Of a DNA stretch of 64,000 bases, positions 1-64,000 are shown piece by piece. The translations under genes were made by a program, and so were the position numbers. How positions within the stretch are numbered: position 1 is the first letter of the stretch; each line of letters opens with the position of its first letter. Origin of the DNA: Vulcanimicrobiota bacterium (GTDB lineage Bacteria > Vulcanimicrobiota > Vulcanimicrobiia > Vulcanimicrobiales > Vulcanimicrobiaceae); NCBI GenBank assembly GCA_003151115.1, contig PLWS01000002.1, positions 1 to 64,000 on the forward strand, written 5' to 3'. The notes beneath the pieces were generated by a model, which did no database searches, was not told the DNA's origin, and saw only the letters and a list, made by a program, of their open reading frames with translations.

Positions 1-1068
1 GGAGGTGGTCACCCGACCGATCTTGTTGGTGTTGAGTTCCGTGAACCAGAGGGCCCCATCCGGACCCGTCGTGATGCCGTTAGGTTGGCTGCTCGCAGTC
101 GGGATCGGATATTCGGTGATCGTGCCGTTCGTGGAGGAGTAAATACTGCCTGAGCTTCCGATCGCATAGAGATGCGTACTGCTGGTCGATAGGCTAACGC
201 CAGCACCGCTCTGTCGGGTCCAACCCGACGCGCTTAAATCGAAGTAGTAGATGCTGGTCCCGTTACTGTCGGCGGGATAACCGAGCACGAAGACACCGCC
301 GTTCGCCGTGGGCGCAATCGCCGATGCGGCCCCGGGCAGCTGCACCCAACTATCATTGGGGTTCTTATAGTAGATGCCGCCGATCGAGTTCAGGACGTAC
401 AAACCGTTGGCCGATATGGTTGCACTGCCGAGCGTGAAACTATTGGGATCCCACGACGCAGCCACGCGCACTCCGCTGCCCGGCGCCTGCGACCACGTTC
501 CGCTCACGTTGTGCCAGATCGCTTGATCGCTGCCGGCAGAATTGCCGTTGGAGAGCACGTAGATCGAGCCGTCTGAAGCAGCGGTGATATCGCTGCATCC
601 GCCGCCCAGCCCGGTCCATGTTCCGCCGCTATACGAGTAAGCTCCGCCGCCGGAGTTGATCGCGTAGAGCGTGCCGTCGGGCGCCACCGAAAGCCGCGTG
701 GCCATTCCGGAGATATTGGTCCACGTTCCGCTGACATAATGCCAGATATACTTATCGGAACCGGCAGGCGCGGTAGAGAGCACCCAGAGCGAGCCGTCGG
801 GAGCCGCAGCGGCGTAACTTGCCGCACCAGGAATCTGCGTCCAACTCGCGTCTTGCATTGCGCTCAGTGGTTTTATGGCCATGACGCTGGCCGGAAGAAT
901 CGCCGTTTTGGCCATCGGCGCAGGTGCGATCGAGCCAGGTGAAACCGACTGCGGGGTATCGAGCATGATGCCGCCGGTCTGCGGGGTCATCTGTCTCGAG
1001 CCCGAGCATGCCGATAAAGCGAGGCTCAAAACGAGTGCCGAGAACACATAAGGAAACGGGCGGCTCAT
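1..1068 (-). CDS. Secreted Vgb-like beta-propeller lipoprotein, 3' end outside window
   Basis: The frame is open from an ATG at 1068 to the left edge (356 codons without a stop), so the C-terminus is missing. The N-terminus is a lipoprotein signal: a hydrophobic stretch followed by the lipobox LSACSG near residue 20. The middle consists of repeated blades of the type ISADGxxY/W. Near the edge the protein enters canonical streptogramin-lyase-like (Vgb) blades: ITEYPIPTASSQPNGITTGP, then GALWFTELNTNKIGRV. Such repeats fold as a beta-propeller. Enzymatic Vgb activity cannot be assumed, because this family is mostly of unknown function in environmental bacteria. Residues around 45-60 contain PMAKTAILPAS, which is also found in the frameshifted lipoprotein at 3978-4695, so the two are paralogues. 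Confidence 0.85.
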   Translation of the reverse strand, partial: MSRPFPYVFSALVLSLALSACSGSRQMTPQTGGIMLDTPQSVSPGSIAPAPMAKTAILPASVMAIKPLSAMQDASWTQIPGAASYAAAAPDGSLWVLSTAPAGSDKYIWHYVSGTWTNISGMATRLSVAPDGTLYAINSGGGAYSYSGGTWTGLGGGCSDITAASDGSIYVLSNGNSAGSDQAIWHNVSGTWSQAPGSGVRVAASWDPNSFTLGSATISANGLYVLNSIGGIYYKNPNDSWVQLPGAASAIAPTANGGVFVLGYPADSNGTSIYYFDLSASGWTRQSGAGVSLSTSSTHLYAIGSSGSIYSSTNGTITEYPIPTASSQPNGITTGPDGALWFTELNTNKIGRVTTS

Positions 1069-1547
1069 GGGTGTCCTTTCACATACACTGGACGGTCGAA
1101 CGCCCTCCGGTATGTTAAGCCAGATGCTTCAACTGTAATGTTCCGGTGCGACGATCCGAAGAAGATGGTCGGAACGTGCGCCTGATCATGGAGGAGTAAC
1201 ACGGCTGGCGGTCCGCGGGTGCGACTTTTATCGTAATTCCGAGCCCATGTTACCGCTCTGACGTGCGAAACGCCGTAATCGTTGGGCAAACCGCTCGTTT
1301 CGGTCGCGCGCCAACAAGATCGGGAAGATCACGCCATAGGTCTGTTGGGCCTTCGACTTCGTCTTCTACTTACAGGCTATAACGTATGGTAGTCCATGGT
1401 AACCGAAAAGGCTGATTCTGCGATCCTCACGGAGCCCGTGGCAATCCATGTGAATGCGCATTAACCAGCCAGGGATTTCGATTCCCGTTGGCGCTACCAG
1501 CGCGGCTTCGGTGGGCACGATTTGGAGCTGTGGCGAAACGCGCCGCC
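1069..1547. other. Intergenic region between divergent genes
   Basis: This stretch of about 480 bases separates the divergently read genes at 1068 (minus) and 1548 (plus) and should hold both promoters, although no convincing -35/-10 pair could be picked by eye. It contains one recognisable relic, the blade fragment at 1310-1339 listed separately. Nothing else was seen in it. Confidence 0.6.
1310..1339 (+). pseudogene. Fossil fragment of a Vgb propeller blade
   Basis: The bases read NKIGKITP followed by TAG on the plus strand. The run AACAAGATCGGGAAGAT is identical to bases in the blade of the frameshifted lipoprotein near 4294-4310. It is too short to be a gene and lacks a start. It is best read as a leftover of a deleted Vgb-like gene, although a match of this size could also come from local recombination between propeller repeats. 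Confidence 0.35.
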
Positions 1548-2126
1548 ATGCTCGAAACGCTCAACACCATCGCCGCCCTAGGCACTTTCGTCGTTATCGC
1601 GACGACAGCGATAGCGGCGCTCATGCAGCTGCGCCACATGCGCGCCTCCAATCAGCTCGAAGGACTATTGAGCGTGCTGGCGCGCGTAGAAGACGCGAAC
1701 TTCAACAAGTGGCTTACGGATACGCAGCACCAGCTGCCTGAAATGTTAGCCGATCCCGCATACGTTAAGAGCGTTTACGACAACACGTTCGATCGAAACG
1801 TCGCCTGGCTCCAATTGGGAAACTCATACGATTGGGTTGGCAGCCTGGTGAAAAATCGGCTTATCCCGATCGATGCCTTTCTTGACGTTTACTCCTTTCG
1901 AATCGTCCAGGCGTGGGAACTGATGGTGCCGATGACCGTCTTGGCGCGGCATAAAGTCGGGAATGCCGTCTGGGAAAATTTCGAATACTTGTACGTCTGC
2001 GGATTGGATTGGACCAAGAAGCACAGCGATGGCACGTATCCTAAACGTATGCAGCGGGCGAAACTGCCCCCCATCGAAGCGGTCGTTCCCGGCCACAAGC
2101 GCATCCTCAAGGAGATTGACGATTAA
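1548..2126 (+). CDS. DUF4760-like membrane-anchored protein
   Basis: This is a 192-residue protein with one N-terminal hydrophobic segment (residues about 5-25, rich in Ala, Ile and Val), then a soluble part that begins LRHMRASNQLEG and contains several Trp and Tyr residues. The layout of one membrane anchor followed by a helical domain starting with a residue block like ANFNKWL resembles DUF4760 proteins, whose role is unknown. The ATG at 1548 is chosen because it places the hydrophobic segment at the N-terminus. A TTG at 1488 would add 20 arginine-rich residues. The stop shares the palindrome TTAA with the stop of the convergent kinase remnant. Confidence 0.6.
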   Translation: MLETLNTIAALGTFVVIATTAIAALMQLRHMRASNQLEGLLSVLARVEDANFNKWLTDTQHQLPEMLADPAYVKSVYDNTFDRNVAWLQLGNSYDWVGSLVKNRLIPIDAFLDVYSFRIVQAWELMVPMTVLARHKVGNAVWENFEYLYVCGLDWTKKHSDGTYPKRMQRAKLPPIEAVVPGHKRILKEIDD

Positions 2127-3084
2127 GGCTGCATGATTTCGAAGCACGAACTCTTGGTGGGCAGCGCGATCGTTACCTTTGTCCCCACGCCGCGTTCGCT
2201 TTCGAGGGTAATGGATCCACCCGCACGCTCCACGGCACGCTTTGCGATCGCTAGGCCGAGCCCCGAACCGACAACCTGCCGCTGCTGGCCGCGGTAGAAT
2301 CGTTCGAATGCATGCGGTTTTTCTTCGTCGGAAAAACCAAGACCGCCGTCCGTAACGTCGATGTATACGTTGCGGTCGTCCTTGCGGACGGCCACAGAGA
2401 TGGGTGCTGGCTTCCCGTACTTGATCGAATTATCGACGATGTTGCCGAAAGCTTCTTTAAGCTCCGCGGAATCGACAAGCGCGTAACAAGTGGCTTCATG
2501 CGAAAGCGAAATGTCGCGATCTGGAAACGCTGCGGCAAAGGGTTGGATTACGCCAGCAATCCAATCTCCAATGTCGATCAGCTGCGGATTCGTTCGCGTG
2601 ACTGCCCATTGATCAAGTAAGGTCAGCTTTTCGATAAGCGATGCCATTGAACGAATGCTTCGATCCATCGAACACATGATGCGCTCGCGGTCCGCTTGAT
2701 CTTTTAGGTCGTTCTTGAGAAGGATGCCGATGAAGCCCTGAATTACGGTCAACGGTGTGCGCAACTGATGCGCCGCGTCTTCGATGAAGCGGCGCATCTC
2801 GGCTTCTGCGAGGTCGCGCCTCCCAAAGGCGGCGGTGACCTGCGCCGCGGCGCGGTTATAGGCGACTGCGAGCCGTCCCAACTCATCCATTGACGCCGCT
2901 TCAACGGGTCGCGGAGTGAGGCCGAACGCCTCGAGCGCGGCGACGACCTGTTCCAACGGGCGCAAGGCTTGACGGTTGAGGCGTTTCGAGGCGACATACG
3001 CAAACATGAAGATTATGACGAGTAGGCCCGGAAGCACGAAACTGAAGCGCCGGATGATCGACGCGAGCACTGCGGGATCTTGGC
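2123..3084 (-). pseudogene. Histidine kinase, N-terminus deleted
   Basis: The protein part reads, in order, a transmembrane helix (FVLPGLLVIIFMFAYV), a HAMP-like linker, the H box AHQLRTPLTVI, the N box GNIVDNSIKYG, a G1 motif DGGLGF, the F box AFERFY and the G2 motif GSGLGLAIAKR. This is an EnvZ/BaeS-type membrane sensor kinase. The first transmembrane helix and the sensor domain are missing. The kinase frame begins abruptly where the response-regulator frame loses its C-terminus (about 3078-3084), which indicates an internal deletion joining the two genes. A GTG at 3070 could still start a 315-residue product with a single helix, so residual expression is possible. Confidence 0.75.
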
Positions 3085-3689
3085 GCGCAGGTACGAGATG
3101 TACGTGTCGACCGTCGACGCACCGACGTTTTTTCCCATCCCCCATACCAGGTCGAGTAGCCGCTCGCGACTGATAACGCGATCCGCATTGTGCATGAGGG
3201 CCAGCAACAGATCGACCTCGCGTTGCGAGAGTTGGATTTCGCGGTCCCCCCGCTTCGCCGTTCGGCGAGAGATATCGAGTGACAGGTCTGCGTAACGCAT
3301 GATGTGCTGCGTCTCCAAACGGGGACGCCCTAGCCAACTGTGAATGCGTGCGACGAGCTCGTCCATGTCGAATGGCTTGGCGACGTAGTCATCCGCGCCG
3401 CGGACGAGGCCCGCAACCTTTTCCGGCGGAGAACCCTTAGCGCTCAGCATGATTATGGAACATCGGTGAGCCGGCGCATCATGGGAAGCAATGCATAGCC
3501 GTCGACATGCGGCAACATGACGTCGAGGATGATGGTTTCGGGAGCCCAGTCGTCTATCAACTTCAGCGCCGCGTGACCATGGGCAGCGCTACGTACGGCA
3601 AATCCCGCGTTTGAGAGCCCGTACTCCAAGAGGTCGCGGATCGCGTCTTCGTCGTCCACAACGAGGACACGTGGCGCAAGTGTGTCCAT
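3078..3689 (-). pseudogene. OmpR-type response regulator, frameshifted and truncated
   Basis: The first part (ATG at 3689) is a receiver domain with the acidic pair VVDDED and the phospho-acceptor segment IILDVMLPHVDG. It stops at TAA right after LTDVP. Immediately downstream, one frame over, the protein resumes with IMLSAKGSPPEKV, then the conserved lysine in DYVAKPF, then a winged-helix DNA-binding domain (VDLLLALM, ISRERLL, VDTYISYLRAK). One extra base near 3455-3458 would restore VPIIMLSAKG. The usual RTVRGVGY ending is also absent, because the sequence switches into the kinase. Two independent lesions argue for a decayed system, although the single-base lesion alone could be a sequencing error. 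Confidence 0.75.
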
Positions 3690-3977
3690 GGGGTCACCGT
3701 AAGCTTTGACGTCCGAAATGCCCGCGGAAGTCTCTCCCGGTAAAGGTTCCCAGGGTTAGGAGTTTTCCCCGTTTTGCGCTTTCTTAGAGGAACCTAACCG
3801 TCTTCTAATGCTCGAGCCGTATTCTCAACCTGGGTTCTAACTCAATTATCGGAAGAAAGGCGTCACGTTGAGTATTCGGCCCAGGCCGAACGAACTGACA
3901 AGCCCGCGCACCAGCGGGGACATCCTCACGGTGCTGCCACCAAGGAATCCACCGCTACCCGGTGCGAAAGTACTATT
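3690..3977. promoter_or_regulatory. Divergent intergenic region with inverted repeats
   Basis: The region lies between the response-regulator remnant and the frameshifted lipoprotein. It contains the perfect inverted repeat TTCGGCC-CA-GGCCGAA at 3875-3890. Further upstream a GGTTAGG and a CCTAACC element lie about 50 bases apart in the stretch before 3805. Either could be a regulator operator, for example for the adjacent response regulator, but nothing in the sequence assigns them. Confidence 0.35.
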
Positions 3978-4695
3978 ATGAGTACCAGTGCCGGAACATT
4001 TCGCTCCATTCTGCTGCTTGTTCTTACAGCCATTGCGGTGGGCTGCTCCTCGCACGGCTCCAACTCCGTGTTACCACAGATGCCGATGCCGCAATCTGTT
4101 TCGCCCGCTTTGATACCGCCCGCGCCGATGGCAAAGACTGCAATTCTTCCAGCCAGCGTTCGGAAACAACGTCGCTAAAGCAAGCCTCACGACCGGCACG
4201 ATCGTTGAGTATCCTATCCCGACGCTGAACTCTGCCCCGCGCGGCATCGTCGCCGGCCCGGATGGGAATATCTGGTTCGTCGAAAACCAAGGCAACAAGA
4301 TCGGGAAGATAACGCCGGCGGGCGCAATTACCGAGTTCCCGATCCCAGGGAACTCGGGCCCGCAACGCATCGCCGTAGGCCCTGACGGCAATCTCTGGTT
4401 CACCAGTAACGCCGACGATCAAATCGGTCGGATCACTCCGACGGGAACGATCACTGAGTTCCCGATCCCAACCGCGAACTCGCAGCCTTCAGGCATTATC
4501 GCGGGACCCGACGGAAACATCTGGTTCTGCGAAGCGGCAGGCAATAAGATCGGAAGAATGACGCTGACCGGCACGTTCACCGAATACCCGATTCCAACGC
4601 CGGGCTCTGGGCCGGAGAGCATCACCGTGGGCGCAGATGGCTACCTCTGGTTCAATGAACAGCTCGGCAATAAGGTAGCCAAGATCAGCCCGTAA
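3978..4695 (+). pseudogene. Vgb-like propeller lipoprotein interrupted by a frameshift
   Basis: From ATG 3978 the protein has a lipoprotein signal (LLLVLTAIAVGCSS) and the PMAKTAILPASV segment shared with the gene ending at 1068, then stops at 4178. One frame over, without a start codon, an open reading continues to the TAA at 4693-4695. It contains four Vgb blades, for example GPDGNIWFVENQGNKIGKIT, each with the repeating pattern ITEFPIP...GPDGNLWFT. Removing one base near 4161 joins the halves as PASV-GNNVAKAS. The whole reading would be about 238 residues, short compared with the seven-blade Vgb propeller. A recent inactivation or a base error are both possible. Confidence 0.75.
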
Positions 4696-4768
4696 GATCT
4701 ATCTGCTCTGCGGTAACAGGCCGTGCATAAGCGGTTGCCAAAACCCCGGCTGACTGGGGGACTTTCTT

Positions 4769-7700
4769 ATGGCCGCACCCTTGCTTTCTTTTTTCCGCGC
4801 GACCGGTGCCGCTTTCGCGTTTGCAGCCATCGGCGGCGCCAACGTCTCTGCCGGCCCGGCACCGTCCGCCTATCACGAACAGGTCGTGCTGGCGAGTCAG
4901 GTCGGCGTTCTCGAAGTCACCCTCACCGCGCACCAGAGCCAAGCCAGCCTCAATACCGTCGCCAAGCCGGCGCAGAATATGATGCTCTTCGCCTATACGG
5001 TCAATCGTGGTACGGCTTCGAATGGGCAGATGTCCGGCGACAACCTTTATCCCGCGCCGACGCTGCGCGTCTATCCGGGCCAAACGCTGATCGTTCATCT
5101 GAACAATGCGCTCAACGGCCTAACGATCCGCGACTTTTACGATCCCGCGTACACAGCTAAAGGAAAGACCGTTCCCTTCTATCCGGTGCAGCTGACGCAA
5201 GCGCCGATGAATCTGCACGTGCACGGCATTCACACCAGCCCGAAAGGCAACTCGGACAACGTGCTGCTGCACATCCCGGCGGGCATGGCGAACACCTACA
5301 CTTATCACATTCCGACCGACATGCCGCAGGGCATGTACTGGTATCATAGTCACCTGCACACGATCACAACGCCGCAAACGTATTTCGGACTCGCTGGACT
5401 GCTCGAAATTGGACGTACCGACGGCAATCTGCCGGTTGTGACCGCGCGTCACATCCCGATTCGCAACATGGCGCTGCAGTACAACATGGTTTTCGACCGG
5501 ATGGACGGGCTCTCGCAAGTCAATAATCCGAATTGGCCGCAGTTCGTCAGCACGCTCGCGGCGCCGAGCGGAAACGCGCTTGCCAACGGAACGTACCGTC
5601 CGCTGCTCGCGCCCGTGAATTTCTTGCAATCAAAAAAAGGCACCCATTACTTCACGGTCTGGTGGGCGGGCGCACTTTCGATTCACAATTACCGCGGACT
5701 CTTTCAGTTCGTTCCGAGCAATTTGCAGCAATTCACGCCTTACGCCAAAGGCGGAACGGCAATTCCGGCTAATCCGAATCTGCCCGCGCGGGATCGCGAC
5801 GTGCAGTTCACCGTAAACGGCGCCTTTCAGCCGGTGTTGCAGATCAAGCCAGGACAGACCGAAATTTGGGTGCTCGCAAATATCAGCGACATCGCCTACA
5901 CGCTTGTGGAATTGACCGAGACCGCCACCGGCAGACATCCGCGCATCGCCATCGTCGGCGTGGACGGAAATCCGACAACGGTCGTGCACTATCCGGTAAT
6001 CTACGGCGGCACGCATCTTTCGATTCCGCCGGCGTCGCGCTTTGCCATCGCCGTCACGATGCCGAAAAAAGGCGGCCTGCAACTCGACATGCCGCCGCTC
6101 GGGCGTTCGAAGAAACCGCTAAGTGCGCTAGGCGTTCTGTACACGAATAACGGCACGCCCAATCCTCCGGCGGAGCTCGGCACGTTAACGGTTCAGGAAT
6201 CGGTGGTTAGTTACAAGGACGGATTCTTCGTTTTTCCGACGCAGGTGCTGCTCAGAGCAGTTCCGGCGCCGGGCACCGGACAAACCACCGCGTTTGTCGC
6301 CGGACAAAAGTTGCACGCGTACACCTCGTTCGAGGATCTCTCGCGCGTCAAGCCCGACGTGCGGCGCGAGCTGCTGATTAACGGCGGGTTTCTCAATAAC
6401 CATGCTAGTACGGCTGATCCGAAAGCGTTTGTCTATGCCTTCGGCGGGAACGCGTTTCCGAACATTCCGCTCATTCAGCCGCGATTAGGTTCGGTCGAAG
6501 AGTGGGACTTCGTCAACCACAACAACGACGAGCACCCGATTCACGTTCACGTCAACGATTTCCAAGTCACCAACTTTTCTGATCCGACGATTGGCCTGCA
6601 CACCGGCGTCGAGATGTGGGGCGAAGACAACGCCAACGTTCCGGCTCCCCTGCTCGGCCCTGAAGAGAGCGTGATCGCGCCGGGACTCTTGTCGATGCGC
6701 ACGCACTTCATCGGTTACACCGGGCTTTACGTGATGCACTGTCACCGCCTCAATCATGAAGACAATGGCTTGATGGCGCTGATCAACGTCATTCCGGCGG
6801 TCTCCTCATATGCGGTGGCATTTCCCGGAACGTCCGGCCATGCGGCGGTTGTAAAAATTTACGACGGTAACGGCGATCGCCTTATCCGCACGGTTACGCC
6901 ATTTCCCGGCTCGGCGAGCGTGCCGAGCGTTACAATGGGCGACGTGAACGGTGACGGCGTGCTCGACCTGATTGCGGGCGCCGGGAAAGGGCATAGCCCC
7001 GACGTCGTCGTCTATTCCGGCGCAGCAGTCGCCGGAAAACCTTCATTTGAAACGGTGCTGACGCGCTTTACCGCATTCGGTTCGAACGATCGTAACGGCA
7101 TCAGCGTCGCGGCGGCCGAGATCGACGGCGGCGCCGCCGACAACATCATCGCGGGGTCGGGCGCCGGCGTGCTCGATCGCGTGAACGTTTACCGTGCGCC
7201 GAAGTCCGGCGCGCCTCCGCAACTGTTTTCAGCTTTCGTACCGTACGCCAACGATCGTTCGGGAGTAACGCTCGCCGCGGGCTTTGTCGATTTCATGACC
7301 GGGCGCAACAGCATCGTTACGGTTCCCGGCAAAGGCAGTGCGGGGCAGGTGAAAGTCTTCGTCTTTTCGCTGATGAGCCCGATTGGCAGCGCGGGCGGCG
7401 CTCCACAACCGCAAACGACCGCGGCGTTCACGCCATTTGGCGCTTCTTATCGCGGCGGAATTTCGCTCGGCACGGGCTGGCTGGCCGGCGGACTGGGCGG
7501 AGCCCAGACAATCGTCGTGGGGCAGCGGAACGGAGGCACGGTGAAAGTTTATTCCACCGGATCGGCGCTGCAAGGTGCACCGCCGATGTATTTGGAGAAC
7601 CCGGCCGCGCATCAAGGCATGAGTTCGTTCGGGGTGGTTGCGAGCTTCAATCCGTTCGGCGGATCCTCGGACGTGCGCGTGGCGACGACGAGCACGACGA

Positions 7701-7861
7701 TAGGCGCCGATCTGCTCGTGAGCGGCGCGGCTGCCGGGCGCGCGCAAGTCGTCAAATATCGTTTCGTCAGGGCTAGCAAGACGCCCATGATGAAGGCCGT
7801 CCGCCTCGGCGCGGTCCATTCTAACGTAAACGCGCAAATCGGAAACGTTGGAGGGTTCTAA
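4769..7861 (+). CDS. Exported multicopper oxidase fused to an FG-GAP/VCBS-like propeller
   Basis: This 1030-residue protein starts with a signal peptide ending near residue 28. The ATG follows GGGGGAC at a good ribosome-binding distance. All four copper motifs are present: NLHVHGIHT (about residue 147), YWYHSHLH (about 191), DEHPIHVHV (about 588) and MHCHRLNHEDN (about 656). This is the laccase-type arrangement of one type 1 and one trinuclear copper centre, so the domain should couple oxidation of a substrate to reduction of O2 outside the cytoplasm. Residues about 690-1030 form a second region of FG-GAP/VCBS-like repeats, including the calcium-loop-like GDVNGDGVLDL. Fusion of an oxidase with such a propeller is unusual. 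It is the first gene of an operon that continues with another oxidase and a molybdenum hydroxylase. Confidence 0.9.
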   Translation: MAAPLLSFFRATGAAFAFAAIGGANVSAGPAPSAYHEQVVLASQVGVLEVTLTAHQSQASLNTVAKPAQNMMLFAYTVNRGTASNGQMSGDNLYPAPTLRVYPGQTLIVHLNNALNGLTIRDFYDPAYTAKGKTVPFYPVQLTQAPMNLHVHGIHTSPKGNSDNVLLHIPAGMANTYTYHIPTDMPQGMYWYHSHLHTITTPQTYFGLAGLLEIGRTDGNLPVVTARHIPIRNMALQYNMVFDRMDGLSQVNNPNWPQFVSTLAAPSGNALANGTYRPLLAPVNFLQSKKGTHYFTVWWAGALSIHNYRGLFQFVPSNLQQFTPYAKGGTAIPANPNLPARDRDVQFTVNGAFQPVLQIKPGQTEIWVLANISDIAYTLVELTETATGRHPRIAIVGVDGNPTTVVHYPVIYGGTHLSIPPASRFAIAVTMPKKGGLQLDMPPLGRSKKPLSALGVLYTNNGTPNPPAELGTLTVQESVVSYKDGFFVFPTQVLLRAVPAPGTGQTTAFVAGQKLHAYTSFEDLSRVKPDVRRELLINGGFLNNHASTADPKAFVYAFGGNAFPNIPLIQPRLGSVEEWDFVNHNNDEHPIHVHVNDFQVTNFSDPTIGLHTGVEMWGEDNANVPAPLLGPEESVIAPGLLSMRTHFIGYTGLYVMHCHRLNHEDNGLMALINVIPAVSSYAVAFPGTSGHAAVVKIYDGNGDRLIRTVTPFPGSASVPSVTMGDVNGDGVLDLIAGAGKGHSPDVVVYSGAAVAGKPSFETVLTRFTAFGSNDRNGISVAAAEIDGGAADNIIAGSGAGVLDRVNVYRAPKSGAPPQLFSAFVPYANDRSGVTLAAGFVDFMTGRNSIVTVPGKGSAGQVKVFVFSLMSPIGSAGGAPQPQTTAAFTPFGASYRGGISLGTGWLAGGLGGAQTIVVGQRNGGTVKVYSTGSALQGAPPMYLENPAAHQGMSSFGVVASFNPFGGSSDVRVATTSTTIGADLLVSGAAAGRAQVVKYRFVRASKTPMMKAVRLGAVHSNVNAQIGNVGGF

Positions 7862-7862
7862 G

Positions 7863-10010
7863 ATGGCCTCGCCCTTTTTCGGCGTTGCGCGTTCGGCGGC
7901 TGTAGCGATGGCCTTGGTCGCGATCGGCGGTGCGAGCGTTTCTGCGAGCAAGCTCGTCAAGCAGCGCCCGCTCGACGCGCGGACGATACCGCAGTTCGTA
8001 GAGAACCTGCCGGACTTTTCGGTGCTCGGAAGAGTGAACGGCGACGTTCCCTACCGGGTACGGTTCGAAGAGTTTGCGCAAAAGATTTTGCCCGCGGCGT
8101 TCTATGCGAAACTGCCGGCACCATATTCCGCCGGCACCATGGTTTTCGGGTACGGAATGGATCAGGGCACGAAGCACTATCCGGCGCTGCCGCTGCGAGG
8201 ACTCTATCCCGGCTACACGGTCGTGGTTACGCGAGATCACATAGCCGCCGCGGATTATAAAAATAACCTTAGCCCGAGCCTCGCCAGAACGCTGACCATC
8301 GATCAAAGCATCGATTGGGCCAATCCGGCACATTCGTCCATGATGAGCCATGGCATGGGGAACGCGACTCCGTATCTCGGCGCGATTCCGGCGGTGACGC
8401 ACTTGCACGGCGCTGAGGACCCTTCGGCGTTCGACGGTGGGCCGAATACGTGGTTCACGCCGGGCATGAAGGCGCGCGGTTCAGGTTTCGTCACCAATAA
8501 GTACGCCTATCCGAATACGCAAGAGCCGACGACGCTGTGGTTTCACGATCACACGCTGGGCACCACTCGTCTGAACGTCTACGCCGGGTTGGAAGCGTTT
8601 TATCTGATCCGCGGCAACGGCGACACCGGCGTTCCGGGAATGGGCAAGCTTCCGGCCGGGCGCCAAGAAGTCGAACTCGTTTTACAAGACCGGCAGTTTG
8701 ATACAAACGGTCAGCTGCTATTCCCCGACGGCTATCCGAGCGGTTTGGATGGTCCGCTGCAAAATCCGAAGTTACATCCGTATTGGATGCCGGAATTTTT
8801 CGGCGACGTTATCACCGTCAACGGCAAGAGTTGGCCCAAGCTGAACGTAGCGCCCAAGCGCTACCGCTTCCGTTTGCTCAACGGCGCCAACGTGCGGTTC
8901 TTCAACCTGCAGTTTTGCGTGAACGGATGCCAGACCAAAGTGCCGTTCTACGTTATCGGCGACGACGGTGGATTGCTCGACGCTCCCGTGAAAGTGAAAC
9001 AGCTGCTGTTTTCGCCGGGCGAACGCTACGACGTGATCGTTGATTTTTCACGCTTCCGCGGGAAAGCGATCATGATGCGCAACGACGCGGTCACGCCATA
9101 TCCCAGCGCGTTCGCAAAGTTCACGCCCGCATTGCAGGGCAGAGTGATGCGATTCATCGTCGCCGCAAATGCCGTCTCCGACTCGAGCTTCAATCCAAGC
9201 ACGGGCGCGCGCTTGCGCGGTGCGGGGAGTACCGTGGCTCCGACGCTGGAGAAAATCGTTGCGCTGCCCGGAACGAAGGGCGGCCTGCCGCTGAGTTCGC
9301 CGATTGCCGATGGTAAGAAAGTTCAGGTCTACCGGCAATTAACGCTCAATCCGATTTTCGGCTCGGGCGGCTGTCACTGGCCGGGAGCGGGGAACGGCGA
9401 CGTGATCAACGCCATGTTACTGAACAACACCGGTTTCAAGGCTCCGGCAACAGAGAAGCCTCGAGTCGGCTCGACGGAAGTCTGGGACCTGATCGACTTG
9501 AGCAACGACGACCACCCGATTCACCTGCACTTGGTGCAGTTTCAAATCATCGCGCGGATTCCGTTCAATTTGCCCGCTTACGGCGCGGCTTATTATGCGG
9601 CGTTCCCGCACGACCGGTGCATTCCCGAAGCCGGTCCGCCGCGACCCTACGGCGTTCCGAATCGCGCGGGCGCCGTCGGTGGAAATCCTGACGTCACGCC
9701 GTTCTTCTTGAAAAAAACGCTTCCGTATTGCATGGACGATGGCCGCGCCGATGGCACCGACGGACCGGCCAGACCCGAGGAGAGCGGTTGGAAAGATTCC
9801 GTCGTCGCGTCGTGCGGTCACGTGACGCGCGTCGTCGTGCGGTTCGTTCCGCAGGATTTACCGGCAGTCGTTAACGGTAAACCCGTCAACTACACCGGAC
9901 AGAACAAATTTCCGTTCGACCCGACGCAGGGTCCCGGCTACATTTGGCACTGCCACCTGATCGATCACGAGGATAACGAGATGATGCGCCCGCTGATTAT
10001 CGTCAAATGA
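7863..10010 (+). CDS. Exported CotA/bilirubin-oxidase-like multicopper oxidase
   Basis: The 715-residue protein begins at ATG 7863, one base after the stop of the previous oxidase. It has GGAGGG in the end of that gene, so translation is probably coupled. An N-terminal signal peptide (VAMALVAIGGASVSA) is visible. The copper motifs are VTHLHGAEDP (about residue 177), LWFHDHTLG (about 224), DDHPIHLHL (about 550) and YIWHCHLIDHEDNEM (near the C-terminus). Their spacing and the wording GAEDPSAFDGGP fit the CotA/bilirubin oxidase/phenoxazinone synthase branch. The substrate is unknown. Two different multicopper oxidases in tandem suggest a periplasmic electron-accepting module, possibly linked to the hydroxylase encoded downstream. 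Confidence 0.9.
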   Translation: MASPFFGVARSAAVAMALVAIGGASVSASKLVKQRPLDARTIPQFVENLPDFSVLGRVNGDVPYRVRFEEFAQKILPAAFYAKLPAPYSAGTMVFGYGMDQGTKHYPALPLRGLYPGYTVVVTRDHIAAADYKNNLSPSLARTLTIDQSIDWANPAHSSMMSHGMGNATPYLGAIPAVTHLHGAEDPSAFDGGPNTWFTPGMKARGSGFVTNKYAYPNTQEPTTLWFHDHTLGTTRLNVYAGLEAFYLIRGNGDTGVPGMGKLPAGRQEVELVLQDRQFDTNGQLLFPDGYPSGLDGPLQNPKLHPYWMPEFFGDVITVNGKSWPKLNVAPKRYRFRLLNGANVRFFNLQFCVNGCQTKVPFYVIGDDGGLLDAPVKVKQLLFSPGERYDVIVDFSRFRGKAIMMRNDAVTPYPSAFAKFTPALQGRVMRFIVAANAVSDSSFNPSTGARLRGAGSTVAPTLEKIVALPGTKGGLPLSSPIADGKKVQVYRQLTLNPIFGSGGCHWPGAGNGDVINAMLLNNTGFKAPATEKPRVGSTEVWDLIDLSNDDHPIHLHLVQFQIIARIPFNLPAYGAAYYAAFPHDRCIPEAGPPRPYGVPNRAGAVGGNPDVTPFFLKKTLPYCMDDGRADGTDGPARPEESGWKDSVVASCGHVTRVVVRFVPQDLPAVVNGKPVNYTGQNKFPFDPTQGPGYIWHCHLIDHEDNEMMRPLIIVK

Positions 10011-10023
10011 ACGACGGCGACTG

Positions 10024-10956
10024 ATGCCCGATAACTTGCTGGTTTGCGCGCGTCCGCGCGCGGGATCCGAAAACGAATTCGCGCAATGGCCGCCGCGTCT
10101 GCAGAAGGCGCTGCTTGCCTTCGGTGGCGCGTTGAGTTGCGAATTTTGGCCGCCCGCGCCGCCCGATCAGGAAGAGTGGGTGGGTGCGCTGCGTTTCGAA
10201 TCCGTCGACGCACTGCGGCGCTGGCGTACATCGGAGACGTATCGCAACTTGATCGCGGAGGTTGCTCCACTCGTGGAAGGCGGCCGAGTGACGCAGTTGG
10301 TCGGCGGCGCCGCTACCGAGTTCTACATGCAAAACAGTGCGACCGAAGTGATCGTCACCGAACTCAAACCCGGCAAGGAAGCCGAGTACCGCGACTGGGC
10401 TAACCGCATCGACCAGATGGAAGGCACGTTTCCCGGCTTTCGGGGATCATACGTGCAGCCGCCCGATCCAGGCGGAACGGTCTGGACCACGCTGCTGCGC
10501 TTCGATACGGTCGAGAAACTGAACGCATGGCTCAACTCTCCGCAACGCGCGGCGTTATTGAAAGAATCGGAAGGCCTCGTCGATCACGTGGTCGTGCAGC
10601 ACGTGGACACATCGTTTCCGGGCTGGGTGCCGCCCGATCCGGTGACCGGAAAGTCGCCGCCCAATTGGAAAACGGCGATGCTCGTGACGCTGATGCTCTT
10701 TCCGGTCGTCGCGCTCGAACTGAAATTTCTTACTCCGCGTCTTCTGGCGGTGCTCAATCCCGCGCTGGCCACGATTATCGGCAATGCGATCAGCGTCGGG
10801 CTGGTGACGTGGCCGCTGATGCCGCTGGTCGCCATCAAGGCCTTCGGCTGGTGGCTCTATCCCGACGGCCTGCCGCGCTGGGTGCGGTTCGCCGGTCCCG
10901 CCGCCGTCTTACTCGGTTACGCCATCGAAGTCGCCGTGTTTTGGCGCGTTCTTTAA
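10024..10956 (+). CDS. Two ABM-type domains with C-terminal membrane segments
   Basis: This 310-residue protein contains two consecutive ferredoxin-like domains of the antibiotic biosynthesis monooxygenase (ABM) type (residues about 1-95 and 105-200). The second starts VIVTELKPGKEAEYRDW and the first carries the related pattern FESVDALRRW. Residues about 217-310 contain three hydrophobic helices, so the domains are anchored to the membrane, probably on the cytoplasmic side. ABM domains bind small aromatic or quinone-like substrates or heme, but the family is too diverse to predict a reaction. The gene lies 13 bases after the second oxidase and 16 bases before the FAD subunit, so it is inside the operon. 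Confidence 0.75.
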   Translation: MPDNLLVCARPRAGSENEFAQWPPRLQKALLAFGGALSCEFWPPAPPDQEEWVGALRFESVDALRRWRTSETYRNLIAEVAPLVEGGRVTQLVGGAATEFYMQNSATEVIVTELKPGKEAEYRDWANRIDQMEGTFPGFRGSYVQPPDPGGTVWTTLLRFDTVEKLNAWLNSPQRAALLKESEGLVDHVVVQHVDTSFPGWVPPDPVTGKSPPNWKTAMLVTLMLFPVVALELKFLTPRLLAVLNPALATIIGNAISVGLVTWPLMPLVAIKAFGWWLYPDGLPRWVRFAGPAAVLLGYAIEVAVFWRVL

Positions 10957-10972
10957 AGGAAGCAGCTCCGCA

Positions 10973-11788
10973 ATGAACCTCAACACCGTCAAAGATCTCA
11001 AACGTCCCAAATCGGCGGACGAAATCCGCCAGTGGCGCGACGGCTACGCGTGGCTTGCCGGCGGAACGTGGCTCTTCTCGGAGCAACAGGTCCACGTCGA
11101 CACGCTGATCGATTTGCACACTCTGAAATGGCCGGCGCTCACCGCCGGCAAGGACGGACTCGAGATTGCGGCGACTTGCCGCATCGCCGAGCTCTATGAT
11201 TTCAAACCGCCCAAGGAGTGGCGCTCTGGACCGGTGATCGGCGAATGCTGCCGCTCGTTTTTGTCGTCGTTCAAGATTTGGAACGAGGCGACCGTCGGCG
11301 GGAACCTCTGCATGTCGCTGCCGGCGAGTCCGATGGTTTCGCTCGTGGTTGCACTCGAGGGAATTCTGACGCTGTGGCCGCGTGACGGCGCGCCGCGCGA
11401 AGTGCTCGCGACCAATTTCGTCACGGGCAACCACCAAAACGTGCTGGCGCCCGGCGAACTGCTGCGCAGCATCCGTCTACCCGCCGAAGCGCTCTCGAAG
11501 AACTTTGCCTTCCGCCGGTCGTCGCTGACGCATCTCGGAAGGTCGGCCGTACTGTTAATCGGCACGCGCGCCCCCGCGGGCGATGTGATTCTCACGGTGA
11601 CGGCCGCGACTGCGCATCCCGTGCAGTTACGCTTCAAGGGCAGCCCGTCGGAAGCGGAGCTGCGCGACGCGATTGACTCTGCTGTTCCGGATTCGTTGTG
11701 GTTTGACGACGTGCACGGCTCGCCGGCGCACCGCAGACATTTGACGTACCATTTCGGTGAAGAGATTCGCAAGGAGCTCGAAGCATGA
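10973..11788 (+). CDS. FAD-binding subunit of a xanthine dehydrogenase-family hydroxylase
   Basis: The 271-residue protein is of the CoxM/molybdopterin dehydrogenase FAD-binding type. It shows the FAD loop LAGGTWLF near residues 28-35 and the second flavin motif ATVGGNL near residues 104-110. The length is typical for a separate medium subunit (about 270-290 residues). It should pass electrons from the iron-sulfur clusters of the next gene product to an acceptor. The stop overlaps the start of the hydroxylase in ATGA, which is a sign of tight co-translation. No NAD-binding motif is evident, so the final acceptor is open. Confidence 0.88.
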   Translation: MNLNTVKDLKRPKSADEIRQWRDGYAWLAGGTWLFSEQQVHVDTLIDLHTLKWPALTAGKDGLEIAATCRIAELYDFKPPKEWRSGPVIGECCRSFLSSFKIWNEATVGGNLCMSLPASPMVSLVVALEGILTLWPRDGAPREVLATNFVTGNHQNVLAPGELLRSIRLPAEALSKNFAFRRSSLTHLGRSAVLLIGTRAPAGDVILTVTAATAHPVQLRFKGSPSEAELRDAIDSAVPDSLWFDDVHGSPAHRRHLTYHFGEEIRKELEA

Positions 11789-14520
11789 AGCTCAAGGTCA
11801 ACGGCAAAGAATTTTCCGCGAGCCCCCCGCCGGGCGAATGTTTGCGCATGTTCTTGCGCGACCTGGGCTGGTTCAGCGTCAAGAAGGGCTGCGACGCCGG
11901 CGATTGCGGGGCGTGTACCGTATGGGTTGACAACAAGCCCGTGCACAGTTGTCTCTATCCCGCATTCCGCGCGGACGGACGCGAGGTGACGACCCTTGAG
12001 GGACTCGCGAGCGAGGGGAAGCTCCATCCGATGCAGCAGGCATTTCTCGATGCGCAGGCATTTCAGTGCGGGTACTGCACCGCGGGCATGATTATGACCG
12101 GAGCGGCACTGAGCGACGAGCAGAAAAAAGACTTGCCGCACGCGCTCAAGGGCAATCTCTGCCGCTGCACGGGCTACGGCTCGATCCGCGATGCGTTCGA
12201 CGGGAAGACCAACGTGGAGATTGATGACGCCGGGAAGTCGAGCGGAGCCAGCGTCCACAATCCGTTTGCCGAAGCGATCGTCACCGGACACGCCCACTAC
12301 ACGACCGACGTTCCGCTGCCCGAAGGCACGCTGCACCTCAAAGTGCTGCGCTCGCCGCACGCGCACGCCAAGATCGTTTCGATCGATCGCACCAAGGCGA
12401 TGGCCGTGCCCGGCGTCGTGGCCGTCTACACGTGGGAAGACGTTCCGCGCCGCCCGTACACGACCGCGATCCACGAAGACAACCGCGTCGATCCGGACGA
12501 CACCTACCTGCTCGACAACGTCGCGCGCTTTGTGGGACAGCGCATTGTCGCGGTCGTCGCCGAAACCGAAGGCGCCGCCGAGGAAGGTTGCCGCAAAGTC
12601 GAGGTCGAGTACGAGATCTTGCAACCGGTCTTCGATCCGGAAGAAGCGATGGTTCCGGGCGCGCCGGTACTGCACGAGCGCGGCATCGACTCGCACATCT
12701 TGCATCCCGAAAGAAATATTTTTCTCGAGCTGCACGGCGAAGTCGGCAATATCGCGGAAGGTTTCGCAGAAGCCGACGCGATCTACGAAGGCGATTACGA
12801 TGCGCCGCGCCAGCAGCACGTCCATCTGGAGACGATGCAATCGCTGGCATGGCGCAGCGACGACGGGCGTCTGCACGTGCGCACGAGTTCGCAAGGGCCC
12901 TTCATCGTCAAGGGCAGACTCTGCTACCTCTTCGGGATCATGCCGGCCGATCTGCACGTTTTCACCGAACGCGTCGGCGGCGGCTTCGGCGGCAAGCAAG
13001 ATATGATGAGCGAGGACCTCTCGCTCTTCGCCACGATGAAAACCGGGCGTCCGGTGAAATGGGAGTTCACGCGCGAAGAGCAGTTCATCGGCGCAACGAC
13101 GCGTCATCCGATGAAAATACATGTGAAGCTCGGCGCCAAGATCGATGGAACGCTTACCGCCATACAGTATCGGATCGTTTCCAATACCGGCGCATACGGC
13201 AATCATGGCGGTGAAACACTAGCTAACGGCATGTCGGGACCGTGGGCCATCTACAAATGCCCGAACAAGAAGGGCGACGGATACGCGGTCTACACCAACT
13301 TGCAATGCGGCGGCGGTTTCCGCGGCTACGGCACGACGCAGCCGACGTTCGCGATGGAGTCGGCGCTCGACGAGCTGGCCGACCTGCTGAAGATCGATCC
13401 GATCGAAATGCGCCGGAAGAACGTCGTCGGGGCCGCCGACAAGATGGAAGCGATCTGGGAAGAGTCGTCGGATCTCACGATGGGGAGTTACGGGCTGGAT
13501 CAATGCCTCGATGCGATCGAAAAGGCTCTGGCCAGTGGACGCGGACTTCGCAAACCCGAGGGCGACGATTGGCTCGAAGGCAGCGGAATGGCAATCTCCA
13601 TGCTGGATTGCGTGCCGCCGACCGAGCAGCGATCCGGTTCGGAAGTCTCGCTTCTCGAAGACGGGAGTTATCATTTCACCGTTGGTTCGGTAGAGATCGG
13701 CAACGGGTTGGTGACCGCGCAGCAGCAGGTCGTCGCGCAGATCATGAACTGCCCGACCTCGCGCGTGTCGTTCATCAACTCGGATACCGACAAGACGCCG
13801 TACGACAGCGGCACCTTTGCGAGCGTCGGCATGATGGTGCCGACCAAGGCGGTCGAAAACGCCGCGCGCGCGCTTCACGAGAAGATCGTTTCGTACGCCG
13901 CCAAGTCGACGAAAACCAAACCCGAAGACTGCCGGATCGAAGACACATTTGTAGTGCATGGCAGGCGCCGGACGCCGCTCACTGAGCTGCGCGCCGCAGC
14001 CGAGAAGGAAGGCGAAAACCTTGCCGCGTTCCGCAAAGCGTACGGATCGCCGCGAACCGTTGCGTTTATGGCGTACGGCGTGCGGCTTGCGGTTCACCGT
14101 ATAACCGGCGAGATTCAGGTACTGTTCAGCGCTGAAGCGGTCGATACCGGAACGGTCATGAATCCGAACCAACTGCGCGGCCAGTGCATCGGCGGCGTCG
14201 TGCAAGGCATCGGCTACGCGCTTCAAGAGAAGATGGTCTACAACGACAGCGGCGGCGTGATTAACGCGCAGTTGCGCAACTACCGCATTCCGGCTTTTGC
14301 CGACGCGCCGGTGACCGAAATCTTCTTCGCCGACACGTACGACAGCATTGGACCGCTAGGCGCGAAGTCGATCGCGGAAAATACGATCAACCCGGTCGCG
14401 CCCGCCATCGGTAACGCGCTCAAAGCGGCGACTGGCGTGCGCTTCACCGCGTTGCCGTTCACCGAAGACCGGATTTTCGCGAAGCTGCAAGAGATCGAGA
14501 AGAGCCCGGCGCCGGTTTAA
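11785..14520 (+). CDS. Fused [2Fe-2S]/molybdopterin hydroxylase (xanthine/aldehyde oxidase family)
   Basis: In this 911-residue protein, residues 1-150 are the small iron-sulfur subunit. One cluster site uses C36, C41, C44 and C56 (GCDAGDCGAC), and the second uses C95, C98, C126 and C128 (QCGYC, LCRCTGY). From about residue 160 the a/b hammerhead and molybdopterin-binding domains follow, with GGGFGGKQD, CGGGFRGYG and, near the C-terminus, GAKSIAEN. The Glu of this last motif aligns with the catalytic base of the family (usual context GEPP). In most bacteria the two parts are separate genes, so the fusion is notable. There is no signal peptide. The substrate is not predictable from sequence. 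The stop shares TTAA with the stop of the convergent gene. Confidence 0.88.
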   Translation: MKLKVNGKEFSASPPPGECLRMFLRDLGWFSVKKGCDAGDCGACTVWVDNKPVHSCLYPAFRADGREVTTLEGLASEGKLHPMQQAFLDAQAFQCGYCTAGMIMTGAALSDEQKKDLPHALKGNLCRCTGYGSIRDAFDGKTNVEIDDAGKSSGASVHNPFAEAIVTGHAHYTTDVPLPEGTLHLKVLRSPHAHAKIVSIDRTKAMAVPGVVAVYTWEDVPRRPYTTAIHEDNRVDPDDTYLLDNVARFVGQRIVAVVAETEGAAEEGCRKVEVEYEILQPVFDPEEAMVPGAPVLHERGIDSHILHPERNIFLELHGEVGNIAEGFAEADAIYEGDYDAPRQQHVHLETMQSLAWRSDDGRLHVRTSSQGPFIVKGRLCYLFGIMPADLHVFTERVGGGFGGKQDMMSEDLSLFATMKTGRPVKWEFTREEQFIGATTRHPMKIHVKLGAKIDGTLTAIQYRIVSNTGAYGNHGGETLANGMSGPWAIYKCPNKKGDGYAVYTNLQCGGGFRGYGTTQPTFAMESALDELADLLKIDPIEMRRKNVVGAADKMEAIWEESSDLTMGSYGLDQCLDAIEKALASGRGLRKPEGDDWLEGSGMAISMLDCVPPTEQRSGSEVSLLEDGSYHFTVGSVEIGNGLVTAQQQVVAQIMNCPTSRVSFINSDTDKTPYDSGTFASVGMMVPTKAVENAARALHEKIVSYAAKSTKTKPEDCRIEDTFVVHGRRRTPLTELRAAAEKEGENLAAFRKAYGSPRTVAFMAYGVRLAVHRITGEIQVLFSAEAVDTGTVMNPNQLRGQCIGGVVQGIGYALQEKMVYNDSGGVINAQLRNYRIPAFADAPVTEIFFADTYDSIGPLGAKSIAENTINPVAPAIGNALKAATGVRFTALPFTEDRIFAKLQEIEKSPAPV

Positions 14521-15458
14521 GGGCCAAACGCCAAACCGGCCCAGTTCTTCTTGCGGCACATCACGCCGCGGGGACAGCCGAGGCGCACGGATGGCGCCGC
14601 CATGGATCCTGCGATCGGACCGTTGAACGCCACCACTCCGCCTGTGCTGAAAAGCTGCGCGTAAAGGTTCTGCGCCGGATCGAATGCCAAGCTCATCACT
14701 CCGTCGCCGGCGTTGAGCGTGTACGCGGCGGTTTGGCCGGTGACGAACGGCGGGGCGTAGATCTTAATGCGGCCCTTAAGGTCGCCGTTTTCGATGCCGA
14801 CGAAAAGCCGGCCGCGCGTGTCGACGGCCAATGCAGCGGGTGTGCTGTTTCCCAGCGGAATCGTCGCCACAGGCGCTCCGGTGTAAGGGGCGCGAAGAAC
14901 GAGCACGCGACAGGGTATTGCAGCGCACGTTCGCGCTCCGCCCTCGTCGCCGACGAACATGAGCCGATGAACCGGATCGATCGCGAGTCCTATGGGCTGC
15001 ATCGCCGAGGAATTCGCGGCGGCCGGTTTGCTCGCAACGAAAAAGGGCGCCCGAAACTCATAGACTTTTCTTGCGAGATCGTCCGCGATCCAAAAATTTC
15101 CGCGGCCATCCCACGCGATCTGCCGCGGATGGCGAAGTGCGGCCGGCGTAAATGTAACCGCTGGAACGGAAGCGCTGGAGTATGGCGGATGGTAGATGCT
15201 GATCGAGAGCTTGCCGAAGACCGCGCCGGACGCGACCGCCATCGTGCCGTTCGAGGGATCGAACGCAACTGCGTTCGTACAGGCTTGCGCGATCGCACCG
15301 GCCGGTGCCGGCTTCGGCGATAACGGCGGCACGAGAATAAAGACCTTGTTGGAAAAGCATTGCCCGTCGAACAATCGCGCGAACGACCGTGGAACGCTCG
15401 GCGCTATGGCCAGCATCAGAAGGGCAGCGCCAATCAAAACTGCGCGGAGGCGGCTCAC
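14517..15458 (-). CDS. Secreted NHL/SMP-30-like beta-propeller protein
   Basis: The 313-residue protein starts at GTG 15458 with a hydrophobic signal peptide (VLIGAALLMLAIAPSV). It contains propeller-like repeats such as PRQIAWDGRGNFWIADDLA, QPIGLAIDPVHRLMFVGD and AALAVDTRGRLFVGIENG. Four cysteines in the mature part could form disulfides. No catalytic residues can be assigned, and a carbohydrate- or protein-binding surface role is a guess. It faces the hydroxylase gene tail to tail, the two stops overlapping by four bases, so the genes are not co-transcribed. Confidence 0.75.
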   Translation of the reverse strand: MSRLRAVLIGAALLMLAIAPSVPRSFARLFDGQCFSNKVFILVPPLSPKPAPAGAIAQACTNAVAFDPSNGTMAVASGAVFGKLSISIYHPPYSSASVPAVTFTPAALRHPRQIAWDGRGNFWIADDLARKVYEFRAPFFVASKPAAANSSAMQPIGLAIDPVHRLMFVGDEGGARTCAAIPCRVLVLRAPYTGAPVATIPLGNSTPAALAVDTRGRLFVGIENGDLKGRIKIYAPPFVTGQTAAYTLNAGDGVMSLAFDPAQNLYAQLFSTGGVVAFNGPIAGSMAAPSVRLGCPRGVMCRKKNWAGLAFGP

Positions 15459-15542
15459 CGCCTTTGCTTACTCTCAGCCACCGCCAGGTTCCGCCCGCCC
15501 GGCGCTGAACGGTCCACGCCTACGCTCGAAAGGGGCCGTCAG

Positions 15543-16163
15543 ATGTATAGTGTTGTTCGTGTTTATAAAATGAAATCGGCCGGGGATATCGATAAGGTTG
15601 TCGATGCCACGCGCGCCGGTTTTCTGCCAATCGTTACCAAGGCGCCTGGCTTTATCGCTTACACGATGGCGGCAGCGCCGGATGGTGCGCTGGTAACCAT
15701 CGGTATGTTTGCCGATCGCGCGGGAGCGGAAGAGTCGACGCGCCTAGCTGCTGACTGGGTGCGCGACAATGTGGCGTGGTCCGTGGAAGGTCCGCCGAAA
15801 ATTGCGGAAGGTGAAGTGCGGATCCAAGAGCGCCGCGCCGAAGATGCGACCTACGGAACGATGCGACGCGTGAATCTGCAGCCCGGCAAGTTGAACGAAG
15901 CGCTCGAAATGATGCGAACCAAAATGGTCCCGCTGCTCGCGAGCCTTCCGGGCTTCTCCCGCGTAGCGGTTTTCGAAACAGGACCCGACGCGCTGCTCTC
16001 GCTGGCCGCGTGGCGCGACCGCGCGAGCGCCGAGGAAGCAACGCGGCGCGCAATGGCGTTCATCCAAGAAAACGGCAGTGACATCGTCGCCGGACCGCCC
16101 GAAATGATCGACGCAGAGATTAAGCTGCGCGAAGTGAACGAGAGCGCGCTAGCGCCGAACTAA
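15543..16163 (+). CDS. Double ABM-like (dimeric alpha-beta barrel) protein
   Basis: The 206-residue protein holds two related halves. The first (residues about 1-100) begins SVVRVYKMKSAGDIDKVVD and the second (about 110-200) contains RRVNLQPGKLNEALEMM. Each has the pattern FxxxxTKAPGF or LASLPGF expected for ABM-type domains. No signal peptide or membrane segment is seen. The ATG at 15543 has AAAGGGG about eight bases upstream. A longer reading from 15360 would add an arginine-rich stretch without family similarity. It lies outside the redox operon but resembles the ABM protein of that operon, so it may act on a related compound. Confidence 0.72.
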   Translation: MYSVVRVYKMKSAGDIDKVVDATRAGFLPIVTKAPGFIAYTMAAAPDGALVTIGMFADRAGAEESTRLAADWVRDNVAWSVEGPPKIAEGEVRIQERRAEDATYGTMRRVNLQPGKLNEALEMMRTKMVPLLASLPGFSRVAVFETGPDALLSLAAWRDRASAEEATRRAMAFIQENGSDIVAGPPEMIDAEIKLREVNESALAPN

Positions 16164-16189
16164 GAAAAGCGTCGGTGTAAGGTCCTCAA

Positions 16190-16357
16190 TAAGATGCGGA
16201 TCTGCAACGCCGCGGTTTAGCGTATCCTGGGTCTTGACCTGAGCGCTTTCAAGCCGCGGATACCTGTGAGGGTTGGGTAGTTTTAAATTCATTGGAGCTG
16301 CCCCCAAGGGCCGGAACTCACGGTTTCGACCTGAGCGGTTTTGCCACTCAGGTCACT
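16190..16357. ncRNA. Candidate structured RNA, family not recognised
   Basis: No protein fits this stretch, but it is rich in complementary segments. GTATCC at 16222-16227 can pair with GGATAC at 16258-16263. GACCTGAG occurs at 16236-16243 and 16328-16335, and both copies can pair with CTCAGGTC at 16347-16354, so two folds are mutually exclusive. The 16328-16354 hairpin has eight perfect pairs. A strong GC hairpin follows at 16371-16396. On the plus strand this could be a small RNA or the 3' region of the ABM transcript; the minus strand is equally possible. It does not match the tmRNA, SRP RNA or RNase P RNA consensus as far as can be judged by eye. Confidence 0.3.
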
Positions 16358-16396
16358 ATCAAAAATGAAAACGGCGGGCTCAAAAGAGCCCGCCGT
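16358..16396 (-). terminator. Intrinsic terminator of the small minus-strand gene
   Basis: ACGGCGGGCTC (16371-16381) pairs perfectly with GAGCCCGCCGT (16386-16396) around an AAAA loop. Read on the minus strand the stem is followed by TTTTCATTTTTG. It lies 22 bases beyond the stop codon of the small gene at 16418. On the plus strand the tail is only TTTCTG, so it may work weakly in that direction as well. Confidence 0.85.
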
Positions 16397-16417
16397 TTCT
16401 GTCTGATCGATGCCCGC

Positions 16418-16591
16418 CTACTGGATCTTCTTGGTCTTACAGTCTTTCCACGGTTTGTTCACCGCGTGGTCACGGTTCGGATGAGCGGGATTCTCGTGCA
16501 GGTCATCCTTATCGATGCATGTCGGTGGTGTGGGCGTGGCCGCGGGCGTGACGGCCAACAGAAACGGAACCAGAGCGGTTGCCAAGAGCAA
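16418..16591 (-). CDS. Small secreted charged protein (putative)
   Basis: The reading from a TTG at 16591 gives 57 residues. A hydrophobic N-terminus (LLLATALVPFLLAVTPA) is followed by PTPPTC and a polar tail with many Asp, Lys, His and Asn and a second cysteine (KDCKTKKIQ). No ATG exists in this frame before the upstream TAA at 16625, and no clear ribosome-binding site is seen. Support comes from context: it lies between a leader and a terminator that match those of the large propeller gene at 16804-18417. The real start may therefore be non-standard, or the gene may have lost its start. Function is unknown. Confidence 0.45.
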   Translation of the reverse strand: MLLATALVPFLLAVTPAATPTPPTCIDKDDLHENPAHPNRDHAVNKPWKDCKTKKIQ

Positions 16592-16597
16592 AACCGC

Positions 16598-16724
16598 AAA
16601 AAAATAGCCAAACCGGCTAGGTCCTTAGTCCTTATTGTAGATTTAGGGCCCTGCGCCCGATAGGCTTTTAAGGCTGAAAACGGCCTTGCTATGCAAGCCC
16701 TTACCCCCGGTTTACGCACCTTAA
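16598..16724 (-). promoter_or_regulatory. Conserved leader with attenuator-like hairpin, copy 2
   Basis: Read on the minus strand this leader starts CTTAAGGTGCGTAA. It contains a CTTGC-ATA-GCAAG hairpin, an AAGGC...GCCTT hairpin and ATCGGGCGCAGGGCCC. It ends with AGCC-GGTTT-GGCT followed by seven T residues just before the small gene. The same order of elements is present at 18453-18580 in front of the propeller lipoprotein. Conservation of a non-coding leader in two copies suggests a cis-acting RNA, perhaps with transcription attenuation. It does not match a riboswitch class that could be recognised. Confidence 0.5.
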
Positions 16725-16742
16725 GATTTGGCGGGAAAGTGT

Positions 16743-16779
16743 AGGAAATGAAAACGGCGGGCCCTTTCGGGCCCGCCGT
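16743..16779 (-). terminator. Intrinsic terminator of the Vgb/CarboxypepD lipoprotein gene
   Basis: ACGGCGGGCCC (16754-16764) and GGGCCCGCCGT (16769-16779) form an 11-pair stem with a GAAA loop on the minus strand, followed by TTTTCATTTCC. It sits 25 bases after the stop codon at 16804. It is nearly identical to the terminator at 16358-16396. Confidence 0.88.
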
Positions 16780-16803
16780 CCTTCTAGGAGAGCGCGAGAT
16801 TTG

Positions 16804-18417
16804 TCAGTGTTGCCCACACTGCTGATTATTGTCGCCGCGCTTGCCGTCCTGATTATTGTCGCCGTGCTTGGCATCCTTATCGCTCTTGGCTTGGTCATTC
16901 TTGTCGTTCTTGCCCGACTTGTCGTTGTTGTTGTTGTTGTCATTGCATGCCGGCGTCGCAGGTTGGATTTGGAGCGTCAAGGTGTGCGTTTGGCCCGCAA
17001 CCACCTTGACCCCTGACTGCGAGGCGCTGTTGTAGCCCGTCTTCGTTGCTGAGACAGTATACGTACCCGGTAACAGCGTCAGGAAGTGATAGTTCCCGCC
17101 AGCATCCGTCGTGGACGTCGCGGATTGTGACGGCGAAACAGCGGTTACCGTTGCGGCAGCGACGGCTTTACCCGTCGTCTTATCCGTCACTTGTCCACTA
17201 ATGACGCCGGTGGGTGTGGGTGGAGGCGCTGTCAACAGAGCCAAATCCACCTTTAAGATGCTGCCCGAGCTGAATTCAGTAACCCACAGGGTCTGGCTGC
17301 CATCCGGACCCTTGATGATAAATGCCGGGTTCGGAGCGCCGCCGTTCAATGTCGTGACGGGAATTGGATACTCCGTGACGACGCCGGCCGTTGTGATTTT
17401 CGCGATGGCGTTTACGTTGGTTTCAACAAACCAAATGTTGCCGTCCGGACCAACGGTTATGCCATTGGGGCCCGCTCCGGCAGTGATGCCGATGGAAAAT
17501 TCCGTCACCCCTCCCGCGGGCGTGATGAACCCAATTTTATTACCAGCGGGTTCCGTGAACCAAAGATTACCGTCCGCAGGGTTCAAAACTATGTCGTACG
17601 GGTCCCCACCGGAAGGAAGCGGGTACCCCGTCACCGTCTTGCTGCTATCAATCTTATAAATTTTGCCGCCGGGCGTCCACTCAGTGAACCATAGGGTTCC
17701 ACTCGGGCCCGTCGTGATTTGATTGTACTGTGTCGAGGAGGCGCCGCTCCAGATACTCGTACTCATTGGCGTTCCCGCGGTCGTAATTTCCGCGACCCCG
17801 GGAATTTCTGTAAACCACAGAGTTGGGTTAAGGTTGGTGCTATCGAGGCCGGTAATGATTCCGTACGGACCAGAACCCGACGGGATGCCGCTAGGACCGT
17901 CGTATTCCGTTATCGCGCCGCCAACTGTCGGGCCGGCAATTCTGCCGACTGCGTCGCGAACGCCAACGTTATCCTCTGTGAACCAGACGGCCAGGTCGGG
18001 ACCAAGCGTAAGAGCGTTCGGGGAGGAATTTGCATTCGAAGGCAGGAGCGCGGACTCTGCAAACGTTCCCCCAACCGTGATGCTCCCAATTCTATTGCCG
18101 GTGAGCTCTGTGAACCACAGGTTGCCGTCGGGTCCCTTGATGATTTCGTTGGGACTTGAGCTTGCGGTCGGAACGGGATACTCCGTAAACGCTAACGGAT
18201 TCGGTATTACATTCGGTATTACTATGGCAAATGAACGGGCCCCGGAGGATGAGCGGCCCAATGATTTCGCGGAGAGCGATGTCGACCCGGTAGCGGAGAG
18301 CGATGTCGACCCGGTAGACGGAATGGCGCCGCCGCTGTGGCCGCCGCAGGCCGCGAGTGCCAAAGCTACGCTTACAAATGAAGCAGTCCGCACAATACGT
18401 GGAATAAAACGATGCAT
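16804..18417 (-). CDS. Vgb-type propeller lipoprotein with CarboxypepD_reg-like domain and charged tail
   Basis: The 537-residue protein starts at ATG 18417, preceded by GGGAG at eight bases. A lipobox (LALAACGG) near residue 25 directs it to the envelope. Residues about 75-420 carry Vgb blades of the type EIIKGPDGNLWFTELTGNRI, each with the pattern GPDGN-WF-E. Residues about 425-505 form a carboxypeptidase regulatory-like beta-sandwich (ISGQVTDKTTGKAVAAATV, DAGGNYHF, LPGTYTVSATKTGY). The last 40 residues are low complexity, almost only Asp, Asn, Lys, Gln and Gly. A surface-exposed binding or structural role is likely, but no enzyme activity can be claimed. An imperfect tandem repeat lies in the N-terminal linker. 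Confidence 0.88.
   Translation of the reverse strand: MHRFIPRIVRTASFVSVALALAACGGHSGGAIPSTGSTSLSATGSTSLSAKSLGRSSSGARSFAIVIPNVIPNPLAFTEYPVPTASSSPNEIIKGPDGNLWFTELTGNRIGSITVGGTFAESALLPSNANSSPNALTLGPDLAVWFTEDNVGVRDAVGRIAGPTVGGAITEYDGPSGIPSGSGPYGIITGLDSTNLNPTLWFTEIPGVAEITTAGTPMSTSIWSGASSTQYNQITTGPSGTLWFTEWTPGGKIYKIDSSKTVTGYPLPSGGDPYDIVLNPADGNLWFTEPAGNKIGFITPAGGVTEFSIGITAGAGPNGITVGPDGNIWFVETNVNAIAKITTAGVVTEYPIPVTTLNGGAPNPAFIIKGPDGSQTLWVTEFSSGSILKVDLALLTAPPPTPTGVISGQVTDKTTGKAVAAATVTAVSPSQSATSTTDAGGNYHFLTLLPGTYTVSATKTGYNSASQSGVKVVAGQTHTLTLQIQPATPACNDNNNNNDKSGKNDKNDQAKSDKDAKHGDNNQDGKRGDNNQQCGQH
18271..18318. repeat. Tandem 24-base repeat inside the lipoprotein linker
   Basis: The unit GGAGAGCGATGTCGACCCGG plus TAGC occurs twice in direct succession, the second copy ending TAGA. 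In the protein it encodes the doubled motif TGSTSLSA right after the lipobox. It is an in-frame expansion that lengthens the flexible linker and could vary in copy number. Confidence 0.85.
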
Positions 18418-18452
18418 CAAGTCGCTCCCATGCGGTCGCCTGGGCAAGCCGC

Positions 18453-18580
18453 AAAAAAAATCGCCAAACCGGCCTCGGTATGTGTTCTTAATGAAGCCAC
18501 TTGGGCCTGCCCCGATCAGCCTTCGGAGGCCTGAAACGGCTGTACTAAGCAAAGCCTTACGCTCCGTTAACCGGCCTTAA
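18453..18580 (-). promoter_or_regulatory. Conserved leader with attenuator-like hairpin, copy 1
   Basis: On the minus strand this leader begins ATTAAGGCCGGTTAACGG. It continues with CGTAAGGCTTTGC, CAGCCGTTTCAGGCCT and GATCGGGGCAGGCCC, and ends GGCCGGTTTGGCGA followed by eight T residues, about 35 bases before the start of the lipoprotein gene. The elements occur in the same order and with similar spacing as in the leader at 16598-16724. The final hairpin is only three to five pairs, so it would be a weak terminator and might need a bound ligand or protein. Confidence 0.5.
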
Positions 18581-18741
18581 TGTTGGAAGCAAGCGGCGAG
18601 TAGCGGCTGGCCGCAACGACGAATGGGCCCACGATGCTCCTGGCCCCCGAGGCGAGTCGCGCTACTTCGTCCTGATGTTGTTCACGATCTCGATGATCGC
18701 GGGCTCGACGCTTTATGGCGGCGTGGTTTCGCTCATACCCT
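18581..18741. other. Short intergenic region
   Basis: The region separates the GNAT-like gene ending at 18742 from the leader of the propeller lipoprotein. It should contain the promoter for that leader. A plus-strand frame here reads as a hydrophobic helix (FVLMLFTISMIAGS) but has no proper gene around it. No other feature was recognised. Confidence 0.4.
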
Positions 18742-19686
18742 CTAAACCTCTCGCTTGCTCGAGCTCGGATTGTCGCCAAAACGGGCAATTATCGATTGCC
18801 GGGCGTCGGAATTCAAAAACTCAAGCCGCGGTTTGAAGACCGGAATCGGATGCCAGATCGCATTGTGCTTATAGATGGCGGAGCGGAGGTTGAGCGGGGT
18901 CAGCAGCCCCCTGTCGTAGATGTGATCGAAGAACATGAAGTACAGTGCGTTACCCAATCCATACTTACGGTACGCAATGCCATGTCGCCGCTTTAAGGTG
19001 ACAAAGACGAGCTCGTATGTTTCGGGCACGCAGTACCCCATAGCCACCGTCGCGTCCTGTTCGTCACTAATGCGCGCGACGACCAATTGACCAAACTTGG
19101 CAAGCCACTGAAAGTACTCTGCTTCAACGTTGAACCCGCAAGAGCGATCGCCGGGCGTGGCGCTCCAGTGCATTTCGTAGTCGTATTCGACTTCGGTATC
19201 CCATTTTAACACGTCATCGGGCGAAGCGTCGGTGATAACGGAACACTTAAAGTGCTTGCGAACATTCTTGTAATCCCAAGCTTTGTTCTTTCGGAGCGTG
19301 CTGAAATATGCTTCACGAGTAGCCGCAATCGGGACGACTTCGTCCGTGCGGCCCTGAGGGTTGGAAACGATTCCTAGCTCGCTAAGAGTGTCTGTGATTC
19401 GCTCCGTAAGAAAATTCGATTGATCGGGAATCGATTTTTCGAGATCGATCAGAATTTGTCCATCATTTCTGACCGATATGGGCAGCACCCAGGTCGGACC
19501 CTCTATGATCACCGATGGAACCGCGACGCGGTGGCCGGTTCGCTGACCGCAGCTGTCGCAGATGCGTTTCAGGTTGAAGTGTTCCTGTACGTATAGCGTC
19601 ATATTCCCACGACGGAGTTCGCCGTCGAACATGCCACCGAGCTTTTCGAGACGGCGCTTGTCATAGGTCGCGTGGATCTCGACCAT
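18742..19686 (-). CDS. GNAT-fold acyltransferase-like protein of a polysaccharide locus, copy 2
   Basis: The 314-residue protein has the C-terminal half expected of the GNAT_6/CelD-FemAB-like group found in exopolysaccharide loci: EYFQWLAKFGQLVVARISD, then MGYCVPETYELVFV and YRKYGLGNALYFMFFDHIY. The N-terminal half includes a CxxC pair (ICDSCGQRT) of unknown purpose. It is a tandem paralogue of the upstream gene, equal in length and alike along the whole sequence. The ATG overlaps the preceding stop in TAATG. A role in adding an acyl or amino-acyl group to a sugar is inferred from fold and context only. Confidence 0.6.
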   Translation of the reverse strand: MVEIHATYDKRRLEKLGGMFDGELRRGNMTLYVQEHFNLKRICDSCGQRTGHRVAVPSVIIEGPTWVLPISVRNDGQILIDLEKSIPDQSNFLTERITDTLSELGIVSNPQGRTDEVVPIAATREAYFSTLRKNKAWDYKNVRKHFKCSVITDASPDDVLKWDTEVEYDYEMHWSATPGDRSCGFNVEAEYFQWLAKFGQLVVARISDEQDATVAMGYCVPETYELVFVTLKRRHGIAYRKYGLGNALYFMFFDHIYDRGLLTPLNLRSAIYKHNAIWHPIPVFKPRLEFLNSDARQSIIARFGDNPSSSKREV

Positions 19687-20630
19687 TACCTGCCGCCAAA
19701 ACAGTCGAGTATCGCCAGCCGGGCAACGCGGTTCGTAATCTCGAGTTGATGCTTAACCACGGGAACCGTATGGCAGCTATCCATGTAGTTTTCGAGCCTC
19801 GGTCCGAGATTGAGCGGAGTCGCCAAGCCTTTCTCGTGAATGTGATCGATAAGCGTGAATACCAACCCGTTCGCCACCGCGGATTTTTGGTACGGCACTG
19901 CCGGGCTCCACTTGGTTTTTATCAGACAAAGTTGGTACTGCTCCGGCACACAATATGCGATGCCGACTGTTCTGTCATGCTCGTCGCTCATCCGCGCAAG
20001 CACCAATTGACCATGTTCGGCTAGCCATTGAAAGTATTGGGTTTGAACATTGTAAGCGTACGTTAGCTCGCCGGTCACAGCCGTGATGTATGCCTTCCAG
20101 TCCTCCCCAACCATTTCGGGCGTTACCGGCCGCAGATTTGGTTTCTGGTTTCGTTGCAAGGCTTCGATTTCAGCATTCCATTTGAGTACATCCTCGGGCG
20201 AAGCATCCGTTAAAACGCGGCAGCTAAAATGCTCCTGAGCGTCCTGATGATGCGCATCGCTGCCGGGCATGACGGGAATGACGTACTCGACTCCGTTCTC
20301 TGTAAGCGTAATACCGAGCTCCAAGAGCTCGCCGGTAATTTGCTCGGTAAGAAAATTCGATTGATCGGAAATCGATTCTTGAAGATCGATGAGGACGCGG
20401 CCGTCGTGCGCGAGCGAGATGGGCAGCACCCAGCTTGAACCCTCAATGATTACCGACGCCACTGCGAGACGGCTCGCCGTCGTTCGCTTGCCACAGCGTT
20501 CGCAGATGCGCTTGAGGTCAAAGTGTTCCCGAACGTAGAGCGCCATATTGCCGTGTCGGGGATCGCCGTCGAACATGCGGCTGAGTTTTTCGAGGCGTTC
20601 TTTGTCGTAGGCCGTGTGGATGCCGAGCAT
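19686..20630 (-). CDS. GNAT-fold acyltransferase-like protein of a polysaccharide locus, copy 1
   Basis: This 314-residue protein begins MLGIHTAYDKERLEKL at ATG 20630, which overlaps the stop of the FkbM gene in TAATG. A longer reading from 20696 would lie inside that gene. It matches its downstream neighbour in the segments RRICxxCGxRT, YFQWLAEHGQLVLARMSDE, AYCVPEQYQL and LGPRLENY. The copies have diverged most in the middle, so they probably act on different sugars or donor groups. Catalytic residues cannot be assigned by eye. Confidence 0.6.
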   Translation of the reverse strand: MLGIHTAYDKERLEKLSRMFDGDPRHGNMALYVREHFDLKRICERCGKRTTASRLAVASVIIEGSSWVLPISLAHDGRVLIDLQESISDQSNFLTEQITGELLELGITLTENGVEYVIPVMPGSDAHHQDAQEHFSCRVLTDASPEDVLKWNAEIEALQRNQKPNLRPVTPEMVGEDWKAYITAVTGELTYAYNVQTQYFQWLAEHGQLVLARMSDEHDRTVGIAYCVPEQYQLCLIKTKWSPAVPYQKSAVANGLVFTLIDHIHEKGLATPLNLGPRLENYMDSCHTVPVVKHQLEITNRVARLAILDCFGGR

Positions 20631-21973
20631 TAGGAATCCGCCAATCCTGAAAGCTTTGAGCAGTACACGTCGTCGAAAAAGACCTCCCAACCGCAATAGG
20701 CCGCCGTGGACGTTTCGACCGCTTCGTGATTCTCGATCCAGGCATAGAGCCAGAGCGTGGCGCGCTCTATCCGGCCTCCGCGTGCAGATACGGGGACCGA
20801 TACGATTCCGCCCACTGTCACATACTCGCCGGTTACCTCTAACAAAGGCTCGGTTCGCAAGTCCGTAAACGAGCCGTCTTCGTAAGACAGTCTCAGGAAG
20901 ACATAGGCGCCGCGCACTCCCTTGGCGGACCGTCCGTTATCCGCAGTCTTCACGAACGCTCGGATATGCCAATCGTCGCCTTCGCGAACCGGAAGCGCGA
21001 TGTTGTTTTCAATGGCCGCATACGGTGCGGAATGAGGCAAGATTGGCGTATCTGAATTCATGCCGACGTAGAGCGCAGTGTCCCCGCTATGCTGGAGTCC
21101 GGTTCGAACCGCCAATGAAACACGAAACTGCGGATCGCAAACGGCTATCTGCCAGTCGACGGCCACATCGTTGGAATCGCACATCCACCTGCCGGGAACG
21201 ACCCGGCCCGGTCCGACCCGCAGATTTTCGAAGCCGCCGTTTGCGATCGCATTGCCCGTGCCCGTGCTCGATGGTTTCTCTTTCGGGGGCGGAGCTTTCG
21301 CACTAATACGCGTGAATGCAAAAAGCCCCGTACCTCGCGCCAAGAAAAATTGGTAATCCGCCAACGCCCTAAGGAGCGTGCTTTCGAGCTCCTCGTTGAG
21401 CGGACGGATGACGATATTCTTGACGTGCGGCAACCAGGCTTCGCAGTTCTGGGAGAAAAGCTGTTCTTCGATTCCGCATACGTTTAGTTTCACCAAGTCG
21501 ATTTCGGCGAAACCCGATTCGCGCAGCAATGTAGCAAAATCGATTCCCACTGTTTGTGCAGGCTCATCGCCGCGTGGCGGGCCTACAACCGTGGCCCACT
21601 CGCGCTGGACTCCGGCGAGTTCGTTTTTGCGCAGCGCCAGCTTCATTGCTTCCGGCCAGATCGCCGCCTTGATCAGATTGACGCGTCCGGCATAAGGCCC
21701 CAGGTTCAACCTGCACAGTTCAAGGTTTCTATCGTCAGGCTCGAGCGCAATGATATGGGCGCTTGGGTACGTCGTCAAAAAGTAGGCGGTCGAATACCCT
21801 GCGTAGGCACCGCAGTCGACAATAAGCTTAGGCTCACGCACGTCTTCCCCGACGCATCCATATTCCTGTCTGATCAGAATGCTGCAGAGGATCTCGAGAT
21901 CGTCCGTATCTGTCCGGTAGGATAGCGGATTGCCGCCAACGGATAGGTTTAGTTCTCGGATGAGATTTTGCAT
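20630..21973 (-). CDS. FkbM-family methyltransferase with C-terminal carbohydrate-binding-like domain
   Basis: The 447-residue protein has a class I SAM-binding fold in its first half: LIVDCGAYAGYSTAYFL is the glycine-rich motif I, followed by IIALEPDDRNLELC. This is typical of FkbM methyltransferases that O-methylate sugars. Residues about 245-440 form an extra domain (GNAIANGGFENLRVGPGR, ALYVGMNSD, AFVKTADNGRSAKG) that resembles CBM4/9-like jelly-roll modules. ATG 21973 is preferred over a start at 22039, which would overlap the upstream gene by 50 bases. It lies in the minus operon with FRW-domain proteins and GNAT-like proteins. Confidence 0.78.
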   Translation of the reverse strand: MQNLIRELNLSVGGNPLSYRTDTDDLEILCSILIRQEYGCVGEDVREPKLIVDCGAYAGYSTAYFLTTYPSAHIIALEPDDRNLELCRLNLGPYAGRVNLIKAAIWPEAMKLALRKNELAGVQREWATVVGPPRGDEPAQTVGIDFATLLRESGFAEIDLVKLNVCGIEEQLFSQNCEAWLPHVKNIVIRPLNEELESTLLRALADYQFFLARGTGLFAFTRISAKAPPPKEKPSSTGTGNAIANGGFENLRVGPGRVVPGRWMCDSNDVAVDWQIAVCDPQFRVSLAVRTGLQHSGDTALYVGMNSDTPILPHSAPYAAIENNIALPVREGDDWHIRAFVKTADNGRSAKGVRGAYVFLRLSYEDGSFTDLRTEPLLEVTGEYVTVGGIVSVPVSARGGRIERATLWLYAWIENHEAVETSTAAYCGWEVFFDDVYCSKLSGLADS

Positions 21974-21989
21974 GAAGCCGGAGCGGCTC

Positions 21990-22817
21990 TTAGGTTTGCT
22001 CGGGCTGATTCGCCGACGTTTTCGGTGACCCGTCGTCATTGAGATCTGGAGAATGTTGGTATACGCGGAAATTCATGATCCGCTGATCCGAACCGATTCG
22101 CCGGTCGCCTCCGTCGGCATGCAGCGAGATTGAAAGCGGGCCTTCCCTGCCGGTCCCGTCGACGGGAATGGAGACGCTTTGGCGCGTCACGATTTCAGTT
22201 TCCGCGATTTGAACGCCCGAGTCTTCGAAGACCCGCAAGGTGAACGGTTTGGACTCCACGCCCGGGCCCGGCTCGATTTCGAGCTGCAGCGTTTTGAGCT
22301 CTGCGGGATCGGCGATCTCGATCTTCGCGTCATTACTCGCCCAGCGAAACGTTTCACCATTGAAGGTTTCCAGTGGATACCAGCCTTCACCCGGCCGCGC
22401 GTTCATCTCGGGCGGCAAAATATCGACGATCGCCTGCACAAAAATGAGCTTGAAGACTCGGTAGTTTAGCACCCGAATTTCACCAGGGGCGGGCTTATCG
22501 CTGCCTTCCGTACGCAGCACGAACTTGCGAAGCATGGGTTGGGTCGCCGGCAGCTCGATCGAGATCATTTGCCGCCCCTTGATCGTGGCGCGCGCAACGG
22601 TTTCGTCGTTTTCCGTGACCAGCAACTCGAAGGGTTTAAAATCGAGACTCGGCCCCGGCTCGAGGTAGATCTGCAAGTAGTGCTTGACGTTTCTGAACGC
22701 GGCTGCGTAGACTTCGGCAGCATTGGAAACCCAACGAAACTTTTCCGCGCCGAAGATTTCGAGCGGAAACCAGCCGTTTCCCAAAGCGGTATTATTGGCG
22801 GGCGTCAGGATGTCCAT
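21990..22817 (-). CDS. Cytosolic tandem FRW-domain protein, copy A
   Basis: From ATG 22817 (MDILTPANN) this is a 275-residue protein without signal peptide or membrane segment. It consists of two homologous beta-rich domains of about 120 residues. Each has the pattern GWF/YPLE-F-G-E-FRW-SN-A near its start, then LEPGP, a Gly-rich middle, and ends with R-LNYRVF or RIMNFRVY. The same family occurs at 24358-25149, 25731-26621 and 58420-59298 in this window. The function is not known to me. Its place inside the sugar operon suggests binding of a sugar precursor or of a partner enzyme. Confidence 0.75.
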   Translation of the reverse strand: MDILTPANNTALGNGWFPLEIFGAEKFRWVSNAAEVYAAAFRNVKHYLQIYLEPGPSLDFKPFELLVTENDETVARATIKGRQMISIELPATQPMLRKFVLRTEGSDKPAPGEIRVLNYRVFKLIFVQAIVDILPPEMNARPGEGWYPLETFNGETFRWASNDAKIEIADPAELKTLQLEIEPGPGVESKPFTLRVFEDSGVQIAETEIVTRQSVSIPVDGTGREGPLSISLHADGGDRRIGSDQRIMNFRVYQHSPDLNDDGSPKTSANQPEQT

Positions 22818-22902
22818 AATGAGCTGAAGGTCCTTCTGATGGAACAAGCCCGGACGTTCTGCGAAGCGACTTAATTGAACCTGCACGCCAAAGTGCGTGA
22901 CC

Positions 22903-23190
22903 TTAGCGGCGATACGAGTTGCGGACGGTTTCCAAGAACGTGTTACCGCGCGCGGGTGCGCCGTTGCCCATCAGAACATCGGCGTCAAGACCGGGGTAGA
23001 TCGTGCGAAAACGGCGCTGCTTCCAACCCTCGACCGTCATGCGGCCGGGAGCTTTCTTTGCAAAGCGGTTGGAATACCCGGGAATACCGGTTCGGTCGCC
23101 GCGCAGATCGCGGCGATCTTCCGTCAAGAAGATCGCGATGAAACCCTCGATCCGGGCAATCTGATTTTCAACGCGTTCGATGGTCGCCAT
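22903..23190 (-). CDS. Small protein of unknown function in the sugar operon
   Basis: The 95-residue reading starts at ATG 23190, two bases after the stop of the aminotransferase gene, and fills an otherwise empty gap in the operon. It begins MATIERVENQIARIEGF and has a basic, Trp- and Tyr-containing second half (TVEGWKQRRFRTIYPGLD, then GNTFLETVRNSYRR). The composition looks like a real globular protein, but no family was recognised. The reading continues upstream in frame without stops, but that part lies antiparallel in composition to the aminotransferase and is not used. Confidence 0.55.
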   Translation of the reverse strand: MATIERVENQIARIEGFIAIFLTEDRRDLRGDRTGIPGYSNRFAKKAPGRMTVEGWKQRRFRTIYPGLDADVLMGNGAPARGNTFLETVRNSYRR

Positions 23191-23192
23191 GG

Positions 23193-24371
23193 CTATCGTT
23201 CGATCAAAGTCGCGCGAACGATTTCGATCACGCGATCCTGATCGCTCTCCGCAAGATCGACGAAGAGCGGCAAGCTCAAAGCGCCTTCGTAGTAGTATTC
23301 CGCGGCCGGGAAGTCTCCGGCGCGGAAGCCCAAATCGCGGTAGTACGGCTGCGTATGGATTGGAATGTAATGGACCTGGCTGCGTATGCCGTGTTCGCGC
23401 AAAGCGAAATACAGCGCGCGCCGTCGAGCCGCTCGTGCCTCGCCGGTAATCATTATTGGATAGAGGTGCCACGCAGGCGTACTGATCGAGTCACGGTAGG
23501 GGAGTTGCAGCGGCAGATCGATCAGGCCCTCGCAGTAGCGCGCCGCCAACTGGCGGCGCCGCGCGAGAAAACCGTCGAGTTTTTTTAGCTGACTCGCTCC
23601 GAGTGCCGCTTGGATGTCAGTCATGCGATAGTTGAAGCCGAGGCCGACCTGTTCGTAGCGCCATGGTTCTAGGGCGGAGGTATCGTGGACGATCCCGTGT
23701 GCGCGAAGAAGTTTCACGTTGCGCGCGACGCGCTCCCTATTCGTTAGGACCATGCCGCCCTCGCCCGTAGCAATGCTTTTTGTTGCAAAGAAACTGAAGA
23801 CCGTCGCATCGGAGTACTCGCAGCTGCCGATGGGCCGATTGAGGTAGCTCGCTCCCAACGCGTGCGAAGCATCCTCGATCAGCGTGATTCCGTAACGCCG
23901 GGCCGATGCGGCAATTCCGGCGAGATCGCATGGCTGGCCCGCAAAATGTACGAGTATGAGCGCCTTCGGAAGTTTCCCGGATCTGTCGGCTGCGGCCAGC
24001 TTTCGCTCGAGTTCGCTCGTACTGAAGTTGTATGTGCATGGATCGACATCCACGAAATCGATGCTCGCCCCGCAGTACAACGCGCAATTCGCCGAAGCGA
24101 CGAAACTGTTCGGTGATGTCCATACGCGGTCACCGGGTCCGATGCCCAACGCGCGGCACGCGGCGTGCAGGGCGGCGGTTCCGCTGGAAACGGCGACGGC
24201 ATAGCGCGCACCGCAGTAGGAGGCAACGCGCTCTTCAAACTCTGTGACGTGTGGGCCGGTCGTAAGCCAGTCCGAGCGTAGAACCGCCTCGACCGCGGCA
24301 ATATCATCGCTGTCGACGTGTTGCCGGGCATATGGAAGGTCCCGGAACGCATCGACGTTAGGCGGTTGCAG
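23193..24371 (-). CDS. PseC-like DegT/DnrJ/EryC1 sugar aminotransferase, unclear start
   Basis: The PLP-dependent sugar aminotransferase is complete in sequence: LPYARQHVDSDD near the N-terminus, SSGTAALHAACRALGIGPGD, EDASHALGA, and the lysine motif FSFFATKSIATGEGG. It most resembles PseC-type UDP-4-keto-sugar transaminases. No ATG, GTG or TTG exists in frame between the upstream stop and the GIGPGD region. A CTG at 24371 (or ATC further up) would be needed, giving 392 residues. An ATG at 24352 lies in another frame. Either a rare start codon is used or a one-base lesion is present. The 5' end overlaps the FRW gene by 14 bases. Confidence 0.8.
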   Translation of the reverse strand: MQPPNVDAFRDLPYARQHVDSDDIAAVEAVLRSDWLTTGPHVTEFEERVASYCGARYAVAVSSGTAALHAACRALGIGPGDRVWTSPNSFVASANCALYCGASIDFVDVDPCTYNFSTSELERKLAAADRSGKLPKALILVHFAGQPCDLAGIAASARRYGITLIEDASHALGASYLNRPIGSCEYSDATVFSFFATKSIATGEGGMVLTNRERVARNVKLLRAHGIVHDTSALEPWRYEQVGLGFNYRMTDIQAALGASQLKKLDGFLARRRQLAARYCEGLIDLPLQLPYRDSISTPAWHLYPIMITGEARAARRRALYFALREHGIRSQVHYIPIHTQPYYRDLGFRAGDFPAAEYYYEGALSLPLFVDLAESDQDRVIEIVRATLIER

Positions 24372-25149
24372 ACTCTTTTGCGGGCGCTTTGAGATCCGGC
24401 GAGTATTGGAAGACGCGGAAATTCATGATCCGCTCGTCTGATCCGATCTTCTTGCCGCCACCTTCCGCGTGCAAGGTCAGCAAAGCTGTGCCGTTGAGGG
24501 GGATCGCGACCGCTCGCCGAGTATTGACTCCCGCTTCGGTAATTTGCACGCCGGTATCCAAAACGCGCAGCACGAAGGATTTCGAGCTGACGCCCGGTCC
24601 CGGTTCAATCTCTAGAACGAGCGCTTTCGCACCGCCCGGATCGTTGATGGCGATCTGCGCATCGTTGCCGGCCCAGCGGAACGTTTCGCCGTTGAAGGTT
24701 TCGAGCGGATACCAGCCCGAGCCGAGTTTGGCCGAGAGCTCGGGCGGGAGCACATCGATCAGCGCCGGGATGAAGGTCGCTTTGAAGACCCGGAAGTTCA
24801 GCACGCGCGCGTCGTTGGGAGCTGGTTTGCCGCCGCCCTCAACGTGCAACATCAGTTTTCGGACCCTGGGTTCCGTTGCGGGCAGCTCGACCGAGATCAT
24901 TTGCCGCCCCTTCACCGTGGTGCGGGCGAGCGTATTGCCATTTTCCTTGATCAGCAGTTCGAAAGGTTTGAGGTTGAGACCGGGCCCGGGTTCTAAATGA
25001 ATCTGCAGATAGTGCTTGACGTTCCGAAGGGCGGCGACATAGATTTCCGCATCGTTCATGACCCAGCGAAAGCTCTCGGCGCGATACGTTTCCAATGAAA
25101 ACCAGCCGGACCCCAGACTCGTGTTGTTGGCAGGTGTCAAAATGTCCAT
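24358..25149 (-). CDS. Cytosolic tandem FRW-domain protein, copy B
   Basis: This 263-residue protein begins MDILTPANNTSLGSGWF and is a close paralogue of the protein at 21990-22817. It also has two beta-rich domains, each with E-FRW-NDA, LEPGP or IEPGP, and R-LNFRVF or RIMNFRVF at the end. No export signal is present. It is the first gene of the minus operon, divergent from a secreted pair that includes a third member of the family, so the family clusters around this promoter. Function is unknown; a beta-sandwich, possibly carbohydrate-binding, is a guess from the repeat pattern. Confidence 0.75.
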   Translation of the reverse strand: MDILTPANNTSLGSGWFSLETYRAESFRWVMNDAEIYVAALRNVKHYLQIHLEPGPGLNLKPFELLIKENGNTLARTTVKGRQMISVELPATEPRVRKLMLHVEGGGKPAPNDARVLNFRVFKATFIPALIDVLPPELSAKLGSGWYPLETFNGETFRWAGNDAQIAINDPGGAKALVLEIEPGPGVSSKSFVLRVLDTGVQITEAGVNTRRAVAIPLNGTALLTLHAEGGGKKIGSDERIMNFRVFQYSPDLKAPAKESATA

Positions 25150-25285
25150 ACAATTGAGAGCTCGGGATTCTGCAGGCAGGCCAGCGGGAACCTTCAGAGG
25201 ACCAGATTTGCAGGTGTGAAGGGCTCTGGATGCTGCTGCTGCGGAACGTGTGGGAGTCGATGTGAGTTACATGGAGAAGTTTCCT
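25150..25285. promoter_or_regulatory. Divergent promoter region
   Basis: This spacer of about 135 bases lies between the starts at 25149 (minus) and 25286 (plus) and must contain promoters for the FRW/aminotransferase operon and for the secreted pair. No clear -35/-10 or operator is visible. Confidence 0.5.
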
Positions 25286-25738
25286 ATGATGCGTACTGTA
25301 CTTTTTCTCGCCGCGCTTCTTGCCGCCGCGGCGCCCGTTGCCGCCTCCCCCGCCGGCCCGGTCGTCGTGCCCAGGAGCAGCGGCCATGCATTGCTGATTT
25401 GGCAGGCGACGCCGTTCGTGGCTGCGCTTGCCTCCAAACACGAATCCAAGGATCAGGCGCTGGCTGAACTCGAATCGGCTGCGCTTACGGTGATCGCCGA
25501 ACACAAGGCGTTGCTGCACAAAGCCTCGTCGGTTTCGCTGAAGGTTCTGTACGTCCGGACCGCCGCGCAAAACGACCCGCAATACGCGCCGACTTCGTTT
25601 GCCGGTTTTACGCAACTGCTGATCTTGACGGTTACGAAAACCGCGCTCGCCAACTCGGCGAAATGGCCGAGGGTAACGGATCCGCGCCGCTTGCCGGCGG
25701 GCGTGAGCGCGACCGTGACGGGCAGCATCAATGGTTAA
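25286..25738 (+). CDS. Secreted protein of unknown function
   Basis: The 150-residue protein starts at ATG 25286, nine bases after GGAGAAG. It has a signal peptide (TVLFLAALLAAAAPVAAS). The mature part contains QALAELESAALTVIAEHKAL and LKVLYVRTAAQNDP. No family was recognised. It overlaps the next gene by eight bases (stop TAA within ATGGTTAAG), so the two are expected to be made together and may form an envelope pair with the FRW lipoprotein. Confidence 0.6.
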   Translation: MMRTVLFLAALLAAAAPVAASPAGPVVVPRSSGHALLIWQATPFVAALASKHESKDQALAELESAALTVIAEHKALLHKASSVSLKVLYVRTAAQNDPQYAPTSFAGFTQLLILTVTKTALANSAKWPRVTDPRRLPAGVSATVTGSING

Positions 25739-26621
25739 GCGAGCTCTCGTCCCGGCGATTGTCATCGCGGCGCTGGCAACGAGCGCCTGCGCCACCCCCT
25801 CGTTTCCGGCGCCTTCCGCTTCGCCGACCAGCGGGAGCGACATCACGCGTCCCGGCGACGGCGTGCGTTTGGGCTCCGGCTGGTACGCACCCGAGAACTA
25901 TGCAAACGTCACGTTTCGCTGGGCCAGCCGCGACGCGGAGATAACGGCCTGTCCCGACGTCAACAGCCGGGCGCTGCTGCTGCTGCTGGAGCGTGGGCCG
26001 AGCCTCGGCATGAGAATCCTGACGCTGAAGATTCGCGGCAATCACGGCGACAGCGAAACGGCCACGGTCAAACCCGGAGAGTACGTCAAGATTCCCGTCA
26101 ATCAGAACGCGCTCGCCGAAACATTCGTGCTGAACGCCGCCGGCCGCAATCGCGCGGTGCCGCACGACAAACGCATTCTCAACTTTCGCGCAATGAGCAT
26201 CATTTTAGGATCCTCGGCCGGTAACTGCAAGAACGAGATCGTCTTCGACGCTTCACCGCTGGCGCTGGGCGCGAATTGGTATCCATATGAAACGTACGCC
26301 GGTCAGAGCTTTCGCTGGGTCGCCAACGACGCGCAGGTCAAACTGACGGCCGCGCAGCGGCGCCCGTGGATCATGGAAGCGGAAGTCGAACCGGGACCGA
26401 GCTTGGGCGGCGCGCCGCTGCAGATCAGCGTTCGCGACGCAAGCGGCAAATCGATTGCGCAGAGCTCGCCCGTTCGCGGTCGCGCCTACGTCGAGTTTCA
26501 CCTTCCGGCCCAGCCCGCGGGAACGGTGCTGACGCTGTCGCTGCAAAGCCGTAATGCGAAAGCGCAGAATGAGCGGCGAACGTTGAACTTCCGCGTCTTC
26601 GGCCTAAAAATTAAGCCCTAG
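25731..26621 (+). CDS. FRW-domain lipoprotein, copy C
   Basis: This 296-residue protein has a lipoprotein signal (LATSACATP near residue 20) and two FRW-type domains. The first has LGSGWYAPENYANVTFRWAS and RILNFRAM, and the second LGANWYPYETYAGQSFRWVA and RTLNFRVF. Segments LERGPSLG and VEPGPSLG correspond to the LEPGP motif of the cytosolic copies. It shows that the same fold is used both inside the cell and in the envelope. The 3' end overlaps the convergent NHL gene by 18 bases. Confidence 0.75.
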   Translation: MVKRALVPAIVIAALATSACATPSFPAPSASPTSGSDITRPGDGVRLGSGWYAPENYANVTFRWASRDAEITACPDVNSRALLLLLERGPSLGMRILTLKIRGNHGDSETATVKPGEYVKIPVNQNALAETFVLNAAGRNRAVPHDKRILNFRAMSIILGSSAGNCKNEIVFDASPLALGANWYPYETYAGQSFRWVANDAQVKLTAAQRRPWIMEAEVEPGPSLGGAPLQISVRDASGKSIAQSSPVRGRAYVEFHLPAQPAGTVLTLSLQSRNAKAQNERRTLNFRVFGLKIKP

Positions 26622-28340
26622 ACCGGCACCCAGTAAGCCCGTGGCGATGCGATCGCCAAGAAAAGCATTGCCGCGCGGGTTCGGCAGCGCGCCGATGGGC
26701 GGCGTAAAGAGTGGCGGCGCGTCCAAACGCAATTCGTAGGTGACCAAATCTTTGTAGAGGTCGTATTGCAGGATCGGCAAGTCTCGCAGAGTTTTCTCCA
26801 TCGTCAACGAGCGACCATAACTGAGCCCGGGAGAGGGCGGTAACGAGTTGTCCCAGGTGCCGTTCTGTACCCACTCCGCATCTGCAAACGCAACGTCTTG
26901 CGGCGGATAGTTCCACACAAGCGCAAGTTTCGTGCGCAGCGGCGCCAGCACGCTCAGCAGTCCCTGCACGCGAGCTCGCAGAGCATCGGTATTCGGCGAA
27001 GCGGCGTACCGCCGCCACTGCGTGTCGAGGATCACGAGATTGAGGGGCTCGCTGGTCGCGGCGCTCTTGATGTACTCATCCAGGGAGGCCTGTTGGCCGG
27101 AGTCGACCTCGATCGTGCGACAGCGCACCGGTTTGGAGAAGCGCCGCGACCGGTTGAAGATCGTTTCGATGTGCGCGCAAATCGAATCGCCGCCGATCGT
27201 GTCGGCAAACATCGAGGCGTCGCCGACCAGTGCGATCTCGTAATGGTTCTGGTCCGCGGTTGCGCCGGTCTCGCCGGAGACGCGCAGATCCGGCAGCACG
27301 ATTTCGCGGATGCGGCGGTTTCCGCCGTCCGCCACGATCGCCCGGTTACCGGCGATGGCTATGCCCATCGGATCGTAGAAGCGCGCCTGCGCGCGCGAAC
27401 CGTTGGCAAATCCCGCGTTGTCGCTCGTGTGTTCGGCCTCGCCGCCGGCGATCGCGCGCGTGAAGACCGCTCCATCGAAGGGCGGCGCTGGCAGTCGGAC
27501 GTAGCGAATGTTCTCGGCCTGCGGATCGGCAAAGACGAATTGCCGCGCATCGATGGCTGCCAGTTGGTTGGGCACGGCCCGCGGCCATTCAAGCGTGTAG
27601 GCTGAAAAATGCGCGTCCGTTCCGGTTGCTGGATGGTAGACGACGACTCCATCGAATCCGCCGACAACAACTAGCTCCTCGGGAGAGTTGACGACGGCAA
27701 CGCTCCGCGCACTCTGCCCGGTGTACGATTTGAAACGGATGGTCGACAGAACGCCGTCCGTTCCGAGTTTACGCAGTCCGATTCCGTCGTCGGCGATATA
27801 GAGATTGCCCGACGCATCGAATGCCAGGCTTTCGGGGTTGTTCAGCATCGCAACACCGGCAGGCCCATCGGTCACTCCGGTACGATCGCACTTGCCGACC
27901 ACCGTGCTCACCTCATCGTTCGCGAGTTTGCGAACGCAGTGATTGTACGCATCTGCGATATAGAGCGCGCCATCCGGGCCGATTGCCAGTCCTTCCGGCC
28001 CCGCGAACTGGGCTTGCAGAGCAGGTCCGTCGTGATAACCGGGCGGCACGATCAAGCCGGGCGGCGCAATTGAACCTGAACCGGCGACGGTCCGTACTTG
28101 GCCCGCCGGCGTCAGCACGCGGATTCGCTGCGCAGCGCGATCGGAGATGTAGATCGAACCATCGTGTGCGACCGCAACGCCGTACGGGAAGAGAAACGTC
28201 GCTTTTTGCGCCGGGCCGTCCGCGATGCCCGCCGCGCCGCTGCCGGCAATCGTCGTGACCTCTTGCGCAGCCTGAACGCCCGTCTTTGCCGCCACGCACG
28301 CAGCGAGCGCACCCACCGCAGCCAACATTGCGCGATTCAT
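26604..28340 (-). CDS. Secreted NHL-repeat protein with degenerate SGNH-like domain, copy 1
   Basis: The 578-residue protein has a signal peptide and an N-terminal NHL propeller (VTTIAGSGAAGIADGP, FPYGVAVAHDGSIYISD, GPEGLAIGPDGALYIAD). Residues about 365-578 form a second domain similar to AlgX/AlgJ-type SGNH proteins. In this copy the expected nucleophile region reads ALVGDASMF instead of GASWS, and the C-terminal histidine is replaced (GALPNPRGNAF instead of QHPNPRGNAF). It therefore probably lacks the hydrolase or transferase activity of its neighbours. It is the last of three tandem paralogues. ATG 28340 overlaps the preceding stop in ATGA. Confidence 0.72.
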   Translation of the reverse strand: MNRAMLAAVGALAACVAAKTGVQAAQEVTTIAGSGAAGIADGPAQKATFLFPYGVAVAHDGSIYISDRAAQRIRVLTPAGQVRTVAGSGSIAPPGLIVPPGYHDGPALQAQFAGPEGLAIGPDGALYIADAYNHCVRKLANDEVSTVVGKCDRTGVTDGPAGVAMLNNPESLAFDASGNLYIADDGIGLRKLGTDGVLSTIRFKSYTGQSARSVAVVNSPEELVVVGGFDGVVVYHPATGTDAHFSAYTLEWPRAVPNQLAAIDARQFVFADPQAENIRYVRLPAPPFDGAVFTRAIAGGEAEHTSDNAGFANGSRAQARFYDPMGIAIAGNRAIVADGGNRRIREIVLPDLRVSGETGATADQNHYEIALVGDASMFADTIGGDSICAHIETIFNRSRRFSKPVRCRTIEVDSGQQASLDEYIKSAATSEPLNLVILDTQWRRYAASPNTDALRARVQGLLSVLAPLRTKLALVWNYPPQDVAFADAEWVQNGTWDNSLPPSPGLSYGRSLTMEKTLRDLPILQYDLYKDLVTYELRLDAPPLFTPPIGALPNPRGNAFLGDRIATGLLGAGLGLNF

Positions 28341-30091
28341 TTTCTTCCCAGGCCTGCGGCAAGCAATCCTCGGGCAAAATGGTCGCCGAAAAATGCGTTC
28401 CCGCGCGGATTGGGATGCTGATCGTCCGGATGATAGAGCATCGTCGCGCCTCGGCTCAATTGGTAATCGACCATGTCGTAGTACATGTCGTACTGCAAAA
28501 TTGGCATGTCGCGGAGCGTTTTTTCCAGACGCACCGAAGTCTGGTGGTCAGCATTATCGGCAGTGTAATCGGGCAGTGTGCGAAAACCACCAGCCGGCCA
28601 CTTGTCGATGACCCACTCGGCATCCGAAGTGAGCTGCGCGGGATAGATCCACACCGCGGCAAGCTGCGTATGCAGCGGCCTCAATACGTCAAGCAAATGC
28701 TGCATGCGCAATCGGAACCGGCTTACAAAAGCCGCGTTTGCGGGCGTGGCGTTATTCGGAAAGCCCACCAGCTCTGGTTCAGCGTCGAGAATGACCAAAT
28801 CCATTCGCTGGTAGGGAAACACATTTTTGATGTAGTCCTCCATTGCTAGCGAGCTACCGCCGTTCATCGTAATCGTGTGGCAACGCACAGGCTTACTAAA
28901 ACGGTGCGAGGCGTTGAGCGTTCTCTCGATCTGTGCGCAGATCGAGTCGTCGCCCAAGCTCTCCCAAAACGACCAGGATGCGCCGACCAGTGCCACCTCG
29001 TAATGGCGGTCGTCCGTGTTGTTGGCAGCGTCGAAGCCGGTCTCGCTGACGCGAGAGTGTGGCAGCAGCATTTCTCGGATGCGGCGGTTTCCGCCATCTG
29101 CGATAATCGCCCGGTTGCCCGCGACGGCGATACCCATCGGATCGTAGAAGCGCGCATCGGCTCGCGGGCCGTTCGCGAAGCCTGCGTTGTCGATACCGCG
29201 CTCCGAAACTTGTCCCGCGATGATACGCGAGTATTGACCGACGAACGGAAATGCGGGAGTGCGAAAATAGCGAACGTTGTGCGAGAGCAGATCGGTAAAG
29301 AGAAACTGGCGGCGATCGACTGCGGCGACCATGCTCGGCATGCTGCTGATACCGGCTCCCAGCATCTCGTCTTGGCCTGTTGAGGGGTAGTAGGCGACGA
29401 CTCCGTCCACCGTCGCGTCAAGAACGATAGGATCCGATGCGCCGGCGATCGCCACCCCATGTGACGAATGGTCGCCGTACTGCTTAAATCGGATGGTTGT
29501 CAGCACGCCGTTCTTGCTTAGCTTGCGCAGGCCGACGCCGTCGTCGGCGATGTAAAGGTTGCCCGCGGCGTCGAACGCCAGGTCTCGCGGGCGGTTCAGC
29601 CGCGCAACCGCACGCGTTCCATCCAGTACGCCGCGGTCGCCGCATTTTCCGAAAAACGTCGTAACAAATCCATGCTGTAGCTTGCGGATGCACGCATTGT
29701 AGGAGTCGGCGATGTAGAGCGACCCGTCCGGACCGACGGTCAGACCCTCGGGGCCGTTGAATTGCGCCTGCAGTGCGGGCCCGTCACGATAGCCCGGCGG
29801 CACGGCGAATCCCGGCGGCGCGATCGATCCCGAACCCGCAACGGTGCGAACGTTCCCCGCAGGCGTCAGCACGCGAATGCGCTGCGCGGCGAGATCGGAG
29901 ATATAGATCGAACCGTCGCGCGCGACGGCGACGCCGGCTGGAAAGAGGAACGTCGCCTGCTGCGCGGGGCCATCCGCAATGCCGGCTGCTCCGCTGCCTG
30001 CGATCGTCGTGACCTCCGGTGCCGCTGCGGCACTTACCGTTACGGCGCCGAGCGCGAATGCGACGAGTGCGAGCGCCGAAAGTTTGATCAA
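28337..30091 (-). CDS. Secreted NHL-repeat protein with SGNH-like domain, copy 2
   Basis: From a TTG at 30091, which shares TTGA with the preceding stop, this gives 584 residues with a clean signal peptide (LIKLSALALVAFALGAVTVSA). A longer reading to 30385 is antisense to nothing known and lacks a signal peptide. The NHL propeller occupies residues about 25-365 (GPEGLTVGPDGSLYIADSYN is one blade). The C-terminal domain carries VALVGASWSFWESLGDDSIC and DDQHPNPRGNAFFGDH, the nucleophile Ser and catalytic Asp-His candidates of an SGNH hydrolase or O-acetyltransferase. It probably acts on an extracellular polymer. Confidence 0.75.
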   Translation of the reverse strand: MIKLSALALVAFALGAVTVSAAAAPEVTTIAGSGAAGIADGPAQQATFLFPAGVAVARDGSIYISDLAAQRIRVLTPAGNVRTVAGSGSIAPPGFAVPPGYRDGPALQAQFNGPEGLTVGPDGSLYIADSYNACIRKLQHGFVTTFFGKCGDRGVLDGTRAVARLNRPRDLAFDAAGNLYIADDGVGLRKLSKNGVLTTIRFKQYGDHSSHGVAIAGASDPIVLDATVDGVVAYYPSTGQDEMLGAGISSMPSMVAAVDRRQFLFTDLLSHNVRYFRTPAFPFVGQYSRIIAGQVSERGIDNAGFANGPRADARFYDPMGIAVAGNRAIIADGGNRRIREMLLPHSRVSETGFDAANNTDDRHYEVALVGASWSFWESLGDDSICAQIERTLNASHRFSKPVRCHTITMNGGSSLAMEDYIKNVFPYQRMDLVILDAEPELVGFPNNATPANAAFVSRFRLRMQHLLDVLRPLHTQLAAVWIYPAQLTSDAEWVIDKWPAGGFRTLPDYTADNADHQTSVRLEKTLRDMPILQYDMYYDMVDYQLSRGATMLYHPDDQHPNPRGNAFFGDHFARGLLAAGLGRK

Positions 30092-31884
30092 TGGTTTCCG
30101 AGGCCGGCCGCAAGTAGACCTTGCGCGATGTGATCGCCGAAGAACGCGTTCCCGCGAGAATTGGGATGCTGGCTCGTCGGCAGATACAAGGGCGTCGCGC
30201 CGATGCTCAACTCGTACTTCATGATGTCGTCGTACATGTCGTAGTGCAATATGGGCGTTCCCCGCAGCAGGCCCGCGAGCTCCGTGAAGTCTTCGTGGAA
30301 GTACGTGCCCGGCGGCGCCCGAAAAAAGGGAAAGCCTTGCACGATCCACTCGGAGTCCGACGTGTCCTGGGCATTGTAGATCCACAGCAAGGCAAGGCGC
30401 GTGCGCAGCGGTTTCAGCACGGCCAGCGGCTGCTGCATGTGGGCTCGGAACGTGGGCCCGAACGCCGCCCTCGCTTCCTTCGCTGCCGGCAGAGCTGAAG
30501 CGTATGCTTCGGCGTCCATAATTACCAAGTCCATGCGCTCGTACGGAAAGATTTTTTTAATGTAATCTTCGAAGTTGCCGACTTTGCCGGCATCGATCCT
30601 GATCGTGTGGCAACGTACCGGCTTGCGGAAACGGTGCGAACGGTTCAGCGTCGCTTCGATGTGTGCGCAGATCGAATCGTCGCCCAGAGTGTCCCAGAAC
30701 GACCAGGACGCGCCGATCAAGGCAACTTCGTAATGCTTGGTGTCGACATGATTGGCCGGATCGAAGCCTGCTTCGGAAACGCGCGAGGCCGGCAAAACGA
30801 TTTGGCGGATGCGGCGATTCCCGCCGTCCGCAACGACGGCCGAGTTGCCCACGACGGCGATACCCATCGGATCGTAAAAACGGGAATCCATGGGCGTGCC
30901 GTTCGCAAAGCCCGCGTTGTCGGATCCCCGCTCGTAGCGCCCGCCGGCGATCACGCGCGTGAAGACGCTGCCGTTGAACGGCAGCTTCTGCAGCCGCAGA
31001 TAGCGGATGTTCGCTGTAATTAAGTCGGTAAAGAGAAACTGTTGCGCATCGATCGCCGCGAGTTGGTTCGGATGGCCGAACGGATTGCCGTCGGAGAGCT
31101 TGTCCGGATACATGATCGTATCCCGCCCCGTCAAGGGATAGTATGCAAAAACGTCGGTATAGGTTGAAACCACGATAACGGGATCCGCTCCACCGGCGAC
31201 CGCCACGCCGATCGCGCTGATCGCCTCGCCCTGCGGCAAGCTGTGCTCTTCGGCAAAATGGTCGGTCGTCAGAACGCCGTTCGCCCACCGCCGCAACCCG
31301 CCGCCGTTATCCGCGATGTAGAGATCTCCGGCGGCATCGAACGCCAATGCGCTCGGATGGATCAGGCTTGCCGTTTCGATCGGCCCATCGACGACAAACG
31401 CCGGATTCCAGCGGTAGGGCTGCGGATTTTGGCCGCACTTCCCGACAACGGTCGTCACTTGCCCCAGCAGTAACTTGCGGATGCAGCCGTTGTTTGAATC
31501 GGCAATGTAGAGCGCGCCGTCGGGCCCGATTGCCAAACCTTCGGGTCCGTTGAATTGCGCCTGCAAAGCTGCTCCGTCGCGATAACCCGGCGTCACGAAG
31601 ATGCCGGGCGGCACGATCGCTCCCGATCCGGCTACTGTCCTAACCTCGCCGGAGCGCGTCAGCAAGCGGATGCGCTGCGCGGCGCGATCGGAGATGTAGA
31701 TCGAACCGTCGCGCGCGATAGCGATGCCCGACGGGAATAAGAACGTAGCCTTGTGCGCAGGCCCGTCCGCGATGCCGGGTGCGCCGCTGCCCGCGATCGT
31801 CGTGACTTCGGGCGGCGCAGTGGCGCGCGCAGCTCCGGCGCAGAGAATGCACGCACAGAAAAACAGGAGGGATTTACTCAGCAC
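30088..31884 (-). CDS. Secreted NHL-repeat protein with SGNH-like domain, copy 3
   Basis: This 598-residue protein starts at GTG 31884 with a signal peptide (LLFFCACILCAGAARA). It has the same two-domain plan: NHL blades such as FPSGIAIARDGSIYISD and GPEGLAIGPDGALYIAD, then an SGNH-like domain with ALIGASWSFWDTLGDDSIC and TSQHPNSRGNAFFGDH. The Ser and His candidates are kept, but the Asp three residues before the His found in copy 2 is Thr here. It is the first gene of the tandem array and diverges from a broken small gene and the FAAL gene. Confidence 0.75.
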   Translation of the reverse strand: MLSKSLLFFCACILCAGAARATAPPEVTTIAGSGAPGIADGPAHKATFLFPSGIAIARDGSIYISDRAAQRIRLLTRSGEVRTVAGSGAIVPPGIFVTPGYRDGAALQAQFNGPEGLAIGPDGALYIADSNNGCIRKLLLGQVTTVVGKCGQNPQPYRWNPAFVVDGPIETASLIHPSALAFDAAGDLYIADNGGGLRRWANGVLTTDHFAEEHSLPQGEAISAIGVAVAGGADPVIVVSTYTDVFAYYPLTGRDTIMYPDKLSDGNPFGHPNQLAAIDAQQFLFTDLITANIRYLRLQKLPFNGSVFTRVIAGGRYERGSDNAGFANGTPMDSRFYDPMGIAVVGNSAVVADGGNRRIRQIVLPASRVSEAGFDPANHVDTKHYEVALIGASWSFWDTLGDDSICAHIEATLNRSHRFRKPVRCHTIRIDAGKVGNFEDYIKKIFPYERMDLVIMDAEAYASALPAAKEARAAFGPTFRAHMQQPLAVLKPLRTRLALLWIYNAQDTSDSEWIVQGFPFFRAPPGTYFHEDFTELAGLLRGTPILHYDMYDDIMKYELSIGATPLYLPTSQHPNSRGNAFFGDHIAQGLLAAGLGNH

Positions 31885-31955
31885 GTTCGATCAAGTCGAC
31901 GCCTTGCAGGAGTCATTGTTCCTACCGCATACCCCACGGGCACTAGGAGAGGATT

Positions 31956-32345
31956 ATGGCAGTAAACACAATCGTTAGCGGTGCGGTAACGCACGACGTA
32001 AACCTCCCATCTAATAGCGGTTTGAATCTCGGCGCATTCCCAGAACGTATCACGGTTTTCCTCCTGACTACGGCAAGCGATACGGAATTAGGGAATGGGG
32101 TGAATGTGTTTGTCGAGGTATAGCCCGACAGCGTAAATTGGTATGCGGCGTGTATTCCGGACGCGCTCCTAACAAATGATGGAAACGGCTCCCTGGATTC
32201 GGCGGGGATGTATCATTTTTTCCATGCCTGCGCGATAAGTTTTGCGATAGCGCCGGCCCCATACATTCGTGTTCGCACCGGGGGCACAAGCACGAGCGGG
32301 GACTTATCAAATCTTATCGCCCAAGTGCAAACCAATCTTGATTAG
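31956..32345 (+). pseudogene. Small gene interrupted by an in-frame TAG
   Basis: ATG 31956 has an excellent ribosome-binding site (AGGAGAGG). The reading MAVNTIVSGAVTHDVNLPSN continues to TAG at 32121-32123 after 55 residues. The same frame then stays open to TAG at 32343-32345 and looks like protein: PDSVNWYAACIPDALLTND, then YHFFHACAISFAIAPAPY, ending LIAQVQTNLD. A single base change (for example CAG or GAG to TAG) would explain the break. A short 55-residue product, a pseudogene, or amber suppression are the alternatives. No family was recognised. Confidence 0.55.
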
Positions 32346-32463
32346 GATAGATTAAGCTTTAGAGCTCCCCCGAGGCACGAATAACCGGGATTTGGATGTC
32401 CGCTTCCCGCATGATAGAGTCGTGGCAACACATCCACGCCTCATAGCCGAAAATGAATTTCAC

Positions 32464-34134
32464 ATGCCCGTGACGATTTCATCTCGGCTGTTGCAGAACG
32501 CAACAGAACAGCCCGCTTCTCCGTTTTGCTCGTTCATTAAGGACAAACGATGCGAGAGAATATCATTCGCGCAACTCTTGGATCGCAGCGCAGCTTACGC
32601 CAATCGTTACCGGAAGATTGGCATCAACCCCGGAGATTTGATCATCGTCATCCTGCAGCATATGCCGCATTTGTTCTACGCTTATCTCGGCGCGATACTT
32701 GCGGGAGGCATTCCGACGTTCATGCCTTTTCCGACGCCAAAGCAGCGGCCTGAGCTCTATTGGGCCGACCACGAGGCATTATTCGACAGGATTAACCCAC
32801 GGCTGCTCGTGACTTATGAGACGAATCTCTTGGATGCGAAACGCGCGCTGCCGCATTTCCGTGTTGATACGCTCATTGCAGATGACGAGATATTCAACGA
32901 GCGAGCCGAACCGCTCGATCTTCTCGCCGGATTCGCTGCCGCCCCCGACTCCGTCGCTTGTCTCCAGCACAGCTCAGGAACCACGAGTTTGAAGAAGGGC
33001 GTGATGCTCACCCATCGGGCGATTCTCGACGAAGTCGAGGCCTATGCCGAAGCGCTCACTTTTGGCCCGGAAGACAGCATCGCCTCGTGGCTGCCCCTCT
33101 ATCATGACATGGGCTTCGTGGCGTGCTTCATGGGTTCGGTTTTACTCGGCACTCATTTGGTTGCGCTCGATCCATTCGAATGGGTGATGCGTCCCTCGAT
33201 TCTCCTGGATGCGATCCAGCAATACCGCACGACATTTTGCTGGCTGCCGAATTTCGCATTCTCGCACATCGCCAATACTGTGCAACCCGACGCATCGTGG
33301 GATCTGTCTTCGATGCGAGCGTTTATCAACTGTTCCGAGCCCTGCAAACCGAAAACGTTTGAGCGTTTCGTTTCTCGATTTGGCGCCGACGGAGTTTCCC
33401 CGCTACAGCTCCACGTCTGTTATGCGATGGCCGAAAACGTCTTTGCCGTCACGCAGACCACGCTGGGCCGGCCGGCACGCATCTTGCACGCCGCTGCCGA
33501 AGCGTTTTCCCGCGGAGTCGTGAAGCCAGCGGCAGCCGGCTCGGCCGCTATCTCCCTGCTTTCGTGTGGCGTGCCTATTGACGGCGTACGCGTGCAGATT
33601 TGCGCGGAGCCGGGCTCGCCGTTGCCGGACGGATGCAGCGGCGAGATTCACCTGACCAGCCCCTTTCTGCTTTCCGGCTATTACAAGTTGCCGGAGAAAA
33701 CCCGCGAAAAGTTACGCGGCGAATGGTATGCGAGTGGAGACATGGGTTTTATTCTGGACGGTGAGTTGTACGTTACCGGCCGAATAGACGACATGCTTAT
33801 CGTTAACGGACAAAATTATTATGCTCATGAACTCGAAGCAATCGTTAACAGCGTCGCATCGGTGATCCCGGGCCGTAGCGTAGCCATAGGCTTGGAGGAG
33901 GAGCGCATGGACGCAACGATCGTTGCGGTGCTAGCCGAGTGTACGCCGCAGGCTGATGTTGCGACGATTGGCCACGCCGTTCGGCGGAAGATTCTCGAGG
34001 AATTGGGCCTGGCTATTCATGCGTTCGTGCCGCTGACGAAGGGTCAGCTAGTCAAGACGACGAGCGGGAAAATAAACCGCGGCAAAAACAAAGAATTGTA
34101 TCTGAGCGGAGGTTTCGAGCAACAAGTTCTGTGA
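32464..34134 (+). CDS. Fatty acyl-AMP ligase (FAAL-like)
   Basis: The 556-residue adenylate-forming enzyme shows the P-loop-like SSGTTSLKKGV (about residue 169), WLPLYHDMGF (about 210), CYAMAEN, TGRIDDMLIVNGQNYYAHE and a C-terminal GKINRGKNKE. WLPLYHDMGF and the NYYAHELE wording favour the fatty-acyl-AMP ligase branch, which loads acyl chains on carrier proteins, over acyl-CoA synthetases. ATG 32464 is chosen; TTG 32392 would add 24 residues of weak composition. An ACP, an MBOAT acyltransferase and an SGNH protein lie just beyond its stop on the other strand, so it probably feeds acyl groups to that ACP. Confidence 0.85.
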   Translation: MPVTISSRLLQNATEQPASPFCSFIKDKRCERISFAQLLDRSAAYANRYRKIGINPGDLIIVILQHMPHLFYAYLGAILAGGIPTFMPFPTPKQRPELYWADHEALFDRINPRLLVTYETNLLDAKRALPHFRVDTLIADDEIFNERAEPLDLLAGFAAAPDSVACLQHSSGTTSLKKGVMLTHRAILDEVEAYAEALTFGPEDSIASWLPLYHDMGFVACFMGSVLLGTHLVALDPFEWVMRPSILLDAIQQYRTTFCWLPNFAFSHIANTVQPDASWDLSSMRAFINCSEPCKPKTFERFVSRFGADGVSPLQLHVCYAMAENVFAVTQTTLGRPARILHAAAEAFSRGVVKPAAAGSAAISLLSCGVPIDGVRVQICAEPGSPLPDGCSGEIHLTSPFLLSGYYKLPEKTREKLRGEWYASGDMGFILDGELYVTGRIDDMLIVNGQNYYAHELEAIVNSVASVIPGRSVAIGLEEERMDATIVAVLAECTPQADVATIGHAVRRKILEELGLAIHAFVPLTKGQLVKTTSGKINRGKNKELYLSGGFEQQVL

Positions 34135-34156
34135 GCGCGGCCGTGATCGAACGTCG

Positions 34157-35566
34157 TCAGAACGCTCTGTACACGACATGCGGAGCCGGCGCGTTCAACG
34201 CGACTGCAACGGAAACCGTAATGACGGCCAGCGCCGTGTACCAGGCAGCTCGCAGCGGCTGGACGTTCAACCTTTCGACCCATCCCAGACTCTTCAACGC
34301 CGATAGAACGAAGACCGCAGCGATGAGCGTTCCAAGGATCGCCAAAATGATTGCGGGCGTTCCCAGTAGCGCCGCGAAACCGCCGAGCTGCTGCCAGTTC
34401 GACCAAAACCAGAGCATCGTAATGCAGAACCATGTGAAATTCATCGCGCGGGCTAGCGCCGCATAGGCCGGCTGCGCGCCCAAATCGCGGTAGCCCACGC
34501 GACCGAGTCTTTGGGTCATGACGAATTCGTACCACTTGTTCACGCTGATTCCCAGGCCTGTCAACAGACCGAAGAACAGAAACTTCGCGCTTTGTCCGTG
34601 CCATGCGCCGACCAAGAAGAACGTTACGAAGTACGCGAAGACGCCGAGATATGCTTGCGTTTTCGCTGCCGGGAAGCGCCGCATCGAACTGAGCAATAGC
34701 GGCAAGTACACGTACGTCTTCAACCAATTAGACAGCGTCATGTGCCAGCGGGTCCAGAAATCGATCACGCCGCCCGCCAAAAAGGGCTTGTTGAAATTCT
34801 CCGGTAGCTGCAGTCCCAAAAACCCCGCGACGCCGATCACGAAATCCGTGTAGCCGGCGAAGTTGAAATAGAGATAGATAGGAAAGAGCGCCAACGCTAC
34901 GCCGGCATCGACGACGCGATCACTGAAGGTCAGCTGCGTCCCTAAGAGCGCGATGCATTGCTGCTGCGCGTACAACAGAACCGGTGAGAGGACGCTCACC
35001 TTGAAGAAGCCCGCGACGATCCGGCTCGCAGCTTTCCCAGCCAGCTCGACGTTAAGCCGCAACGGCTCCTCGGTTTCCGTCCGGCGATAATCTTGATAGA
35101 GCTGAATTGGTCCTGAAATCAAGCACGTAAAATTCAGCGTATAGCTCGCGTACGCGGCGATGCTCAGTCGCTCGGGCAACGCATCGTGATAGGCATCGAT
35201 CACCAAATGCAAGATTCTGAAGAACACGTACGACATGCCGATCGTCAGGTAGGTGAAAGGCAAGTAAAGATAGTGGGGAACGAATGCATATCTCTTGAGC
35301 CAAAAGAACGCGAACAGCAGTCCCACGACAAGCGGAATGAAGGCCGCCCGGCTGCGGTATGATTCCATCGCTTTCATGCTGACGAATCCGAATGCCAGCA
35401 ATACTGCAAAGGGCGCGAGCTGTTTCGGATCGTGCGTGAAGCTGAGCACTAAGGCAACATTTGCGAGGACCAAGATCGCGCGCCGCCACCCCGGTGCGTT
35501 GGAAACGTGGATGAGCAGCGCAATCGCGGCGGCAAATGCCAGAAACTCAAACGAGGGTGCGTTCAA
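34157..35566 (-). CDS. MBOAT-family O-acyltransferase (AlgI/DltB-like)
   Basis: The 469-residue polytopic membrane protein carries the MBOAT motifs FWTRWHMTLSNWL (about residues 270-282) and GAWHGQS with the catalytic His near residue 323. It should move an acyl group from a cytoplasmic carrier to a polymer outside the membrane, as AlgI and DltB do. The start is TTG 35566, which overlaps the stop of the ACP gene in TTGA. Readings further upstream are the ACP in another frame. It is the last gene of the ten-gene operon and converges on the FAAL gene with 22 bases between the stops. Confidence 0.87.
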   Translation of the reverse strand: MNAPSFEFLAFAAAIALLIHVSNAPGWRRAILVLANVALVLSFTHDPKQLAPFAVLLAFGFVSMKAMESYRSRAAFIPLVVGLLFAFFWLKRYAFVPHYLYLPFTYLTIGMSYVFFRILHLVIDAYHDALPERLSIAAYASYTLNFTCLISGPIQLYQDYRRTETEEPLRLNVELAGKAASRIVAGFFKVSVLSPVLLYAQQQCIALLGTQLTFSDRVVDAGVALALFPIYLYFNFAGYTDFVIGVAGFLGLQLPENFNKPFLAGGVIDFWTRWHMTLSNWLKTYVYLPLLLSSMRRFPAAKTQAYLGVFAYFVTFFLVGAWHGQSAKFLFFGLLTGLGISVNKWYEFVMTQRLGRVGYRDLGAQPAYAALARAMNFTWFCITMLWFWSNWQQLGGFAALLGTPAIILAILGTLIAAVFVLSALKSLGWVERLNVQPLRAAWYTALAVITVSVAVALNAPAPHVVYRAF

Positions 35567-35808
35567 GGCCGCTTCGCAATCTTGGCCTCGATCAATTCGG
35601 CCAGCTCTCCGAGATTCTTGAACGAAGAGATCTGCGACGGTGCGAATTCGACGCCAAACGCTCTCTCCACAGCGAATATCAGGCGTGCATGCGCCAAACT
35701 GTCCCACCCCACAACTTGATCCTCGGTGAGATCCGGGCGCGCGACCAAACTGTCGTCTTCAAAAACGTCGCACAGCAGCTCGGTAAGCCTGTTGTACACG
35801 TGATTCAT
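35563..35808 (-). CDS. Acyl carrier protein
   Basis: This 81-residue acidic protein has the phosphopantetheine attachment motif VGWDSLAH with the carrier Ser at residue 37. It has an ACP-like helix pattern before and after it (AVERAFGVEFAPSQISSF). The ATG at 35808 has AAGGAG at a suitable distance. Its place between an SGNH protein and an MBOAT acyltransferase, with a FAAL nearby, matches the position of DltC in dlt operons and suggests that it holds the acyl group to be transferred. Confidence 0.88.
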   Translation of the reverse strand: MNHVYNRLTELLCDVFEDDSLVARPDLTEDQVVGWDSLAHARLIFAVERAFGVEFAPSQISSFKNLGELAELIEAKIAKRP

Positions 35809-35818
35809 CAATGGCTCC

Positions 35819-36724
35819 TTACCGATTCAACGCGGGCGCGAGCAGGGCCGCTAAGCGCCGCTGCCCCGCCGCCGTCAGGTGATCGTTATCGAAGAATTCA
35901 TTCGCAGGATAGGCGGCGTCGAGGTCGAGCACAACGACGCCTTGCCTCTCCAGCAGTCGCTGCAAGTACGCGCCGTTCGCGCGATACTCCGGCGTGTCGA
36001 TATATTCGTGCAGGAGCGTGTGGTTGGTCGGGGTCATAAAAGCTACGGCCGGAATGCGGGCGGCGCGCAGCTCCGCTGCCGTTTTCTGCAGGAAGTACAC
36101 GCCTGCGTTCCGAGCGTTCAGCGGCGTAGCATCGTAGGCTCCTTCGAAGAGCGCTGCGGACGGATGGCGCGGCTCCGGCGCGCTTGAATCGCCTAGCAGC
36201 GTTTCACGGATATCTGCGCGCATCGCGTACACGAGCCAGATCGAAGCCAGCGCGCGCCCGAACCGCTCGCCGATTGCCGAATGTTTTTGGGGTGCCGTCA
36301 GCTCGGCAAGCGCCGGCTGCAGCCTCTGATAGGCAGGATCGCTTTGACTGAATACTTTCTGGTTGACCTGCATGACGACAATCTTCGGTCGAACTCCCGC
36401 AGCCAGCAGCAAGCGTACGAGCGCGTAGTAATTGGGCGGGCTGCCGCCTTCGAACGCCAGGTTGCGGCAGACGCAACCACGCGACGCCAATTCCGAAACC
36501 GCGGTTTGGCTCGGCTGCAATTGGTATCCCCAAACCACCGAATCGCCCAGAAAGATAGTGGGCGGCGGGCCTTGCGCCATCAATTGCAATTCGCGCTGCA
36601 GATATGCGGGCGAGAAATCGGTCGTTAGTCGCGGAAGTTGCGTGAAATAACGGACGACGAGAATGTTTTCCAGTAAGACGATCGCTACGATGACCGCAAC
36701 CGAGCTCGCGATGGCGCTCTTCAC
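35819..36724 (-). CDS. Membrane-anchored SGNH hydrolase-like protein (DltD-like role)
   Basis: The 301-residue protein starts with a membrane anchor (AVIVAIVLLENILVV). It has SGNH block I IFLGDSVVWG with the nucleophile Ser62, then NLAFEGGSPPNYYA, and block V DNDH with Asp279 and His282. The catalytic domain is expected outside the membrane. In dlt operons an SGNH-fold DltD completes D-alanyl transfer, and in alginate acetylation AlgJ and AlgX play similar parts. The GTG start at 36724 overlaps the upstream stop. A role as acyl transferase or editing esterase is inferred. Confidence 0.82.
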   Translation of the reverse strand: MKSAIASSVAVIVAIVLLENILVVRYFTQLPRLTTDFSPAYLQRELQLMAQGPPPTIFLGDSVVWGYQLQPSQTAVSELASRGCVCRNLAFEGGSPPNYYALVRLLLAAGVRPKIVVMQVNQKVFSQSDPAYQRLQPALAELTAPQKHSAIGERFGRALASIWLVYAMRADIRETLLGDSSAPEPRHPSAALFEGAYDATPLNARNAGVYFLQKTAAELRAARIPAVAFMTPTNHTLLHEYIDTPEYRANGAYLQRLLERQGVVVLDLDAAYPANEFFDNDHLTAAGQRRLAALLAPALNR

Positions 36725-39700
36725 CGCGCGTCACCGCCCGGTTCGAAACCGATCTCCTGCAATTTCGCCCAGACTAAACGCACGTCGGAGGGCAAGATGT
36801 TTCCGACCGCTGCAGCCTGGACCGTTACCGTGTGATCCCCCGGCGGCGCTCCGAGCACATTTACGTCGACATATGTGCTCGGCTTCACGCTGAAGCGGCT
36901 GGAGAGCCGCCCGTCGATCTTTACGGTAACGATTTGCTTCATGCTGGACGGCGGAACGGTCAGGCGAATCCGAAGTCCCTCAGCCTCGTCCCTCGAATGC
37001 AATCGCACGGAGAATTTGCGCCCCACCCAGCCGTCTTCGAAAATTCCGGAGTAGATCAGATCCGGATTTACGAGATCGCCCGGGAAGCTGTCGATCCGCA
37101 CGGGCGCCGGCCGCAGCGGTCCGGCGATGCTGATGTCTCTTCCGAAGAGTGCGAACTGGCGAGGATCGCGGTCGATATCGCGCCCATAAAGATTCATGAG
37201 CCAACTGCGATGGGTAGCGAACTTTACGAGCCTATTGCCGAAGTACAGAATCACGTATCGCCGGCCGAACGCGGTGAAGGGACGAATGGGCGGCGTGATG
37301 ATCCTGGCCGAGCCCGCTCCGGGGCTCGGAATCTTCAGCCGCGATGCCCCCATGATCACAATCGGCGGAATCTCGGTATACGGCACCGGATTGTACGACG
37401 CCGTGATCACCAGCTTGAGGCGGATCGTCGGCGTCCCGTTGATGACTTCCAAGAGCATCGATCTGCCGAGCGTTGCCATGAAGGGGGGCGAAGAGAGCGG
37501 ATCTGGTTCGACATTTCCTACCGCCGCCGTGTAGGTATCGACAAGCAGCGTGGCCGGCGTTCCAAAATCCGATTCCGCGAGCGACAGCCAATTGTGCACG
37601 GTGTTCCAGGGAACGACCCGCACCATAAACGGCGTCTTCGTCTGTGACCGGTTGAGCAGCGAGAGCTGCGGCCCGATCTCCAAGAAGAGTCCGTTGGTGC
37701 GATCGAATGGTAGCGCCGGTGGCACGAAAACCCTTTCATTTCTCGAATAGAGATAAAAGCGCGTGAAGGGCGTGCTGGGAACGTACGGAGTCATGCGCGG
37801 GCCCTCTTCGAGCATCGGCATGGACCACGTGAACCTTTGCCTATTGCCGAGAACCGCCCGGTCCGTTGAGAACAGCAGATAGATTGACGTAACGCCCGGC
37901 GGGATCGTGAGGCTTATCGAAACGCGGCCCGGTTTTCTTCCATGATAGAGGCCGCTGATGAGATTTTCGGTTTGCAGGCTGTCGGCATTATTGATGTAGA
38001 TGCGGCTGTTATAACTGCTCGAGATCCCGCTCGGATCGATCCACACGGATGCCGTGACCGTCTCCCCCGGTCTGACGCTGATCGGGTCACTGATGACGCC
38101 GACATCGACGGAAAGGCCGTCACCCGTGGCCTGCCAACCGCCATGAGCGTCCGGTCCAACCTCATGGACATGCTCGTCATCGACGCTTCCCCTGTGAAGG
38201 GGATCCCATTTGCTCCACCCGGAGGCAAAGTCGTCGGAGTCGGGAGCGATGTTGCGCGTCGGAATTGCGGAGGGACTGTCCGCCGCGGTGAACTCGATGT
38301 GGTTCATCGCGCTGGGCAACGACAGCATCTTTTGCTCAAAAACTAGCGTTCGCTGGTTTGCGGTTCTCCTCACGAAGTCGCGCAAGCCGGCCGGCCAGCC
38401 GACGATCTCCTTGACGATTCCACCGGTGTTTCCGAAGAAGAACTGTGGGAACGGATCGGCACCCTCGAATTGGAGCGGATGGCCACGCAGCGCCACACCT
38501 GCAAGCAGATCGATCTGCCAGACCATCGCGTCCATGCGAATCGGGCGATCGATCTGGTTTGCATAGCGGCGCGCTATCGCATCCAGCGTTCCGTAAAGAT
38601 CTTCGTGCGAAGCTCCGTTGATCTCGGTGAATTCGGCCCGCGTATGCATAAGGAAGTCCGAGGTCGATGCCAGATAGATGTAGGTCGAATAGGCGGTCGC
38701 AGCCAGGCAGAGCGTCACGAGGCCGGCCCTTGCGAAAACCGGCGGCGTTCGCAGAATCCGGGCCAAGCGGTCGGCGGCCCACAGGATCACGAGCGCGACC
38801 GCGGACGCTAAGAACGGCTGTGCCCAAAAACCGAGCTTGAATGCGGCATAGCCGGAGCGCTGGATGACGAGCACGACCAAGGCTATCTGAATTGCCAAGA
38901 GCATACCATCCGAAAACTTTGCGCCGCGAAGGAGCGAGCGTGCTGCGACGACCCCAATCGCAAAAAACCCGAGGAAGCCGGCGACGATCGCGATGGACAG
39001 CCAAGGCTCGGGATCATTCGCAAACGGCAGGAGCCCCCAGAGATTGGCAGCGCCGGACGGAATGACATACCAGGTGATTATTCCCGGTCCCGACTGCACC
39101 GACGCTCTGACGATGGTCAGCAAGACTTTCATCGTGGCGGCAAACGTAAAGAACTGAATGTTTTGGAGCAGCAGCACCGTGGCGACGACAATTCCAGCGG
39201 CGGATGCAATGCGCTTTGCAAAAGCGGCGATCTCCGAGCGATGGTACCACAGCGTGACGGGAGCCGTGATCGCCGCGGCCGCGAGGAGCAATGGCGTTAT
39301 CTCGGGATAGATGAGCGAAAGACCCGCCATGCAGCATCCGAGTGCGACCGAACGCTGCAGGAGCCCGGAACCGCCGGCGAGCTGAACGGCAGCCACGATG
39401 CCGACGACACAGACTTGGCCTAGCAGCTGCGGCAGTATTTGCTGGTAGACCGAAAAGAGCATCAGCGGAGAGGCAACTGCGATCAGGATCGTCGCTATGA
39501 CCATGCGCCGCTCCATCTGCGGATTGGCGCAGAGTGCGCCGGTCCCCATGACCAGCATCAGAAATGCGGCAACTGAGAGCGGCATATAGATTTCGTACGT
39601 GCGTACATGCACGGCAGCTGCGACCAGCGCCAGCAGCGCGTCGGTTCCGAAGCGGTTGGGCGGCGCCACTTCCCAGAACCACAAGTTTCGGGGTACGTCC

Positions 39701-40152
39701 GTGCCCCCAATCAGCTCGCGCAGCGGAGCAACGTCGAAGAAACCATGATGCAAGAAGTTGTCAGCCGTCGATATATAGACCGACATGTCGCCGTTGCTGT
39801 TGCCGGCCCAGTGAAAACCGAAGAGCAGCAGTGGCGCGCCGGCCAGCAAACCACCGCCGACGTAGGCGGGAATCAGCGGGAGCAGCTTACTCCAGGGAAC
39901 TGCGGGACGCCGGATCGCAAGAATGATGCCTGAAATGAGTGCAAGACCGAGCAGCAGCCATTGGCCAAACGCTTCGACGGGCAACCCCGCGCGGTTGAAG
40001 CTCAGCTCGATCGGCAAGGCCACACCCATGCCGATCGTCGGCGAAAGCAACAGGATCCCTAAGGAGATCCGTCGGCCGAAGAGCGTCACCACTCCGAGCC
40101 CAACGAGTCCCAGAAACAGCACGATGGCGAAGGCGAAAAGCAGCGCGATCAT
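36721..40152 (-). CDS. Large polytopic membrane protein with extracytoplasmic beta domains (GT-C-like)
   Basis: The 1143-residue protein starts at ATG 40152 in an ATGA overlap with the epimerase gene. Its first about 590 residues contain at least twelve hydrophobic helices with a long first loop (HWAGNSNGDMSVYISTADNF), the layout of GT-C type glycosyltransferases or polymer-processing membrane proteins. The remainder is soluble. It has a jelly-roll-like domain around residues 690-840 (SVRPGETVTASVWIDPSG, TIPPGVTSIYLLFS) and a further beta-rich end (VKIDGRLSSRFSV). No catalytic Asp pair is certain. A role in transferring a sugar outside the membrane is an inference. Confidence 0.65.
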   Translation of the reverse strand: MIALLFAFAIVLFLGLVGLGVVTLFGRRISLGILLLSPTIGMGVALPIELSFNRAGLPVEAFGQWLLLGLALISGIILAIRRPAVPWSKLLPLIPAYVGGGLLAGAPLLLFGFHWAGNSNGDMSVYISTADNFLHHGFFDVAPLRELIGGTDVPRNLWFWEVAPPNRFGTDALLALVAAAVHVRTYEIYMPLSVAAFLMLVMGTGALCANPQMERRMVIATILIAVASPLMLFSVYQQILPQLLGQVCVVGIVAAVQLAGGSGLLQRSVALGCCMAGLSLIYPEITPLLLAAAAITAPVTLWYHRSEIAAFAKRIASAAGIVVATVLLLQNIQFFTFAATMKVLLTIVRASVQSGPGIITWYVIPSGAANLWGLLPFANDPEPWLSIAIVAGFLGFFAIGVVAARSLLRGAKFSDGMLLAIQIALVVLVIQRSGYAAFKLGFWAQPFLASAVALVILWAADRLARILRTPPVFARAGLVTLCLAATAYSTYIYLASTSDFLMHTRAEFTEINGASHEDLYGTLDAIARRYANQIDRPIRMDAMVWQIDLLAGVALRGHPLQFEGADPFPQFFFGNTGGIVKEIVGWPAGLRDFVRRTANQRTLVFEQKMLSLPSAMNHIEFTAADSPSAIPTRNIAPDSDDFASGWSKWDPLHRGSVDDEHVHEVGPDAHGGWQATGDGLSVDVGVISDPISVRPGETVTASVWIDPSGISSSYNSRIYINNADSLQTENLISGLYHGRKPGRVSISLTIPPGVTSIYLLFSTDRAVLGNRQRFTWSMPMLEEGPRMTPYVPSTPFTRFYLYSRNERVFVPPALPFDRTNGLFLEIGPQLSLLNRSQTKTPFMVRVVPWNTVHNWLSLAESDFGTPATLLVDTYTAAVGNVEPDPLSSPPFMATLGRSMLLEVINGTPTIRLKLVITASYNPVPYTEIPPIVIMGASRLKIPSPGAGSARIITPPIRPFTAFGRRYVILYFGNRLVKFATHRSWLMNLYGRDIDRDPRQFALFGRDISIAGPLRPAPVRIDSFPGDLVNPDLIYSGIFEDGWVGRKFSVRLHSRDEAEGLRIRLTVPPSSMKQIVTVKIDGRLSSRFSVKPSTYVDVNVLGAPPGDHTVTVQAAAVGNILPSDVRLVWAKLQEIGFEPGGDAR

Positions 40153-41237
40153 TTTTTGAGCAGCAGACGGATTGCTTTTTGCGTCGCGCCGAATTGCAGC
40201 GGGGCTTTTTTGCCCCGGATTTTTAGCCGCAGCGACGGCGATCGCAGCAAGGCTCCCGCGATCCGAATGATTCCGCGGGGATTCGTTCCCGTCAAAAAAT
40301 TCTTGCCCGCGTCGACCAGGCGCGTCCATTCGGTTTCGTCGCGCAGCACCAGGCAGGGACGGTTCACGACGGCGGCCTCTTCCTGCACGCCCCCGGAGTC
40401 GCTCATAACGAAGAGCGAATTTTTCAACAGAGCCAGGAAGTCGAGATTGCCGATCGGTTCCAATCTGTGCACGCCCTGCGCCAATCGTATCCGATGCTTT
40501 TGCAGCATCGCCACGGTTCGGGGATGGATGGGGAAGAGCACCGGCACCATCTCCGAGACTTCGTTGATGCCCGCCACGATCTGCGAGAGGCGGGCTCGGT
40601 CGTCCGTGCTCTCGGCCCTATGGAGGGTTGCGAGAACGAAAGCTTCGGGCCGCACGCCGAATTTGCGCAGCTGACGCTCCCTCACCAATCGCATCGCCCG
40701 GCGGGTCGCGTCCAGGCCCGTGTTTCCTATGCAATGCACGCGCTTGCGATCGATGCCTTCGTGCCGCAGATGCGCCACAGCTTGCCGGTCCGGCGCCAGC
40801 AGCAAGGCGGCGAGGTGATCGACGAGGATGCGATTCTGTTCCTCGGGCGCATCGCGATTGAAGGAACGGCAGCCGGACTCAAAGTGGACGATGGGCACGT
40901 TCAACTTCGCTGCGACGAGTGCGCCGGCGAGCGTCGAATTCGTATCGCCGAGAACCGCCACCCAATCCGGTCGGACTTTCGACAGGATCGGTTCCAGGCG
41001 CTCGAGCATGCGGCCGAGTTGGACGCCGGGGCCGATACCGGCCGACCCGACGTTCAGAAAGTATGCGGGCTGCCGCAGTTTCAGCTCGCGAAAAAATATC
41101 CGGTCCATGTTCTCGTCATAGTGCTGACCCGTGTGAACGAGCACGTGTTCAAAGCGCGCATCGAAGAGCGGCAGTACCGGTGAGAACTTGATGATCTCGG
41201 GCCGGGTTCCCAAAACGGTCAAGATCGTTTGCTTCAT
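40149..41237 (-). CDS. UDP-HexNAc 2-epimerase (WecB/WbpI type)
   Basis: The 362-residue enzyme begins with TVLGTRPEIIKFSPVLP. It has HTGQHYDENM, VLGDTNST, HFESGCRSF, and SDSGGVQEEA near the C-terminus, all family motifs of non-hydrolysing UDP-N-acetylglucosamine 2-epimerases. Because the neighbours encode WbpB-, WbpE- and WbpD-like enzymes, the likely substrate is UDP-2,3-diacetamido-2,3-dideoxy-glucuronate (WbpI reaction) rather than UDP-GlcNAc. ATG 41237 overlaps the GT2 stop in ATGA; a TTG at 41243 is less likely. Confidence 0.87.
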   Translation of the reverse strand: MKQTILTVLGTRPEIIKFSPVLPLFDARFEHVLVHTGQHYDENMDRIFFRELKLRQPAYFLNVGSAGIGPGVQLGRMLERLEPILSKVRPDWVAVLGDTNSTLAGALVAAKLNVPIVHFESGCRSFNRDAPEEQNRILVDHLAALLLAPDRQAVAHLRHEGIDRKRVHCIGNTGLDATRRAMRLVRERQLRKFGVRPEAFVLATLHRAESTDDRARLSQIVAGINEVSEMVPVLFPIHPRTVAMLQKHRIRLAQGVHRLEPIGNLDFLALLKNSLFVMSDSGGVQEEAAVVNRPCLVLRDETEWTRLVDAGKNFLTGTNPRGIIRIAGALLRSPSLRLKIRGKKAPLQFGATQKAIRLLLKK

Positions 41238-41956
41238 ACGCAAAACGAACGAGGACGCAGTATCAATCGCGTCATCAAGCGCAGATGGCCGGCGATGACC
41301 GTGGCGATGCGCAGCTTCGACTGTCCAAAGCGGCGAACGGAAAGTTCCGCCGGCACTTCAGCGACGCGCCGACGCTGTTTGATCGCCCGGAGCATCATAT
41401 CGGCGACGGCGGTGAAGCCGGAATCGGGCGATGCGATGTGCTCGTACACATCGCGGCGATAGACGCGCACCATCGCTGTATACGTGTGGATGTTCGCACC
41501 CAGGATGAGGCGGTAAAGACCGCCCGCGGCGCGGCTGAGAAAAAGCCGGTACGCCGGCACTCCGACGACACGGCCGTCCGGATGATAGGGCGAAACCGTA
41601 ACGAGGTCGGCTCCATTCTCCATAAACGTCAGGAGCGGCTCGAGAATCGCCGGATCGTAGGTGCAGTCACTGTCGAGGTTCGCGATCCACTCGCCGCTTG
41701 ATTCGCGTACTCCGGTTCGGATCGCGCCGCCGAGATTGCGGTTTTGCGGATGGCGAATGATGCGCGTAGCCGGGCGATCGCCGAAGGCTTCACTCAGCCG
41801 CTCGAAAGTCGCATCGGTGCTGCCGTCATCGATCAGCACGAGCTCGACCGCATGGCGCGCCGCGATCCGATCGAGCACCGGAAGCAGCTTGTTCCGAAGC
41901 TGTTCGACGCCCTCGGCCTCGTTGTATGCTGGCACCACGACGCTCACGTTTGCCAT
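41234..41956 (-). CDS. Family 2 glycosyltransferase (dolichol-phosphate-mannose-synthase-like)
   Basis: The 240-residue GT-A enzyme has VSVVVPAYNEAEGV at the start, LIDDGSTDAT, and the metal-binding segment ANLDSDCTYDP. No membrane helix is evident apart from the weakly hydrophobic C-terminus. It resembles polyprenyl-phosphate sugar transferases of the DPM1 group. It may make a lipid-linked sugar donor for the large membrane protein encoded two genes downstream. The donor sugar is unknown. Confidence 0.82.
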   Translation of the reverse strand: MANVSVVVPAYNEAEGVEQLRNKLLPVLDRIAARHAVELVLIDDGSTDATFERLSEAFGDRPATRIIRHPQNRNLGGAIRTGVRESSGEWIANLDSDCTYDPAILEPLLTFMENGADLVTVSPYHPDGRVVGVPAYRLFLSRAAGGLYRLILGANIHTYTAMVRVYRRDVYEHIASPDSGFTAVADMMLRAIKQRRRVAEVPAELSVRRFGQSKLRIATVIAGHLRLMTRLILRPRSFCV

Positions 41957-42528
41957 CAGCTTTCATTGTTGCGCAACGGATGATCGCTCGGGATCTCGCC
42001 GCAACGCGGGCAACGCCGCGACGTGACCCGATCGCCGCACGCGCAAACCCAGCCGATCAGCCGCGCCGGCGATCCTGCGGCCAAAGCATAGTCGGGAACG
42101 TCATGCCGCACGACCGAACCCGCGCCGATCATCGCCCAGCGGCCAATCGTTATGCCGGGAAGAATGGTGGAGTTCGCGCCGATCGCCGCGCCGTCCGCGA
42201 CGGAAATTGACCCGGCTTCCCAATCTTCGTCTCCCAATAGCTTGAATTGCGGGTCGGTGGCACGCGGCCGCATGTCGTTCGCGAAGACCACGTGCGGGCC
42301 GGCGAAGACTCCGCGGCCGAGCCTTGCGCCGCGATAGATGCAGGCATAGTTCTGCAGCTTGCAGTCGTCACCGATCGGCACATCGGCGTCGACGTACACG
42401 CCTTTGCCCAAAATGCAGCGTTCGCCGATGCTCGCACCTTTGCGAACGTGAACGTCGTGCCAAATGCGCGACCCGTCGCCGATCGTGACGCCCTCCTCGA
42501 TCAGCGCGCTTTCGTGCACATAGATCAT
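41956..42528 (-). CDS. WbpD/WlbB-like hexapeptide N-acetyltransferase
   Basis: The 190-residue protein is a left-handed beta-helix acyltransferase (repeats such as IGDGSRIW, IGERCILGKG, LGRGVFAG, IGANSTILPG, IGAGSVVRHDV). It has the FANDMRPRA segment typical of UDP-2-acetamido-3-amino-glucuronate N-acetyltransferases (WbpD/WlbB). The C-terminus carries four cysteines in two CxC/CxxC pairs (WVCACG, CPRCG), a probable zinc ribbon. It overlaps both neighbours by one to four bases. Acetylation of the 3-amino group in the diacetamido uronate pathway is the expected reaction. Confidence 0.87.
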   Translation of the reverse strand: MIYVHESALIEEGVTIGDGSRIWHDVHVRKGASIGERCILGKGVYVDADVPIGDDCKLQNYACIYRGARLGRGVFAGPHVVFANDMRPRATDPQFKLLGDEDWEAGSISVADGAAIGANSTILPGITIGRWAMIGAGSVVRHDVPDYALAAGSPARLIGWVCACGDRVTSRRCPRCGEIPSDHPLRNNES

Positions 42529-43517
42529 GTGGTCGCGCCCAAGCGCAGCTTACTTTCGATCATCTCGGTGGCTTCCAGCGCGATCCGCAGCGACCCAAGC
42601 GCGATTTCGGGATCCGGACACTCGGCGCCGTGCAGCAGACTGACGAATTTCTCGAGCTCGAGGCGTAGTGGTTCGCGGCGAACGACGGGACACTCGAGCA
42701 GCACGCCTTCCTCGTATTGCGTGATGAAATCCTCATAGCTCTCGGTTACCACGAAGTCCCGGCCGGGCGCAAAATGCGTCTGCTGGCGCAGATAGTCGAC
42801 CTGCAGAAAGCCTGCCAAACCAGTAATCGTCATGTCGCGAATCTTGACCGGCGTTACCCAGTTGACCAGCGCGTTTGCGGCGACTCCGCCGGCATCCATC
42901 GTCAAACTCGCGTAATCGATCCGGTCGTTGAATACCGCCATGCCGCCTTGCGCGTCGAGCAGCGTGAGATTGGTTTGCAGCAGGAACGAGATGAGATCGA
43001 TATCATGCACGCCGATGTCGACGATGACGTTCGCGTCCCGCACGCGCGCCGGCCAGGTTCCGACGCGCCGCGTCGTAACCTGTAGCGGCGTGCCGACCAA
43101 GCCGTCCCGGATCAAACCCTGGGCGGCGATGACGGCCGGATTGAAACGCTCGACGTAGCCGACCATCAGCGGGAGGCCGCGGCTGCGGCTGCGTGCGATA
43201 ATCTGGGTTCCTTGTTCGATCGTTTGGGCGATCGGTTTTTCGATGAGCACTCCAATCCCGGCATCGATCAGTTGGAGGGAAATAGGATAATGCAGTGCCG
43301 TGGGCACGCTCACGACGGCACCATCCAACGGATTCTTCAGGAGATCCTCAACCGATAAAAAGGTCCGATAGCCGCGCGATTCGGCGCTCGTGCGCGCCTC
43401 GGGCAGCGGATCGACGACGCCGGCGAAATCAACGCCTTCGATGTTCGCCAGGTTGCGCGCGTGCTGGCGTCCGATGGCGCCGAAGCCGACGACCGCGATC
43501 GCGAGTTTGGCGCTCAT
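42525..43517 (-). CDS. WbpB/WlbA-like Gfo/Idh/MocA oxidoreductase
   Basis: The 330-residue NAD-dependent enzyme starts with AVVGFGAIGRQHARNL (Rossmann motif). It has VLIEKPIAQT, the conserved lysine motif of the family, and VDIGVHDIDL. In combination with the WbpE and WbpD neighbours it should oxidise the 3-hydroxyl of UDP-GlcNAc-uronate to the 3-keto form. The UDP-GlcNAc 6-dehydrogenase (WbpA) needed before this step is not in the window and must be encoded elsewhere. Confidence 0.87.
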   Translation of the reverse strand: MSAKLAIAVVGFGAIGRQHARNLANIEGVDFAGVVDPLPEARTSAESRGYRTFLSVEDLLKNPLDGAVVSVPTALHYPISLQLIDAGIGVLIEKPIAQTIEQGTQIIARSRSRGLPLMVGYVERFNPAVIAAQGLIRDGLVGTPLQVTTRRVGTWPARVRDANVIVDIGVHDIDLISFLLQTNLTLLDAQGGMAVFNDRIDYASLTMDAGGVAANALVNWVTPVKIRDMTITGLAGFLQVDYLRQQTHFAPGRDFVVTESYEDFITQYEEGVLLECPVVRREPLRLELEKFVSLLHGAECPDPEIALGSLRIALEATEMIESKLRLGATT

Positions 43518-44614
43518 GCTCCGACCGCCGACTTGAAAGCCGAGACGACGCGCGCGCGATCGGCTTGCGACAAGTGGGGGTGGACCGGCAGGGAAAGAAC
43601 CTGCGCTGCGATCCGTTCGGCGACCGGGAATTCGCCGGCCCTCTGCGGTCCGCCGAAGAGCGGCTGCAGGTGGAGTGGCTTCCTATAATAGACCCCGCTG
43701 CCGACGCCCTTTTCAGCGAGTGCGGATCGGACTTCATCGCGGCCGCGCCGATTCGGCGTCGCGGCTCTGTCAATCAAGACCGCGTAATGGTGGTACACGT
43801 GTACCGCGTTCCCAGGGGCGCACGGCAGCGTGACGCCGGGAACGCCGGCGAGCTGTTCGTCGTAGAACGCCGCGTTCGCGCGGCGGGCTTGCGTGATCGC
43901 GTTCAAGCGGTTCAGCTGCGCGCGGCCGATTGCCGCCAGCACTTCCGTGAGGCGGTAATTGTAGCCGAGCTCCGCAAACTCGTCGCCAACCTGTCCATGT
44001 TGACGAAAGCGGCGCGCAGAATCCGCGATCGCGTCATCGTTGGTCGCCAGCGCGCCGCCTTCGCCCATGACGAGGTTCTTCGTCGCGTAGAACGAGAAGG
44101 CCGCCGCATCGCACTCGGCGCCCACCGGCTTGCCGTCGCGTTCGGATCCGATCGCCTGGCATGCATCCTCGACGATCGCGATGCCGCGCGAGCGCAACGT
44201 ATCCGCGCCGGCGCAATCGCACGGCAGTCCGAACAGATCGACCGCGATGACCGCCTTGGTTGCCGGCGTTGCGGCCGCTGCATAACTGGCGAGATCGACG
44301 TTGTACGTCCGCGGATCGATGTCGACGAAGCGCACTTTCGCGCGCTGCATCAAGACCGTCGATGCGGTTGCGGCGAACGTGAACGGGGTCGTCAAGACTT
44401 CGTCGCCCTCACCGACGCCAACGGCTTTCAACGCGCAGTGCACGGCGGCGGTTCCCGAATTCACCGCCACGACGTGACGGACGCCCAACAGCTTCGCGAA
44501 TTCGCTCTCGAATGACGCACCGACCGCGCCTTGCGAGAGCTGCCTCGAGCGCAGCACATCGATCGCGGCGGCGATCTCCTCTTCTCCGAGGTTCGGCACA
44601 ATAAGTTCAATCAT
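43514..44614 (-). CDS. WbpE-like sugar aminotransferase
   Basis: The 366-residue PLP enzyme begins at ATG 44614 (MIELIVPNLGEEE), overlapping the flippase stop in TGATG. It has VNSGTAAVHCALKAVGVGEG, EDACQAIGSE and FSFYATKNLVMGEGG with the PLP lysine at K179. It belongs to the DegT/DnrJ/EryC1 family. With WbpB it forms the 3-amino-uronate intermediate. It differs clearly from the PseC-like aminotransferase at 23193-24371, so two distinct amino sugars are probably made by the locus. Confidence 0.87.
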   Translation of the reverse strand: MIELIVPNLGEEEIAAAIDVLRSRQLSQGAVGASFESEFAKLLGVRHVVAVNSGTAAVHCALKAVGVGEGDEVLTTPFTFAATASTVLMQRAKVRFVDIDPRTYNVDLASYAAAATPATKAVIAVDLFGLPCDCAGADTLRSRGIAIVEDACQAIGSERDGKPVGAECDAAAFSFYATKNLVMGEGGALATNDDAIADSARRFRQHGQVGDEFAELGYNYRLTEVLAAIGRAQLNRLNAITQARRANAAFYDEQLAGVPGVTLPCAPGNAVHVYHHYAVLIDRAATPNRRGRDEVRSALAEKGVGSGVYYRKPLHLQPLFGGPQRAGEFPVAERIAAQVLSLPVHPHLSQADRARVVSAFKSAVGA

Positions 44615-45876
44615 CAGCGCACTGCCGGAAATGGCCGGCGCATTCGTCCGTCGAGCAGCAACGCCGTAACCGTCAGGGCGAGTGCGGAGCAATGTCCGGC
44701 GATGAGCACGGAGATTACGTTGTCGATCGAGCCATGATACACCGTGATGGCACCAATCTCCAACAGTTCGATTGCAATCAAAGGAACCACGAAAGCGAAT
44801 CGATGCGTGCCGATCCCGTAGTTCGCAACGATTGTGGTCAGCGCAAGCGCGGTAATCGCCACGCCGTAGCGGAGCATGTAGGGTGTCGCGGCGATCGCTG
44901 CCTTGCCCGCGATCGCTGCGAGAATCAAGGCGGGGACAAACCGGATCAGCGTGAGTTCGATTAGGCAAACGCTCAAGCCGGCGAGGAGCATCATCATGAG
45001 CAGCGGTGCGGTGGTGCGCTTTTGACTGCTCAGTTTCGCCGCTTTCGCGATCAGCACCAAAGGAATGAAGGCGATGCTGAAGATCACGACACGCCCCACG
45101 ATCGATAGGGCGCTGTAGATTCCCGCGGTTGCGGGCGGCAGAAAGTGCCGCACGAGGATGATGTCGGCCCACGACATCGCCGCCAATCCGCCCAGCGCGA
45201 GCGTCGTCCCAATCGATTTTGCCAGTACCCTGCGCATGTCGAGGTGCGCGTGGTTGGCTGAAGCGGTCTTGCGCGCCCATCCCAAACAGAACAGGAATCC
45301 ACCGGCGACGCCGCAGACGTTGCCGAAGATCGCACTGTGCAGGCCGCCCCAAAGGACGATCAACGTAAGCCCAAAGATGAGGTTGCCGCCGGCTTCGCAG
45401 ATCAGCGAAGCTGCAAGGACGCCGAAGCGCTGCTCACCCTGCAAGAGCCCGCGCAGCGAGGCCGCCGCGAAACCGAAAGCGATGACGAGGATCGCGAAGA
45501 ATGCCGGCGCTAGCTCGCGCAGATCCAGATAGTTCTTCAAGAGCGGCGCAAAAGCGCTGCCCACCAGCACGATGCCGCCGCCGGCGATCAGCGCAAGCTT
45601 GATGACCGATCGATTCAACGCGCCGGCGCTCCCGGGATCTCTCCCAATCGATTCGCCGGCCAGCACCGTGACGACAGCTTGCAAAACGTTCGCGGGAACG
45701 CTGCAGATCAGCACGAGCGCGAGCATCGCCGCGAGCGCGCTGTAGGTCTGCAGACCGAGCAACCGGATCGCTCCGAAGTGGAATCCGAAATTGGCAGCAT
45801 TCACGAACGCGGTCGCACCGAACACCAGGGCTGTATGACGAAGCGTTTCGCGATGCTCGCCGGGCGAGCTGTGCAT
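44614..45876 (-). CDS. Wzx-like polysaccharide flippase
   Basis: This 420-residue protein has about twelve hydrophobic helices in pairs (for example TYSALAAMLALVLICSVPANVLQAVVTVLAGE at the N-terminal part, read as separate helices). It has the general build of the MATE/Wzx polysaccharide exporter superfamily. ATG 45876 opens the minus-strand ten-gene operon; a longer frame to 46074 would overlap the divergent gene. It should turn over lipid-linked repeat units to the outer face for polymerisation by an O-antigen-ligase-type protein such as that at 50036-51382. Confidence 0.75.
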   Translation of the reverse strand: MHSSPGEHRETLRHTALVFGATAFVNAANFGFHFGAIRLLGLQTYSALAAMLALVLICSVPANVLQAVVTVLAGESIGRDPGSAGALNRSVIKLALIAGGGIVLVGSAFAPLLKNYLDLRELAPAFFAILVIAFGFAAASLRGLLQGEQRFGVLAASLICEAGGNLIFGLTLIVLWGGLHSAIFGNVCGVAGGFLFCLGWARKTASANHAHLDMRRVLAKSIGTTLALGGLAAMSWADIILVRHFLPPATAGIYSALSIVGRVVIFSIAFIPLVLIAKAAKLSSQKRTTAPLLMMMLLAGLSVCLIELTLIRFVPALILAAIAGKAAIAATPYMLRYGVAITALALTTIVANYGIGTHRFAFVVPLIAIELLEIGAITVYHGSIDNVISVLIAGHCSALALTVTALLLDGRMRRPFPAVR

Positions 45877-45960
45877 TTTCCGTAGTGCTTCGCCCGAAGG
45901 GGCGCAGCTCCCCGGCACGAAACGGACGGCGGCTTGGAAGCTGTACATGCCAATTCGGAC

Positions 45961-46728
45961 ATGGCGATTCGCCCGATGATCCTTTCCGGTCATCAACCCG
46001 CCTATCTGCCATGGCTTGGGTTCATCCACAAAATGGCTATCAGCGATACCTTTTGCGTGCTCGATACGGTCCAATATAGTAGCGGAGATTTCATCAATCG
46101 CAACCGGATCAAGACGGCTCGAGGACCTCTTTGGTTAAGCGTTCCCGTCTACTCTCACGGCAAGCCGCGCATATGCGACGTACGAATCAGTGAAATCAAT
46201 TGGCACAGGAAGCATCTCGCCACGATAGCAAACGCATACGTTAAAGCACCGTACTATGATTGTTACATAAGCGAATTCCAAGAAGTTCTCACGAAACGTT
46301 ACGTGTTCCTCACGGATTTAACGGGTGCCCTGTTGCGCGTCCTTGTTCGATTGCTTGAAATCGGTGTTCGGCTAGTTGTGGCTAGCGATTATGATTTTGT
46401 CGGTAAGAAATCCGATTGCATCATTGGCATGTGCACCAAGCTGGGAGCAACTACGTGCATTTTCGGCTCGCAAGGACGGAATTATGCAGACTTGCCGGCA
46501 TTTGCATCTGCCGGTATCAACGTTGTTTTCCAAGAATACGGGCATCCGGTCTACCGTCAGTGTTATGGCGCTTTCATGCCGAGGCTGTCGGTCATCGACC
46601 TGCTCTTCAACGAAGGCCCGCGCAGCCTCGAGATACTCTTGAGCGGCAACGACCGGTACGCGAATACCGCAAAGTGCCCCGGCGAGAGCGAATGGCGAAT
46701 CTCTGCCAGTGTGGAGAAGCTGCGCTGA
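45961..46728 (+). CDS. WbqC-family protein
   Basis: The 255-residue protein contains the hallmark GHQPAYLPWLGFIHKM near its start and IDLLFNEGP near its end, typical of WbqC proteins in O-antigen and related sugar clusters. Their reaction is not well established. The final 30 residues lie opposite the methyltransferase gene (46563-46728) and do not look like family sequence, so the original stop may have been lost. Codon use here and in the next genes up to about 48.4 kb is more AT-rich than in the flanking operons, which suggests acquisition as a block. ATG 45961 is a choice; 45976 is possible. Confidence 0.78.
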   Translation: MAIRPMILSGHQPAYLPWLGFIHKMAISDTFCVLDTVQYSSGDFINRNRIKTARGPLWLSVPVYSHGKPRICDVRISEINWHRKHLATIANAYVKAPYYDCYISEFQEVLTKRYVFLTDLTGALLRVLVRLLEIGVRLVVASDYDFVGKKSDCIIGMCTKLGATTCIFGSQGRNYADLPAFASAGINVVFQEYGHPVYRQCYGAFMPRLSVIDLLFNEGPRSLEILLSGNDRYANTAKCPGESEWRISASVEKLR

Positions 46729-47273
46729 ACGAAGGCGAGTATTTCAGAGGGGTCTTGATGGTATTCCTGCGATTCTTGGCCTTTTGCAAACGTTGACAAG
46801 AAATCGACCGCCATGCCGCGTCTTGCAATGCCGTACAGAGCGCGCAGCATGTGTTGTACATATTCTTTCCACGCGCGTTTCGGAGCGTTCATGCGCAGGT
46901 TGAAGGTTCCGGAAGCGAGTACGTAATCGTATCGCCTTTTCGGTGGCGATAGCAAAATGTCGCGGCACTCCACTGCGAGTTCCAGGTTTCTCTGCCGTGC
47001 TCTCTCGACCATCCGGGGATTGATGTCGCACCCATAATACCGTGCGAAATGGTTGTTTTCTCTTAAGAAGTCACGCAAATGCCCAAGCCCGCAACCGACG
47101 TCGTAAACCGTAAAGGGCTGCTTTTCGTGCGCAAAAATCTGCGTGACCTCAAAAAATTTGCGTTCTTGACTCTCGGCATTGCGCCAGCCGACGGCCTGGC
47201 CGTCGTTGCCGTTCTTGTCGAGCAAGCCGTCATAATAGCGGATTATGTTGTGCATATCGATGGAATTCGGCAT
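46563..47273 (-). CDS. SAM-dependent methyltransferase
   Basis: The 236-residue protein has the class I motif VYDVGCGLGHLRDFL and the acidic motif II YYGCDINPRMVERAR. ATG 47273 is preceded by AAGGATC; a start at 47339 would reach into the divergent gene. The true domain seems to end near GHFAVFAYR. The following 40 or so residues (RSLPLKSISRLRG...) are antisense to WbqC and probably an accidental extension. Its acceptor, most likely a sugar or a sugar amine, is unknown. Confidence 0.72.
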   Translation of the reverse strand: MPNSIDMHNIIRYYDGLLDKNGNDGQAVGWRNAESQERKFFEVTQIFAHEKQPFTVYDVGCGLGHLRDFLRENNHFARYYGCDINPRMVERARQRNLELAVECRDILLSPPKRRYDYVLASGTFNLRMNAPKRAWKEYVQHMLRALYGIARRGMAVDFLSTFAKGQESQEYHQDPSEILAFVQRSFSTLAEIRHSLSPGHFAVFAYRSLPLKSISRLRGPSLKSRSMTDSLGMKAP

Positions 47274-47337
47274 ATCAACTGATCCTTGTAGGGAAGCAAT
47301 AAATGCGCTGCGAATCGTCGTTGGTAAGAAGTAAAAC

Positions 47338-48477
47338 ATGAAGCTGTCGATCTATATTGCAACGCGAAACGGCTCCTCGAGAAATCCGCCCGGAACTTTC
47401 GCAAATCTGCTTCAACAATTCAAAGAGCTCGCCGACGACTTGGTCGTGCTTGTGGACGACACTTCGACCGACGATACGTTCGAGATTGCCAAGGGATTCA
47501 CGAAGAGCGTGTACTCCTTCGCGCACGATCCCTTATTCATCGAGATGCGCAGGCAAAGCTTCTATCGGTGCAACGGAGATTGGATCTTCGCAGCCGACGA
47601 TGACGACAAGCTGAGTTCGCTTTGGACCCGGCCGGTCTTCGAAAGACTCATGAGATTGCGCAGCGTGACGCACTATTGGGTTCCCACGCGGTACCTTGTT
47701 AGTGAAGATCTCTATCTTTCCACGGCGCCGTATATTGGTCATTGCAGCGCGTCGTTCTACCGCAATATCGAGTCGATTGCCGTGCTTCCGTCAAAACTGC
47801 ATCAGCAGATGGCATTTGCAGGCGAACCGGCATACCTCGCGGGCCTTTATACGGACGCTATGAATTTCGCTTGGTCCGACAGAAACACCCGCGAAGCAAC
47901 GCTACGTACGTACGATGAGGCATATGACGAATGGGGCACGGGGTTCGATCAGACGCGGTTCTATCTGTACGAAGATTATTACTTCGAGACGCGGCGGATA
48001 GATGATTCAAAAATGCCGATGATCATGGAATCCATAAAAAAGAAAGCCATTGCACGTGGGATTTCCATGCAAGTCTTGGATTGTCCCGAGAGCATGACCA
48101 TCGGCCAAACGTACTGGATTACCGTGCGAATCGTCAATAATTCGGATCGCGCGCTTCTGCCGCAAAGCGAATTCATCAGATGGGGAACGCTGGCTCTTTC
48201 CTATCACTGGTTGGCCGGCTCGGAGAAAACGGCCGACGAATCCAACCTACGCACGCCCTTTCCGGCCAGAGTTTTGCCGAAGCATCAACACGACGCATTG
48301 GTAAAGGTGAAGGCGCCCGGCACGCCGGGAACCTATGGGCTGCGGCTCGACATCCTTGAAGAGCAGCGCTGGTTCTTTGACGTTCAGGATGGCGGTCTTT
48401 ACGAGACGCGCAGCGTCGAGGTGCAAGCATTGGTGTGGCCGCCGCAAATCGAACCGCACGCGAAACCTCGTGGCTAG
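47338..48477 (+). CDS. GT-A glycosyltransferase with C-terminal beta domain
   Basis: In the 379-residue protein, residues 1-235 form a GT2-like fold with LSIYIATRNGSSRNPP at the start, LVDDTSTDDT, and the metal site FAADDDDKL. Residues about 245-370 are a separate beta-rich domain (MTIGQTYWITVRIVNNSDRA, VKAPGTPGTYGLRLDI) that resembles domains found attached to other polysaccharide enzymes. It overlaps the deacetylase gene by eight bases. The start at ATG 47338 is separated from the divergent methyltransferase by about 65 bases. Confidence 0.75.
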   Translation: MKLSIYIATRNGSSRNPPGTFANLLQQFKELADDLVVLVDDTSTDDTFEIAKGFTKSVYSFAHDPLFIEMRRQSFYRCNGDWIFAADDDDKLSSLWTRPVFERLMRLRSVTHYWVPTRYLVSEDLYLSTAPYIGHCSASFYRNIESIAVLPSKLHQQMAFAGEPAYLAGLYTDAMNFAWSDRNTREATLRTYDEAYDEWGTGFDQTRFYLYEDYYFETRRIDDSKMPMIMESIKKKAIARGISMQVLDCPESMTIGQTYWITVRIVNNSDRALLPQSEFIRWGTLALSYHWLAGSEKTADESNLRTPFPARVLPKHQHDALVKVKAPGTPGTYGLRLDILEEQRWFFDVQDGGLYETRSVEVQALVWPPQIEPHAKPRG

Positions 48478-49141
48478 CGTTCTGGTGGTAGCCGCCCATC
48501 CCGACGACGAGGTGCTGGGGTGCGGCGGGACTATCGCTCGCCACGTTGCCTTGGGTGACAGCGTCCACGTGGTTATTACTGGCGAAGGAATCATGGCCAG
48601 GCCCGGGGCGGACCCAGCGGAGCTCGGCGAACACAGGGAGGCCGCGTTTCGGGCAAACGACATCCTCGGCGTGGAAACTCTGACGTTGCACGACTACCCC
48701 GACAATAGACTGGACTCGGTCGACAGGTTGGACGTCACGCAGTTCGTGGAATCACACGTTCGCAAGCATGCTCCGGCGATCGTCTACACGCACCATTGGG
48801 CCGACCTCAATCACGACCATACCCAACTGAGCGAATGCGTGGTGACTGCGTGCAGGCCGGTGCCCAAGCAGATGATCCGAAGAATTCTATGCTTTGAGGT
48901 CCCTTCCAGCACCGGTTGGCGGGGACCGCGCCGCGATGCGTTTGAGCCGAACTGGTTTATTGATATCTCGAAAACGTTAACCACCAAGCTGGCCGCGCTC
49001 GCCGAGTATGGCCACGAACTGCGCGATTTTCCGCATCCGCGGTCGGCAGAAGCGGTAACGCATTTGGCTCGCTGGCGCGGGGCGACCGCCGGCGTTGAAG
49101 CCGCCGAGGCCTTTGTGCTGGCTCGCAATCTCGATGTTTAA
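48470..49141 (+). CDS. PIG-L/LmbE-family N-deacetylase
   Basis: The 223-residue protein starts at GTG 48470 (VASVLVVAAHPDDEVLGCGG). AHPDDE is the zinc-binding motif of the family, and the second part is HHWADLNHDH. PIG-L proteins remove acetyl groups from GlcNAc-type sugars or related lipids. Here it may deacetylate an intermediate so that another acyl group can be attached. It overlaps the upstream gene by eight and the downstream dehydratase by eight bases, so the three genes form one operon. Confidence 0.85.
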   Translation: MASVLVVAAHPDDEVLGCGGTIARHVALGDSVHVVITGEGIMARPGADPAELGEHREAAFRANDILGVETLTLHDYPDNRLDSVDRLDVTQFVESHVRKHAPAIVYTHHWADLNHDHTQLSECVVTACRPVPKQMIRRILCFEVPSSTGWRGPRRDAFEPNWFIDISKTLTTKLAALAEYGHELRDFPHPRSAEAVTHLARWRGATAGVEAAEAFVLARNLDV

Positions 49142-50165
49142 CGATAAAGCTCTGCTCATAACGGGCGGAACGGGTTCGTTCGGCCAGGCATTTGTCAAGA
49201 CGGTGCTGGAGCGATTCATGCCGCGGCGGCTGATCGTTTTTTCTCGAGACGAACAAAAGCAGTACGAAATGGAACAAACGATCGGCCAGGGCGTCGTGCG
49301 ATATGTGCTTGGCGACGTGCGCGATCGCGAGCGTTTGCGGCGCGTCTCGGAAGGAATGGACGTCATCGTGCACGCCGCAGCTCTGAAGCAAGTACCGACT
49401 GCCGAGAACAACCCAATCGAAGCGGTTAAGACGAATATCTTGGGAGCGGAGAACGTGATATTTGCGGCCGCGGACAATCAGGTTTCCCGCGTCATAGCCT
49501 TATCGACGGATAAGGCCGTCAACCCGATCAACCTCTACGGCGCCACGAAACTCGTCTCCGATAAACTCTTTGTTGCCGCCAACGGGGGCGACGACAAAGG
49601 CCGGCACACAAAATTCTCGGTGGTTCGATACGGAAATGTCTTTACGTCTCGCGGCTCGGTCGTTCCGTACTTCATAAGGTTGGCATCGGAGGGAGCAACG
49701 GAGCTTCCCATCACCGATACGCGCATGACCAGATTTTGGATTACGCTGCAAGAGGGCGTTGATTTTGTGCTTGGCTGCCTGGAGCGGATGTATGGCGGCG
49801 AAATATTGGTGCCGCGTATTCCGTCGGTGCGCATGATTGACGTTGCCAAAGCCGTTGCACCGAAGCTCGGCATCAAAGTCGTCGGGATCCGTCCCGGCGA
49901 GAAGCTCCATGAAACGCTCTGTCCGCGCGACGAATCTCATCTCACGCTGCGTTTTGCAAATCATTACGTTATCTGCCCGTCGATCGCAATGCCGAACGCG
50001 CGGGACTATCGCACGGACGCGTCGGGCGCGCAGGGTCAACCCATCGAAGACGGCTTCGCGTACGACTCGGAAACCAACGAGCGTTTCTTGACGCCCGAGG
50101 AAATAGCAAGATCCGCCGCCGCGAGTCCCAGCAGAATCATCCACTCCATGCCGACCTTCGGATAG
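49134..50165 (+). CDS. PseB/CapD-like UDP-HexNAc 4,6-dehydratase
   Basis: The 343-residue SDR enzyme has LITGGTGSFGQAFV, FSRDEQKQYEME, ALSTDKAVNPINLYGATK with the YxxxK pair, and RYGNVFTSRGSVVP, all characteristic of UDP-N-acetylglucosamine 4,6-dehydratases (PseB/FlaA1 group). Its keto product would be the substrate for the PseC-like aminotransferase at 23193-24371. The family sequence ends around ERFLTPEEIA. The last part overlaps the convergent ligase gene by 130 bases (50036-50165). Confidence 0.85.
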   Translation: MFNDKALLITGGTGSFGQAFVKTVLERFMPRRLIVFSRDEQKQYEMEQTIGQGVVRYVLGDVRDRERLRRVSEGMDVIVHAAALKQVPTAENNPIEAVKTNILGAENVIFAAADNQVSRVIALSTDKAVNPINLYGATKLVSDKLFVAANGGDDKGRHTKFSVVRYGNVFTSRGSVVPYFIRLASEGATELPITDTRMTRFWITLQEGVDFVLGCLERMYGGEILVPRIPSVRMIDVAKAVAPKLGIKVVGIRPGEKLHETLCPRDESHLTLRFANHYVICPSIAMPNARDYRTDASGAQGQPIEDGFAYDSETNERFLTPEEIARSAAASPSRIIHSMPTFG

Positions 50166-51382
50166 AAAACCAGCAAGTCCAAGATGTAGTGCAGGGCCAG
50201 CGCCGCGCTGGCGGCCAGCGCCGCGATGGTCAACGGCGTGCGTGCGCGTCCTATGAACGTGCCCAGCGACGTATAGATAAGGAAGAGCGTCGCCGCTAAG
50301 AGCAGCAAGCCGCCTTCCACTAAGCTTTGCAGATAAAAACTGTTGGCGTGCGTTTTTATCGGCGCTCGCAACAGCTTGCCGACCACGAGTTCGTAATTCC
50401 CGGCGCCGATGCCCCATAGCGGATGTGCGCGCCAAAGCTGTACGGCGGCTTGCCAAAGATCGCGCCGCGTTCCCAGGCCGCCTTGGATCTCGATATGATG
50501 ATGCCCTGTCGTCGTGACGAGTCCGATTCCGCCGGCGACGAGCCGCCACGCGATTGCCGCGGCTCCGAGAACGGCAAGCGCCGCGGCCCCGAACGCGACC
50601 TTGGCAGCCTTCGATCGCGCGCAGAAAAACGCAACGAGAAGCAGGGCCAGAGCCAGCGCAACGATACCCCCGCGCGATAGGCTCATAACCGTTGCAATGA
50701 TGCCGCCGGCCAGCACGAAAATTTCGGCCCACCGGCGGCCTTGTAGAAGCGTGTAGGCAAGAATCGGCGGCAGCATCAGCCCGAGATAAGCCGCCAGCTG
50801 ATTCGGCCCTTCGAGCGGCCCCGCGATGCGCGGCACCTCGGTGTGCGCGATGATGCTACCCGAATGCGCGCCCAAGTAAAGTTCGGGGATCGAAAGCGCG
50901 ATGACTGCGGCCGTAACGATGAGGATCGCCCACCGGATGACGAGATCGTCGGGATCTTCGTAATAAGCCAGTGCGCATACGGCGAGGATAACGGCGTACT
51001 CGATCCACTTGAGTGTTTCACGCAATGCGGGCGCAACGAACGCTGCATGCGCGATCGAAATTGCCACCGCGGCCGCGACGAGAAGTACCGCTGCGACGAG
51101 CCGCCTGATAGGCATTGCCGAAAACGCGCGCAGCGAAGTCCCACGGATCGCCAAGCCGGCAATCGCGGCCGCCAAGGCAACTTTCGAAAGGGTCAATGTC
51201 GTCGGCCCGATCGCTTGATAGAACGCGAACGGGTCGATCAAGATCAAAGCGGCGATCCCGTAAACGGGCTTGCGTGAAGTTGCAAATGCGACGGCGGCAA
51301 AGAGCACGGCGTAGACGGCAACGCCCGCGATGCCTAAGTGAGGCGCCGTTACTTCGGCCGGAGCGACTGGGCCGAACTGCAT
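50036..51382 (-). CDS. O-antigen ligase/polymerase-like (Wzy/WaaL) membrane protein
   Basis: The 448-residue protein has about twelve hydrophobic helices. It has a large outer loop containing GTRRDLWQAAVQLWRAHPLWG followed by GIGAGNYELVVG and HANSFYLQSLVEGG, the pattern of the Wzy_C/O-antigen ligase family, including the conserved His-Asn segment. It should polymerise flipped repeat units or attach the chain to its anchor. The start at 51382 is an ATG. The 3' end runs through the end of the PseB-like gene in antisense direction. Confidence 0.8.
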   Translation of the reverse strand: MQFGPVAPAEVTAPHLGIAGVAVYAVLFAAVAFATSRKPVYGIAALILIDPFAFYQAIGPTTLTLSKVALAAAIAGLAIRGTSLRAFSAMPIRRLVAAVLLVAAAVAISIAHAAFVAPALRETLKWIEYAVILAVCALAYYEDPDDLVIRWAILIVTAAVIALSIPELYLGAHSGSIIAHTEVPRIAGPLEGPNQLAAYLGLMLPPILAYTLLQGRRWAEIFVLAGGIIATVMSLSRGGIVALALALLLVAFFCARSKAAKVAFGAAALAVLGAAAIAWRLVAGGIGLVTTTGHHHIEIQGGLGTRRDLWQAAVQLWRAHPLWGIGAGNYELVVGKLLRAPIKTHANSFYLQSLVEGGLLLLAATLFLIYTSLGTFIGRARTPLTIAALAASAALALHYILDLLVFYPKVGMEWMILLGLAAADLAISSGVKKRSLVSESYAKPSSMG

Positions 51383-51441
51383 GCCCGTTTCCTTCGGGAG
51401 GAGAAGAGTTCGACCTCGCTTAGGAGAAATTCGTTTGCGCT

Positions 51442-51879
51442 TTGCACGATAATCCTAACGTCGACGTAAACGACCTGATGGCTCAGGTGCACGATCGCGT
51501 GCTGCGCGGTGAAGAGCGCATCGCAACTGCCGCGCCGAGCGCCGAGCGCACGTACGTTTACGCCGCTCAGCTCGATGCGGCGAGCATCGAAGCGCTGTTG
51601 CACACGGCGCGAAAGATGGCGCAAGTGCGGACGGTGTGGCCGCGCAATCTTTGGGTGTTTCCGTTCAACCTAAGCCGCGGCTTACGGCGCGCATTCTTAA
51701 GGATGTTCGCTTTCCTGTTCAACGACCAGCGTCACGTCAACTTCGCGCTGACCGAAGCGCTGCGTGAACAATTGCAGATTACCAAGGAAATGCACGGCCT
51801 CATTGCGAGTTTGCAAGGAGAAGTGCGCAACCTCGACGCGCGCTTGCAGCAGGTGGAGCATCGCGATGCCCGGCCCTAA
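51442..51879 (+). CDS. Small coiled-coil protein preceding glycosyltransferases
   Basis: This 145-residue reading from TTG 51442 (AGGAGA lies 14 bases upstream) starts VDVNDLMAQVHDRVLRGEER. It has a basic middle (VFPFNLSRGLRRAFLRMFAFLF) and ends in a helical heptad-like stretch (LIASLQGEVRNLDARLQQVE). Small proteins of this build often sit directly before GT4 genes in polysaccharide loci. A membrane-associated adaptor for glycosyltransferases is a plausible but unproven role. The 3' end overlaps the next gene by 14 bases. Confidence 0.6.
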   Translation: MHDNPNVDVNDLMAQVHDRVLRGEERIATAAPSAERTYVYAAQLDAASIEALLHTARKMAQVRTVWPRNLWVFPFNLSRGLRRAFLRMFAFLFNDQRHVNFALTEALREQLQITKEMHGLIASLQGEVRNLDARLQQVEHRDARP

Positions 51880-53101
51880 CCATGCAATTGCGCTCGTCAC
51901 GCCCTGGTTCGGAGACGACGAGACAAACGGATCTCAGCTGCTCTCCTCACAGCTCGTCGGCGAGCTCTTTGCCGCTAACGAGCGGGTGGACGTGTTGACG
52001 ACGTGCGCGAAATCGTTCCATGACGGCTGGTCGAGTAACTATCATGCCGAGGGAACCACTCGCTTCGATTCGTTCACGCTGCGGCGCTTTCGCGTACGGG
52101 AAAGAGATACGGCGGCTTTCAATTGGGCCAACGCTTTTCTTCTAAGCCAGCCGACCGATTTTCTCAAGAAACATCCGGGTGCGATTCCGGCCGGTGTTGC
52201 GGACGCTTTCTGCGGCGAGAATATTCACTCGCCCGGCTTGCTGCAGTATCTCGCGGATTGGGGCAGGACCTATGCGTCGATCATTTTTACGCCGTACCCG
52301 TACGGTCCCGTATTGCACGGACTCCAACGCGTGAGCGACCGCGCGTTCTTGCAGCCCTGCTTGCACGACGAACCTTACGCCTACCTTCCGCAAACCGCGC
52401 GAATCTTTCGAGCGGCGCGCGGGCTGCTCTTTAATAGTAGGGCGGAATACGACCTTGCCTGCGAACTCTATGGCGAGGCTATACGGGCGAAAAGCACGAT
52501 CGTCGGCCACTGGGTGAACGCGCCTGAGCTGCGGCCGCTTTCCGATCCCGTCGTGCCGAAGGGCCGTTACGTCTTTTACCTCGGCAGAATCTGCGACTCC
52601 AAGAACGTCCGCGCGGTCGTCAACGCATTCCACGATTACCGTCGGTACCGTCCGGCGTCGCAGCTCCAGCTCGTGCTCGCCGGCGACGGCGAACCGCTAC
52701 CGGCCGGGAACGGCGTACATTTTCTTGGCCGCGTCAACGAACGCCGCAAACAGGCGCTCCTGCAATGTTGCGCCGCGCTGTTTCAGCCCAGCGTCAACGA
52801 GAGCTTTTCGCGCTCGGTCATGGAAGCGTGGAGTTATAGCAAGCCCGTGGCCGTCAACGGGCGATGCGCGCCGACCGCCGGCGCCGTAAATGAATGCGGA
52901 GGCGGCTGGCTTGCGTCGTCTGCGTACGATTGGATTGGCGCGCTTCGCGCTATTGACGACGCGTCCGCGGAATCGCTGCGCGCGCTCGGTGAACGAGGCA
53001 AGTCGTATTACCTTCTGCGCGGGACACCCGAACGCGTGCTCGAGCGGTATCGGGAAGCGTTAGGCCTCGATCGCCGCGCCGTTGCCGCGGCGCGCGGCTA
53101 A
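51866..53101 (+). CDS. Family 4 glycosyltransferase
   Basis: The 411-residue GT-B enzyme begins MPGPNHAIALVTPWFGDD. It has VFYLGRICDSKNVRAVV in the second Rossmann domain and the donor-site segment FQPSVNESFSRSVMEAWSYS (E-x7-E region). ATG 51866 has GGTGGAG eight bases upstream. No membrane helix is present. The sugar and acceptor are not predictable. A second, related GT4 follows directly, and both share the opening layout with LVTPWFG or FVVPRCG, so they may be an old duplication. Confidence 0.83.
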   Translation: MPGPNHAIALVTPWFGDDETNGSQLLSSQLVGELFAANERVDVLTTCAKSFHDGWSSNYHAEGTTRFDSFTLRRFRVRERDTAAFNWANAFLLSQPTDFLKKHPGAIPAGVADAFCGENIHSPGLLQYLADWGRTYASIIFTPYPYGPVLHGLQRVSDRAFLQPCLHDEPYAYLPQTARIFRAARGLLFNSRAEYDLACELYGEAIRAKSTIVGHWVNAPELRPLSDPVVPKGRYVFYLGRICDSKNVRAVVNAFHDYRRYRPASQLQLVLAGDGEPLPAGNGVHFLGRVNERRKQALLQCCAALFQPSVNESFSRSVMEAWSYSKPVAVNGRCAPTAGAVNECGGGWLASSAYDWIGALRAIDDASAESLRALGERGKSYYLLRGTPERVLERYREALGLDRRAVAAARG

Positions 53102-54292
53102 TTGAACACACCTAAAGTTGCATTCGTCGTGCCGCGCTGCGGCGCGGACGTTTTCGGCGGCGCCGAGACGTACTGTCTGCAGCTGGCGCGCCGGCTGGCA
53201 GCGGCGTGGGATATCGACGTGCTGACGACGTGCGCGCGCGATTACATGACGTGGGAGAACGCCTATCCCGAAGGCCATAGCTACGAACTCGGCGTTCACG
53301 TGCAGCGCTTTCCGGTCGATCGTCCGCGCGACGTGGCGCGTTTCAACCGGCTCTCCGAGCGCATTAATTTCGACGTCGAGCGCAGCAGCATATCGCTGCA
53401 AGAAGAATGGATGCTCGCTCAAGGGCCGGTCTCGAGCGAGTTGGAGCGCTATGTCGCCGCTCACCGGCACCGGTACGACGCCTTCTTTTTTTTCTGCTAT
53501 TTGTATGCGACCACGTACTTCTTGCTGCCGCTGGTGACCGACAAAGCATTCCTGGTTCCGTTCGCACACGACGAGTGGCCGCTGCGCATGCGCATCTGGA
53601 ACGAGTTTTTCAAACTGCCGCAATGCATCGTCTTCAACAGCCCAGAGGAGCACGATTTCGTGCGCGCGCGGTTTTCGCGCTCCACCGTCGACGGCCCGAT
53701 CATCGGCACGGGCATCGAGCCGCCGCCCTACGCGAGCGCCGGATCCTTTCGCGAGCAATTCGGCATACGCGAGCCGTTCGTACTGTATCTTGGCCGCATC
53801 GATCCATCCAAAGGATGCGATGTCTTGGTGGAAGACTTCCTCAAATTCCGGATCGCCCACGACGCTCCGGCGAAGCTGGTTCTGGCCGGCGAGCGGCATA
53901 TGGCATTTAAGCCGCACGACGACATACTGGTGCTCGGCCCCATCGACGATCAGACGAAGTGGCAGGCGCTGGCAGCCTGCGACTTGCTTGTTATGCCGTC
54001 GGCCTACGAGAGTCTGTCGCTGGCCGTATTGGAGGCCTGGGCAGTCGGGAAAGCGGTCCTCGTGAACGCCCACGCCGCGGCGCTCGTCGGGCAATGTAAA
54101 CGCTCGGGCGGCGGCTTATGGTACTCAAATTACGAAGAGTTTGAGGCGGCATTGACGGTTATGAACGAAGAGGTTCGTAAGAAACTGGGAAGACAGGGTA
54201 TGGATTTCATTAACGATACATGCCGCTGGGAAACAGTTGAAGGCGCCTACCGCAGCCTACTGAATCCGGTCGAAGCAACAGCCGATATTTGA
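53102..54292 (+). CDS. Family 4 glycosyltransferase
   Basis: This 396-residue GT-B enzyme starts at TTG 53102, directly after the stop of the previous gene (MNTPKVAFVVPRCGADVFGG). It has LYLGRIDPSKGCDVLVEDF and VMPSAYESLSLAVLEAWAVG, the standard donor-binding motifs. GGAETYCLQLARRL near residue 20 is the GT4 N-terminal acceptor-loop pattern. It probably adds one of the core sugars of the repeat unit. Confidence 0.83.
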   Translation: MNTPKVAFVVPRCGADVFGGAETYCLQLARRLAAAWDIDVLTTCARDYMTWENAYPEGHSYELGVHVQRFPVDRPRDVARFNRLSERINFDVERSSISLQEEWMLAQGPVSSELERYVAAHRHRYDAFFFFCYLYATTYFLLPLVTDKAFLVPFAHDEWPLRMRIWNEFFKLPQCIVFNSPEEHDFVRARFSRSTVDGPIIGTGIEPPPYASAGSFREQFGIREPFVLYLGRIDPSKGCDVLVEDFLKFRIAHDAPAKLVLAGERHMAFKPHDDILVLGPIDDQTKWQALAACDLLVMPSAYESLSLAVLEAWAVGKAVLVNAHAAALVGQCKRSGGGLWYSNYEEFEAALTVMNEEVRKKLGRQGMDFINDTCRWETVEGAYRSLLNPVEATADI

Positions 54293-54353
54293 TAAGGAAG
54301 CAACCGGATGGTAGAATACCGAAAACCGCGTTCCGGCAGAGGCGGTCGAATTG

Positions 54354-55319
54354 GTGAACGGTAAGTCGGCGCTAGACTTAACGTCGAAGCGTATCTGCGT
54401 CACGGGTGGGGCCGGATTTTTGGGGTCCTTTTTAGTGCAATCGCTGCGGAGCGCAGGCTGCACCGACGTCTTCGTTGTCGAACACCGGGACTACGACCTT
54501 ACGAAGGAAGCCGATGTGAAGCGGCTTTTTGAAGACGCGCGTCCGGAAATTCTGTTTCATCTTGCGGCGGTCGTCGGCGGCATCGGAGCCAACCAAGAGA
54601 ATCCGGGTTCGTTCTTTTACGCCAATGCGATCATGGGGATTCAACTGCTCGAATACGCGCGCCGCTACAACGTTGAAAAGACCGTCGTCGTCGGGACCGT
54701 CTGCTCGTATCCGAACTTGGCGCCGATTCCGTTCCACGAGCAATCGCTATGGGACGGCTACCCCGAAGTGACCAACGCTCCGTACGGAATCGCGAAAAAA
54801 GTCTTGCTCGTGCAATGCCAAGCATATCGCCAACAATACGGCATGAACGCGATCTATTTGCTTCCCGGAAATCTCTACGGCCCGCGCGACAATTTCGACC
54901 CCGCTTCGTCACACGTTATTCCGGCGATGGTCCGCAACATGCTCGAAGCGAAGAGCCGCTCTGCGAACAAGATCGTCTGCTGGGGAGATGGGTCGCCCAC
55001 GCGCGAATTCTTGTATGTCGAAGACGCGGCAAAGGGCATTTTCAAAGCTGCCCGGCGGTACGATGGCGCCGCGCCCGTGAACCTCGGAAGCGGCGAGGAG
55101 ACGTCAATCAAAGATCTCGCGGTCCTCGTCGCCGAGCTCTGCGACTACAAAGGACGAATATTCTGGGATACGAGTAAGCCCAACGGCCAGCCGCGGCGCA
55201 AACTCGACACGACACAGGCCGAGCAATTCTTTGGATTCCGCGCCGAGACGCCGCTGCGGGAAGGCCTGGCCGAAACGATCTCCTGGTACAAGCGCCAGGT
55301 CCCGGCGGTAAGCGCCTAG
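54354..55319 (+). CDS. GDP-L-fucose synthase-like NAD-dependent epimerase/reductase
   Basis: The 321-residue SDR enzyme has ICVTGGAGFLGSFLV, HLAAVVGGIGANQENPG (a fucose-synthase-like segment), GTVCSYPNLAPIPF, YGIAKK with the catalytic Tyr and Lys, and GDGSPTREFLYVEDAA. These match GDP-4-keto-6-deoxymannose epimerase-reductase (Fcl/WcaG). The partner GDP-mannose dehydratase (Gmd) is not in the window. GTG 54354 has AGAGGCGG at eight bases; TTG 54351 is an alternative. Confidence 0.8.
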   Translation: MNGKSALDLTSKRICVTGGAGFLGSFLVQSLRSAGCTDVFVVEHRDYDLTKEADVKRLFEDARPEILFHLAAVVGGIGANQENPGSFFYANAIMGIQLLEYARRYNVEKTVVVGTVCSYPNLAPIPFHEQSLWDGYPEVTNAPYGIAKKVLLVQCQAYRQQYGMNAIYLLPGNLYGPRDNFDPASSHVIPAMVRNMLEAKSRSANKIVCWGDGSPTREFLYVEDAAKGIFKAARRYDGAAPVNLGSGEETSIKDLAVLVAELCDYKGRIFWDTSKPNGQPRRKLDTTQAEQFFGFRAETPLREGLAETISWYKRQVPAVSA

Positions 55320-55343
55320 CAGGTCTACGCCGAAGGGTGGGGA

Positions 55344-56345
55344 GTGGACGAACGTGACCTCGCCAACCAAGTAGCCGAACTCAGAGCCGCGCTTGCGGCG
55401 CGCGACGCCCGGCTGAAGGGTGCCGTGGCACTTGAGAAAGAGCTGCGCGAGGTGCGCAAGGCGGCGCAAGAGCGCGCAAACGTTATCGCGGATTTGAACG
55501 CGGCTCTCGACGATCGCGATCGACGGACCAAGGCGCTTCAAGAAGCCGCCGACCTCCGCGAAGAAAAAATCCAAGAACTCAGCGCGGCGCTTCAATCGCT
55601 CGACGTCATCCGCAAAGCGGCCGAGGCGCGTGAACTCGTGATTGCGGAACTCAAGGAGGCGCTCGACGAACGCGACCGTCACGCCAACGCTTTGCAGGAA
55701 GCGGTGACCGAGCGCAACGCGCGGCTGGTGGAATTATCGAAGCGCCAAGAATCTCTGGAAGGCACGCAAGCGGCGGCCCAGGAGCGCGAACGAGTCATCG
55801 TCGAGCTCTCCGCCGCTTTGGAAGAAACCAACCGGCGCGCAAACCTGCTGCAGGAAGCTGCCGACGCGCGGGGACAAAAACTGCAGGAGCTGCAAGCGGC
55901 CGTTTCTGCGATGCACGATATCTATTCCGTCGCGGAGGAACGCGAGCGCGCGATCGCGGAACTTCGGGCCGCGCTAGATGAGACGGACGCCCGCGCGAAT
56001 TTGTTGCAAGAGGCTGCCGACCTGCGCGGACAAAAGGTCGAAGAGCTTTCCGGCGCCTTGGAAAAGCAAACCGAGCGCGTGAAAACCCTCGAGACGAACG
56101 CGAAAAATTTCCAGGAGATGCACGAAACGGCTCAGGAACGCGAGAAGATCATCTTCGAACTCAACGCGGCGCTCCAGGAACGCGATCGCCGCATCGCGCA
56201 GCTCGAACGCGTCGCCGAGGAACGCCTTGTGGCCTTAAAAGAGACTGATGAAGGCTTGCGGGCGATCACGGCCGAGGCCGACCGCCGCGCGATCATGCTC
56301 GCGGAAGTGACTTCCCTGTTGCGCGAAAAAACTGACGAACGTTGA
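55344..56345 (+). CDS. Long coiled-coil protein with 52-residue repeats
   Basis: This 333-residue protein is almost entirely helical and charged (Glu, Arg, Ala, Leu), with no signal peptide and no membrane segment. From residue 40 onward a 52-residue unit occurs four times. Each starts like AAQERxxVIAELxAALDERD, then ALQEAADLRxxKLQEL. A partial fifth follows. The GTG at 55344 comes after GGTGGGGA. The next gene overlaps in TTGA. Long coiled coils in O-antigen loci are known as chain-length rulers (WbdD-like) or scaffolds for glycosyltransferases. Here only the context supports such a role. Confidence 0.7.
   Translation: MDERDLANQVAELRAALAARDARLKGAVALEKELREVRKAAQERANVIADLNAALDDRDRRTKALQEAADLREEKIQELSAALQSLDVIRKAAEARELVIAELKEALDERDRHANALQEAVTERNARLVELSKRQESLEGTQAAAQERERVIVELSAALEETNRRANLLQEAADARGQKLQELQAAVSAMHDIYSVAEERERAIAELRAALDETDARANLLQEAADLRGQKVEELSGALEKQTERVKTLETNAKNFQEMHETAQEREKIIFELNAALQERDRRIAQLERVAEERLVALKETDEGLRAITAEADRRAIMLAEVTSLLREKTDER
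55461..56084 (+). repeat. Four tandem copies of a 156-base coding repeat
   Basis: The stretch encodes four consecutive 52-residue units of the coiled-coil protein, easily aligned by their AAxERxxVI start and LQEAA centre. The copies are imperfect at the DNA level, so the expansion is old rather than recent slippage. Confidence 0.7.
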
Positions 56346-57235
56346 CCGACCTCGCACAGCCGCTCGTCAGCATCGTCACGCCCTCGTTCAACTCAGGGCC
56401 GTTCCTGCGGGATTGCATCGAAAGCGTGCTTTCGCAAGACTATCCGAACATCGAATACATCATAATGGACGGAGGCTCCACCGATGAGACGGCCGCGATT
56501 CTCCAACGGTATCGCGCCCGCATTGCACGCATTCATTCCGCGCCGGATTTCGGCCAGGGTCAGGCGCTCAATCGCGGGTTGTCGGGTTCGAAAGGCGAGA
56601 TTCTCGCATTCCTGAACGCGGACGACGCGTACTTGCCGGGCGCCGTGGGGCAGGCGGTGCGCGCGTTTGCCGCGCACCCCGGCGCCGATGTCATTTATGG
56701 CAACGCGTATCACGTAGGCGCAGACGGCTCGACGATCGCGCCCTATCCTACGCAAGACTTCGATCGGGAAGCGCTGAGGCGCAGCTGTTACATCTGTCAG
56801 CCGGCCGCATTCGTGCGGCGCGAAGCCTTCGAGCGGGCGGGTGCGATGAACCCCGCGCTGCACTATGTGCTCGATTACGATCTTTGGCTGCGTTGCGCGG
56901 CTTTCGGCACATTCGTGCGGATCGAGCCGTTCCTAGCGAAATCGCGGGTTCACGCGGGCAGCAAGTCGGTTTCCGACCGTAAGGCCTTCTATCGCGAGGT
57001 GTTCTTGCTGCTGAAATCGCACTTCGGTTACGTTCCGTACGAATGGGTGCAAGGGTACGCGAGCTGCCTGATCGACCGGAACGATCAATTCTTTACCAAG
57101 CCGCGCAACACGATCGCGGCCGCAGCGCTCGCGCTTTTGTTGGGCGTTTGGATCAACATCGGCCGGCCCGAAACATTTTTTATCGATTATCTGGCGCATC
57201 GCAGCGCCGGTAAGATCCTGTTGCGCCGCGAATGA
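56342..57235 (+). CDS. Family 2 glycosyltransferase
   Basis: The 297-residue GT-A enzyme starts at TTG 56342, overlapping the previous stop in TTGA. It has LVSIVTPSFNSGPFLRDCI, MDGGSTDETAAIL, and the metal site AFLNADDAYLPG. The segment DYDLWLRCAAFG corresponds to the acceptor-side ED/DYDLW motif of this family. A hydrophobic C-terminal stretch (IAAAALALLLGVWI) may associate it with the membrane. It is closely related to the following gene. Confidence 0.83.
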   Translation: MTDLAQPLVSIVTPSFNSGPFLRDCIESVLSQDYPNIEYIIMDGGSTDETAAILQRYRARIARIHSAPDFGQGQALNRGLSGSKGEILAFLNADDAYLPGAVGQAVRAFAAHPGADVIYGNAYHVGADGSTIAPYPTQDFDREALRRSCYICQPAAFVRREAFERAGAMNPALHYVLDYDLWLRCAAFGTFVRIEPFLAKSRVHAGSKSVSDRKAFYREVFLLLKSHFGYVPYEWVQGYASCLIDRNDQFFTKPRNTIAAAALALLLGVWINIGRPETFFIDYLAHRSAGKILLRRE

Positions 57236-58434
57236 TGGAAACCGAGGCTCTCCCGCTTGTCACGATCGTCACGCCGTCGTTCAACCAGGCGCGGTTCATC
57301 CAGGCAACCATCGAGAGCGTGCTTTCGCAAGGTTATCCCAATCTCGAATACATCATCATCGACGGCGGTTCGACCGACGGAACCAGTGCGGTCGTCGCGC
57401 CGTACAGCGATCGGCTGACGTTTCTTTCGGAAAAGGACCGCGGTCAGGGCGACGCCATCAACAAAGGGTTTAGAATGGCAAGCGGCTCGATCGTTGCCTA
57501 TCTCAACTCGGACGATCTCTTTTTGCCCGGCGCGGTAAGCGCCGCAGTTGCGGCGCTGCAAGAACACCCGGAATTCGGCGCAGTTTACGGCGAGGGTTAC
57601 CGCATCGACGCCGCCGGCAACGTGATCGCCCGGTTTGAAGTGACCGAGGAATACAATCTCTGGAAGCTCGTCAACGTCTCGGATTACATCTTACAGCAGA
57701 CCGTCTTCTGGCGGCGCTCGGTCTTCGACACGATCGGTTTTTTCGATCTCGATCTTCATTATGGACTCGACTGGGAAATCTTGATGCGCACCGGAAAACG
57801 CTACGTGATGGGATATGTCCCGCAGTTCATGGGTTGTCTGCGCGAATATCCGGAGGCGAAAACGTCGGCGGGTGGCGCGCAGCGCTTCCGGGAGATCGCG
57901 CGCATATTGCGCGCGCAAAGTTCCTATCGTTTCCCGCCGGCCTACTTTATATACGGTTTGGACACCTACGAAAAGATCGTTTGTGGCTGGCTCGGAACCG
58001 TTTTTGGATGGTGGCCTCGCCTGGCGCGCAAGCTGCAGCGCGGCGTTCTGCGCGTGTCGCATCATTTCATCGGAGAATACGCCGTCCACTCGCAAGGACT
58101 CTACTCCGACGGCTGGGCCTCGACGCGCGTGCATCTCATGCTGCCGCCCTCCGACGGACGCTACGTCGAACTCACGGTCACGCTTTCGCCCGGTCCTATC
58201 GAACGCCAGACAATTGTGGTGCGAACCGGCCGCCGGATACTCGCTCGCGAGAGCTTCGGCGTTGGCACGTTCGTGTTGAGCATTCCGGTTCCCGAAGATA
58301 TCTGGGATGCGACGCTGACGTTTACGGTCGAAGCCGCGCGACATTTCGTTCCGGGCAATGCCGATCGACGCCGGCTGTGTTACCTCTTGGAGAAGGTCGG
58401 GTACAGCGACCGCTACCAGCTACCCGGGGGTTAG
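57232..58434 (+). CDS. Family 2 glycosyltransferase with C-terminal extension
   Basis: This 400-residue protein overlaps the previous gene (GAATGATGG). It begins with VTIVTPSFNQARFIQATIES, then IDGGSTDGTSAVV, AYLNSDDLFLPG and HYGLDWEILMRTG. The first 250 residues are a close paralogue of the upstream GT2. The last 140 residues form a beta-rich module (GWASTRVHLMLPPSDGRYVE, TLTFTVEAARHFVPG), perhaps carbohydrate binding. The 3' end overlaps the convergent lipoprotein gene by 15 bases. Confidence 0.82.
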   Translation: MMETEALPLVTIVTPSFNQARFIQATIESVLSQGYPNLEYIIIDGGSTDGTSAVVAPYSDRLTFLSEKDRGQGDAINKGFRMASGSIVAYLNSDDLFLPGAVSAAVAALQEHPEFGAVYGEGYRIDAAGNVIARFEVTEEYNLWKLVNVSDYILQQTVFWRRSVFDTIGFFDLDLHYGLDWEILMRTGKRYVMGYVPQFMGCLREYPEAKTSAGGAQRFREIARILRAQSSYRFPPAYFIYGLDTYEKIVCGWLGTVFGWWPRLARKLQRGVLRVSHHFIGEYAVHSQGLYSDGWASTRVHLMLPPSDGRYVELTVTLSPGPIERQTIVVRTGRRILARESFGVGTFVLSIPVPEDIWDATLTFTVEAARHFVPGNADRRRLCYLLEKVGYSDRYQLPGG

Positions 58435-59298
58435 CGAGAAGACTCGAAAGTCTAGAATGCGCGGGTCGCTGCCGGTTTTGTGACCGCCGCCGCTCACGTG
58501 CAGGGTAAAGGCGTTGGCGCCTGACTTCACGGGCAGGGAAAACGTCGCGTTACCTTTCTTGTCGGGATTGATCGTTGCGACCGTCGCTCCCGAAGCGTTG
58601 CGAACGGCGATCGCCAGCTGATGTCCGCTCATTCCGGGTCCGGGCAATGTGACGACGTGGATCTTTTGTGTTTTGGAGCCGTTCGACGTCACGGTAAACG
58701 CGGCGTCGTTGTCTACCCAGCGGAACGTTTGTCCGGCGTAACGTTCGACGATGTCCCAATTGCTCCCGAGCGTGATGCCGCTGCCGGGATCGACGATATC
58801 GGCGTCCGCCATCGTGAAGACGCGGAAATTGAGAATGCGCGGATCTGAAGTGTGTTTGCCGCTGCCGTTTACGTGCAACGCGAACGTCGCCGGCTTTCCG
58901 GGGTGCACCGGAACTTGCGCGAGAACCCACTGATGACCGTTGACCGGAAGCGATGCGACGGTCTTTCCGTTTTCCACGATCTGCAGCGTGAACTTTTTCT
59001 CCCCTAAACTGGGGCCGGCTTCGAGCTCGAGCGCGACAGCTTTCAGGTTCGTGCGCGGATTTTTGACGACGATTTCGGCATTGTTGTCAACCCAGCGAAA
59101 CGTCTGTCCGCCGAACGTTTCGTACAGATACCAGTTTTTGCCCAAGCCCAGATCGTTCGTGTCGTCAACAATGTCGGCAACCTTGCCGGTCAGCGGTCCA
59201 CTTTTGGAGGCCGGCGGCACCGGTGCGGTTGTGTTCGATCCGCCGCAGGCGGCGAGCGTCGCAATCGAAAGCAAGATACAGGCGCGGAATAAAGACAT
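58420..59298 (-). CDS. FRW-domain lipoprotein, copy D
   Basis: This 292-residue protein has a lipobox (IATLAACGGS) and two domains of the FRW family. The first has LGKNWYLYETFGGQTFRWVD and PRILNFRVF, and the second LGSNWDIVERYAGQTFRWVD and PRILDFRVF. The segment LEAGPSLG corresponds to LEPGP of the other copies. It lies 32 kb from the other three members, next to the ABC exporter genes. Only 20 bases separate its start from the divergent permease start, so at least one promoter must lie within a coding region or the 5' ends overlap. Confidence 0.75.
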   Translation of the reverse strand: MSLFRACILLSIATLAACGGSNTTAPVPPASKSGPLTGKVADIVDDTNDLGLGKNWYLYETFGGQTFRWVDNNAEIVVKNPRTNLKAVALELEAGPSLGEKKFTLQIVENGKTVASLPVNGHQWVLAQVPVHPGKPATFALHVNGSGKHTSDPRILNFRVFTMADADIVDPGSGITLGSNWDIVERYAGQTFRWVDNDAAFTVTSNGSKTQKIHVVTLPGPGMSGHQLAIAVRNASGATVATINPDKKGNATFSLPVKSGANAFTLHVSGGGHKTGSDPRILDFRVFSLTPG

Positions 59299-59318
59299 AG
59301 CGCAGAGAATCCGCTTTT

Positions 59319-60113
59319 ATGACTGGAAACCCTTCCGGTACGGCCGGATCGCGGTTTTACGAGCTCGTGCACATTTTGACGCTGCGCAACTTAAAGGTGC
59401 GGTATCGCGGCTCGGTGCTCGGGATCTATTGGTCGCTGCTCAATCCGATCATCATGACCGCCGTCTACTCGGCGATCTTCAGCGCGACGTTTCAGCGCTA
59501 TTATCAAGGTTCGGCGCTGCGCTATGCGCTCGCGGTTTTCATTGGCCTGGTCGCCGTCAATTTCTTTTCCGCCGCAACGACGCAGGCATTGCCCGCGCTC
59601 GTTTCGGGCGGGATGTTGCTCAACAAGATCAAACTTCCGCCCGCGATTTTCCCGCTCTCGATGGTCGTCGCCCAATCGTTCCAACTGGTCGTGGGCATCT
59701 TGCCCGCGCTCGCGATCATCACCGTGCTGATCGCGCGTGTGCCCTATCACGTCCTGTTGTTGCCGCTGCCGATCGCCGCGCTCATTATCTTAAGCCTGGG
59801 CGTTGCCTTTTTCGTAAGCTCGCTCTATGTGTTTTTTCGCGACATCCCATACCTTTACGAACTCGTCACGTTTTTGCTGTGGCTAACGGTGCCGATTTTT
59901 TATCCGGTGGCGATCGTTCCCGAACAAGTGCGATCGTTCTTATGGCTGAATCCGCTCTATCCGGTGATCGAGAGCCTGCGGCAAATCGCGCTCGATGGCA
60001 CGATGCCCGACTTCCGCCTTATGGGCATTGCCGGTCTTGAATCGCTCGGCGTTTTGGCCGTGGGCTGGTTGGTTTTTGTCGCCAACCGCCGTAAGTTCAT
60101 GGACTTCGTGTAG
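59319..60113 (+). CDS. ABC-2 type polysaccharide export permease (Wzm-like)
   Basis: The 264-residue protein has about six hydrophobic helices and starts with a cytoplasmic stretch containing LTLRNLKVRYRGSVLG, followed by IYWSLLNPIIMTAVY. This opening is typical of ABC-2 permeases for O-antigen, capsule or teichoic acid export. The stop overlaps the GTG start of the ATPase gene in TAGTG. Together they form an exporter that works independently of the Wzx flippase. Confidence 0.87.
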   Translation: MTGNPSGTAGSRFYELVHILTLRNLKVRYRGSVLGIYWSLLNPIIMTAVYSAIFSATFQRYYQGSALRYALAVFIGLVAVNFFSAATTQALPALVSGGMLLNKIKLPPAIFPLSMVVAQSFQLVVGILPALAIITVLIARVPYHVLLLPLPIAALIILSLGVAFFVSSLYVFFRDIPYLYELVTFLLWLTVPIFYPVAIVPEQVRSFLWLNPLYPVIESLRQIALDGTMPDFRLMGIAGLESLGVLAVGWLVFVANRRKFMDFV

Positions 60114-60886
60114 TGCCCGATCCCGTAGTCGCTCTGAGGAACGTTTCGCTCGAGCGCTGGATGCGCGACGAGTACGCATACGATCTCAAAAATCAAATCT
60201 TTTCCATCCTCGAAGGGCGCCATCAAAAGCAGACACGCAAAGCGGTGCTTTCCGAGATCGATCTCGAGATCACGCGTGGAGAAAAGGTCGGCGTGATCGG
60301 TCCCAACGGCGCCGGAAAATCGACGCTGCTCAAGACGATCTGCGGAATTCTCTATCCGACGCGCGGCGAAGTGAGTACCGCCGGCAACATCGTACCGCTG
60401 CTTGAACTGGGCGCGGGCTTCGACCCGGATCTACCGGTCGTCGAAAACATCATTCTCTACGGAGTACTGCTGGGCTCGTCGCGCAAAGTGATGATCGAAA
60501 AAGTGCCGGGCGTTCTAGAATTTGCCGAACTTCAGAATTACGGTTCGGTGCCGGTAAAAGTGCTCTCATCGGGGATGGCGGCGCGGCTGGGCTTCGCGAT
60601 TGCGACCGACGTGCAGCCCGACATCCTCATCCTCGATGAAGTTCTCTCCATCGGCGACGAGCATTTCAAGCAGAAGTGCCGGCGGCGGCTCGATCGCTTT
60701 TGGCAGGAGCACGTGACCGTCGTCATCGTTTCGCACGAGCTCGAATTCATCCGGCAAGCTTGCGATCGCGCGATCTGGCTGGAAAACGGCCGCGTCGCCT
60801 TCGACGGGCCGGCCCGCGAGGCCGTCGCGCGTTACCTCTCCGCGATCGAGCGGCAGGCCATGGAAGCCATCGCAAGTTTACGCTAA
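60113..60886 (+). CDS. ABC transporter ATPase (Wzt/TagH-like)
   Basis: The 257-residue ATPase has the Walker A motif GVIGPNGAGKST, the signature VLSSGMAARLGFAI, Walker B DILILDEVLSIGDEHF and the H loop VIVSHELEF. GTG 60113 is the start. It lacks the C-terminal carbohydrate-recognition domain of the longer Wzt proteins, so chain termination by that domain is not expected. The N-terminal 45 residues (SLERWMRDEYAYDLKNQIF) are typical of exporters of lipid-linked glycans. Confidence 0.88.
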   Translation: MPDPVVALRNVSLERWMRDEYAYDLKNQIFSILEGRHQKQTRKAVLSEIDLEITRGEKVGVIGPNGAGKSTLLKTICGILYPTRGEVSTAGNIVPLLELGAGFDPDLPVVENIILYGVLLGSSRKVMIEKVPGVLEFAELQNYGSVPVKVLSSGMAARLGFAIATDVQPDILILDEVLSIGDEHFKQKCRRRLDRFWQEHVTVVIVSHELEFIRQACDRAIWLENGRVAFDGPAREAVARYLSAIERQAMEAIASLR

Positions 60887-60952
60887 CCTTACTCTAACGT
60901 GCGGGCCTGCTTGCCATGCAAACTCCAAGAGGCCGGCGAACGTTATCCTTCC

Positions 60953-62278
60953 ATGAAACACGGCCTCATGAGGCGCGCGGCCTTTGTCGCAGCCATCTTT
61001 TTCGCAGTACCGGGCAGCCTGCTGGCGGCCCCGCAGGGTCTGGCCTCGGGCGACCTGCTGCAAAGCTACGAGCTGCTGACGACGACCTATTATTCGAGGG
61101 TCGACATCCAGACGGTGCTCGACGGCGCGCGCAAAGCGCTCAACGCCGAGATGCAGCGACGCGGGGCGACTGCCTTGCTGCCCGCGATGCACGCACGGAC
61201 CGGTGCCGGCGAAAACGTCTCGCAGATCGCGGCCGAAATCGTCCGTGCGCAGAACGCGACGAACGAACCCGAGACCGACCTCACCTACGCCGCCATTCGC
61301 GGCATGGCAGGCGCCCTCGGCGACCGATACACGGCGTTCTTTACGCCGGACGAATACCAAAAATTTAATCAAGCGCTCGACCCGGAAAAGATCTCCGGCA
61401 TCGGCGTTCTGATCGAACCCGATCCCGCGACCAAATACATCCGCGCATTTTACGTCGTGCCGGGAACGCCGGCCGACCGGGCCGGCCTTCAATCCGGCGA
61501 CGACTTCCTGAGCGTCAACGGAGCATCGACCAAGGGCTTAAATCAAGATGAAGCGGTGAAGCTGCTGCGCGGCGCGGCGGGCACGGTCGTGAACCTGCAC
61601 GTGCAGCGCGGCGGATCTTCGCTGGGGACACTTGCGGTGACGCGCAGCGACGTGCAACCGCCGACGGTCATCTATAAAATGCTGGCCGATCACATCGGCT
61701 ACGTTGCGATTCTGACGTTCGGAAAAGACACGCCCGATCAATTCGCGGCTGCGTTAGACCGCCTGGATTCGCAAGACGTGCGCGGCTACGTGCTCGACCT
61801 TCGCAACAACGGCGGCGGCTACGTGAACTCTGCGCTCGACATCAGCTCGAAGTTCATCAATAACGATCCGCTGCTGACCGTCGAGGAACTCGGCGGCAAG
61901 CGCGTTTACACCGTGCAGGCTCCGCAGACTGCAGTGCCGCCCAAACCGATGACGATCCTCGTCAACCGTTACACGGCATCGGCTTCCGAGATCACCGCGG
62001 GCGCGCTCCAAGATGACGGCATCGGCGTGCTCGTCGGCGAGAAGACCTTCGGCAAAGGCGTCATGCAGTCGCTCACGCAGCTGCCCGACGGCGCCGCGAT
62101 CAAGATCACGACCGCGCATTACCTTACGCCGAAAAACCGCGACATCAATCTCAAGGGCATCGTGCCGGACTTCGCGGTGACCGAAAATCAGAACGCGCGC
62201 TTCGGCGATACGACCAACGATGCGCAGCTCCAAGCCGCCATCGCGATCCTCACCAAGAAAATAGCCGCAACTAACTAG
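60953..62278 (+). CDS. S41-family C-terminal processing peptidase
   Basis: The 441-residue protein begins with a signal peptide (MRRAAFVAAIFFAVPGSLLA within residues 6-25). A PDZ domain (GIGVLIEP, VVPGTPADRAGLQSGDD) is followed by the protease domain with the nucleophile Ser in YTASASEITAGAL and the general-base Lys in GEKTFGKGVMQS. It is a CtpA-type serine protease acting outside the cytoplasm. ATG 60953 is chosen; GTG 60899 would add 18 residues before the signal peptide. It is not obviously part of the sugar locus. Confidence 0.9.
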   Translation: MKHGLMRRAAFVAAIFFAVPGSLLAAPQGLASGDLLQSYELLTTTYYSRVDIQTVLDGARKALNAEMQRRGATALLPAMHARTGAGENVSQIAAEIVRAQNATNEPETDLTYAAIRGMAGALGDRYTAFFTPDEYQKFNQALDPEKISGIGVLIEPDPATKYIRAFYVVPGTPADRAGLQSGDDFLSVNGASTKGLNQDEAVKLLRGAAGTVVNLHVQRGGSSLGTLAVTRSDVQPPTVIYKMLADHIGYVAILTFGKDTPDQFAAALDRLDSQDVRGYVLDLRNNGGGYVNSALDISSKFINNDPLLTVEELGGKRVYTVQAPQTAVPPKPMTILVNRYTASASEITAGALQDDGIGVLVGEKTFGKGVMQSLTQLPDGAAIKITTAHYLTPKNRDINLKGIVPDFAVTENQNARFGDTTNDAQLQAAIAILTKKIAATN

Positions 62279-62320
62279 CGCAGGGCGCGCAAAGCGCGAC
62301 TCGAAGGTCAAGCAGCGGGG

Positions 62321-62393
62321 GGGCGATTAGCTCAGCTGGGAGAGCGCTTGCTTTACAAGCAAGATGTCGGCGGTTCGAGCCCGTCATCGCCCA
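62321..62393 (+). tRNA. tRNA-Val (UAC)
   Basis: The acceptor arms GGGCGAT (62321-62327) and ATCGCCC (62386-62392) pair fully. The D arm is GCTCAGCTGGGAGAGC. The anticodon stem CTTGC/GCAAG encloses the loop TTTACAA with anticodon TAC. The T arm contains GGTTCGAGCC. The 3' CCA is not encoded. The TAC anticodon reads GUA and related valine codons. Confidence 0.95.
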
Positions 62394-62418
62394 AATCATT
62401 CTCGGCGATGGAGACAGC

Positions 62419-62898
62419 GTGAATAGAAAATTCGGCGTCGCCGCTGCTGCGTTCGTCTTGGCTCTTTACCTCCCGTTAGGCGTTGACGCTGCCGCGCAGG
62501 CGACGCCAACCCCCGCGCCCGTTGCGACGCCGATGGGGGCGGACGCCCTGAAGATCACGGATTGCAGCCTCACATACAACGACCTCAGCGGAGTCCCGGG
62601 CAAGTTTCATGTGGACTTTATCGATCTGAACGCATTGCCCGTCACTCGCATTCGCTTTCGCGTGCGAACCAACACGGCGACGTTCGCGGTCATGGATCTT
62701 GGCATGTTTGCACCGAACGTTCATATTCACCACGACCTCGATCCGCCGGAGATCCGGATGCCGGTGATCGGTGCGTGGACGGGCGGTGGCATCGCCGGCC
62801 TCGATTGTACCGTCGATGCCTACACGCTGACGAACGGGTACACGTGGATCAGCGACGCCCTGAGGCACGAGCTTCAGGAGCCGCCGGGGCACCGCTGA
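62419..62898 (+). CDS. Small secreted protein of unknown function
   Basis: The 159-residue protein starts at GTG 62419, after GGAGACAGC. It has a signal peptide (FGVAAAAFVLALYLPLGVDA), then a Pro/Thr/Ala-rich linker. The mature domain contains two cysteines (ITDCSLTYND and LDCTVDAYT) and a beta-rich pattern (RIRFRVRTNTATFAVMD). No known family was recognised. It follows the tRNA and precedes an unrelated metabolic gene. Confidence 0.6.
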   Translation: MNRKFGVAAAAFVLALYLPLGVDAAAQATPTPAPVATPMGADALKITDCSLTYNDLSGVPGKFHVDFIDLNALPVTRIRFRVRTNTATFAVMDLGMFAPNVHIHHDLDPPEIRMPVIGAWTGGGIAGLDCTVDAYTLTNGYTWISDALRHELQEPPGHR

Positions 62899-62933
62899 GG
62901 GCGTTGGGTGTTCCGGGCTAGAACCTTTGCGTC

Positions 62934-63767
62934 ATGCTGAAAGCGCAAGAATTCGTCAGTTCGGAGATCGATGGCGGCATCGCGATCGTCACGATGCGCC
63001 GCCCCGAGAAGCGCAACGCGCTTTCGCTCGAGGTGATGCGCGAGCTGCTGCGCGCGTTTTCCGCGATCGGCGAGAACGCGGAAGTGCGTGCCGTTATCCT
63101 CGCGGGCGACGGACCCGCGTTTAGTGCTGGACACGACTTGCGCGAGCTGCGGGATCGCGACGTGGCCGAATACCGTGAGATTTTCGACGTCTGCGTCGAG
63201 CTGATGGAAGAGATCCAGCGCATTCCGCAGCCGGTGATCGCCGAAGTCGCGACGATCGCGACGGCGGCCGGCTGCCAGCTCGTCGCGGCCTGTGACCTGG
63301 CGGTTGCGTCGACGGACGCGAAGTTCGCGACGCCGGGCGTGCGCATCGGCCTGTTCTGCACCACGCCGATGGTGGCGCTGACGCGCGCGATCGGGCGCAA
63401 GCGCGCCATGGAGATGCTGTTGACCGGCGATTTCATCGATGCGCCGACCGCGGCCGAATGGGGACTCGTGAACCGGGCGGTCCCGCCGGACCGGCTGCGC
63501 GCCGAGACGCTGGCGCTGGCGGCAAAGATCTGCGAATCCAGCCCGATGGTGATCGCGCTCGGCAAGACCGCCTTCTACGCGCAGTACGGCTTGGACCAGC
63601 ACGACGCGTACGGGTACGCCAAGGAAGTGATGACGATGAACGCGCTGTCGGCGGACGCTCAAGAAGGGATGGCGGCGTTCCTGGAAAGGCGGCCGCCGCG
63701 TTGGGGGTCCGCGGAAAAAAAATCTGTGGATGACGGCAGGGGGGACGACCCGCGCGCGGAATCGTGA
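62934..63767 (+). CDS. Enoyl-CoA hydratase/isomerase family protein
   Basis: The 277-residue crotonase-fold protein shows IAIVTMRRPEKRNALS at the start, the oxyanion-hole segment GPAFSAGHDLREL, and ATIATAAGCQLVAACDLAVAS. In classical hydratases the two catalytic Glu residues lie near ENP and CEL/E positions. Here the second region reads GVRIGLFCTTPMVA, without an obvious Glu, so the reaction may differ (hydratase, isomerase or other crotonase). The last 25 residues are polar and probably disordered. ATG 62934 is the start. Confidence 0.85.
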   Translation: MLKAQEFVSSEIDGGIAIVTMRRPEKRNALSLEVMRELLRAFSAIGENAEVRAVILAGDGPAFSAGHDLRELRDRDVAEYREIFDVCVELMEEIQRIPQPVIAEVATIATAAGCQLVAACDLAVASTDAKFATPGVRIGLFCTTPMVALTRAIGRKRAMEMLLTGDFIDAPTAAEWGLVNRAVPPDRLRAETLALAAKICESSPMVIALGKTAFYAQYGLDQHDAYGYAKEVMTMNALSADAQEGMAAFLERRPPRWGSAEKKSVDDGRGDDPRAES

Positions 63768-63815
63768 TTGCTCTCCCGCACGGGCTAGTGGGCCCCGTCG
63801 GTGCAGAATGTAAAA

Positions 63816-63857
63816 GCGTCGCCCACACCCGGTATGCGGGCAACCGCATACGCGACG
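63816..63857 (+). promoter_or_regulatory. Structured leader hairpin before a putative transporter gene
   Basis: CGTCGC (63817-63822) can pair with GCGACG (63852-63857). Inside it GTATGCGG-GCAA-CCGCATAC (63832-63851) forms a perfect eight-pair stem closed by a GNRA tetraloop. A terminator hairpin follows eight bases later. Such a stem, terminator, transporter start order fits a riboswitch or attenuator, but no known class was recognised. Confidence 0.4.
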
Positions 63858-63864
63858 ACAGTGA

Positions 63865-63896
63865 GGGCTCGCTTTTGGCGGGCCTTCCTGTTTTTT
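63865..63896 (+). terminator. Intrinsic terminator
   Basis: GGCTCGC (63866-63872) pairs with GCGGGCC (63878-63884), with one G-T pair, and is followed by TTCCTGTTTTTT. It may end transcription from the enoyl-CoA hydratase gene or act as the switchable part of the leader of the next gene. Confidence 0.75.
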
Positions 63897-63903
63897 GAAG
63901 CGA

Positions 63904-64000
63904 ATGCGCGCAAGCGTGAACCGGCTCGATCCGCGAACGCGCTTTGCGGCCTTGATCCTTTTGATTGCGCTGCTCGCTTGTGCGGTCGTGGCGTTCGAGC
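63904..64000 (+). CDS. EcfT-like transporter component, 5' part only
   Basis: From ATG 63904 the frame is open to the right edge: MRASVNRLDPRTRFAALILL, then a continuous hydrophobic stretch. The opening LDPRTR followed by a hydrophobic helix is typical of energy-coupling factor transmembrane proteins (EcfT/CbiQ). Only 32 residues are visible, so the call is tentative. Any integral membrane protein with a similar start would look alike. Confidence 0.4.
   Translation, partial: MRASVNRLDPRTRFAALILLIALLACAVVAFE

Follow-up and report, generated by a model that had tools for sequence, protein, structure and literature searches.

The locus raises the question of which enzyme loads the acyl carrier protein (ACP) of a Dlt-like transfer cassette, and with which group. 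In the window, i.e., the whole 64,000-nucleotide stretch of DNA that was analysed, which comes from a member of the phylum Eremiobacterota, genes for a fatty acyl-AMP ligase (FAAL), an ACP, an MBOAT of the DltB kind and an SGNH protein resembling DltD lie next to each other; profile and fold matches agree with the identities given to them by the first-pass annotation, and all four genes are intact (Table 1). The FAAL matches the Pfam AMP-binding family (5.8e-55), and its top NCBIfam model is “fatty acyl-AMP ligase” (1.2e-81); its closest solved relatives are FAALs (6ulw, 3kxw, 3pbk and FadD32), neither acyl-CoA synthetases nor amino acid ligases match it as well as FAALs do, and it carries a C-terminal DIP2-like AMP domain (1e-06). 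Judged by sequence only, a putative FAAL-specific insertion would lie in the 49 residues between YAMAE and GVPIDG, and the protein aligns to the solved FAALs without large gaps. The adjoining ligase is indeed of the FAAL type, as had been claimed, and not a D-alanine ligase.

The other three proteins also bear out the motifs that had been read from them. The MBOAT matches PF03062 (9.9e-20) and TIGR04091, the DltB model, at 1.3e-52, which lies under the equivalog cut-off; DltB proteins are its only solved relatives, and His323 is invariant among nine orthologues. The ACP, with a PP-binding match of 5.5e-07, carries the GWDS motif that contains Ser37. For the SGNH protein all Pfam matches are sub-threshold; a Foldseek search with a low-confidence model (pLDDT 58) retrieved SGNH hydrolases together with DltD (7dxm, E 5.5e-4), and the S62/D279/H282 residues are invariant in three orthologues.

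Table 1. Position, strand and features of the genes and scars discussed in the text.
Feature	Position	Strand	Remarks
VOC gene, 3′-end scar	31874..31900	-	VDLIERAE followed by a stop; overlaps the start of an NHL protein gene
FAAL1 (fatty acyl-AMP ligase)	32464..34134	+	Intact; the ACP and WcbI genes found alongside its relatives are missing
VOC gene, 5′-end scar	34135..34160	-	In the nearest relative, VOC comes after MBOAT; ATG start codon destroyed (now ACG)
MBOAT, DltB-like	34157..35566	-	TTG start overlaps the ACP stop (TTGA); His323 conserved
ACP of the cassette, FkbH-type	35563..35808	-	Phosphopantetheine Ser37
FkbH deletion junction	35566..35571	-	Final codons of ACP and of the lost FkbH directly fused; ~1.86 kb missing vs L032
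SGNH protein, DltD-like, membrane-anchored	35819..36724	-	S62/D279/H282
Large membrane protein, 1202-aa ORF	36721..40329	-	No Pfam family; overlaps SGNH
Non-hydrolysing UDP-GlcNAc 2-epimerase (WecB/WbpI type)	40149..41243	-	Operon of putative acceptor glycan
Family 2 glycosyltransferase	41234..41956	-	Operon of putative acceptor glycan
Hexapeptide sugar acetyltransferase (WbpD-like)	41956..42528	-	Operon of putative acceptor glycan
UDP-GlcNAc 3-dehydrogenase (Gfo/Idh; WbpB-like)	42525..43517	-	Operon of putative acceptor glycan
DegT/DnrJ/EryC1 aminotransferase	43514..45352	-	Domain = residues 255-606

ACP, MBOAT and SGNH are joined to the upstream operon by overlaps or near-overlaps, 4 nt long both between ACP and MBOAT and between SGNH and the next gene. 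The FAAL lies outside this operon, on the opposite strand and tail to tail with the MBOAT across a 22-nt gap; the proposed “order of action” therefore does not correspond to an operon order. The convergent orientation, with no co-transcription, counts against a swap of loaders. The upstream genes (2-epimerase, glycosyltransferase, acetyltransferase, 3-dehydrogenase and DegT) fit the formation of a 2,3-diacetamido sugar; no UDP-sugar 6-dehydrogenase above the family cut-off was found in the whole genome, so that the “uronate” in the earlier proposal of a diacetamido-uronate polymer is unsupported. As the aminotransferase domain occupies only the later part of its frame, the true start of that gene is probably near 44.6 kb.

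The comparison with other genomes shows a different loader. At the orthologous loci, the ACP is served by an FkbH-like glyceryl-ACP synthase in seven Eremiobacterota genomes (TIGR01686, 3e-89, for the FkbH adjoining ACP, MBOAT and SGNH) and by a DltA-like ligase in one (G015), indicating that the loader varies inside the cassette family; close FkbH proteins (at least 65% identity) are confined to those seven genomes. A FAAL is found at none of the orthologous loci, and in a wider scan FkbH occurred at 22 of 26 high-scoring MBOAT loci and FAAL at 0 of 26. The FAAL was thus rejected as a conserved cassette member, and its consistent absence from homologous loci is the finding that the first-pass annotation had itself named as speaking against its proposal: the carrier/MBOAT/SGNH transfer module stands, but the FAAL as its defining activator does not. 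Adjacency of FAAL, ACP and MBOAT recurs only in genome G110; it is not conserved in the class of that genome, and was discarded as a parallel. The exact arrangement of the window was found in no other genome, an observation that also counts against a swap. A methylmalonyl-CoA-epimerase-like VOC gene, located 3′ of the MBOAT in the nearest relative, L032, adjoins FkbH cassettes in 10 further loci and is often a member of the cassette; outside Eremiobacterota, some cassettes contain AlgX-like SGNH proteins. The FkbH–ACP–VOC–MBOAT–SGNH cassette appears to be undescribed in the literature searched, which yielded no description of FkbH with MBOAT, O-antigen or polysaccharide, of FAAL with MBOAT, or of MBOAT with SGNH and ACP.

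How the loader was lost can be read from L032, where the gene order is the same and the MBOAT, ACP and SGNH proteins are 87%, 82% and 76% identical to those of the window. DNA alignment of the two loci revealed a clean deletion of FkbH in the window genome, with the ACP/MBOAT TTGA overlap preserved; the FAAL segment sits where L032 has the VOC gene, between short remnants of that gene. A 20-nt inverted repeat flanking the FAAL was considered as the ends of a mobile element and rejected, since it consists of the remnants of the two ends of the VOC gene. The genome, in 8 contigs and 98.5% complete, may be metagenome-assembled, and the missing FkbH could then reflect an error of assembly or binning in a normal FkbH cassette, with the FAAL adjacent by chance; however, the junction is clean and lies within a 972-kb contig, FkbH has no match elsewhere in the assembly, and the replacement of VOC is a second event at this locus that is independent of the FkbH loss, all of which makes an artefact very improbable.

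Elsewhere, FAALs of the same subfamily occur in other polysaccharide clusters, with an ACP of their own and, in most cases, a WcbI gene; near the window FAAL, which is sister to the FAAL of genome G003 with equal rates, neither a WcbI nor a FAAL-type ACP was found, the MBOAT stop coming 22 nt past the FAAL. Exactly four carriers were detected in the genome, namely AcpP, the partner of a second FAAL (FAAL2), the ACP of an island with a DltA-like ligase and the cassette ACP; as three of these are accounted for, the cassette ACP is left for FAAL1. FAAL2 is encoded with its own ACP and WcbI in a cluster at C6:124-127 kb; FAAL1 could serve this ACP as well, which again counts against a swap. The DltA-like ligase (C6:116.4-117.9 kb), 54.6% identical to the DltA-like enzyme at the G015 orthologous cassette, might charge the cassette ACP in trans, with an amino acid as cargo; however, its gene lies at a distance of ~80 kb, in an island where it is accompanied by an ACP of its own, an SDR and a formyltransferase-like gene. 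Given this distance and the dedicated carrier, the ligase fits less well than the adjacent FAAL, and such a route seems quite improbable. Since FkbH and VOC are gone, the FAAL that stands in the place of VOC has no dedicated ACP, and each of the other loaders has its own carrier, the FAAL is most likely the present loader in the window genome, as a lineage-specific replacement and not as a rule for such cassettes.

ACP, MBOAT, SGNH and FAAL are all under continuing purifying selection, with dN/dS values, averaged over the whole divergence, of 0.19, 0.11, 0.21 and 0.14, respectively; a value for the 1202-aa protein is left out of account owing to a frame error. The loss could be recent, and this, like the averaging, counts against a swap. 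So does the acceleration of the ACP on the window branch, which is no more than suggestive (exact p 0.02-0.18). Two changes in the ACP recognition helix had looked suggestive ahead of a residue log-odds test; in that test, the changes were not biased toward FAAL-ACP residues (p=0.50), the sole convergent one being Ser+4 L>A, and the window ACP remains clearly cassette-type, both of which count against a swap. A cassette deprived of its donor enzymes might be on its way out, with the FAAL as an unrelated insertion whose partners, in trans, are the WcbI and the carrier encoded beside FAAL2. The possibly faster ACP, drifting from the constraints of the cassette, would agree with such decay, as would the partners usual for FAAL relatives, the convergent FAAL and an SGNH protein short of ~13 residues that two relatives have. 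However, the MBOAT, SGNH and ACP frames are intact, their catalytic residues are conserved and their dN/dS values lie at 0.11-0.21, MBOAT and SGNH have no excess changes on the window branch and the deletion kept the ACP/MBOAT overlap; decay thus appears rather unlikely.

The preferred reading, to which we assign a probability of about 0.55, is that a glyceryl-type Dlt-like cassette lost its donor enzymes, that these were probably replaced by the FAAL, and that the cargo was changed by this swap of loader. In the proposed mechanism, the cytoplasmic ACP would give an activated acyl group to the DltB-like MBOAT, which would pass it through the membrane to the DltD-like SGNH protein for transfer onto a surface glycan, putatively the product of the neighbouring operon. 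The ancestor would belong to a widespread cassette type with an FkbH-like enzyme as the loader of the ACP, often together with the epimerase-like VOC protein; the ancestral cargo would be a glyceryl group from 1,3-bisphosphoglycerate, if this FkbH acts like known FkbH proteins. After the clean deletion of FkbH and the replacement of VOC by a FAAL lacking its own carrier, this FAAL would now most likely load a fatty or short acyl group onto the orphaned ACP.

A broader proposal, which we put forward tentatively and at slightly less than even odds, is that a widespread Dlt-like family (FkbH–ACP–VOC–MBOAT–SGNH) adds glyceryl to surface polysaccharides, that its cargo is switched by exchange of the loader alone (FkbH, DltA-like or FAAL), and that the window holds one such exchange with its scars. 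Gellan is an example of a glyceryl-bearing exopolysaccharide. Chemically, glyceryl groups are known from bacterial exopolysaccharides (PMC4432689), and no enzyme route to them was named in the literature searched; a carrier loaded by FkbH, in combination with MBOAT and SGNH, offers a direct and testable candidate for this route. The locus suggests that such sugar-decorating machines can change the attached group by the swap of one gene. Loader differences among close relatives would reveal Dlt-like relays as modular systems whose cargo is determined by the loader; if so, a surface modification might be predicted, or altered in laboratory strains, from one gene.

Among known systems, the Dlt system (DltA-DltB-DltC-DltD), which D-alanylates teichoic acids, resembles the cassette in the carrier beside a DltB-like MBOAT, with the 4-nt overlap, and may do so in the membrane-anchored SGNH protein, for which DltD is among the best fold matches of the low-confidence model; unlike Dlt, the window locus has no DltA-like D-alanine ligase, the ancestral loader is FkbH-like, a glycan operon takes the place of teichoic acid genes and the MBOAT scores under the DltB equivalog cut-off. 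In AlmEFG, responsible for lipid A glycinylation in Vibrio cholerae, a DltA-type ligase and a DltC-type carrier are reused for another surface target; it differs from the cassette in having an LpxL-type acyltransferase and no MBOAT and SGNH. AlgI/AlgJ/AlgX, for alginate O-acetylation (PMC4432689), and PatA/PatB, for peptidoglycan O-acetylation, share the MBOAT and SGNH relay across the membrane, but descriptions of them include no dedicated ACP and no loader, whereas the cassette has an ACP of its own. FkbH-type glyceryl-ACP synthases act in methoxymalonyl-ACP and tetronate pathways, e.g., Mad7/Mad14 in tetromadurin (PMC7489565); the lost loader was likewise an FkbH-domain HAD protein next to a stand-alone ACP, but MBOAT and SGNH take the place of a polyketide synthase as partners of the cassette FkbH, implying that a surface modification would be fed by the loaded ACP. 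The FAAL-ACP-WcbI module of Eremiobacterota polysaccharide clusters contains FAALs of the same subfamily (identity of up to 73%) in a polysaccharide setting, with the ACP and, usually, the WcbI that the window FAAL lacks. Finally, in comparison with the proposed FkbH-type Dlt-like cassette, the FkbH loader present in the seven relatives is deleted in the window genome, while the ACP, MBOAT and SGNH are orthologous to those at the FkbH loci.

The fatty acyl-AMP ligase (FAAL), ACP, MBOAT and SGNH genes of the first-pass annotation are present as it described them, and of the motifs it named, MBOAT His323 and SGNH S62/D279/H282 are invariant across the orthologues aligned. For the SGNH protein, the best fold matches of a low-confidence model (pLDDT 58) are to SGNH hydrolases, DltD being one of the top matches; the protein is about 13 residues shorter, after residue 145, than two of its relatives. 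FAAL and MBOAT lie tail to tail on opposite strands, with a gap of 22 nt, and FAAL is therefore outside the operon of the cassette (ACP, MBOAT and SGNH). Homologues of the NHL-repeat proteins flank MBOAT/SGNH loci in most relatives read, including MBOAT-SGNH pairs without an ACP, and these proteins may be part of the modification system.

Coordinates and family evidence of the genes in the window
Feature	Position	Strand	Evidence
Three tandem NHL-repeat proteins	26604-31884	-	C-terminal domain SGNH-fold-like by motif, without Pfam match there
FAAL	32464-34134	+	family searches support FAAL
MBOAT	34157-35566	-	DltB-like, TIGR04091 1.3e-52
ACP	35563-35808	-	family search supports ACP
SGNH protein	35819-36724	-	Pfam matches all sub-threshold

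A large membrane protein gene overlaps the cassette, and the operon joined to it encodes 2-epimerase, GT2, hexapeptide acetyltransferase, UDP-GlcNAc 3-dehydrogenase and DegT aminotransferase proteins, a set that fits a 2,3-diacetamido sugar. The uronate part of the diacetamido-uronate polymer proposed earlier is unsupported, because no UDP-sugar 6-dehydrogenase scored above the family cut-off in the whole genome, the same search being positive in 13 of 14 control genomes.

Among 118 related genomes, nine besides the window's own contain MBOAT orthologues with at least 50% identity. Seven of these loci encode an FkbH-domain protein (TIGR01686, 3e-89; HAD-IIIC), a presumed loader of the glyceryl-ACP synthase type, either inserted between the ACP and MBOAT genes or separated from them by a few genes. 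Close FkbH sequences (at least 65% identity) are restricted to those seven genomes; genome G015 has a DltA-like ligase in its place, and the G048 locus is on a broken contig. GTDB contigs were also scanned with the MBOAT alignment, and the flanks of the loci then analysed by profile searches, in a set overlapping the previous one (L091 and L092 are genomes G002 and G010). FkbH was present in 22 of the 26 best-scoring loci, FkbH-bearing loci including Rhodospirillales, Caulobacteraceae, Pseudomonas, Bradyrhizobium, Sulfitobacter, Omnitrophota and Elusimicrobia; a DltA-like ligase was the sole loader in one, and FAAL was found in none. FAAL as the defining activating enzyme of this kind of cassette is not supported. 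FkbH-type cassettes would decorate a surface glycan with glyceryl or with a C3 group made from it; literature searches found no papers linking FkbH with MBOAT function or polysaccharides. Extra enzymes occur among the FkbH cassettes of L034, L036, L037, L033 and L108, namely methyltransferases (TylF-type or other) and a fusion of MaoC and SDR, suggesting further tailoring of the ACP-bound group. A distantly related class within the phylum also has an ACP-SGNH-MBOAT-FkbH cassette (G116, L173:6446-10948).

In the nearest relative, MBOAT is directly followed by the gene of a 133-aa VOC protein (Glyoxalase_4, 1.6e-16), whose best NCBIfam match, below cut-off, is methylmalonyl-CoA epimerase. VOC homologues adjoin FkbH cassettes in L035, L036, L037, L093, L097, L098, L099, L102, L104 and L149, and a plausible function would be to epimerize the acyl-ACP at its alpha carbon.

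The alignment of the window with L032, the cassette locus of this relative (about 85% DNA identity), skips from 35571 to 35566 across L032 7491-9351: the FkbH gene is cleanly absent, its former stop codon now terminates ACP, which still overlaps the start of MBOAT by TTGA. That so ordered a junction is an assembly error is most improbable. FkbH was not found elsewhere in the genome, the same query being positive in 27 relatives. VOC is gone as well, apart from remnants of its five initial and nine final codons, which flank the FAAL segment (about 31901-34138); a 20-nt inverted repeat around FAAL is accounted for by these remnants, not by the ends of a mobile element. This genome has lost the donor half, and its position is now occupied by FAAL.

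Compared with L032, the window's genes have dN/dS values of 0.11 (MBOAT), 0.19 (ACP) and 0.21 (SGNH); that a cassette with these values, its donor half gone, is decaying is doubtful. Neither MBOAT nor SGNH has an excess of changes on its branch. ACP has 7-9 window-specific versus 1-2 relative-specific changes, although exact tests put this at only p 0.02-0.18. These are not biased toward FAAL-ACP residues (p 0.50), the only clear convergence being L to A at Ser+4, where A, S or T occurs in 14/14 FAAL ACPs and every other aligned cassette ACP has I, V or L. Release from the FkbH interface is the best reading of this ACP pattern, which does not prove adaptation to FAAL.

The window FAAL is sister to that of genome G003 (support 0.999), with equal rates and a dN/dS of 0.14 against it; the G003 enzyme is encoded 25 kb from an FkbH cassette that is intact. 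Elsewhere, both in relatives and at the second copy in the window's own genome (C6:125480), FAAL adjoins its own ACP, typically followed by a WcbI gene (PF18588); the window FAAL has neither. Four carriers were detected in the genome: AcpP, the cassette ACP, that of the second FAAL and that of a DltA island. By elimination, it is the cassette ACP that lacks another obvious loader. Its charging in trans by the DltA-like ligase of that island, a type of enzyme also seen in G015, is improbable, and loading by FAAL is the best single explanation, with a probability of about 0.55.

Polysaccharide clusters of the family repeatedly contain the FAAL-ACP-WcbI module (L075-L090), in which WcbI may be the acyltransferase that accepts what FAAL has loaded onto ACP. 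At a contig end of G110 (L088:58-3437), FAAL and ACP lie beside a divergent MBOAT, a second, independent adjacency in the phylum that is not conserved in its class. The DltA island (C6:114.7-119.9 kb; L171:14689-19901), near an O-antigen-type cluster, comprises a DltA-like ligase, its own ACP, SDR, NeuD-like and formyltransferase-like genes, and reads as a second carrier-dependent sugar modification route.

On sequence grounds, a recurrent FkbH-ACP-VOC-MBOAT-SGNH cassette, whose loader differs by lineage, has better support than loading by FAAL, and it is also of greater interest as a lead. The transfer half of the cassette is Dlt-like, and its descent is of the FkbH type.
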